Positions 1 through 31,641 of a stretch of DNA of 31,641 nucleotides are shown in pieces. This stretch comes from a virus. Below the pieces are notes generated by a model. That model worked only from the letters and a program-made list of their open reading frames with translations. It made no database searches and was not told the DNA's origin. The stretch is from IMG/VR virus record IMGVR_UViG_3300025168_000370, positions 1 through 31,641 of that record; one strand, given 5' to 3'. A program made the translations under genes and the position numbers. Position 1 is the stretch's first letter. Each line of letters starts with the position of its first letter.

Positions 1-1548
1 ATCTCCTATTGGTTCTTCATCATCAACTGGTTCTTTGATTGGTTCATTATTGATACCATCATTAGGTCCCAAATTCACTCCACCGTCTTCAGGGTCGATT
101 CCAGCCTCATTGTTTATTCCTTTTCGCATTTCTTCTATTTCATAATCAGTCATCTTTAGAACATTTTTAGATACCCACTCTTTCGAGAAGAATGTTCCAA
201 TGTAACTTTCTACTTGTCCAAGCATGTCTAATTTTTCTCTTAATAATTCTGCGTCTTTTAATTCAGCAAAATGACCATCTTGCATAAAGTCATATTGTAT
301 ATGCTCTTTAATCTGTGGCCACTCATTAATATTTATGACACCTTTTAAAACTAATTGTGTTTTTAATATATCATTAAATAATGGTGTGAATTTTTTTCTA
401 ATTCTTTGAACAAATTTTGTAAACTTTAATTCATCCCTAGTAATTTCTGTTGAACGACCTAAAGAAAAGTTTTGTTCTGCTTCTAATCTTGAAATAGGAA
501 CATTCAAAGAACGATAAAGTTTTCTTTGGAAATAAATGATATCATCTATTTCACCTAGATTTGAACCACCAGGTAATGTTGATATCTCTGTTCCTCTTCC
601 ACCTTCTCGTCTTGGTAACCAGAAGTCTTCGAGCATTGACATATGATTTCTGTCATCTCTAATTTCACCAGTCTTTGCATCGTAAACTAATTTGTTACGA
701 TATCTTTGCATAACATCTTTTAGATATTGTTCTGCTTTTACTTTTGGAAGATTACCTACATCAATATAAAATATTCTTCTTTCTGGTGCTCTTGAGATTC
801 TGTAAATAACTAGAGAATCTTCAATCATTCTTAATTGATTGACAGGTTTGATTGCTTTTTGTAAGTATGATAAAACAATATTTTTGTTTGCATCAACTAA
901 ACCAGAAGGTACATAAGTTACTGCATCAGGTGAGATACGAATACCTTGAGTACCATTTAAGTTTACACCTTTTTCGTTGTAAACATAATAGTCAGCAGTT
1001 GAACCAATTAAGTCTGGGCCTGTGCCTCTATTTGGTTTCTTTTTTACTTCTTTAACTTTTTTGATTTTTCTTGGGTCTATGTATCTAAGTTCCATAATAC
1101 CAAGTTTAGGATTTTTTGTATCAATTACTTTATGATAATATAATCGACCATCAACATACCATCGTCTAAAAATGTCATGACCTTTTGTATCAAAATCTAA
1201 AAGTGATAATGTTTCATCAAAACACTTTCTTATTTCGGCTTTAACATTTTTCTTATAAGGTAGTTGGTCAAGTATAATAGAAACTGCTTGGTCTCTCTCA
1301 TTTGATATAATTGATTCGTTAACGATATCTTCTATCGCACTATCACATTCAGGTTGTTGGGATACGTCACGATATCTTTTGACTAAGTCATATTCACTTT
1401 TGTCTCTTCCGTCTGTATCTAATACAGTTGCGAAGTGACCTCCACCTGATATTTCGACTGTGCCGTCATCAGGTGAAGGTTGTGTGAATTTCTGAACGCT
1501 ATCGCTGTCTTTAATTCTTTCGAATTTAAATCCGAATAATTCTGCCAT
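1..1548 (-). CDS. 20: Portal vertex protein gp20 (3' end outside window)
   Basis: This is the dodecameric portal of the T4-like head, which forms the unique vertex, nucleates capsid assembly and is the channel for DNA packaging by gp17. The first 516 residues are in the window and the frame stays open through base 1; T4 gp20 has 524, so little may be missing. The sequence begins MAELFGFKFERI and contains the conserved block HMSMLEDFWLPRREGGRGTE (about residues 298-317), the region long used to amplify g20 from marine T4-like phages. It is followed by ISTLPGG and a basic helical segment. The last visible residues are acidic and proline-rich. ATG at 1548 is preceded by AGGAGT at a normal distance. 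A perfect late promoter octamer and a hairpin separate it from gp19, so it can be transcribed on its own. The assignment is firm from both sequence and gene order. Confidence 0.97.
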   Translation of the reverse strand, partial: MAELFGFKFERIKDSDSVQKFTQPSPDDGTVEISGGGHFATVLDTDGRDKSEYDLVKRYRDVSQQPECDSAIEDIVNESIISNERDQAVSIILDQLPYKKNVKAEIRKCFDETLSLLDFDTKGHDIFRRWYVDGRLYYHKVIDTKNPKLGIMELRYIDPRKIKKVKEVKKKPNRGTGPDLIGSTADYYVYNEKGVNLNGTQGIRISPDAVTYVPSGLVDANKNIVLSYLQKAIKPVNQLRMIEDSLVIYRISRAPERRIFYIDVGNLPKVKAEQYLKDVMQRYRNKLVYDAKTGEIRDDRNHMSMLEDFWLPRREGGRGTEISTLPGGSNLGEIDDIIYFQRKLYRSLNVPISRLEAEQNFSLGRSTEITRDELKFTKFVQRIRKKFTPLFNDILKTQLVLKGVININEWPQIKEHIQYDFMQDGHFAELKDAELLREKLDMLGQVESYIGTFFSKEWVSKNVLKMTDYEIEEMRKGINNEAGIDPEDGGVNLGPNDGINNEPIKEPVDDEEPIGD

Positions 1549-1569
1549 AATATTTACTCCTATACGCTT

Positions 1570-1577
1570 TATTTATA
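1570..1577 (-). promoter_or_regulatory. T4-type late promoter upstream of gp20
   Basis: Read on the minus strand this is TATAAATA, an exact match to the T4 late promoter element recognised by the gp55 sigma-like factor with sliding-clamp activation. It lies 22 bases before the gp20 start codon, in the short gap after gp19. Transcription would be expected to begin about 6 bases further on, leaving a short leader that carries the AGGAGT ribosome site. Confidence 0.75.
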
Positions 1578-1595
1578 AGAGGCTATAAGCCTCCT
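1577..1595 (-). terminator. Hairpin just after gp19, possible terminator or processing site
   Basis: A perfect six-pair inverted repeat, GAGGCT and AGCCTC around a three-base ATA loop, lies at 1579-1593. It extends to eight pairs with one G-U pair. It begins a few bases after the gp19 stop codon. On the minus strand it is followed by TTATAAAT rather than a clean U run, so termination would be weak. It sits directly ahead of the gp20 late promoter and may separate tail from portal transcription or protect the 3' end of the gp19 message. Confidence 0.5.
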
Positions 1596-1599
1596 CAAA

Positions 1600-2142
1600 T
1601 TAACTTAGAGTGAAAGCATTAAGACCTTGAGATACAAAGTGTTGATATCTCCATGTGACTTCAAATTCTTCAAGTGCATTTGTTGTTTCATATGATAAGT
1701 CAATCTGTGCGATTGTCTGTGGATATGCGTTAACAAATCTATATGTTTTTAGAATTGTGTCGTCTCTGTCTAATTGCTCTACTGTCAAATCAGTTTGATA
1801 GTCACCGAGTTCTGTAACACCAGTGTTACCTGCTAGGTCATTGATTCCGTTCATCCAACGCTCAATTGCATTCCTTACAGAAAAATCTGTATCATTAATG
1901 AATGTAGTTGACCATGTTTCGAACTCTCTATCACCTGCGATGTAGATGTTTCTTCCTCTGAAAGGCACAGGTATCTCGCCAAGTGTTTGACCTGGTAAGT
2001 TTGATGCCTTTGCTAAGAATGAAGTTTTTCTTGAATCTAAACCTATTGCAATGCCTGGTGGTGGTGTTATAGTTACTCTAAATTGGTTGGCTCTTGCGCC
2101 AGCTCCAATTAAATTTGCTTTAAAGTCATCTATGTTTGCCAT
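1600..2142 (-). CDS. 19: Tail tube protein gp19
   Basis: This is the major subunit of the inner tail tube, which stacks in hexameric rings inside the sheath and carries DNA on ejection. The 180-residue product (T4: 163) starts MANIDDFKANLIGAGARANQ and has the typical N-terminal beta strand FRVTITPPP. A segment reading KASNLPGQTLGEIPVPFRGR is followed by a strand-rich C-terminal half ending in EVTWRYQHF, as expected for the tube fold shared with sheath and Hcp proteins. The start codon overlaps the gp18 stop in a TAATG arrangement, so the two are probably translationally coupled and read from the same late promoter. A hairpin follows the stop codon. Assignment is secure. Confidence 0.95.
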   Translation of the reverse strand: MANIDDFKANLIGAGARANQFRVTITPPPGIAIGLDSRKTSFLAKASNLPGQTLGEIPVPFRGRNIYIAGDREFETWSTTFINDTDFSVRNAIERWMNGINDLAGNTGVTELGDYQTDLTVEQLDRDDTILKTYRFVNAYPQTIAQIDLSYETTNALEEFEVTWRYQHFVSQGLNAFTLS

Positions 2143-4151
2143 TATACCGCTCCTGCTACTTCAGTAAACGCTACACCAGTTCTTGTTGCAACGAAGTTTA
2201 GTTGAATGAAGTTGATAGCTCTTGCAGGTTTAACAAAAATATCTGCAACGAATTCATTTCTATCAATGACTTCGCCAGTATTATTTGATGCATCTGCTAC
2301 AACAGAAAAGTCTGTAATTCCTCTTCTACCTTGAACATCTCTTAGGAAAGGTTCTACTAAGCCTCTAAACTGAGCTCTTGTAAATTCATCATTGAATTCA
2401 AAGAGTTGGAATTTAGCTGCAGTTGCGATTGCTTTTTCTAACAAGATAAACAATCTTCTAACATTGATTCTATCGAATGCTGAAGGTTGTGATAATGCTG
2501 TCTTGTCTCCGAATAAAAGCACACCTTGACCTGGTTGATTGATAACTGGGTTTACTCTTGCTCTGTATAGTCTATCTCTTTCAGATTGATTTGGATTGAA
2601 AGCAAGTTTAACTGCTCCTCTAATTCTACCTCTGTTATATCCAGCAGGTGAGAAGAAAGAATCAGCAACTTGGTCTGTTCTTGCACAAGTTCCAGCAACA
2701 TCACCATTTAATGGTACGAATCGGAAAGTATCATTGTACTTGTCGTACATATACTTGTAACCTGAATCTAAAACCATAAAAGATGAACTTGGAAGTGTAT
2801 CTGCATCAGTAGTAACATTATCTGCAGCATCAGTTGAGTTTGTTACTCCAACCACTGCACCTCTTCTAGGTGAAACAAAACATAAACAATCTTTTCTAGT
2901 TGTTACAATGTCGTTAAGCATTGTTGCATGAGTAGTAACGCCTGCTGTTGAATCAGCAACTATTGATGATGGTCCACCTAAAATTAAGTTTACATCTTCT
3001 AATGCGTCATCTTGGAATTTCTCATAAGCAACTTGAATTTCTCCAGCAGTAACAGCGTAATCATCTGTTCCACCAGTTAAATTATCAACGACAGGTGCGA
3101 CAACATCTGTAAATGCAGTTGTGCCTGTTAAATTAGTTCCCCAATTTGTACCGCCTGAAATGTGGTCAGTCCAATAAATTTGAGTTGAATTAGCGTAAAG
3201 AAAATCTGGGTAGTAAATTGAAGAACCAGATTCGTTCTTTGCGTTTAAATGTTTGGATAAGTTTCCGAAACTTTCAACAACCGAGTTAGTTCTATTACCA
3301 GCAGCTGAGTTTGCAAAACCTGTTATTGAACCATCTCTGTCATAAACAACAACATGTAACTCATCATTTGTTCCTCTTTGATTTGATGTTGCGTATGTTG
3401 ATGTACCTGGGGCACCGTTAAATAAATCATAAAACTGCCAACGTCTTTTAATGTATGAGTTGTCAGGTATGGTATTATGAACGCCACCACCATTTGGATT
3501 ATCTTTTTGTCTAATTGTTAATGTGTCTGTTGAGATAGAAACGACTTCATACTCTTTACCATTTTCGCCACTTACAGGTGTTGTACCGGCAGAATCTGAA
3601 AAGAATGAAATTAAATCGCCAACATTAATTACATTGTTTGCTAAATCAGCATCATCAACTGCAATTGTTGTTGAACCTGCAGCATCTTCTCCAACTGTTA
3701 AGTTAGAAGCTGATAATACTTGTTCGTATGCTGTTGCACTTGGGCAAAGCGAAACTCCTAGTGAGTTACCCCATGTTCCGGCAGTTCTTGCAGTCCACTC
3801 GCCGTGTGAACCTTCACCTGCTGAAAATGAAGTTAAGTAGTGGTCTGTATCTCTTATTAAGATACCACTATTTGCTCCAGCGTTGAGAATACCACTTTCT
3901 GCTCTTACAACCTTTAAGGAGTTTGTATAACCTAAAAAGTTTGCAGCTGTAAAGAAAGATTCAAAGTTAGATGAGTTTGGTTTTCCAAATATCTTAACTA
4001 ATTCTTCTTCACTTGATACTGTCGTTACACTAGAAACAGGGCCTTTTTCAAATGCACCTGCGATTGCACCAATAGATGTTGCAACGGTAGGTACCACATT
4101 AGTTAAATCGACTTCTCTTACCTGAACGCCAGGTGAAACTAGAAATGCCAT
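2142..4151 (-). CDS. 18: Tail sheath protein gp18
   Basis: This is the contractile sheath subunit. The 669-residue length is close to T4 gp18 (659). The N-terminus MAFLVSPGVQVREVDLT is the standard sheath opening and is followed by GAIAGAFEKGPV. The conserved C-terminal contraction domain includes FGDKTALSQPSAFDRINVRR, LLEKAIATAAKF, FEFNDEFTRAQFRGLVEPFL and the closing strands FVADIFVKPARAINFIQLNF. The middle of the protein, rich in Thr, Asp and Asn, corresponds to the surface-exposed variable domains. The gene has its own exact late promoter at 4204-4211 and an AAAGGAGA ribosome site before the ATG. It is followed by gp19 with overlapping stop and start. Confidence 0.97.
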   Translation of the reverse strand: MAFLVSPGVQVREVDLTNVVPTVATSIGAIAGAFEKGPVSSVTTVSSEEELVKIFGKPNSSNFESFFTAANFLGYTNSLKVVRAESGILNAGANSGILIRDTDHYLTSFSAGEGSHGEWTARTAGTWGNSLGVSLCPSATAYEQVLSASNLTVGEDAAGSTTIAVDDADLANNVINVGDLISFFSDSAGTTPVSGENGKEYEVVSISTDTLTIRQKDNPNGGGVHNTIPDNSYIKRRWQFYDLFNGAPGTSTYATSNQRGTNDELHVVVYDRDGSITGFANSAAGNRTNSVVESFGNLSKHLNAKNESGSSIYYPDFLYANSTQIYWTDHISGGTNWGTNLTGTTAFTDVVAPVVDNLTGGTDDYAVTAGEIQVAYEKFQDDALEDVNLILGGPSSIVADSTAGVTTHATMLNDIVTTRKDCLCFVSPRRGAVVGVTNSTDAADNVTTDADTLPSSSFMVLDSGYKYMYDKYNDTFRFVPLNGDVAGTCARTDQVADSFFSPAGYNRGRIRGAVKLAFNPNQSERDRLYRARVNPVINQPGQGVLLFGDKTALSQPSAFDRINVRRLFILLEKAIATAAKFQLFEFNDEFTRAQFRGLVEPFLRDVQGRRGITDFSVVADASNNTGEVIDRNEFVADIFVKPARAINFIQLNFVATRTGVAFTEVAGAV

Positions 4152-4203
4152 GGGTTGTCTCCTTTTAAATGATTTAATATATCATTATTTCTTTATACAA
4201 GTT

Positions 4204-4211
4204 TATTTATA
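4204..4211 (-). promoter_or_regulatory. T4-type late promoter upstream of gp18
   Basis: The minus-strand sequence is TATAAATA, an exact late promoter octamer, 53 bases ahead of the gp18 ATG. With the plus-strand copy at 4255 it makes the gp18/HNH-like gap a divergent late promoter region. No sigma-70 type -35/-10 pair with good spacing was seen here. Confidence 0.75.
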
Positions 4212-4254
4212 GTTTTTTTATTTTCAACAGCGCCATTTTTATAGACCGATTGTA

Positions 4255-4262
4255 TATAAATA
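4255..4262 (+). promoter_or_regulatory. T4-type late promoter for the plus-strand HNH-like gene
   Basis: TATAAATA on the plus strand ends only 5 bases before the ATG at 4268. In T4 the late start site lies about 6 bases past the octamer, so the predicted RNA would start at or next to the initiation codon. I see no Shine-Dalgarno-like purine run before this ATG, which fits a leaderless message. It could also be a chance match in AT-rich DNA. Confidence 0.5.
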
Positions 4263-4267
4263 AATTT

Positions 4268-4564
4268 ATGCAATCACACTATGACAAATATAAAGAAACT
4301 ATCAAGAAAGTGGCAAGACGACACTATAATAAACGTGTATCTTGGTTAAATTCCCACTTATCTGATAAATCTTGTATCAATTGTGGTGAATCTGAAACTA
4401 TATGTCTCAAATTCTATCCTAACGATTCAGAAATTCGTAAAAAATCTAAAACTACTGCAATTAATGGACAAAGAGAAGAAATTTCAAGTCTAATAGACAA
4501 TTCAAAAGTTCTTTGTCATAATTGTTGGATTAAATTAGATAGTGATTTAATCGAACTTATTTAG
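4268..4564 (+). CDS. Small HNH-like zinc-site protein, catalytic histidines missing
   Basis: This 98-residue protein lies on the opposite strand to its neighbours, between sheath and large terminase. A basic N-terminal helix (KKVARRHYNKR) precedes CINCG (Cys36, Cys39) and a late VLCHNCW (Cys83, Cys86), the two knuckles of a treble-clef zinc site as in small phage HNH endonucleases. Family members usually carry a histidine pair between the knuckles and NCHxxxH after the second. Here those positions read LKFYPND and NCWIKLD, so the metal-binding and catalytic histidines appear to be lost. It is probably a remnant or repurposed homing-type endonuclease acting as a DNA-binding protein, which is inference. 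A TTG at 4250 could extend it by six residues, but ATG is preferred. Its stop overlaps the convergent gp17 stop by four bases. Confidence 0.7.
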   Translation: MQSHYDKYKETIKKVARRHYNKRVSWLNSHLSDKSCINCGESETICLKFYPNDSEIRKKSKTTAINGQREEISSLIDNSKVLCHNCWIKLDSDLIELI

Positions 4565-6183
4565 TCATCTCTAGGAATTACGACTGTCGACCATTGACTT
4601 CCGTATTCTGTACTTTCATACGGGTCATTTAAACCATCATCTACAAATCCAAAAGGTGACATATCAGATTCTAATTGATTTTGTGTTTCAGAATACATTT
4701 TAGCACGAATATTCATATCTGTTAACTCTTTAAAGTATGTTTGGTCACATGCCCAAGAAAACAGTACTAAACACATCGCTAAATCGTCATTAGCACCCTC
4801 CTCAGCCTCGATTTGGTTTCCTTTTACTATAAATGTCGATAATTCGTTAATCATGTCAAAATCTTGAATAACTATCTTATCTGATTCTACAATTTGTTTT
4901 AAATTAGATGTACCTAACTTTTTTACAGCCTTAGTTGTACGCACACCCAATTGTGCTTTACCACCAGAATATCCACCTCCCATAATTTGTCCAGCACGAC
5001 CACGCATATAACACATAACAATATTGTCATATTCTAAATCATAATGTAAATTATTCGAAACTTGTTCACCAATATCATTAACTTCAACTAAAACAAATGC
5101 ATGATGGTATGCTTTTGCAACTGTATTAATTTTATGTGGGAACATTAATGGTTTAATTTCATTGTCTTTAAATGTTGCAACAACTTTATATGGTATTTGT
5201 GATACATCAATAACTGCAAACGCAGAACTATCATTTTTTGTTCCTCTTGATACATCGCATGTTATAAAGTAAGTATGGTCTTTAATAGGATTCTCATATA
5301 CTTTTAATCCAGCATTTTGTTGTATAGGTTCAATGTATGAAAGTTGTCTAAGTTTTGAAGCATTGATAAGTGTATTGGCAGAACCTAAAAATTCACATTC
5401 AAATTCTGTTCTAAATTGTTGTTCACTTGTATTTTTAATTGTTTCTTCTTTCCACTTTTCATCTCTGCCTGGTACTTCACTCCAATGTACTTCAATCGGT
5501 ATGTAAGTATTTCTTTTGTGTTCAGCATCATTCCATAATTTGTAAAACATATTCATACCATGTGGTGTAGATACAATTATAACTTTTGTACTCTTACCAG
5601 AAGATATTGTAGGATAAACAGAACTAAAAAAATCTTCAGCAACATTCGCTGGTACATAAGCAAATTCGTCTAAGAAAATAATATTATAAGAACCACCTCT
5701 AACAGCAGAAGCTGATGTAGATGATGCAAGAATTTTAGAACCATTTTCTAATTCTAAAGAACCTTTATTCCATGATAGTATTCCTTGTTGTAACCAAGTT
5801 GGAAGGTTTTCATATGCAAGTTGTAATCTTCCTAATAAATCTCTTGCAGTTGCAGCTTTGTTTGCAAGTATGGCAATGTTAACATTTGCATTAAACAACG
5901 CATAATGTAATAAGTAGGATATCATGATTGTTGATTTACCTGATTGTCTAGGTAACTTACAAATTGTAAATCTATTACTATGAAAAGTGCCAATCATTTC
6001 TTTTTGAAATGTATATGGTTTAAAAGGAATTAAACCCTCATCTAAAGAAACAATTTGTATATAAGTTTGTACAAAGTATAATGGGTCTTCCATACACTTT
6101 TGATATTCTAATATTTGTTCCTTAGTCCATTCTTCAGGCGTGTTTGCTTTTTTTAGATTAGGATTTCCTAGATAACTTTCCAT
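4561..6183 (-). CDS. 17: Terminase large subunit gp17 (packaging ATPase-nuclease)
   Basis: This is the DNA packaging motor, with an N-terminal ATPase and a C-terminal RNase H-like headful nuclease, docking on portal gp20. The product has 540 residues (T4: 610). Visible motifs are the Walker A LPRQSGKST (Lys83, residues 77-85), the Walker B NIIFLDEFAY with Asp172-Glu173, and the coupling motif VSTPHG at 204-209. The nuclease acidic triad is probably Asp310 in ITCDVSRG, Glu367 in LVEVND, and Asp466/Asp467 in GANDDLA. All key residues are present, so the enzyme should be active. The start overlaps the gp16 stop (TAATG). The 3' end meets the plus-strand HNH-like gene stop to stop. Confidence 0.97.
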   Translation of the reverse strand: MESYLGNPNLKKANTPEEWTKEQILEYQKCMEDPLYFVQTYIQIVSLDEGLIPFKPYTFQKEMIGTFHSNRFTICKLPRQSGKSTIMISYLLHYALFNANVNIAILANKAATARDLLGRLQLAYENLPTWLQQGILSWNKGSLELENGSKILASSTSASAVRGGSYNIIFLDEFAYVPANVAEDFFSSVYPTISSGKSTKVIIVSTPHGMNMFYKLWNDAEHKRNTYIPIEVHWSEVPGRDEKWKEETIKNTSEQQFRTEFECEFLGSANTLINASKLRQLSYIEPIQQNAGLKVYENPIKDHTYFITCDVSRGTKNDSSAFAVIDVSQIPYKVVATFKDNEIKPLMFPHKINTVAKAYHHAFVLVEVNDIGEQVSNNLHYDLEYDNIVMCYMRGRAGQIMGGGYSGGKAQLGVRTTKAVKKLGTSNLKQIVESDKIVIQDFDMINELSTFIVKGNQIEAEEGANDDLAMCLVLFSWACDQTYFKELTDMNIRAKMYSETQNQLESDMSPFGFVDDGLNDPYESTEYGSQWSTVVIPRDD

Positions 6184-6596
6184 TAATCTTTTTTCTTTAA
6201 CATCTTTTGTAATTCAGCAGTTGACCCAACAAACAAAGCATTCGTAACATTTTTAGGACCAGTCTCTGGTACCTCCTTTAACTTTTTCATTTTTGTTTGT
6301 AAATCTACAAGTTTTTCTGTAACTTCGGCAACATTTTTTATTAAGTTTCCAGCAACTTCATATGCTCTTGGTTGTTCAGATTCTTGAGCAAGGTCTAAGA
6401 TACCTTCAATAGCATCTTGTCCTCTTTCGATTAAGTTGTAAAAATTTTCTCTTTGATATTTGTAATCTTTATCCATATCATCATCTGATGATTGTGGTTT
6501 TGGTCTAGGTATTACTGCTTGTTTTTTAGTTTCTTTTTTAACATCATCAACAACACCTAATGCCTTATCGATTATATTTTCTACATTGTCTGTCAT
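6183..6596 (-). CDS. 16: Terminase small subunit gp16
   Basis: This is the regulatory terminase subunit that recognises concatemeric DNA and stimulates gp17. It has 137 residues (T4: 164). The central region, about residues 45-110, is strongly helical and reads RENFYNLIERGQDAIEG, LDLAQESEQPRAYEVAGNLI and VTEKLVDLQTKMKKLK. This corresponds to the coiled-coil oligomerisation core of gp16 proteins. The N-terminus is acidic and lysine-rich and probably flexible. The gene is followed by gp17 with overlapping stop and start, and lies 12 bases after the gp15 stop. Identification rests on the helical core and the fixed 15-16-17 order. Confidence 0.92.
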   Translation of the reverse strand: MTDNVENIIDKALGVVDDVKKETKKQAVIPRPKPQSSDDDMDKDYKYQRENFYNLIERGQDAIEGILDLAQESEQPRAYEVAGNLIKNVAEVTEKLVDLQTKMKKLKEVPETGPKNVTNALFVGSTAELQKMLKKKD

Positions 6597-6608
6597 ATTT
6601 GTATCTCA

Positions 6609-7409
6609 TTATGTATCTTCACCACTTGCAGGGTCAAAAGTCTTTGCATCTTGAAAGAACGATACTGTTTCATTAAAACCAAAATCATCATCTGCTTCAG
6701 CACTTGTTGGATTTGGTGTTACTGTTGTTCTTTGAATTCTTGCAGGTGACTTATCTGGCATATCAGCATATTGGTCAACTTGTACTTGTTTAATAACTTT
6801 GCCAGAAGTAACTGGGCCATAAAGATAAAATTTAGCAGTAAATCCTAAAGTGTAAACAATTGCTCTTCTTTCTGAATAATCACCTCGGTAACTATCTTCA
6901 TAATTAATAGAATTTAAAATAATTGGAACATCTCTTTTTATTCCCATGTCTGCCATATCATTAATTGTTACTGTATAATCAGGTTGGAAATATGGAAGTA
7001 TTTGTTCAACCATTTGTAAAGCATCATCAGATTGTTTTGCCATAGCATACAATTCAAAATCTAAATTATATGGAACAGGCATATATTGAGAATCTAATTG
7101 TTTTGTTGTGCTTGATTTCTTTTTCTTAAATTGTTGTACACGATTTAATTTTCTTACTGGGTCATAGGCAATTGTACCAATTTCAAAACCAAGACGAGGT
7201 AAAGTAATTGCTACTTTAGAATCTAGATTTGCATCTTGGTCAAGTCTTACTAAAAATTTTTGTTTAGGGCCATACGCCAATGGCACCTTCATTTTCTGTA
7301 CAATATTTCCATTGTTATCTTTTCTAACAATGTTGATGTCGTTAAAGATTGTACCGAATGTAACAACCAGTCGTCTGATTGTTTCATGATAAAATTGTGT
7401 TCCTAACAT
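6609..7409 (-). CDS. 15: Tail completion / sheath terminator protein gp15
   Basis: gp15 forms the hexameric ring that caps the tail and joins it to the neck. Its 266 residues match T4 (272). The N-terminus MLGTQFYHETIRRLVVTFGT, followed by LAYGPKQKFLVRL and the PRLGFEIGTIAYDPVRKLNR block, is the recognisable family signature. YMPVPYNLDFELYAMAKQSD and VEQILPYFQPDYTVTIND follow in the central part. The last 40 residues are acidic and proline- or threonine-rich and likely disordered. The start codon overlaps the gp14 stop (TAATG), indicating coupled translation. Confidence 0.95.
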   Translation of the reverse strand: MLGTQFYHETIRRLVVTFGTIFNDINIVRKDNNGNIVQKMKVPLAYGPKQKFLVRLDQDANLDSKVAITLPRLGFEIGTIAYDPVRKLNRVQQFKKKKSSTTKQLDSQYMPVPYNLDFELYAMAKQSDDALQMVEQILPYFQPDYTVTINDMADMGIKRDVPIILNSINYEDSYRGDYSERRAIVYTLGFTAKFYLYGPVTSGKVIKQVQVDQYADMPDKSPARIQRTTVTPNPTSAEADDDFGFNETVSFFQDAKTFDPASGEDT

Positions 7410-8422
7410 TATGTTCTCCCAGCATCACCGAATGGATTAGATTCGCTGAAGTCTAATATATTTTCGTCCTCTGCTTCAAAAAACTCATTTTGAGCAGTAG
7501 TATCAGTTGACATGTCGCCTACTATATAGTCTTCTTGAATGATGTAATTTGCATCACCTGAATCAGCTGCATTCTCAAGAAGAATACTTTCACCAATTGA
7601 TGCTTCATCATCTTCGTGAACAACCACATCTTCGTCTTCCATTAATAACGTGTCTGTATTTGAACTGTCAGTAAAGAATTCAAGAGCAATACTTTCGTTG
7701 TAAGCAGTTGTTGCTTCAAGTGTAACTTGATGTTGTAAAGCGTCACCTGTAAGAGCATCTTCAATAGCGTCAATATCTGCAATACCTGTATCAATAACTT
7801 CACTTGAATATTCAAACTGTTTGCATCTTAGTTTGTAAACAGGATTATTATCTAATTGATGAAATGGTTCATCATGGTCTACAAAAGCAACTTCAAATAC
7901 TTTTTCTAAAACTGGGTGAAATATTAAGTCACCTTCTTTTGGTCGATTTGCATATGTACTAGTTGATGCAGTTTCGCCTCTTAAATATCCACTATCAAAA
8001 GAAGCATATAATGTATTAGTTGATGAAGAGACTAGTGTGCCAGATTCTAAAAGTATTGAACCTTCAGTTGTGGCTGTTGCAGTTTCTAAATCCATTTGAT
8101 GAGCAACATCATCGAATCTAGTTCTACTTACAACAAATGTAATTTCATTTCTATTTTCTAAACCAAATTGTTGAATCAATTCTTTTTCACCTTGATATCC
8201 ACCATCGGCATCTTCAACATACATTTCGATAGTTTGTGATTTATTAAATTGTGATAAAGAATCTTCACCAAAGATATTATCTCTTGCTGTTAGTGTTCTA
8301 TCAATATAGTTAACATCATGACCATGTATCTGAATTGCTTCTTTAACTAAACTTGCATATAGATTTTGCTCAGCAGTAGTTGCAGCTTTACCTGATGTTT
8401 TAAACGCACTATTGACAGCCAT
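7409..8422 (-). CDS. 14: Neck protein gp14, enlarged form
   Basis: gp14 and gp13 form the neck that joins the packed head to the tail. At 337 residues it is longer than T4 gp14 (256). The conserved N-terminal part reads AFKTSGKAATTAEQNLYASL, DRTLTARDNIFGEDSLSQF and FGLENRNEITFVVSRTRFDD. The C-terminus has the marine-phage ending ILDFSESNPFGD. The extra length is in low-complexity acidic segments: GSILLESGTLV near residue 121, and residues 255-305, which hold LLMEDEDVVVHEDDE and GESILLENAA. These resemble LLEDG-type modules in the virion proteins at 24263-29220. The ATG is preceded by AGGA, six bases after the gp13 stop. Confidence 0.93.
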   Translation of the reverse strand: MAVNSAFKTSGKAATTAEQNLYASLVKEAIQIHGHDVNYIDRTLTARDNIFGEDSLSQFNKSQTIEMYVEDADGGYQGEKELIQQFGLENRNEITFVVSRTRFDDVAHQMDLETATATTEGSILLESGTLVSSSTNTLYASFDSGYLRGETASTSTYANRPKEGDLIFHPVLEKVFEVAFVDHDEPFHQLDNNPVYKLRCKQFEYSSEVIDTGIADIDAIEDALTGDALQHQVTLEATTAYNESIALEFFTDSSNTDTLLMEDEDVVVHEDDEASIGESILLENAADSGDANYIIQEDYIVGDMSTDTTAQNEFFEAEDENILDFSESNPFGDAGRT

Positions 8423-8428
8423 TTATTT

Positions 8429-9241
8429 TTATCCTTTAATTATCATATCAGGGTATTGTAAGTTTTCAATATATGTTTCTAACTTTTCAATTTCTTCTTG
8501 TGCCTGACTGAATATTTGTTCACCATTCATAGTTACTCCACCCAGTAAAGCAACATTTTGAAACTTAGATAAGTTCATACCCCATTGTTTTTTAATTAAC
8601 GCTGAAGCATATCTTTTTAAATGCATGTTGTCATACAAATCTGTATAAACATCTGGGTCTAATTTTCTGTAACATTCAATGATAAGATAGTCATCTGTAT
8701 TAACATCACCAGACCAATCCATATCTAAATATAATCTTCCTTGATGTTCTGTAAATCTAATAGGTTTTTCGCCAACTAAAATATGTGAAAGATAATCAAG
8801 ATGTTGCATTGTCATTTCATAGTGAACAATACTTGTTGAGGAAAAATCATACAAATCATTTAATCTTAATTGATAACGAATATCAAACATATTGTTTGTA
8901 GCCGCATTATCGAATGAAAAAATGTTTAGTACAGAAACTATGCTCGATGGCATAGGAATAAAATTTTTCCCTTCTTCAAAACTTGATGTTATTGTACTAT
9001 CAACTCTATCGGTTGCAGTAGTGGTATCGTTGGTTAAAGCTCTTGTTTTATCTGCTTCTGTAATTTTATATTTAAGATACATTTTCTCAACACTATCATA
9101 ATAGTAGTGAGCAAAGTATTGTATCGCTTCGTCTATTCTATCGTCAACTTGGTCGTCACTAACATTAATGTCAATTACTCCAAAACCTAAGTTTCGTAAA
9201 CAATAATCTTTGAATGTTGTCTTTGAATTTGGTATTGCCAT
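8429..9241 (-). CDS. 13: Neck protein gp13
   Basis: This is the head-completion neck protein that binds the portal end after packaging. It has 270 residues (T4: 309). The opening MAIPNSKTTFKDYCLRNLGF, then VIDINVSDDQVDDRIDEAIQ and YFAHYYYDSVEKMYLKYKIT, is a family signature shared with marine T4-like phages. Other conserved blocks are FIPMPSSIVSVLNIFSF and SALIKKQWGMNLSKFQNVAL. The ATG at 9241 has AAGGA in front. Those bases, and the first 71 bases of the gene, also encode the end of the upstream epimerase. No exact late promoter lies ahead of it; a one-mismatch octamer at 9259-9266 is inside the epimerase gene and is not convincing. Confidence 0.95.
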   Translation of the reverse strand: MAIPNSKTTFKDYCLRNLGFGVIDINVSDDQVDDRIDEAIQYFAHYYYDSVEKMYLKYKITEADKTRALTNDTTTATDRVDSTITSSFEEGKNFIPMPSSIVSVLNIFSFDNAATNNMFDIRYQLRLNDLYDFSSTSIVHYEMTMQHLDYLSHILVGEKPIRFTEHQGRLYLDMDWSGDVNTDDYLIIECYRKLDPDVYTDLYDNMHLKRYASALIKKQWGMNLSKFQNVALLGGVTMNGEQIFSQAQEEIEKLETYIENLQYPDMIIKG

Positions 9242-10016
9242 GTATTTTTCCTTTTAAGTATTTATCTAAATTGCGTTTTGGTACCCATCCCAAATCCAAT
9301 ATATCTGTTATATTTGCCGTGTTATCTTGTCTTTCGCCTATAAAACCAGATTCTAAAGGTATATTATGTAAGTATTTATCAACTAGCTCATCGACCTTTA
9401 TGCCTTTACCACTTGCAATTTCATAATTATGTTGTGTCCAATCTGCGAAAAAGTCCTTACGATATATAAACAATTTAATTGCATCAACAATATCTAATAC
9501 ATGTATAAAGTCTCTTGTATGATTAGTTTTGTACGTTAAAGTGCCATCAATCATTTTTTGAGTTAACATTGTAGGTCTACATCCAGGCCCAAAGACATTA
9601 GTAAATCTTAATCCAATATGTTTACCTGTTGCCTTTGCCACAGATTCCATTGCCTTTTTTGAACCTGCATAAGGATTATTATACCATTCATGTACATTTG
9701 AAGATGAAGCATAAACACATGGAATTTCAAGTTTTCCACATAATTGAAACAAGTTAATAGACCAATCTACATTTGTTTCATACCATTTGTCTGGGTCTTC
9801 CATTGATTTACGAACATCTGCTAATGCCGCCAGATGAACTACTCTATCAAATTGTGATAAGTAATCTTCTTTTATATCTTTAAAATTAAGGGGTGCTGGA
9901 TTTCCCTCAAATGTTCTTAATAAATCCCACTCTGAAACTGAATGTTTATCTTTTTTTAATTCTCTAACTACATGTGAACCAATAAATCCACTTGAACCTG
10001 TAACCAATATTTTCAT
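9171..10016 (-). CDS. NAD-dependent sugar epimerase/dehydratase (extended SDR)
   Basis: This protein probably converts a nucleotide-activated sugar in the cytoplasm of the infected cell. It has 281 residues with a complete Rossmann N-terminus, MKILVTGSSGFIGSH (Gly7, Gly10, Gly13). The HLAALADV motif at 61-68, SSS at 104-106 and the catalytic YAGSK pair Tyr116/Lys120 follow. LRFTNVFGPG and a C-terminal substrate domain complete the extended-SDR pattern. The exact sugar cannot be read. ATG at 10016 is preferred over a TTG six bases upstream because GGAG lies seven bases before it. The last 23 or so residues are encoded within the start of gp13 in another frame, a 71-base overlap. It forms a cassette with two divergent glycosyltransferase genes, and all three are foreign to the T4 structural order. 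Confidence 0.88.
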   Translation of the reverse strand: MKILVTGSSGFIGSHVVRELKKDKHSVSEWDLLRTFEGNPAPLNFKDIKEDYLSQFDRVVHLAALADVRKSMEDPDKWYETNVDWSINLFQLCGKLEIPCVYASSSNVHEWYNNPYAGSKKAMESVAKATGKHIGLRFTNVFGPGCRPTMLTQKMIDGTLTYKTNHTRDFIHVLDIVDAIKLFIYRKDFFADWTQHNYEIASGKGIKVDELVDKYLHNIPLESGFIGERQDNTANITDILDLGWVPKRNLDKYLKGKIHGNTKFKDNIQRLLFTKLRFWSN

Positions 10017-10071
10017 TGACAATACTCCATATATATGATATTAATACTACTATAACTTATTTAGGTGATTA
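10017..10071. promoter_or_regulatory. Divergent promoter region of the sugar cassette
   Basis: This 55-base gap separates the start codons of the epimerase (minus) and the first glycosyltransferase (plus), so promoters for both directions should lie here. On the plus strand TATAACTT at 10051-10058 resembles a -10 or degenerate late element and is followed by AGGTGA as ribosome site. On the minus strand GGAG serves the epimerase. A 10-base palindrome CATATATATG occurs at 10028-10037. No exact late octamer was found, so this cassette may follow a different schedule from the structural genes. Confidence 0.4.
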
Positions 10072-10959
10072 ATGTCAAGGGCAATTTACAGTTTATATAT
10101 TGAAATACCAGACGAAGAACTTGATTTCTTCGATAAAGATATTATTAGAAAAGGTAAAACACCAACTAATATCCATACTAAACAACAATTTCAAAAACAT
10201 TATCAAAAAATTATAGAAAACAAAAAACGCTATGCAGAGGTTCTTGGTGTTGAGTTCTTTATGTATGAATATTCAACAGATTTCAAAGAGTATGCAAAAC
10301 ACTTTAAAGAGAATTATCCGTTTATCACAATGTATAACATTGTTAACAAATACAAATTAGCATTAATGGAAAGGCTTGTCAATAAGTACGATGAAGTTCT
10401 TTATCTAGACTTTGATGCTATACCTGTAACAAATGAAAACTTTTTTGATGTATGGGATTTATCTAAAGGTATTGCAATTTTACATAACAATGATAAGATA
10501 CGACCTACACATTATCATCTAGATGAAATTAAAGGTTCTATTCGTTCGCCATCAGCAAAATACTTTAACGCAATGGCAATGTTAGAAGAAAATGGTTTGT
10601 CACCACAATGCGATGTAGTTAATACAGGCATCATTGGTTGCAATAAAGAACATTGGAATAAACTTAATTACTTTTCAGATTTAGATAAGTCATTTGAATT
10701 GATGCACTATTTAAGAAGTGATGAATATAAAAAGGATTCTATGTATCCAATAAATATAACAAATACATTTGGATATGATAACGAAACAATTTTCTCATAT
10801 AAATTAAAAAAACAAAATGTGCCTGTTCAATGGTTAAATAACCAATGGCATTATTTTTATGATTATGAGATGCATATACCTAAAGAAACAAAGATAGTAC
10901 ACGCTATCAATAAGGAATTTGAATATGTCTGGCGATATGAAAAAAAGATTAATTTTTAG
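10072..10959 (+). CDS. GT-A type glycosyltransferase 1
   Basis: Probable nucleotide-sugar-dependent glycosyltransferase of 295 residues. It has the GT-A pattern of a hydrophobic strand ending in a DxD metal-sugar site, VLYLDFDAIP (Asp113, Asp115). NTGIIGCN at 184-191, DNE at 236-238 and a C-terminal KIVHAINKEF with His277 follow. No signal peptide or membrane segment is evident, so it should act in the cytoplasm. It shares this whole motif series with the next gene, pointing to an old duplication. The acceptor could be a virion protein, a cell-surface glycan or another phage molecule; the sequence does not decide. ATG at 10072 has AGGTGA in front. Its base composition is among the most AT-rich in the window. 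Confidence 0.8.
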   Translation: MSRAIYSLYIEIPDEELDFFDKDIIRKGKTPTNIHTKQQFQKHYQKIIENKKRYAEVLGVEFFMYEYSTDFKEYAKHFKENYPFITMYNIVNKYKLALMERLVNKYDEVLYLDFDAIPVTNENFFDVWDLSKGIAILHNNDKIRPTHYHLDEIKGSIRSPSAKYFNAMAMLEENGLSPQCDVVNTGIIGCNKEHWNKLNYFSDLDKSFELMHYLRSDEYKKDSMYPINITNTFGYDNETIFSYKLKKQNVPVQWLNNQWHYFYDYEMHIPKETKIVHAINKEFEYVWRYEKKINF

Positions 10960-11764
10960 TATGTACACAACATCTATTAATTTAGATGAAAGAAGTAATT
11001 CTGCAAGAATTGGTGGTGCTGGAAATATGTTTGAAAAACATTTTGAAAGACTTGTACAGGGTCACAAAGCATTAGCAGAAATGTGGGATGCTGATTATAT
11101 TTTAGATAGGCCTAGTCAAACCGATTCTGTTAAAGAGTTTGATAAACTTACAATGTGGAAACTTTTTAAATTAGAAGAGTACGTTGAACAATACGAACAA
11201 GTTCTATATCTTGATTTAGATGTTATTCCTAATCTAAAAAATATAAAAAAGAATATGTTTAACGAGTTTGATTTTACAAAAATTGTTTCGGGGTGTAATG
11301 ACACACATGATTTAGCATTATTTAAAAATGTTCATGAAATGAGAGATAAAGATAATTGGTATAAATCTCTTGACAAGTATCATTGGTCAGTCAAAACAAA
11401 AATGTTTCATCATATGTTACTATCACAATTAATTGAACCTAAGTTCTATCGTATGATTAATACTGGTATATGGGGTGGAAGTAAAACTGCTACTGATAAA
11501 TTAAAATTTAGTAAAAGATTTGATGAATGTAAAGAAGTCCTTGACGAAATCAAAGACATGGATAATCGATACTTCTACAATAACGAAGTTTTTATTTCTT
11601 ACATTTTGGAAAAATACAAACTAGAAGATAACTTTGATTTAGTACCAGACCACTGGCATCGTTTCTTTCTTAATGACAGTAGTTATGATTCATGCAAAAC
11701 AGCATGTCTTATACATGTTATGAACAAAGACTTTGAGGGTGTCTTTAAAGCTATAGATTCTTAA
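10937..11764 (+). CDS. GT-A type glycosyltransferase 2
   Basis: Second glycosyltransferase of the cassette, 275 residues from the preferred ATG at 10937, which overlaps the end of the first by 23 bases. A TTG at 10919 and ATGs at 10925 and 10961 are alternatives, and no strong ribosome site decides. Motifs parallel the neighbour: VLYLDLDVIP with Asp93 and Asp95, NTGIWGG at 175-181, NNE at 215-217, and the terminal CLIHVMNKDF with His260. The N-terminus MKKRLIFSMYTTSINLDERS is short and cytoplasmic-looking. The two enzymes may act in succession on a sugar supplied by the epimerase, which is inference from context. The gene ends convergently with, and overlaps by 14 bases, the next minus-strand gene. 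Confidence 0.78.
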   Translation: MKKRLIFSMYTTSINLDERSNSARIGGAGNMFEKHFERLVQGHKALAEMWDADYILDRPSQTDSVKEFDKLTMWKLFKLEEYVEQYEQVLYLDLDVIPNLKNIKKNMFNEFDFTKIVSGCNDTHDLALFKNVHEMRDKDNWYKSLDKYHWSVKTKMFHHMLLSQLIEPKFYRMINTGIWGGSKTATDKLKFSKRFDECKEVLDEIKDMDNRYFYNNEVFISYILEKYKLEDNFDLVPDHWHRFFLNDSSYDSCKTACLIHVMNKDFEGVFKAIDS

Positions 11765-12389
11765 TATCTAAAAGAGTTTGTAAAATTTCAACGGGGTCTT
11801 TTGCTTTTCTTAATTTAGATTTCAATTCTCTATCTTCACAATTTTTAACAACATCTAGTTCAAAGGCTGCAAGTTTAACAATAAACAAATCTTCTTTTTG
11901 TTTCTCTGCGTTAAACTCTTCAAAGAAAAGTTTTAAACCATAGGAATAAAATTTTGTATCTACTTTAGATGATTGAGTTTCACTATCATAATACGCAATA
12001 GGGTCAATTAATAAACCCATTTCTTTTCCAATACGAACAGCATACTCTTTAAAATGTCTTTCTTCTCGTTTAATTCTTTTGTATGTGTTTTCGTGCATCG
12101 TGTCTAAATCAGTAAGTGTCAAAAGTTTTTGTGTGTACTTATCATCCTCATTCCAATTAAAGTTAATTTCAGTTTCTTTACCAGTTTCTTCTATTGTGTA
12201 ATAAACTCTTACATGAGTTCTTTCATCATTGGTAAACTCAGCACGAATAAAATTATCTTTATGCCAAAGACAAAAAATTGTATCTTTATCATCTGTCCAA
12301 TGAACAGGTTCTAAATATTTTGACATAGGTGTCTGGTCTGTTGCTGGAAGTGGTTTAGTATCTAGGGGAATGTTTTTTAGTTCAGTCAT
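11751..12389 (-). CDS. Conserved phage protein of unknown function
   Basis: A 212-residue soluble protein that I cannot assign. The N-terminal third reads LEPVHWTDDKDTIFCLWHKD and continues in beta-rich sequence. The second half is helical and charged, with YKRIKREERHFKEYAVRIGK, MGLLIDPIAYYDSETQSS and LELDVVKNCEDRELKSKLRK-like helices. No signal peptide, membrane segment or catalytic motif stands out. It lies between the fibre genes and the sugar cassette, on the same strand as the structural genes. This suggests a virion or assembly role such as a fibre-assembly protein, but that is context only. ATG at 12389 is preceded by GGAGA. Its end overlaps the convergent glycosyltransferase gene. Confidence 0.75.
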   Translation of the reverse strand: MTELKNIPLDTKPLPATDQTPMSKYLEPVHWTDDKDTIFCLWHKDNFIRAEFTNDERTHVRVYYTIEETGKETEINFNWNEDDKYTQKLLTLTDLDTMHENTYKRIKREERHFKEYAVRIGKEMGLLIDPIAYYDSETQSSKVDTKFYSYGLKLFFEEFNAEKQKEDLFIVKLAAFELDVVKNCEDRELKSKLRKAKDPVEILQTLLDIKNL

Positions 12390-12417
12390 AATATAATCTC
12401 CAAAAAGTATTTAATAG

Positions 12418-13377
12418 TTAAGAACGAAGTGCCTTAAAGGTAAAAGTAGAAATAGTTGCAGCAGAACCGTTAGGAAATTTCTGTGAACGATAATCATCAC
12501 CGCCAACAAATCTATTTGTTTCTGTACCTGAACCATCAAGTTTTGTATCAGTCATTGCCGTTCCTTTTGCAACACCTGAACCATTTATATTGTAATCAAT
12601 ATTGTGGTCTGCAGCTACAGCATCATCAACTGCTAGTTTTCTAGTGTAGTTTTGTAGTAACGATTCGATGTCTGCTTCTGCATATTGATTTAAGTTTTTA
12701 TTTGTATTATCGATAAACAACAATGTTCTCGCAGGTGTGTTATCAACACCATCTCTTTTAAAAAGAAAGAAGCTGTTTATTATTTCATTGTGTGTTTGAG
12801 CAGTACCTGCACCATCAATAGAACCCGCTGCATATTCAGAGACATCAGCTCTTGTATCAATAAAAACAGCAGTAGAAGAAATTAGTGTATGATTACTCAA
12901 TGAATTTGCATTGTGAATTGTGAACATTCCTCCATAATCACCTGCTGTTCCTTCACTGGCAGCAGTCATAAGAACTAATGCTGGTTTAATAAAAGTATCA
13001 ACAAAGTCTGCTTCTGTCATAGACCGAATCGCTCCAGCAGAGTTATCCCAATAAACAGGAAATGCCACACTATTAGTATCTCCAGCCGCACTTACAGAAG
13101 CCTTTGTTTGTGATATCTTATCAAAAGCAGTTGTGGCTGTTTGTAAAGCACCAGAGCCAGGGTGTGAAGATACTTGAACTACGGTTGCTGAAGAGATAAA
13201 TCTTGTATCATTCATTACTGGTGAAATATTACCACTACCAGAAACCTGTGAACATGTCACAGATGGGTTTGAGGCATATTGGAATATCGCTTGTTTTACA
13301 TACTCTAATACTTCACTTGCAGAAGTCTCAATAAGACTGTTACTGCCATCGTAGTATAAGGGGGCTCTTACTGTCAT
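12418..13377 (-). CDS. Putative virion structural / fibre-associated protein
   Basis: A 319-residue protein opening MTVRAPLYYDGSNSLIETSA, a start that resembles proteins in the adsorption region of marine T4-like phages. The rest is rich in Ser, Thr, Ala, Asp and Asn with short beta strands, for example VAFPVYWDNSAGAIRSM, FVDTFIKPALVLMTAASEGT and a terminal STFTFKALRS. No enzyme motif is seen. Gene order suggests a fibre or baseplate-peripheral protein in the region of T4 genes 11, 12 and wac, but I cannot align it to any of them. It has its own sigma-70-type promoter overlapping a late-like element (13404-13432), with an AGGAG site. It lies 28 bases upstream of the 212-residue gene. Confidence 0.75.
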   Translation of the reverse strand: MTVRAPLYYDGSNSLIETSASEVLEYVKQAIFQYASNPSVTCSQVSGSGNISPVMNDTRFISSATVVQVSSHPGSGALQTATTAFDKISQTKASVSAAGDTNSVAFPVYWDNSAGAIRSMTEADFVDTFIKPALVLMTAASEGTAGDYGGMFTIHNANSLSNHTLISSTAVFIDTRADVSEYAAGSIDGAGTAQTHNEIINSFFLFKRDGVDNTPARTLLFIDNTNKNLNQYAEADIESLLQNYTRKLAVDDAVAADHNIDYNINGSGVAKGTAMTDTKLDGSGTETNRFVGGDDYRSQKFPNGSAATISTFTFKALRS

Positions 13378-13403
13378 TTCATAATCTCCTAATAATTATT
13401 AAC

Positions 13404-13432
13404 ATAATACATTTATATATGTACTTTGTCAA
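13404..13432 (-). promoter_or_regulatory. Sigma-70-type promoter overlapping a late-like octamer
   Basis: On the minus strand TTGACA (13427-13432) is followed by exactly 17 bases and TATTAT (13404-13409), one base from the TATAAT consensus. Inside the spacer TATAAATG (13410-13417) is a one-mismatch copy of the late octamer. Either element would start RNA about 15-35 bases before the gene beginning at 13377. No other gap in the window has so good a host-type promoter. Confidence 0.65.
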
Positions 13433-13435
13433 CCA

Positions 13436-15073
13436 TTAAATTGCGGCGTGTCCGTTAACTGTTTTTAGTGTTGTGCCACCAGAGTTCTTAATTAAAAGAA
13501 TACTATCTGGTGTTGCGTGGAACTTACCTGTTGAACCAACAATCTTTGCTTTCTCTACGGCAGTTTCTGAATTACCTGCTCTGAATGATATTTTAGTTGC
13601 GTTAGATGATGCACTAAAGTCTCCTTCAGCCATCGCTACGATAGCTGCGGCCACTGTAATAGCATCGGTACCTGCACCCTCGTCAGGTGCTTGGAAGAAG
13701 ATTGCACCAAGTTCATCGTTTGCGGCAACATCAGTATCACCTGATTGTAAAGTAATAGTTGCAGACGAACCGTCAGCAGCTGCTAAATCTTTGAGAATTA
13801 ACTTACCAGTTGATGTCATAGTTAATAATCCACCATCTGTACCTGCGGCAGCAGATTTACCTGTTGCAAATATCATAGAAGCAGCGTTATTATCAGCTGC
13901 AAAGTTACCTTCAGAGACAACCTTAATTGTACCTGCGGCTAATAGAGCATCAGTACCTGCACCTTCAGCAGGTGCCTTAAAGTCAATTTGTCCTAACACA
14001 TCATCTGCGGCAATATCGTTATCACCTGCGGCAAGTGTTACTAATGGTGTAGAGTTATCTGCTGTTGCTGGAACAGAAATCGTAAGACCTGAATCAGCGA
14101 CATGTGTTATTGTTACGTCTGAATTAGCACCTAACTTAATTACAGAAGCATCTGAACCTAAGATTAAGTCATCGCCTACTGTGAAGTCACCATTTGTTGT
14201 TAAACCTGTATCTGCTACGTGAGTAATATTAATATCTGAATCAGCACCAAATTTTATTATTGCTGCATCAGATAATAGTAAAAGGTCATCACCTATAACT
14301 GCATCTAAAGCAACTGATAATCCACCATCAGTTTGTAGTGAACCATCGGTTGTACTTGTTGCAGCAGTTGTATCGTCTGTTTTTAGTATTCCACTAAATG
14401 TACCTGTTGTAGCTGTTAATCCAGCAGTAACTGCTAATGCACCTGCAGAACTTAAAGTCATTTTTGTTGCAGCTGCTTCGGAAGCACCAACCATAAAGTC
14501 AATGGCAGTAGCATTAGCATCAGCCGCAAAGTCACCCTCAGAACGAGCTTGAATAGCTGCGGCAACTAATACTGCATCTGTTCCTGTTCCTTCATCTGGT
14601 GCCTGAAAGGCAATTTTACCTAGAACGTCATTGGCAGCGATATCAGTTTCACCTGATTGTAAGGTTAAAACAAATGGATTATCGTCACCTGTTGCTTTTG
14701 ATTTTAAGAATAAACCATCATCAGGGTCGTGTGTTACTATAACGTCTTGGTCATTACCAAATTGAATGGTAGCACCATCGGCTAAAAATAAATCTGAAAA
14801 TTCTTTTGTTGCAGAACCCAATGTTGTACCGTCAGCGCTTGTTGGTAATATTGATGTTCCGAATGTACCTGTATTAATAACAGGTGAAGTTAATGTTTTG
14901 TTTGTAAGGGTTTGTGTTGCTCCAAGAGATACACTTGTAAATCCGCCGGCTGTGCTACCATCATGAACTCTCAACGTGTCTAGCGTTGTATCATAAGTAA
15001 TTTCACCAATTGCGCCCGTAAATGAATTATTCTGTGAAGTTGTACCCCTTCTATGTTGTAGTACTGTTGGCAT
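13436..15073 (-). CDS. Repeat-built tail fibre protein with Mtd-like N-terminus
   Basis: A 545-residue fibre-type protein. The N-terminal block VLQHRRGTTSQNNSFTGAIG, then EITYDTTLDTLRVHDGSTAGG (first 20 positions typical), resembles the attachment domain seen in major-tropism-determinant-like and other phage fibre proteins. A linker LGATQTLTNKTLTSPVI at 50-66 follows. The shaft is modular: three copies of a roughly 60-residue repeat (residues 137-197, 345-403, 440-500) with core AANDxLGxIxFQAPDEG, and three copies of a 21-residue unit (101-121, 271-291, 310-330) with core FGxDSDxxITHVADxGL. The C-terminus ends KTVNGHAAI. It is rich in Ala, Asp and Gly, and its GC content is clearly higher than that of its neighbours. 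An exact late promoter lies upstream, with AGGAG before the ATG. Confidence 0.85.
   Translation of the reverse strand: MPTVLQHRRGTTSQNNSFTGAIGEITYDTTLDTLRVHDGSTAGGFTSVSLGATQTLTNKTLTSPVINTGTFGTSILPTSADGTTLGSATKEFSDLFLADGATIQFGNDQDVIVTHDPDDGLFLKSKATGDDNPFVLTLQSGETDIAANDVLGKIAFQAPDEGTGTDAVLVAAAIQARSEGDFAADANATAIDFMVGASEAAATKMTLSSAGALAVTAGLTATTGTFSGILKTDDTTAATSTTDGSLQTDGGLSVALDAVIGDDLLLLSDAAIIKFGADSDINITHVADTGLTTNGDFTVGDDLILGSDASVIKLGANSDVTITHVADSGLTISVPATADNSTPLVTLAAGDNDIAADDVLGQIDFKAPAEGAGTDALLAAGTIKVVSEGNFAADNNAASMIFATGKSAAAGTDGGLLTMTSTGKLILKDLAAADGSSATITLQSGDTDVAANDELGAIFFQAPDEGAGTDAITVAAAIVAMAEGDFSASSNATKISFRAGNSETAVEKAKIVGSTGKFHATPDSILLIKNSGGTTLKTVNGHAAI
13574..13756 (-). repeat. Fibre repeat A, copy 3
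   Basis: Encodes residues 440-500 of the fibre, with TLQSGDTDVAANDELGAIFF, QAPDEGAGTDAITVAAAI and EGDFSASSNATKISFRAG. It is nearest in sequence to copy 1 at 14483-14665. Confidence 0.8.
13865..14041 (-). repeat. Fibre repeat A, copy 2
   Basis: Encodes residues 345-403, with VTLAAGDNDIAADDVLGQID, FKAPAEGAGTDALLAAGTIK and EGNFAADNNAASMIFATG. It is the most diverged of the three copies. Confidence 0.75.
14483..14665 (-). repeat. Fibre repeat A, copy 1
   Basis: Encodes residues 137-197, with TLQSGETDIAANDVLGKIAF, QAPDEGTGTDAVLVAAAI and EGDFAADANATAIDFMVG. Repeats like this can exchange by recombination and vary fibre length. Confidence 0.8.
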
Positions 15074-15108
15074 CTTAATTATCTCCTAGTAAGTATGTCT
15101 TTTCATAT

Positions 15109-15116
15109 TATTTATA
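15109..15116 (-). promoter_or_regulatory. T4-type late promoter upstream of the fibre gene
   Basis: The minus-strand TATAAATA is an exact late octamer, 36 bases ahead of the fibre ATG at 15073, in the gap after the 174-residue gene. An AGGAG ribosome site lies between it and the start codon. Confidence 0.75.
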
Positions 15117-15120
15117 CAAC

Positions 15121-15645
15121 TTATATACTACTACTTTCGCCTAAATCTTGATTTGGTGTACTTCCTTTAGGTTCATTCATATCATATAAGTTATTTGCAG
15201 TTGAAAATCCAAAAGCGTCAACAGCACCTAGTGATAAGTCTCCTAAATCAGCGGCTGCCTCAGCAGTTGGTAATTGTGTTAGTGTAGAGTTTGTAAACCC
15301 CAAATCGGCAGTAAATGCGACTGTACCAGTCTCATTTTTAAATGTAATTGTCCTATCTGCTGTAGGGTTTGTTACAACAAATGTAGTTTCATTAGCATCA
15401 TCATCACCTGTTCCTTCAAAAGTAATTCTATCACTTAGTATATTTAATTCAGTAGGGGAAACAGTTGTAATTCCTAGTGAACCTGTAATTGATAAATCAC
15501 CAACAGAAATATTGGTGGCAGAAACTTGTCCAAAATTTAATGTTCCATTTTCTAGAGCAGAAACATCTGTAACCAGATTGTTAAACTGACTTCGCAGTTG
15601 TTCAAGGGTTTGTGTATTTGTTACTTGTGTTGCATTAATTGCCAT
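15121..15645 (-). CDS. Small fibre-like protein, tandem paralogue B
   Basis: A 174-residue protein that is a tandem duplicate of the gene immediately upstream. Both start MAINAxQVTNTxTLEQLRxQ and continue FNNLVTDVSALENGTLNFG, an N-terminal coiled-coil-like segment. Both then have a beta domain with ANETTFxVTxPTADRTITF followed by TGTV, a motif common in shafts of marine phage fibres. This copy has a 50-residue C-terminal extension, including LPTAEAAADLGDLSLGAVDA and a Met/Pro-containing tail ending DLGESSSI. The role is probably a trimeric fibre or fibre adaptor. The ATG follows directly on the stop of the paralogue, so translation is likely coupled, and an exact late promoter follows the gene. 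Confidence 0.75.
   Translation of the reverse strand: MAINATQVTNTQTLEQLRSQFNNLVTDVSALENGTLNFGQVSATNISVGDLSITGSLGITTVSPTELNILSDRITFEGTGDDDANETTFVVTNPTADRTITFKNETGTVAFTADLGFTNSTLTQLPTAEAAADLGDLSLGAVDAFGFSTANNLYDMNEPKGSTPNQDLGESSSI
15529..15590 (-). repeat. 62-base direct repeat, copy in paralogue B
   Basis: This 62-base segment is identical, by eye, to 15902-15963. It encodes the DVSALENGTLNFG part of the shared N-terminal domain. Flanking sequence on both sides diverges. Confidence 0.85.
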
Positions 15646-15646
15646 T

Positions 15647-16018
15647 TTATATTCCCGAATCGTCGCCCAAATCTATCGTAGAACCAGTCATTAAAACTGT
15701 GCCTGTAGCATCAGGAAAAGTAATAGTTCTATCGGCTGTTGGGTCTGTTACTGTAAAAGTTGTTTCATTCGCTGAAACAGTTGAACCTTCGAAAACTATT
15801 GACGAACCATCAATTTTTAACGATGTTGCTGTGACAGCAGTAAAGTCTAGTGTACCAGAAACAATTAAGTCAGAAACATTAATTGTAGTAGCAGAAACAG
15901 CTCCAAAATTTAATGTTCCATTTTCTAGAGCAGAAACATCTGTAACCAGATTGTTAAACTGACCTCTAAGTTGTTCAAGGGTTTCTGTATTTGTTACTTG
16001 TATTGCATTAATTGCCAC
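15647..16018 (-). CDS. Small fibre-like protein, tandem paralogue A (GTG start)
   Basis: A 123-residue protein, the shorter member of the tandem pair. It shares the N-terminal ETLEQLRGQFNNLVTDVSAL region with its neighbour and the beta motif ANETTFTVTDPTADRTITFP, and ends DLGDDSGI, echoing the neighbour's end. The start is GTG at 16018, because the same GCAATTAATGCA context that follows ATG in the paralogue follows GTG here. The start lies inside the last codons of the upstream 77-residue gene, an 11-base overlap, which explains the unusual start codon. Likely a virion fibre component; no receptor-binding domain is visible. Confidence 0.72.
   Translation of the reverse strand: MAINAIQVTNTETLEQLRGQFNNLVTDVSALENGTLNFGAVSATTINVSDLIVSGTLDFTAVTATSLKIDGSSIVFEGSTVSANETTFTVTDPTADRTITFPDATGTVLMTGSTIDLGDDSGI
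15902..15963 (-). repeat. 62-base direct repeat, copy in paralogue A
   Basis: Partner of 15529-15590, with a spacing of 373 bases. Perfect identity over 62 bases in otherwise diverged genes suggests recent duplication or gene conversion. Confidence 0.85.
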
Positions 16019-16241
16019 TGTTTTTTACCATTTGTTGTAGTAAGTGTTTAATCTCATGCATTTCGCATTTAAGATTATTTATCTGTCTAGTGGCGTCTCT
16101 TAATTCATCATTTCTTTTTTGTGCATTTTGTGAAGCAATTCGTGCTTTTAAATATGCAGACTTACTTGTGTTTAAAATAGCGCCAGATTCTAAATCCCTT
16201 ACTAATTCAGAATGTCCTTCTACTTTAACAAGTGTTTTCAT
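16008..16241 (-). CDS. Small coiled-coil virion-region protein
   Basis: A 77-residue protein. The N-terminal MKTLVKVEGHSELVRDLESG and AILNTSKSAYLKAR resemble small proteins found next to baseplate and fibre genes in marine T4-like phages. The C-terminal half, about residues 33-72, is a predicted coiled coil (NDELRDATRQINNLKCEMHE, IKHLLQQMVKN) with heptad-spaced Leu, Ile and Met. It could be a fibre-assembly adaptor or a baseplate accessory protein. The ATG overlaps the stop of the 2160-residue gene (TAATG) and its end overlaps the GTG start of the next gene. This makes a compact run of coupled genes. Confidence 0.75.
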   Translation of the reverse strand: MKTLVKVEGHSELVRDLESGAILNTSKSAYLKARIASQNAQKRNDELRDATRQINNLKCEMHEIKHLLQQMVKNSGN

Positions 16242-19200
16242 TATGTTGCCAATGCAAGTAATCTCAAGTCTCTTATTCTTGGAGGTTGAGCAGCATTAGT
16301 TCCTTGTCCTACTATTTTAATTGCAAACTGAATAAATTCAGGTAGTGGCGTTCCGATACCATCATCAGTAACACCTGCTGTGTAAATGTATTCTTGGAAA
16401 TCGTTATCATCAAGAGATGACCCTATTTCAACATCAGTTGTACCAGTTGTGTTAAAGAATGTATAACCTAATTCATCAAAATCAGAAGCGTCATCAGTTC
16501 TTAAAACTTTAAACATTGATTTAATTTCAGCACTTTGTTGTTTGTGTGCTGAAAAGATTAACTTAATAGCAGTTGCTGGATTTTCCAATGCAACTTTCTT
16601 TGTAATATAAATGAATGCGTTTTGGTCACCACTAGGTTGTGTGGAATCTTTGTAATCAGTTGTAGGGAAAACATCAGATGAACTATCAATGTTATTAATT
16701 CTATTTGCGACAGCAACAAATGATGCACGACCTAAATCAATCACAGGTGAAATACTTTGATTTTGACTTGTTAGTTTTAATGGAATGAATAATGATTTTG
16801 CACCAGCAAGTTCATTTGTTTCATTTATATCAGATGCAATTACACTTGTTATTGAGTTGGTAAAGTTTTCATTGAAAGGAATAGAAATAGCATTACCTAG
16901 TGTTGTTGTTGAGAATGATGTCTCTGCACCACTTGGTGATGTACCTGTAGTGTTTCTCAATGTAGATACAATTTTTGTGTTACCTAATTCTAAAGAAGAA
17001 ATAAGTGTTTTACCAGTTTCGTATCGATAGTTTTCTGAAGCATATATACCTGTTCCACCAACTTCAGCAGTTGTTGAACCACCTGAAACACTTGGAGCAT
17101 TTGTAAGAGTAACAGTATAAGAATCTATTCCTATGTTTGCTATTGCAGTATGAATCTTATTAATTTCTACAAGTGAAGTACCTAAGATTTGATAAAGTTC
17201 AACTGTTGCGTTTGCGTCATGTATTGCAGCTGTTGAACCACTAGTACCTCTTGTGAGTGAGGATACTGTACCTGAACTATTTGAACCTGTAATAATTTCG
17301 TTTCCAATTTTAAGAGTTATTGCTCCAGCTGGGAAGTTTGTATTAGAAGTTAAAACTAATGAAGTTCCAGCCGCAGTTATACCTGCACTTAATGTTGTAC
17401 TAATACCCGAACTAACGCCTGTAATTCTTACATTGTTTGCAGTTGAATACATACCATGGTCGATATGTTTTACTCTTAGTACAGTTGAACTATCTGTCAT
17501 TGTTAAAGGATTAGCTGTTAATCTTTTTCCATACACAGTTGAACCTAATTCGTTTGTTACTGCATCACCAATAATATCGTTTTGTAAAGTTAAGTTACCT
17601 GCGGCAGTTGTATCAAATACTGCTTTGTTTAAAGTAAATTTTAAATCTTCTGAATCAGATGGTGACCAAGTAGTATTATTTTGTGATTTAAATAATACAC
17701 CAAGATGTGGTTGTTTTGATACTACTCTTAATCCACCAATATCTGTTTCGCCCATTCTTGAAATCCAAACTGTCGGTAAAGTTGTATGAGTTCTAACAAC
17801 GATACAATATTCTGTTCCACCCTTAACATAAACAGGTGAATCAAATGTAAATGTTGTTGCTGTTGAAGCATCGGTTGATACATTAAGTTCTGAACTTTTT
17901 AAAACTTTTCTACCAAAGGGAAGAACTTTAGGACCAGGATATCCGTTAATAACATTTCTCAATTCAATCCAAATTGGACTATCTATATCTATTGTTTCAA
18001 AGTAAAGGTCTACTGAAGTTAAAAAACAACCATTAGGGTCTTCAATTAAAAATGTTTGTGCAAGAGGGTCACTTGGACAAAATTGTTTACTACCACTTAA
18101 TGTACCTTGAGAAACTCCTGTTCTACTTTCAATACGCTCTAATGGTTGAGTTTGTCTTTGGTTATTTACATATTTATCTCTATGTGCTTTTGCTCTGTCT
18201 CTTGTATCATGATTCCTAGCAATATTATTAATAACTGTAGAAGAAGTATCAAGAACGGAAGTAGTTTGAACTACATCTGTTTGAGCGATAAAGGCGTTTC
18301 TTGTTGCAATAATTGTTTCTTGCTCTGTTTCTAATATTCCTTTTGCAGAATATATTACTGAACCAGAAGTTATTGGTAAAGGGGTTGTTTCATTTGTTGC
18401 ACTTGCTGTAATTTTAAATTCTATTTCACCAGTTTTAAATTTAGGAACATTTTCTTGTCCTTTAAATTTATAATCAGGAATTGCAAAAGTACCATTAACA
18501 TCACCAAGAGCATCTGTAACAAGTTGAGTACCTGCGGCTGGTGTAACAGCACCTTCGGTAAATGTAGATGATTCTGCTGTAACATAAGCGCCTACATTTG
18601 TGCCATCAAAGAATACATAAACTTTTGTATTAGGATAAAAACCTTCACCTGTAAATGTAACAGTTCTAGGTCTTACCCACGGTATAATTGCTCTTGCAAT
18701 AATTCTTGTACTCTGTGTTTCTTCATCAATTTGTTCTACAATATTTGTTGCAATACCTGAACGACTTAAATCTGAACGAGTTGTTTGAATTGCTCTTGTA
18801 ATTATACTGTTACCTTCTCTACCTGCTCGGGTAGTTTCTGTTTTTGTTGAAACAACACCAGACCATTGAGTTTCCCAAGCATTCCAAATTGTACCAATTC
18901 TATTTTCATTTGCTGCCAAAACTGAATCATAGTTACCATCAACATTAATAATTAAATCAGGTGCAGTTTCAGTTTCAAACCATTCGTCACCTTCAGGTGA
19001 TAGTTTAATCATTCCTACCCAGTTTGCAGTATAAACAGGTAGTATTCTTTCAACTCTTGTTGCATATGAATTTTCAGTTTCAACTGTTTCTGTGTATGGA
19101 AGTGTTAATAGTTCACCAGTCTTTTGGTATCCTAACCCAGCTCTTTCTGTATCAGTTGAAACAGTTTCCACAAGGCCTGAGGCTCTCATAACACACTTTG

Positions 19201-22200
19201 GTCGTAACTCTTTAAACTGTTGGTCTATTGAATTTTTATAATCTCTATTTTTAACATCACCAACTCTATGACCTGCAAAGTTATCTACTACAAAGCCAGA
19301 TTTAAATCTGTTCAATCCATTTGCATCTGTAATTTCAAATGATTCAGCATCTCTTTCAAGTAATGATAAGTTTGTATAATACTCAAGGTTTTGAATTCTT
19401 CTCTGCAATTTACCAATATCTTTCATAGTAAATCTTTGATTTCTTTCTCTTGAAATTTGAATATCAGTAGGTCTAAATGTATAAGCAGGTATAAATGCAG
19501 TTAGAAGTTTCATTGCTCCGTCAATTTGTTTAGGTTCTGTTGGAACTTCAGCAGACGGACCTTCAACTACTTTAAACTCACCATCTTGACCAAGAAAAAC
19601 ACTAATAATTTTATTCAAATAGAATTCAAAATCAATTGTTCCTAGTGTACCAGGTTTTGGTGTATCAACTGTTGAAGAACCTGCACCGTCAAATTGTCTA
19701 TGGAAGAAGTCAAAAGATTTGCCAGTTATTGTATCGATAGCAGATTCCGTATCACTTGCACCAGTAACATTTTCACATGTTGGTCTGAAGTCTAAACAAT
19801 CTGTTAGTTCAAACTCACCAGTTGGTTCTGGTTCATCTGGGTCAACTCTTGTAGCAGTATAAGTTGGAATATCATCGTATTGCATTCTTTTAGCTGCATC
19901 TTGATAAGAATCTACACTAAAGAAAGAACCTGAAGAATGAGAAAAGAAATCAAATACTACTAATAATCTTCCTCTTGGTTTTGAAGAACCTGGTTTTAAT
20001 TCTATTCTTGATATGTCATAATAGTTATCTCTTTGACCTGTGTCTAAAACATAATGAGATGTAATAATTCTTGACCCTGCAGCTATTGATGATACAGTTG
20101 CAGTTGCAGTTGAAGAATCGCCTGTGATTGTTTCGCCAGCAGAAAAATCAATAGCACCATCACCACTTTGTAAATAATATGATAATGGTGATGTACTACT
20201 AACTACAATACCTACTGCGCCAGAAGTTCCACCAGTAATTTTTTCGCCTCTTGTAAATGTACCAGAAGCACTTGTTAATGTTAAAGTTGGAAGGGTCGCA
20301 TCAGCACTAGTATCTTCAGAATCTAAAACTACTCCTAAATTAAATGCATCAGCTCTGCCTAAAGAAATTGCTTCGTCAGTTGCTTTTGTTCCAAATGCAC
20401 CACCAACTGCTCCAGCTACTTTTACTTGTTTTGATAATTTTGTATTTTTAATTCTTTGTGTTACACTAGTTTTTAATATAGTTGCAGTTAAAAGAACTTT
20501 TGCAGAATCGCCAAGAGCAGAATTATCTGTGATTGTAATTGTTGATGTACCTGCGCCTGAGAGGTTTCCGTCAATAGAAACAATAGCACCTTGTGCGGCA
20601 GTACCATCACCTGCACTTAAAACACTTAATGTATAATCTTTTTCTGTGTGTGATAGAAATGTTTCATTTGCACCTGCTGTAAATGAAATAACACCACTTG
20701 AGTTTGTTGTGCCAATAAACTGTCTTCTTACTGTTATTGAAGTATCAGATGCACCATCATTATCAGTTGTTAAAAGTGTTTTAATAGTTTTCTTAGAAAG
20801 TCTGTATAAGGCAACATTCTTTTCAGAATTTACAAGTTTTGCATCTTGTTTTGTTTCTAACGCTAATGTTGAAGTGTTATCTGTTTCAGAAACAAAGTTT
20901 GCATTTTCATTAGTTCCATTCGCATCTGATTGATTAGCAATAAGAGAACCTACTACTGTACCACTTAAATCAATATCAGCAGTAAAGTCTTGACCTGAAT
21001 CACTATCATTTTGAAATACTGAACGAGTTTCGGAAAGTGTGTGTGTAACAACATCGGTAAGAGTTATATCAGCATTAGCTGCAGTTTCTACAACTTGGTC
21101 TGTCTCTGCACTATCAGAAGCAATAATTTTTTCGCCTGAAAGGAAAGTACCAGAAACATTTGTTAATACAACTGTTTGACCAGATGTTAAACTTCCAAAC
21201 ACAAAACCTGTTGCACCTGTAGTATTACCAGTAATTCTTACACCACCATTTGCATGATTAGATATTAAAGTTGCTGACGGTATACCCGATAAACTTAAAT
21301 AAGTAAATGGTCTAATATCAAAAAGAAATAATTTGTATATTGAATCATCATTTCCAGCAGTACCAGAATCGTATTCTATTGTTCTTGCTCTGGCAAGACC
21401 AATTTGTCTACCTGACGCAGTTCCTTTAGTTACAGTAATATCATCATGTAATTGAATTGTTTCGTAAGCAGTTTGTTCACCACTAATTGCAGTAACTTTA
21501 GGTTGATTGTGTAATTTTTTGATTTTAATAAAGTTACCTAACTCAGCATTTACTGTGCCAGCATTAACAGTATCGAACTCTCTTGCCTTTTGAATATCTT
21601 TAAATGTAATCGCAGTTTTTTCAATTTCGTAACCACGAACATATGCTTTACCTGGTGATATTGCTAAATTGAAAAAGTTTTCTGCAGCTGTATTACCATC
21701 GGTAGTTGTAGTACCAACAGTATAAACACCTCTGAACTCTGTGCCTTTGTGTCTATTTGAAATCTGTTCTCTTGCATCTATTTGAAAAGGTCTTACAGTA
21801 TAGTCACCTGATTCATCAAATGTTCTTCTTGCAAGTGAATCGCCAATTACTGAATAATCTGTAGGTCTAGCATCTGCACTCGGCCCACCATCAACTACTC
21901 TAACAATCTCAACAAACTTATCATCACTTGTAGAATCAATAGGTAATGATGTAAGAACTAAATCAATTTTAAGTCTATGAGCACCTTTGGCTGCAAAGTT
22001 TGATGAACCTGTTGCATTATCTGTAAGTGAAGCATCATCTTCTGGTGCCACTAAAGTTTCTGTTATTGTGAATCCTACTCTGGCACTTGCATATTGTGAA
22101 GTATCATCTAATACTAAAGTTTGTTCTGACATCTGAACAAAAGTTCCACGCACATAATAAACACCATTACCTGCTGTAACAGCAGTACCTGTTTGATGTG

Positions 22201-22723
22201 CATTTAAATTATGAGTAGTAGCAGAATTAGCGTTAATCGCATAACTTGTTGTATGAGTAATAGCTGTATCTGCAAAAATATTTTCATTGTCTGCGAATAT
22301 ATTAGTTTCTAAATCTGAACCTGTTGAAATATATTGAATGTATAATAATGGTTGCGATGTAGTTGTTGCAGCTTTAACACCAATAACTTTTGCTCTAACA
22401 CCAGTTGTTGCTCCAACTATTGTAACTGGTGATGTTGCACTATAATATTGATTAACATCTATTGATTCAGCTGCAAAAGTAGAAGCTAATAAAATAGAAT
22501 CATAAGTTTGATTTGTTGAAATTCCACCGGGTATTACAACTGAACCCTCTTGAAAAATATGTGAACCAAATCTTTCGACTTGATTTTGAAGTATTGATTG
22601 TAGTTGTGTTAATTCTCTCGCTTGAACAGCGAACCCTGGTCGAAACAATATACGATGAAAATTCTTATCTTCTTTATAATCATCATAATATGGTGCGACA
22701 TTTAAATCTGTTTTTTGTGCCAT
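16241..22723 (-). CDS. Giant baseplate/tail structural protein
   Basis: This 2160-residue gene is the largest in the window, about a fifth of it. The N-terminus MAQKTDLNVAPYYDDYKEDK and FRPGFAVQARELTQLQSILQ, then NQVERFGSHIF (residues 27-57), is characteristic of large structural proteins in marine T4-like phages, placed near baseplate genes. Mid-protein modules include EKITGGTSGAVGIVVSS and ITGNTTGATGFVFGSLTSG. A conserved block around residue 1548 reads CPSDPLAQTFLIEDPNG, followed by LTSVDLYFETIDIDSPIWIE. Further on is IGNEIITGSNSSGTVSSLTR. No enzyme motif is seen. Position between gp8 and the fibres suggests it covers the role of T4 gp9/gp10-type peripheral baseplate components or a fibre anchor, which is inference. 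Its ATG lies one base after the gp8 stop, with only a weak GAG ribosome site. Confidence 0.85.
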   Translation of the reverse strand: MAQKTDLNVAPYYDDYKEDKNFHRILFRPGFAVQARELTQLQSILQNQVERFGSHIFQEGSVVIPGGISTNQTYDSILLASTFAAESIDVNQYYSATSPVTIVGATTGVRAKVIGVKAATTTSQPLLYIQYISTGSDLETNIFADNENIFADTAITHTTSYAINANSATTHNLNAHQTGTAVTAGNGVYYVRGTFVQMSEQTLVLDDTSQYASARVGFTITETLVAPEDDASLTDNATGSSNFAAKGAHRLKIDLVLTSLPIDSTSDDKFVEIVRVVDGGPSADARPTDYSVIGDSLARRTFDESGDYTVRPFQIDAREQISNRHKGTEFRGVYTVGTTTTDGNTAAENFFNLAISPGKAYVRGYEIEKTAITFKDIQKAREFDTVNAGTVNAELGNFIKIKKLHNQPKVTAISGEQTAYETIQLHDDITVTKGTASGRQIGLARARTIEYDSGTAGNDDSIYKLFLFDIRPFTYLSLSGIPSATLISNHANGGVRITGNTTGATGFVFGSLTSGQTVVLTNVSGTFLSGEKIIASDSAETDQVVETAANADITLTDVVTHTLSETRSVFQNDSDSGQDFTADIDLSGTVVGSLIANQSDANGTNENANFVSETDNTSTLALETKQDAKLVNSEKNVALYRLSKKTIKTLLTTDNDGASDTSITVRRQFIGTTNSSGVISFTAGANETFLSHTEKDYTLSVLSAGDGTAAQGAIVSIDGNLSGAGTSTITITDNSALGDSAKVLLTATILKTSVTQRIKNTKLSKQVKVAGAVGGAFGTKATDEAISLGRADAFNLGVVLDSEDTSADATLPTLTLTSASGTFTRGEKITGGTSGAVGIVVSSTSPLSYYLQSGDGAIDFSAGETITGDSSTATATVSSIAAGSRIITSHYVLDTGQRDNYYDISRIELKPGSSKPRGRLLVVFDFFSHSSGSFFSVDSYQDAAKRMQYDDIPTYTATRVDPDEPEPTGEFELTDCLDFRPTCENVTGASDTESAIDTITGKSFDFFHRQFDGAGSSTVDTPKPGTLGTIDFEFYLNKIISVFLGQDGEFKVVEGPSAEVPTEPKQIDGAMKLLTAFIPAYTFRPTDIQISRERNQRFTMKDIGKLQRRIQNLEYYTNLSLLERDAESFEITDANGLNRFKSGFVVDNFAGHRVGDVKNRDYKNSIDQQFKELRPKCVMRASGLVETVSTDTERAGLGYQKTGELLTLPYTETVETENSYATRVERILPVYTANWVGMIKLSPEGDEWFETETAPDLIINVDGNYDSVLAANENRIGTIWNAWETQWSGVVSTKTETTRAGREGNSIITRAIQTTRSDLSRSGIATNIVEQIDEETQSTRIIARAIIPWVRPRTVTFTGEGFYPNTKVYVFFDGTNVGAYVTAESSTFTEGAVTPAAGTQLVTDALGDVNGTFAIPDYKFKGQENVPKFKTGEIEFKITASATNETTPLPITSGSVIYSAKGILETEQETIIATRNAFIAQTDVVQTTSVLDTSSTVINNIARNHDTRDRAKAHRDKYVNNQRQTQPLERIESRTGVSQGTLSGSKQFCPSDPLAQTFLIEDPNGCFLTSVDLYFETIDIDSPIWIELRNVINGYPGPKVLPFGRKVLKSSELNVSTDASTATTFTFDSPVYVKGGTEYCIVVRTHTTLPTVWISRMGETDIGGLRVVSKQPHLGVLFKSQNNTTWSPSDSEDLKFTLNKAVFDTTAAGNLTLQNDIIGDAVTNELGSTVYGKRLTANPLTMTDSSTVLRVKHIDHGMYSTANNVRITGVSSGISTTLSAGITAAGTSLVLTSNTNFPAGAITLKIGNEIITGSNSSGTVSSLTRGTSGSTAAIHDANATVELYQILGTSLVEINKIHTAIANIGIDSYTVTLTNAPSVSGGSTTAEVGGTGIYASENYRYETGKTLISSLELGNTKIVSTLRNTTGTSPSGAETSFSTTTLGNAISIPFNENFTNSITSVIASDINETNELAGAKSLFIPLKLTSQNQSISPVIDLGRASFVAVANRINNIDSSSDVFPTTDYKDSTQPSGDQNAFIYITKKVALENPATAIKLIFSAHKQQSAEIKSMFKVLRTDDASDFDELGYTFFNTTGTTDVEIGSSLDDNDFQEYIYTAGVTDDGIGTPLPEFIQFAIKIVGQGTNAAQPPRIRDLRLLALAT

Positions 22724-22724
22724 A

Positions 22725-24218
22725 TTAAAACTCTATAATTAATTTAATGTCTTCGGTTTGGTCTGAAACTCTTTGTATTGGTTGTCTGTTTTCTAAGTAC
22801 ACAATGTTACCACTATCTGGTTGTAACTCGGGTGTTGCATAACCACTAGTAAATGTAATAGTATTTCCCCCAGCAAGAGTTACAGTATTTGTGCCATCTG
22901 ATATTGGTGTACCAACAGCACTTGATGTAGAACCTGTTATATTATTTGTTCCACTAAATGCTGTGAAAGATTGTGTTGTAGTTGCAGTACCATAAGTTGA
23001 AAATCTTTCTTGAACATAATATAAAATTTTATTACTTGAATCCCATTCAACAACTCTACCAATAGCACCAGTAGTTGTTTGTGTCAATTGTTCGTCAGCT
23101 GAAAATGTACCAGTCGCAGAAGCAAACTTTACAGCATAAGTCATTCTAGCTGTAGAAGCAGATGCTACTGTGGTTGTGCCATAAGTTGTAGGGTCAACAA
23201 CAAGTCCAACATTTCTGAAATCGTTTCCAACTGTTATGTCATCACCCTCTGCTTGTGTTAATGTTGTATTAGTAATAACAAAGTGTCCACCTAATTCATT
23301 TACTGCATTATTTCCGTGTCCGTCAAAAGGTGAAATAACTATTCTTACTGCACCACCAGAACCTGAACCAACACTTGTTGAAGAAGATAATGCTGTATCA
23401 GTAAATACATTTGTCAATGATACATTTCCAAAAGTATAACCTGTACCACCTGCATGGATTGTTGTGTCAGTTCCAGCAGTTAAACCAAATGATGCGATAG
23501 CACCACCTGCAATAGTAATACGAACAATACCACCAGAAGATGTTCCTTGACTTGCACCATCACCAAAGATTGGTGCGTAGTATGTTCCATTTGTATAACC
23601 TGAACCTGCTGTTATTACAAGAGATTCGATTTTACCACCTACGGCAGCTGCAGAAACAGTTGTGTCGGTAGTAACAGGCATATAATCATTTGTTAAAAAC
23701 TTTGCGGCATTTGATGCTGTAATAGCGTACATGTATTTTAAAACATATCCACCAGAAGCAAACGGTGATGTACTAGTAGAAGTAGGTTCTGAACCTGAAT
23801 AAGCAGTTCCACCATTATTATCTAATACTTTATAGACATTTTGTGTAGAAGTCATAAAGTAAAAATTGCCTTGATATAAAGAAGATGCACTACTTGTTGT
23901 TGTATTTGATGCTGAAATAGTATCATCGTACATATCGTAAATTGTATTGTTAACCCAATTAGTTCTAGGAAGAGCATTTGAGATATCAGTACTCGGAATA
24001 TTTTTTGCGCCTATCATGGAATCCCATGAATAAAATTCACCTGAAACTGAATCAGCAGGTGTTGGTGGGGCTGCATCTGTGCCACCCGTTGTGCCTGATG
24101 TGAAAGGCATTGATTTACCTATGAAAAGATAATAGGTTGATTTTGATGTTTCAGAAAACGATTCAACGAATTGAGTTGCGTTGTGTAGTCTGAACTTTTC
24201 TGTAATAATTGCGGTCAT
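22725..24218 (-). CDS. 8: Baseplate wedge protein gp8, enlarged
   Basis: The N-terminal part aligns by eye with T4 gp8: TEKFRLHNATQFVESFSET, YYLFIGKSMPF, PPTPADSVSGEFYSWDSMIG and ALPRTNW correspond to T4's FRTEKMLNFYN, FITFGRSEPW, PPYPTDSVLG and IPRRDW. GGYVLKYMYAITASNAAKFL matches the conserved GYVWEYLFEI region. gp8 is part of the wedge bound to gp7 and gp10. At 497 residues it is longer than T4 gp8 (334). The extra C-terminal portion has glycine-rich modules such as VITAGSGYTNGTYYAPIFGD and HAGGTGYTFGNVSL, and an ADEQLTQTTTGAIGRVVEWD unit also seen in neighbouring proteins. Two exact late promoters precede it, with AAGGAAGAG as ribosome site. Confidence 0.88.
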   Translation of the reverse strand: MTAIITEKFRLHNATQFVESFSETSKSTYYLFIGKSMPFTSGTTGGTDAAPPTPADSVSGEFYSWDSMIGAKNIPSTDISNALPRTNWVNNTIYDMYDDTISASNTTTSSASSLYQGNFYFMTSTQNVYKVLDNNGGTAYSGSEPTSTSTSPFASGGYVLKYMYAITASNAAKFLTNDYMPVTTDTTVSAAAVGGKIESLVITAGSGYTNGTYYAPIFGDGASQGTSSGGIVRITIAGGAIASFGLTAGTDTTIHAGGTGYTFGNVSLTNVFTDTALSSSTSVGSGSGGAVRIVISPFDGHGNNAVNELGGHFVITNTTLTQAEGDDITVGNDFRNVGLVVDPTTYGTTTVASASTARMTYAVKFASATGTFSADEQLTQTTTGAIGRVVEWDSSNKILYYVQERFSTYGTATTTQSFTAFSGTNNITGSTSSAVGTPISDGTNTVTLAGGNTITFTSGYATPELQPDSGNIVYLENRQPIQRVSDQTEDIKLIIEF

Positions 24219-24236
24219 GAACTCTTCCTTTACATG

Positions 24237-24244
24237 TATTTATA
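24237..24244 (-). promoter_or_regulatory. T4-type late promoter, gp8-proximal copy
   Basis: Exact TATAAATA on the minus strand, 19 bases before the gp8 ATG. It is the nearer of two copies 12 bases apart. Confidence 0.7.
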
Positions 24245-24248
24245 CAAA

Positions 24249-24256
24249 TATTTATA
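24249..24256 (-). promoter_or_regulatory. T4-type late promoter, gp8-distal copy
   Basis: Second exact TATAAATA on the minus strand, 12 bases upstream of the first and about one helical turn away. The two sites share the same face of the DNA and may compete or reinforce each other. Confidence 0.7.
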
Positions 24257-24262
24257 CTATAT

Positions 24263-25450
24263 TTAGGTCCTTGTAATAATAACCGAACTTCTTGTAACAG
24301 GTTGCATTCCAACTGCTATTTCGTTGTTAGGTCTATCTTGATTTAATTCTAATCCATAGTTTCCACTAGGGATTTGTCCTTCTTCTTGAATGGTTCTTGA
24401 AGATTCACCTAATAAATGATTAAACTCATTGGCGATATCAGCAAAATCTGTTTCTAATAATAGTGTAAAATCATCTTCTAATACAATTTGGTCGGTTATC
24501 AAACCACTACCTGTTCCGTCTTCAAGTCGAACACCATCTTGAGGTTCTGGTTGTAGAGATGTTTCTAGTCTAAGTCTTTGTCCACTTTCACCAACTAAAA
24601 CATCTTTTCTTGATTTTTGAGAAAAGTTTTCTAAAATTAAAGAACCATTCTCTTCTAAAAAGAATCTAAAGTTATCTTCACTTTTTAAAATAGAATCTGC
24701 ATCGCTTGAGGATTCGTCTGTACCATCAAGTGATAATACTCCACCACTTTCTTCTAACTCAAACCCATCTTCGTCAGCTGAACCAGCATCAATACTACTT
24801 TGTCCAGCAATAAAACTACGATGTGGATTTAATTTAGTATCATCAAACTGGTCTTGTAAACTATCTTCACCTATTAAAGTTCTACCATCCTCTGCACTTA
24901 ATGTTACATTGGCAGGTACAGTTCCGTCCTCTGATAATAATGCTCTATCCCCATTAATAACAATAGTATTTTCTAAAGTTATAAAACATATTCCGTCTTC
25001 AGATTTAAGTGGAGTTGAACCATCTGTTTCTGAAACAAATTTATTGATAAGTTCAAATCCTTGTATTGAGTTTGGTTGTTCAGCTAATAATTTACTTTGT
25101 CTAAGTATGCTAGATATATTAATACTACCAAGTTGTTCGATAGTTAATGTTGTTAAGTTTGTAGGATTGTCTTGTAGTAATCTATCACCTACACTTTGAA
25201 CTTGATATGGTTGAAATGTTAATACAGATGTTTCAGCAAGAAACCTATTTGTGTCTTGACCGACTGTACCAAATTCAGCAATAAAGTTATCACCATTAGT
25301 TTCATCAACAATAAAATTAGTTTGTGGTGTTGGGGGCAATCCGTCTAAAATAATTCTTTCTGTTAAACTGCCTTCAAGTTGTATACCATCACCATCTTGC
25401 TCTCCAAAAGGATTTTTTGCTAAATGTAAAAATAAATTCTCTGCAACCAT
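24263..25450 (-). CDS. Acidic repeat-module virion protein
   Basis: A 395-residue, strongly acidic protein with no family I can name. It is built from short Leu/Glu/Asp/Gly modules of the type LLSEDGTV, TLSAEDGRTLIGED, FELEESGGVL, VRLEDGTGSGL and IVLEDDFTLLLE. Two longer signatures, SLDGTDESSSDADSILKSED (from residue 240) and GESGQRLR (287-294), also occur in the neighbouring 1256-residue protein. The first residues NLFLHLAKNPFGEQDG and the last, PVTRSSVIITRT, look like ordered ends. The acidic repeats could bind divalent cations or form a beta-solenoid-like shaft, which is inference. The start overlaps the stop of the upstream gene (TAATG), suggesting coupled synthesis and a shared baseplate role. 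Confidence 0.78.
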   Translation of the reverse strand: MVAENLFLHLAKNPFGEQDGDGIQLEGSLTERIILDGLPPTPQTNFIVDETNGDNFIAEFGTVGQDTNRFLAETSVLTFQPYQVQSVGDRLLQDNPTNLTTLTIEQLGSINISSILRQSKLLAEQPNSIQGFELINKFVSETDGSTPLKSEDGICFITLENTIVINGDRALLSEDGTVPANVTLSAEDGRTLIGEDSLQDQFDDTKLNPHRSFIAGQSSIDAGSADEDGFELEESGGVLSLDGTDESSSDADSILKSEDNFRFFLEENGSLILENFSQKSRKDVLVGESGQRLRLETSLQPEPQDGVRLEDGTGSGLITDQIVLEDDFTLLLETDFADIANEFNHLLGESSRTIQEEGQIPSGNYGLELNQDRPNNEIAVGMQPVTRSSVIITRT

Positions 25451-28400
25451 TATCTTGCCCTCGCCGCTCTTGATACTCTTGAAACACTAAAGTTAGGAAC
25501 AAAAGCCAATTCTTGTTTACCACCTTGTATAGTGGCTGTTTCTGCAAAAATTCTATTACCTTTACCATACATTGTAATAGTACCATCTTCGCATAATATA
25601 CTAACACCTGCATTTTGTGATAAAATATTTTCTGCTATCATATTAACATTACCTAAATCGTCCTCTGCAATAATAGTACTTCCAGCATTTGATGATGAAC
25701 CATCACTACCATCAAGAGCAAGTGTGGATGTTGAAGAACCATCGATTGTAACTTTATCTGTTCTATTACCAATTCTTGCACCAGGTCGTACGACATAGTG
25801 TCTTCTAGGAATAAGTTCATCAAATATTTGATTAAATGTAGATGCAAGAATTGGTGAGAATGTACCATCTGTATCTACTCTTGCATATTCTTTACCAGCA
25901 TTTTTAACTGATAATGAAACAAATGATGCAATAGAAACTTTACCAAAAGGATTAAATCCAGCAGGGTGTACCGCTCTTTTTAATTCATTTAAATATGTTG
26001 CAGCTGATTGACCAACTTGAACTTCATATGAGAACTGTTGATAGTAATATGAATCTTGTATTCTAATTAAATCTTCATCGATTAACGATTGTACTGTTAT
26101 GTAATTACCTGTTGTATCAGTTGTTATATCTATGACAGCATCAGCAGTAGCAATATTCCCTAAAAGAATTGTACCAGTGGCTCCACCAGAATCTGTTATT
26201 GTAATATCTTTATTGGAAAAGTCAATCTTATCTTGAGTAATTAAATTAGAATCTGCATTATTTGATGAACTATCCGTTCCATTTAAAGCAATGTTATCAC
26301 CAATAGAATCACTATCTTGGTCTTCGAATAATAATGTGAAACCATCTTCAAGGAATATTTTATTACCTTGTTGTTCAGTTCGTAATCTTTGACCTGATTC
26401 TCCACCTAAAAATCTAGTACCAACATTAACATCACCATCAAGAATTACTTTACTATTCTCACCTGCAATAAGAGCGTTAGTAGATTCTAAAAGTATATCT
26501 CCACCATCATCTTCTAAATCAAAACCAGTTAATTCATTTCCACCAGTTTGTGTTCCGGCATCAAGTAACATTCTATCTTTAGTTCTTGTTATAGAATCAA
26601 ATATAATGCAATCGCCTTCATCTGTTATAATTGTATTTCTAGTTCTAGTTTCCATAATTCCACCAGTACCAGAATGATTAACTTCATAATAATATAATGT
26701 TGGTGCATTAATAGGAACAACTATTTGAATATAAGCACCTGCTGTTCCAATTGAAGTTGTAATTGGTGAAGATGTAACGCCAGAAGTAAACGCAACGCCA
26801 CCACCGTGAGTACCATCTGATGTAGAAGAAAATTTAAGTTGATGATTAAGTGTAGTATCTTCATTGTATAATGAGGGGTCAGATAAGTTAAAGTAATAAG
26901 TACTACCTTCTTTTAATAATAATTGTTTTTGTCTTTCACCATTTATTATAAAATACTCGTCACTTGCATCGGCAGGATTTTGATAATGTTTTACATTAAT
27001 TGTAAAAACTCTAACTGGTTCAAGGTTTGCACTTGTACCATCTAAAATAATATTGTCATCTTCCGTTAGTGGTAAAAGTTGTGTATCCTCTGCAAGTATA
27101 TTGTGATGATTAACATCTGCTTCTTGGTCTTCAAGAATAAATGGAATATCTACAGCTGTACTGTTTTCCATTACAATCTTTTCTGAATCTTCAAATGTTA
27201 CATCTAATTGTTGAGTATCAGAATTGTATCCTTGAACTGTACCTACATGAGTTGTTAAAGTATTGTTGGCTGCAAAAGTACCTGTTACATCTTTTAAAAT
27301 AAAGTGTGCTTGGAATGCTACATCAGGTATGTCAGTATCATCATAATCAAAACCAGAATCTTTTATGTTTAAAGAATTAACAGCACCAATGTCAGTTGTT
27401 AATGCTAAAAGTTTTGCACTACTACCACTATCAGAGGTAACTGAAATTGTTGGAAGACTGCTGTAACTACTACCAGGGTTTGTTATGAATACTTGGTTAA
27501 TAGAAGTTTGTTCTGCTTCTGTTGCAAAAGTACCTCTTTCTAAAATAAGTCTTTCGTCATCATTTGTAAATATATCTAATGAAACTTGAGTTAGATTAGA
27601 TATTAATTTATCACCAGCATCTAAACCTACTGCGTCAGTTCCGTTTAATATGATATTATCTTCAGTTTGTGGTGGATAAGAAATATATGTTTCTGAATCA
27701 TATGTACCTGTTGGTGCATCGGCCAGACCATGAAAGACAGTTGCATTAGGCATATAAAAAGTTTGGTCAGGAAATTCTAAAAATGTATGTGCATGAGAAT
27801 TGGTTGTTCCACCTGCACCAGTAGCCGTTAAAAATAATGGATAGAAATAGCCAGTTTTACCAGCACCTTTTTGATTATAATCAGCAGTACCAAAAATATA
27901 ATATGGCCCATCGGCTAACTCTCTAGATTCTAAAGCAATATTAAAAGGTAAGTCAGAAAGCTTTGAAGCTGTTTCTCTGTTTATACCATCTCCGTCTTCT
28001 AATAAAATTGAACCGCCAAGAGCAGATACTATACCTTCAGCGGCCTTAGTTCCGTCTCCACCAGTGAATACAACTTTGTCGCCAACTTCATAACCAGAAC
28101 CAGGTGTTTGTACAAAGACATCTGATACAGAACCTTCTACAATATTATTAACTTCAAGTTCAGCAAAACCATTACCTTTATTTGAATCAATTGCAACAGA
28201 TTCAGAAAGTGAATGTAAAATACCATCATTGGTAATATTTGTATTAGATATTATTGATTTAATTGTAAAGGATATACTAACATCTTTTGAGTTCGAAATG
28301 ACATCTATAATTTCACCTGTTTTAAAATTTCCAGCTGCACCTGGTTTAATATCTTCAATTTCAAATTCTGAAACAGAATCATTACCCTGAATAAATGTGG

Positions 28401-29220
28401 AAGCAGAATCTATAACTGCTGTAGCAAAAGAAGTTCTACCTGTGATAACTTGATTTAAAGCTTCTGAACCAGTTCCTTGTCCATTTGATACACATCTTAA
28501 TCGTTTTTTTGTTGACCATTTTCCGTCAGACAAACGCAACATGTTTTGGTTAGGATAAAATATATTAGAACTTTCATTGAGTAATAAACGCATAAAAAGT
28601 TTATGACCTTGAGATGTACCTTTGGCTGCATACAGGTCTCTAATATTTTTTACAAGATTTCTTTTTGATACACCAGTTGCTAATGTGTTAGGTATAACTT
28701 TTAAAAATGCTTCTCGAAATTGTGTAAAGAACTCATTGACAGTATTGTCAATATCAGCATAGTCTAAAAGTTGTTGAATGTTTTGTACAGGGTTACCTTT
28801 GTATTCAGTAAGTTCAGCTTCTGCACCAGATGTCAATCCTAAAATTGTTTCACCAATTTCAAATCTTTGATTAGCAGTTGTGTATAAAGAAGCGTTACGA
28901 ACATCTTCAACTATGATAGTTGTTTCGGCACCTGATGTCTGTCCTTTAATAATTTCACCATTTTGAAATTCTATTGAATCTTCAAGAACCATTCTATCAA
29001 TGGCTGAACCAATGGCTCCATTTTCAGATAAGACATATGCCGTTGTTTCTGGTTCTAGAGTAAGATAGTTTGTACCAGTTTTATATTTTATTCTTGCTGA
29101 TTCTAAAAACTTATAGAAATCTCTAACGAACGCTGAATAAACAGCATGGTCTTCGTCTTGAAGAAAATCAGGTAGTTGTCCTCTTATTAATGGTGAGAGT
29201 TTATTATCTATTATTGCCAT
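25450..29220 (-). CDS. Large baseplate structural protein in the gp7 position
   Basis: A 1256-residue protein between gp6 and gp8, where T4 encodes wedge initiator gp7 (1032 residues). I cannot align it to T4 gp7, so equivalence is by position only. The N-terminus IIDNKLSPLIRGQLPDFLQD plus a helical segment to about 235 (FYKFLESARIKY, VNEFFTQFREAFLKVIPN, LYAAKGTSQGHKLFMRLLLN) is typical of marine T4-like baseplate proteins. Beta modules follow: two TSGA units near 95 and 130, PGSGYEVGDKVVFTGGDGT and PGSSY units, and at about 740-862 a cupredoxin-like domain (LNHQLKFSSTSDGTHGGG, LYYYEVNHSGTGG). The C-terminal third is acidic LEDG-type repeats with GESGQRLR at 940-947 and three LNGTD/LDGSD units. 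It is probably an extended wedge arm. Confidence 0.82.
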   Translation of the reverse strand: MAIIDNKLSPLIRGQLPDFLQDEDHAVYSAFVRDFYKFLESARIKYKTGTNYLTLEPETTAYVLSENGAIGSAIDRMVLEDSIEFQNGEIIKGQTSGAETTIIVEDVRNASLYTTANQRFEIGETILGLTSGAEAELTEYKGNPVQNIQQLLDYADIDNTVNEFFTQFREAFLKVIPNTLATGVSKRNLVKNIRDLYAAKGTSQGHKLFMRLLLNESSNIFYPNQNMLRLSDGKWSTKKRLRCVSNGQGTGSEALNQVITGRTSFATAVIDSASTFIQGNDSVSEFEIEDIKPGAAGNFKTGEIIDVISNSKDVSISFTIKSIISNTNITNDGILHSLSESVAIDSNKGNGFAELEVNNIVEGSVSDVFVQTPGSGYEVGDKVVFTGGDGTKAAEGIVSALGGSILLEDGDGINRETASKLSDLPFNIALESRELADGPYYIFGTADYNQKGAGKTGYFYPLFLTATGAGGTTNSHAHTFLEFPDQTFYMPNATVFHGLADAPTGTYDSETYISYPPQTEDNIILNGTDAVGLDAGDKLISNLTQVSLDIFTNDDERLILERGTFATEAEQTSINQVFITNPGSSYSSLPTISVTSDSGSSAKLLALTTDIGAVNSLNIKDSGFDYDDTDIPDVAFQAHFILKDVTGTFAANNTLTTHVGTVQGYNSDTQQLDVTFEDSEKIVMENSTAVDIPFILEDQEADVNHHNILAEDTQLLPLTEDDNIILDGTSANLEPVRVFTINVKHYQNPADASDEYFIINGERQKQLLLKEGSTYYFNLSDPSLYNEDTTLNHQLKFSSTSDGTHGGGVAFTSGVTSSPITTSIGTAGAYIQIVVPINAPTLYYYEVNHSGTGGIMETRTRNTIITDEGDCIIFDSITRTKDRMLLDAGTQTGGNELTGFDLEDDGGDILLESTNALIAGENSKVILDGDVNVGTRFLGGESGQRLRTEQQGNKIFLEDGFTLLFEDQDSDSIGDNIALNGTDSSSNNADSNLITQDKIDFSNKDITITDSGGATGTILLGNIATADAVIDITTDTTGNYITVQSLIDEDLIRIQDSYYYQQFSYEVQVGQSAATYLNELKRAVHPAGFNPFGKVSIASFVSLSVKNAGKEYARVDTDGTFSPILASTFNQIFDELIPRRHYVVRPGARIGNRTDKVTIDGSSTSTLALDGSDGSSSNAGSTIIAEDDLGNVNMIAENILSQNAGVSILCEDGTITMYGKGNRIFAETATIQGGKQELAFVPNFSVSRVSRAARAR

Positions 29221-29230
29221 ATTGCTTCAT

Positions 29231-31204
29231 CTAGTAAGAACTGCTTGAACTCGATGAACTGCTTGAACTCGATGAAGTACCACTCGTTGTACCACCAGAT
29301 GTAGAAACAGTGGTTGATGTTGTAGTACCTGAACCTGATGTTGTAAAGGTCGACCCAGAAGCAGTTTCTGTATCAGAGTTGGCTGTTATGGTTGTGTTTA
29401 TAAAATCTATTTCTAATATTTGATTTCGAACAGGCACAATGTCATTTGAGTTTGGTGTTACAAGCAATCGTATTTGTGTTGATGCTGAACCATCAACATC
29501 TGAAACTGCTGTAATATTAATATTGTTAATACTAATCGCACCTGTATCATAATCTATTGTTCCAGCTTGTTCATCAGCATAAGAACGAGCAGTTCCGACA
29601 AATGCATATCTTCTTAGATTTCCGTTACCGTCATCATCAAAGAAATATTCTGTTTCTGTATCAGTACTTACTTTAAAGCCAGTTGATGATACAACTCCAC
29701 CAGACACAGCAAGATAACCGGCCTCAGGGTGAAATAAAGCATTATTAAAGGGTACATAATAAGAGATTGTAGTACCTTGAGTAGGTGTGAAAAACTTTGA
29801 TAAATTTACAGTTGTTGTATTGTTTAGTATTGAAGTATCAGCTGTATCAATAATTCTTGATACTTCAGATGCTCTATACTGTGAGTTAAATTGTAGAAGT
29901 GTATTTGAGTTGTAATTTGTAAGAGCAGTTGTAACTGCTGTATCAAGAGCAGAAGAAATTTTTGTTGTAGAAGACGAATCAAATTTATAGTTAACTGCCA
30001 AACGAATAAAAGTTGTGTCTGGGTCAACAATCACAGGTGTAATTGATGCTACTGTGTATGGTGCTAAGTCTGTTACTAATTGATTTTTTTGTGTTGATGT
30101 TAAAACAGAACCTGTTGTTGATTTAATTGAAATAAAAACTTTACCATATTCAGGTGTTGAACTTACACCAGTTGATGAATCATAACTTCCGTCTTCACCA
30201 CCAAAGACTGAAACAGCTTGTGTATTTGGAAATAATCTTTTTGTAAGAACTTCAAAGTCAGAGGTTGTTACGGCACGACCTTGTGTAGCATAATCAAGTG
30301 GTGCATTTGTTTTAATAGATTTTAAAGATTCTGGTTCAGCTCCACCTTCAGCTCTTAGGACTGTTGAAATAGTAACATCTGTTTCATCACCAATAGAACT
30401 TGGTGGACTAAATTGAAATGCGCCATTGGCTTCTGTTTTATTAGTTACAACATATTGTAGTAAAACAATATTACCATCTTCAATAGCTTTAGATGTAATA
30501 CCATCTCCGAAATAAACTTCATGTTTTCCACCTTCAACTTCTTGTAAAAAATAAACAGTAGATGTATTAGTCAACTGTGTAATGTCAGTTGCCTTTGTAA
30601 AAGTTGTTGTTGTTGAATCGGTAGAAGAGTTAATAACTTTAACAGTTAGTGTTGAGGTATCAGCACGATTGTCTCTTAGTAAAAATCTTTGTTCGATGTC
30701 AGAGGTATCAGCTGTGTAACGAGTTGATACAAATGTTCCTTCGTAAACATCAATCGAATCAAAATTAATAGAGTTACCAAATTTTGTAGAAGTCTGGTCT
30801 TGAGCTGTGACAAAGTTGTAGGATGTGCCATCATAGTTTGTAGAAAATTTTGTACCTGCTGATAATGTAATTGCTGTTTGATTTGTTCTAATGGATACAT
30901 TAATAATTGCTTTGGCAGCTCTTGCTGATTGAACTTCGTATCCTAACATTTTAGCATGTGACACCACAGACGAACGTAATGATGCTGAATCTAAAAACAT
31001 TTCATTCGCTAACATGTTAGCGTTGAAACCTAAGTAGTGAGTATTGTATGCAAGGGTGTCAAGTAAAATATTAAAACCAGAACCATCAAAGTCATAATCT
31101 TTAAAAGTATCTTGTGCTTTTAAAAATATTTTTAAGTTCTCTTTGATTTGGTCAAAGTCTAGTTCGGTAATTCTTAATCTTTTTTTATTAACAACAGTTG
31201 CCAT
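29231..31204 (-). CDS. 6: Baseplate wedge protein gp6
   Basis: gp6 forms the continuous inner ring of the baseplate and belongs to the same wide family as P2 gpJ. Its 657 residues match T4 (660). The N-terminal half holds the family signature FNILLDTLAYNTHYLGFNAN, MLANEMFLDSASLRSSVVSH and AKMLGYEVQSARAAKA. Later blocks are YEGTFVSTRYT, VYFGDGITSKAIEDGNIVLL and YATQGRAVTTSDFEVLTKRL. The C-terminus carries an unusual tail of Thr, Ser and Gly ending in thirteen consecutive serines before a terminal Tyr. It is partly encoded by an 18-base tandem repeat, and I know of no counterpart in T4. The start codon overlaps the gp25 stop by one base. Confidence 0.94.
   Translation of the reverse strand: MATVVNKKRLRITELDFDQIKENLKIFLKAQDTFKDYDFDGSGFNILLDTLAYNTHYLGFNANMLANEMFLDSASLRSSVVSHAKMLGYEVQSARAAKAIINVSIRTNQTAITLSAGTKFSTNYDGTSYNFVTAQDQTSTKFGNSINFDSIDVYEGTFVSTRYTADTSDIEQRFLLRDNRADTSTLTVKVINSSTDSTTTTFTKATDITQLTNTSTVYFLQEVEGGKHEVYFGDGITSKAIEDGNIVLLQYVVTNKTEANGAFQFSPPSSIGDETDVTISTVLRAEGGAEPESLKSIKTNAPLDYATQGRAVTTSDFEVLTKRLFPNTQAVSVFGGEDGSYDSSTGVSSTPEYGKVFISIKSTTGSVLTSTQKNQLVTDLAPYTVASITPVIVDPDTTFIRLAVNYKFDSSSTTKISSALDTAVTTALTNYNSNTLLQFNSQYRASEVSRIIDTADTSILNNTTTVNLSKFFTPTQGTTISYYVPFNNALFHPEAGYLAVSGGVVSSTGFKVSTDTETEYFFDDDGNGNLRRYAFVGTARSYADEQAGTIDYDTGAISINNINITAVSDVDGSASTQIRLLVTPNSNDIVPVRNQILEIDFINTTITANSDTETASGSTFTTSGSGTTTSTTVSTSGGTTSGTSSSSSSSSSSSSSY
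29238..29273 (-). repeat. 18-base tandem repeat encoding polyserine in gp6
   Basis: Two perfect, adjacent copies of GAACTGCTTGAACTCGAT (plus-strand reading) at 29238-29255 and 29256-29273. In the gp6 frame each encodes six serines using mixed TCA, AGC, AGT and TCG codons. This implies duplication of DNA and not only amino-acid selection. Confidence 0.9.
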
Positions 31205-31641
31205 TATCGTAATCTCTCTAAAAATAAATCCATTTCCACCAACTGGGTCGGTGTATTTCTAACATAGAAATCTACTGTAACAGTATAAGCATTTCTATCA
31301 TAATCAGGTGTGCATCTTACAGCTTGTAATCTAGCACGAGGTTCAAAATTACGAATAACATCTTCAATCTTTCTAGCAAGAACAACACCAGTAATCGGTG
31401 TCATATTTTCAAATAACATATCACGAACACCAGAACCTATTTCTGGGTGGAAAGGTTTTTCAAATGGATTCAATAAAACTAAATTTCTAATTGAACGCTT
31501 GACTGCTTGAACATCTTCAATAATGTTAACATCAGAATTAGAATTCCTTTTTGCAAAGAATAAATCTAAATCAGAGTATACTTTTGAAACTTTTGTGCGT
31601 GACGCATTGGTTAATTGTGCATCAGTACCTTTTTCACCTAC
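31204..31641 (-). CDS. 25: Baseplate wedge protein gp25 (5' end outside window)
   Basis: gp25 is the lysozyme-like-fold wedge protein at the baseplate core, the most conserved wedge component across contractile tails. The frame is open to the window edge, giving 145 residues (T4: 132). Conserved blocks are KVYSDLDLFFAKRN, VQAVKRSIRNLVLLNPFEKP, FHPEIGSGVRDMLFENMTPI and IEDVIRNFEPRARL, which parallel T4 gp25 (LYSDIDP, RPFDPEFGCDLSDQLFENMTP, IESAVRNYEPR). A TTG at 31473 is not the start, because conserved residues continue upstream of it. The true start must lie beyond base 31641, or just inside, with no ATG visible. The stop overlaps the gp6 start by one base. Confidence 0.95.
   Translation of the reverse strand, partial: VGEKGTDAQLTNASRTKVSKVYSDLDLFFAKRNSNSDVNIIEDVQAVKRSIRNLVLLNPFEKPFHPEIGSGVRDMLFENMTPITGVVLARKIEDVIRNFEPRARLQAVRCTPDYDRNAYTVTVDFYVRNTPTQLVEMDLFLERLR

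Follow-up and report, generated by a model that had tools for sequence, protein, structure and literature searches.

Why does a T4-like phage place a nucleotide-sugar enzyme and two glycosyltransferases beside a neck gene, and what might these enzymes modify? An earlier sequence-only reading of the window (the whole stretch analysed, 31,641 nucleotides of an IMG/VR virus record) put a three-gene sugar cassette at 9171-11764 within the late structural cluster, and all three open reading frames are indeed found there.

Gene layout of the cassette

The cassette lies directly upstream of gp13, between gp14 and vrlC in the T4-like structural region, and is flanked on the side opposite gp13 by o212, o319 and then a fibre gene:

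7409-8422: gp14
8429-9241, minus strand: gp13 (neck, head-tail adaptor; phrog_211, 7.3e-44), the fixed neighbour of the cassette
9171-9241, minus strand: EPI/gp13 overlap, 71 bp, out of frame; the ~23 C-terminal codons of EPI coincide with the beginning of gp13
9171-10016, minus strand: EPI, predicted extended-SDR nucleotide-sugar epimerase/dehydratase, 281 aa; ATG start, with a TTG at 10022
10072-10959, plus strand: GT1, predicted GT-A glycosyltransferase, metal motif DFD; of the two GTs the conserved one
10925-11764, plus strand: GT2, second predicted GT-A glycosyltransferase, with a DLD motif; ATG start, with a TTG at 10919; hypervariable
11751-12389, minus strand: o212, a protein without a family match
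12418-13377, minus strand: o319, a Ser/Thr/Gly-rich protein and possible virion component, operon partner of o212
13436-15073: Mtd_N-type fibre gene (Pfam Mtd_N)
16241-22723: vrlC

The divergent reading described earlier is also borne out: EPI on the minus strand and GT1 and GT2 on the plus strand diverge from a gap of exactly 55 bp (10017-10071). The proposed T4-type order, from fibre genes through wac to gp13, holds in part, since gp13 and the Mtd_N-type fibre gene flank the cassette, but neither gp12 nor wac was recognised among its neighbours. Packing is tight throughout: the reading frames of GT1 and GT2 overlap (10925-10959), GT2 and o212 overlap tail to tail by 14 bp, and EPI and gp13 overlap, by 32-71 bp, in every sequence examined (18/18). 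The EPI homologue of the Pelagibacter phage Mosig EXVC030M is without this gp13-overlapping C-terminal tail.

Identity of the three enzymes

By its sequence matches EPI is predicted to be an extended-SDR nucleotide-sugar epimerase/dehydratase: it matches Pfam Epimerase at 1.9e-27 (96.7 bits against a cut-off of 20.9) and phrog_540 at 2.3e-45, its PDB relatives are dTDP-glucose 4,6-dehydratase and UDP-glucose 4-epimerases, and its GSSGFIG (GxxGxxG, Rossmann) and YAGSK (YxxxK) motifs are kept across relatives. GT1 and GT2, which are distant homologues (8.5e-11), are GT8-like only, with Glyco_transf_8 (PF01501) matches of 7e-4 and 4e-4 whose 19.7 and 20.6 bits stay below the curated cut-off of 24.3 bits. 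Their AlphaFold models (pLDDT 81.6 and 82.9) place both among the GT-A glycosyltransferases; the best Foldseek matches are solved GT-A enzymes at E of about 1e-6, those of GT1 including LARGE1, LgtC and the capsid glycosyltransferase of PBCV-1. Structure-based searching, as had been suggested, was thus informative for both, and the earlier statement that all three proteins keep their catalytic motifs stands: beside those of EPI, D113/D115 of the GT1 DFD and D97/D99 of the GT2 DLD are invariant in alignments of relatives. PDB sequence searches with the GT, o319 and o212 profiles returned nothing; o319 has no significant family match, and o212 none in Pfam, PHROG or PDB.

Such a set of enzymes could in principle glycosylate DNA, as in T4 or RB69, whose DNA carries glucosyl-hmC and arabinosyl-hmC, respectively. 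A nucleotide-sugar enzyme and two glycosyltransferases behind early-type promoters (see below) would suit DNA modification, but the T4 DNA glucosylation enzymes have the GT-B fold, unlike the cassette GTs, and no match to PF00303 (the dCMP hydroxymethylase family) was found in Mosig, HTVC008M or Melnitz, the first of which has GT1 and EPI. Evidence for modified bases is also lacking in cyanomyoviruses according to a review (PMC2984593). We therefore regard DNA as a very improbable target.

Promoters of the cassette and of the structural genes

The cassette and the structural genes differ in their predicted promoters:

9259-9266, minus strand: late promoter motif GATAAATA serving gp13; it falls within the EPI frame, at -25 relative to the start codon (ATG) of gp13
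10016-10044, plus strand: predicted sigma70-type promoter of GT1-GT2 (TTGACA at 10016-10021, 17 nt, TATTAA); its -35 abuts the EPI start codon
10049-10078, minus strand: predicted sigma70-type promoter of EPI (TTGACA, 18 nt, TATAGT; 11/12); its -35 overlaps the GT1 start codon
13404-13432, minus strand: predicted sigma70-type promoter of o319-o212 (TTGACA, 17 nt, TATTAT; 11/12)

An exact TTGACA is present on both strands in 15/15 distinct EPI-GT1 gaps, and the total promoter match there is 10-12 of 12; after shuffling, a score of 11 is reached in only 0.3-0.6%. The GT1 promoter of the window is the weakest of the set (10/12), and the EPI promoter is one of only two sites in the window that score at least 11/12. 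Where EPI is missing (contig L145/L215), GT1 is still preceded by a 12/12 promoter. The o319-o212 promoter occurs in 13/14 listed relatives and, in a separate comparison, in 7/7 members of the clade described below, and is absent outside that clade. At the fibre gene fib545 and at gp13, by contrast, late motifs lie upstream, and NATAAATA is found at the gp13-upstream position within EPI in 15/15 sequences. What is new here is a predicted divergent sigma70-type pair in the gap, a third such promoter at o319-o212, and a gp13 late promoter placed inside EPI.

We infer from these matches that the cassette promoters belong to the early-type (sigma70) class. Exact TTGACA-N-TATAAT sites alone, tried as an early-gene marker in Mosig, HTVC008M and Melnitz, tracked poorly, some of them lying inside coding regions. 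Once counts were restricted to gene-upstream gaps, promoter sites did track gene class: in Mosig and Melnitz, promoters of at least 11/12 number 0/49 in structural regions versus 18/110 (p = 0.0008), and NATAAATA is enriched in structural regions (24/49 versus 18/110). With one mismatch allowed, TATAAATA occurs 96 times in the whole window against 99 expected in shuffles, no excess, and for this reason the analysis was confined to exact NATAAATA in gene-upstream positions.

The o319 gene, possibly coding for a virion protein, shares the sigma70-type promoter in the clade, so promoter type may not exclude virion parts.

Distribution and linkage

Comparison of the interval across marine T4-like genomes, one of the checks suggested at the outset, shows the EPI/GT1 order beside gp13 in about 37 other IMG/VR contigs, which form one clade on the gp13 tree (98/96). 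The isolates nearest to the window, which is itself a fragment, have Pelagibacter or Methylophilales as hosts. Outside the clade, relatives of GT1 and EPI remain in the vrlC/fibre region. Among GT1 loci with sufficient flank, 40/40 have o212 nearby, convergent to GT1 in 39 of them, and 38/40 have EPI. The genes are thus not scattered away from fibre genes, an outcome that would have spoken against the sequence-only reading. As the gp13-linked order is limited to one clade and the relatives are fibre-linked, the tight gp13 linkage is recent and the fibre-region linkage old.

Relatives of GT1 occur in dozens of contigs, down to about 60% identity, with reading frames, catalytic residues, spacing and promoters kept; such conservation means that the cassette is not a chance arrangement, and it points to selection. 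This weighs against the genes being passive cargo, which recombination in a hypervariable region would have kept without any infection-linked glycan being made. As passive carriage would have it, the slot is filled differently elsewhere, other phages having 2OG oxygenases, a carbamoyltransferase or radical SAM genes there, but we consider such carriage the least probable of the explanations. A recent host origin of GT1 was also considered and set aside: a scan of bacterial genomes gave five contigs, four of which also carry o212 and o319 and look phage-like (some with EPI or vrlC).

A further explanation is virion decoration: a fibre or neck protein, o319 being the best candidate, would be glycosylated by GT1 and GT2, with o212 as helper and EPI making the sugar. 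Besides the constant company of o212 and GT1, a convergent GT pair still follows o319-o212 in phages with vrlC identities of only 25-35%, and Mosig has GT1, o212 and o319 together, whereas none of the three occurs in any other of the 50,697 phage records. The o319 family itself occurs in 529 viral contigs next to vrlC/fibre genes. In about 24 o319 loci with at least 4 kb downstream, however, a GT is not detectable, and o319 therefore does not need one; together with four contigs in which o212 leads directly to gp13 (L230, L235, L236, L255), this weakens o319 as an obligate acceptor. The PBCV-1 capsid enzyme is among the best fold matches of both GT1 and GT2, but only as a general fold match (TM about 0.4-0.6), and the sigma70-type promoters of the cassette are unlike those of fib545 and gp13. 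Virion decoration is in our view possible but rather unlikely.

Variability of GT2

In pairs of phages with flanking identity of at least about 90%, GT2 DNA identity falls to 60-76%, the pattern expected of a specificity determinant, and GT2 alleles have been swapped between near-identical phages. EPI and GT2 do not swap together: in pairwise comparison they varied independently (window versus L020, EPI 77% and GT2 37%; L020 versus L026, EPI 87% and GT2 53%).

A proposed early change of the host surface

Conserved linkage and paired divergent promoters provide good support for EPI, GT1 and GT2 forming one predicted functional unit, as first suggested. As to its target, both virion fibres and host-surface glycans had been proposed; the latter is preferred, with early-type promoters and a published precedent behind it, while fibre glycosylation is not favoured. 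Host-surface change fits better because the cassette promoters are early-type and the structural genes have late motifs, and we believe that early modification of a host-surface glycan by the three enzymes is the best explanation, with a probability of about 50%.

The RNA polymerase of the host, carrying the housekeeping sigma factor, would transcribe GT1-GT2 in one direction and EPI in the opposite one from a single divergent control region of 55 bp, independently of phage late transcription of gp13 and the fibre genes. EPI would supply or convert the nucleotide sugar. A conserved acceptor would receive its first sugar from GT1, and a variable outer sugar would come from GT2, its alleles being exchanged between phages. 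The likeliest acceptor would belong to the host envelope, as its outer core or a short surface glycan, and would be modified early in infection, on the cytoplasmic side; the outcome could be weaker binding by competing phages or, on debris, by progeny of the phage itself.

If the cassette is read early, it offers a testable answer on the role of glycosyltransferases in abundant SAR11-type myophages, namely host-surface change and not virion decoration. The 55-bp control region and the swapped GT2 alleles are simple handles on expression time and glycan type. The difference in promoter class from structural genes also offers an inexpensive means of telling infection-phase cargo and virion genes apart when only fragments of uncultured phages are available.

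Comparison with known systems

The cassette is a compact form of the glycosyltransferase cargo in the variable host recognition cluster (HRC) of marine T4-like phages of the pelagimyophage group. Glycosyltransferases of the HRC, published in 2020, were read as modifying the host O-chain; the HRC spans the variable interval from VrlC to gp14, carries genes for tail fibres and for glycosyltransferases of the GT8 type, and averages 44.6 kb (PMC7029224). The window shares the position between vrlC and gp14, a Mtd_N fibre gene with GT1 and GT2 and, in some relatives, a radical SAM gene, but vrlC and gp13 are here about 7 kb apart, with a single fixed cassette in between. Relative to the portion of the HRC account used here, in which paired sigma70-type promoters and an EPI/gp13 overlap do not feature (PMC7029224), the glycosyltransferase genes are known already, and the compact conserved layout and early-type promoters are new.

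The LgtC-type bacterial LOS galactosyltransferases (GT8) resemble the cassette GTs in GT-A fold, DxD and soluble single-domain size, but share about 11% identity with them, and the Pfam GT8 score of the latter is below cut-off. The Gtr serotype-conversion operon differs in its GtrA flippase and GtrB, for which no Pfam match exists among the cassette proteins or scanned neighbours; the cassette has no recognised membrane or lipid-carrier gene. Pelagibacter phage HTVC008M likewise has a block immediately upstream of gp13 on the strand opposite to the late genes, but of 2OG-Fe(II) oxygenases and ferrochelatase in place of sugar genes.

Mosig is closest in content, with homologues of GT1 (48%), EPI (38%), o212 (28%) and o319 (39%; Mosig_00097) between vrlC and the fibre genes and its GTs on the opposite strand. 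It differs in a plus-strand block of about 10 kb (carbamoyltransferase, radical SAM, aminotransferase and others), in having EPI between o319 and o212, far from gp13, and in late-type motifs instead of sigma70-type promoters. We tentatively suggest that an ancestral fibre-region glycan module (o319, o212, GT1, GT2, EPI), read late in Mosig-like relatives, was shifted early in one clade by three sigma70-type promoters; the result would be a sugar switch for the host surface that acts early and whose GT2 specificity can be exchanged. We hold this to be less probable than early host-surface modification as such.

In Mosig, o319, EPI and o212 run head to tail behind a CATAAATA late motif, an arrangement in keeping with virion decoration, and its sugar island opens with TATAAATA motifs; outside the clade, these enzymes may therefore act late.

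Organization of the sugar cassette

The window is a 31.6 kb IMG/VR fragment from a T4-like phage, in which the minus strand reads gp6, gp7-like, gp8, vrlC, small and fibre genes, gp13, gp14, gp15, gp16, gp17, gp18 and gp19. Terminase comparison puts Melnitz (70%), HTVC008M (69%) and Mosig (66%) nearest among isolates; their hosts are Methylophilales and Pelagibacter. The sequence-only reading had placed an epimerase and two glycosyltransferases between gp13 and the fibre genes, and this is borne out exactly:

9171–10016, minus strand: EPI, a clear extended-SDR nucleotide-sugar enzyme
10072–10959, plus strand: GT1, a GT-A glycosyltransferase
10925–11764, plus strand: GT2, a GT-A glycosyltransferase

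GT1 and GT2 are distantly homologous to each other, and both score slightly under the Pfam GT8 cut-off. Their predicted structures are confident GT-A models with fold-level matches to LARGE1, LgtC, xylosyltransferases and the PBCV-1 capsid glycosyltransferase, and alignments show the DxD residues of both to be unvarying among relatives. Taken together, these components point to a small glycan module, in which EPI would supply the donor sugar, GT1 would carry out a conserved first sugar transfer, and GT2 a variable second one. Glycosylation of DNA by these enzymes is unlikely, because the hydroxymethylase family is absent from Mosig, HTVC008M and Melnitz and the transferase fold is GT-A.

At 9171–9241 the coding sequence for the ~23 C-terminal EPI residues runs across the start of gp13 in a different reading frame. 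An overlap of 32–71 bp in 18/18 sequences, together with the absence of this C-terminal tail from Mosig EPI, makes the tail look overprinted on gp13.

Conservation and origin

The arrangement gp13–EPI–GT1, in the same order and strands, was found in ~37 further contigs in viral contig scans (counted by hand from contig names), with GT1 identities of 57–100%. A tree built from 61 distinct gp13 sequences puts the cassette bearers in a single group (23 rows, support 98/96, a single change required), the first branch being L145, a long-branched contig with the GTs present and EPI absent; gp13 relatives outside this clade have no cassette adjoining gp13. The interval upstream of gp13 differs among isolates: in Melnitz gp13 directly follows the fibre genes, with nothing in between, and in the cyanophages S-SM2, P-SSM2 and P-TIM40 the interval holds small or structural genes only. 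In HTVC008M (11403–14682) a six-gene opposite-strand block replaces the sugar genes, comprising four 2OG oxygenase or phytanoyl-CoA dioxygenase-like genes, one ferrochelatase and one hypothetical. This phage group was already known to carry glycosyltransferases between VrlC and gp14; new are the compact cassette of single origin, the divergent sigma70-type promoters within the late cluster, the apparently overprinted EPI tail and the allele swaps of GT2.

Outside the clade, GT1 relatives (329 contigs in total) lie in the vrlC/fibre region with EPI and o212, which with o319 adjoins the cassette on its fibre side. Forty GT1 loci extend 7.5 kb or more downstream; all 40 contain o212 (convergent to GT1 in 39), and 38 contain EPI. 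The order vrlC–o319–o212, then opposite-strand GT2 and GT1, is kept even at vrlC identities of 25–35%. The linkage is one-sided, o319 also being found without a GT: no GT could be detected at ~24 o319 loci whose flanks were long enough, and in some of these a carbamoyltransferase, Asp/Arg hydroxylase or radical SAM protein takes its place.

Modifying enzymes also follow o212 in related contigs, namely radical SAM/SPASM (L241, 11429–12217), Asp/Arg hydroxylase (L267, 10527–11216) and carbamoyltransferase (L226, 11532–12854). Both o319 (12418–13377; 529 viral contigs) and o212 (11751–12389) are uncharacterised families, database comparison giving no significant match for either; Mosig is the only isolate with them, and a search of 50,697 phage records placed each of GT1, o212 and o319 in Mosig alone. 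In Mosig and the contig L158 the islands are larger and encode a DegT-type aminotransferase, radical SAM, carbamoyltransferase and methyltransferase, a set consistent with production of a modified sugar.

Promoters

In 15/15 distinct EPI–GT1 gaps, an exact TTGACA adjoins the EPI start codon on the plus strand and another overlaps the GT1 start codon on the minus strand, each with a −10-like hexamer 16–18 nt on (10–12 of 12 matches per strand), while the remainder of the gap has diverged. Of the two boxes, the one on the plus strand gives clearer evidence, since the minus-strand box is partly coding (GT1 MSR start). A score of 11 was attained by only 0.3–0.6% of shuffled gaps, and the entire window has just two 11/12 sites, the EPI promoter and one before o319. 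The latter occurs in 13/14 relatives in one set and 7/7 clade members in another, and in 0/36 sequences outside the core clade, 8 of which have NATAAATA before o319 instead. For gp13, NATAAATA at −25 is kept in 15/15, within the EPI reading frame. Upstream of gp8, the minus strand has two exact copies of TATAAATA 12 bp apart (24237–24256).

For comparison, the Mosig and Melnitz genomes were scanned in 20-kb pieces, counting genes with an upstream gap. Promoters scoring at least 11 precede 0/49 structural-region genes versus 18/110 elsewhere (p = 0.0008), and NATAAATA shows the opposite trend (24/49 versus 18/110, p = 3e-5), with small counts and region borders set by hand from annotation after the bins were seen. 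Taken with the Melnitz paper, in which sigma70 promoters are regarded as early and TATAAAT as late (PMC9004378), this contrast makes the cassette look early-type despite its location among late genes.

GT2 variation and the probable target

GT2 is the fastest-changing gene at the locus. The contigs L019 and L020 are 100% identical in gp13 and 95% in o212, yet their GT2 is 52% identical, while L019 and L026 have GT2 97% identical. DNA identity falls from ~90% or more to 60–76% across GT2 and recovers in o212, with a second, shorter dip (72–74%) at the EPI 5′ end in these same pairs.

The early-type promoters, the LOS-transferase-like folds and the swapping of GT2 lead us to favour the host surface as target, and published work likewise interprets the GT8 genes of the pelagimyophage host recognition cluster as modifying the host surface (PMC7029224). 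Two findings count against certainty in the host-surface reading: o319, possibly a virion protein, has the same promoter type, and late-type motifs occur at the Mosig EPI operon and GT island. Decoration of the virion is the main rival.

The GT1–GT2 spacing is ~1.1 kb in four contigs. In L022 a radical SAM/SPASM gene (6408–7514) lies between the two; L023 and L024 match this spacing, and that of L027 is similar.
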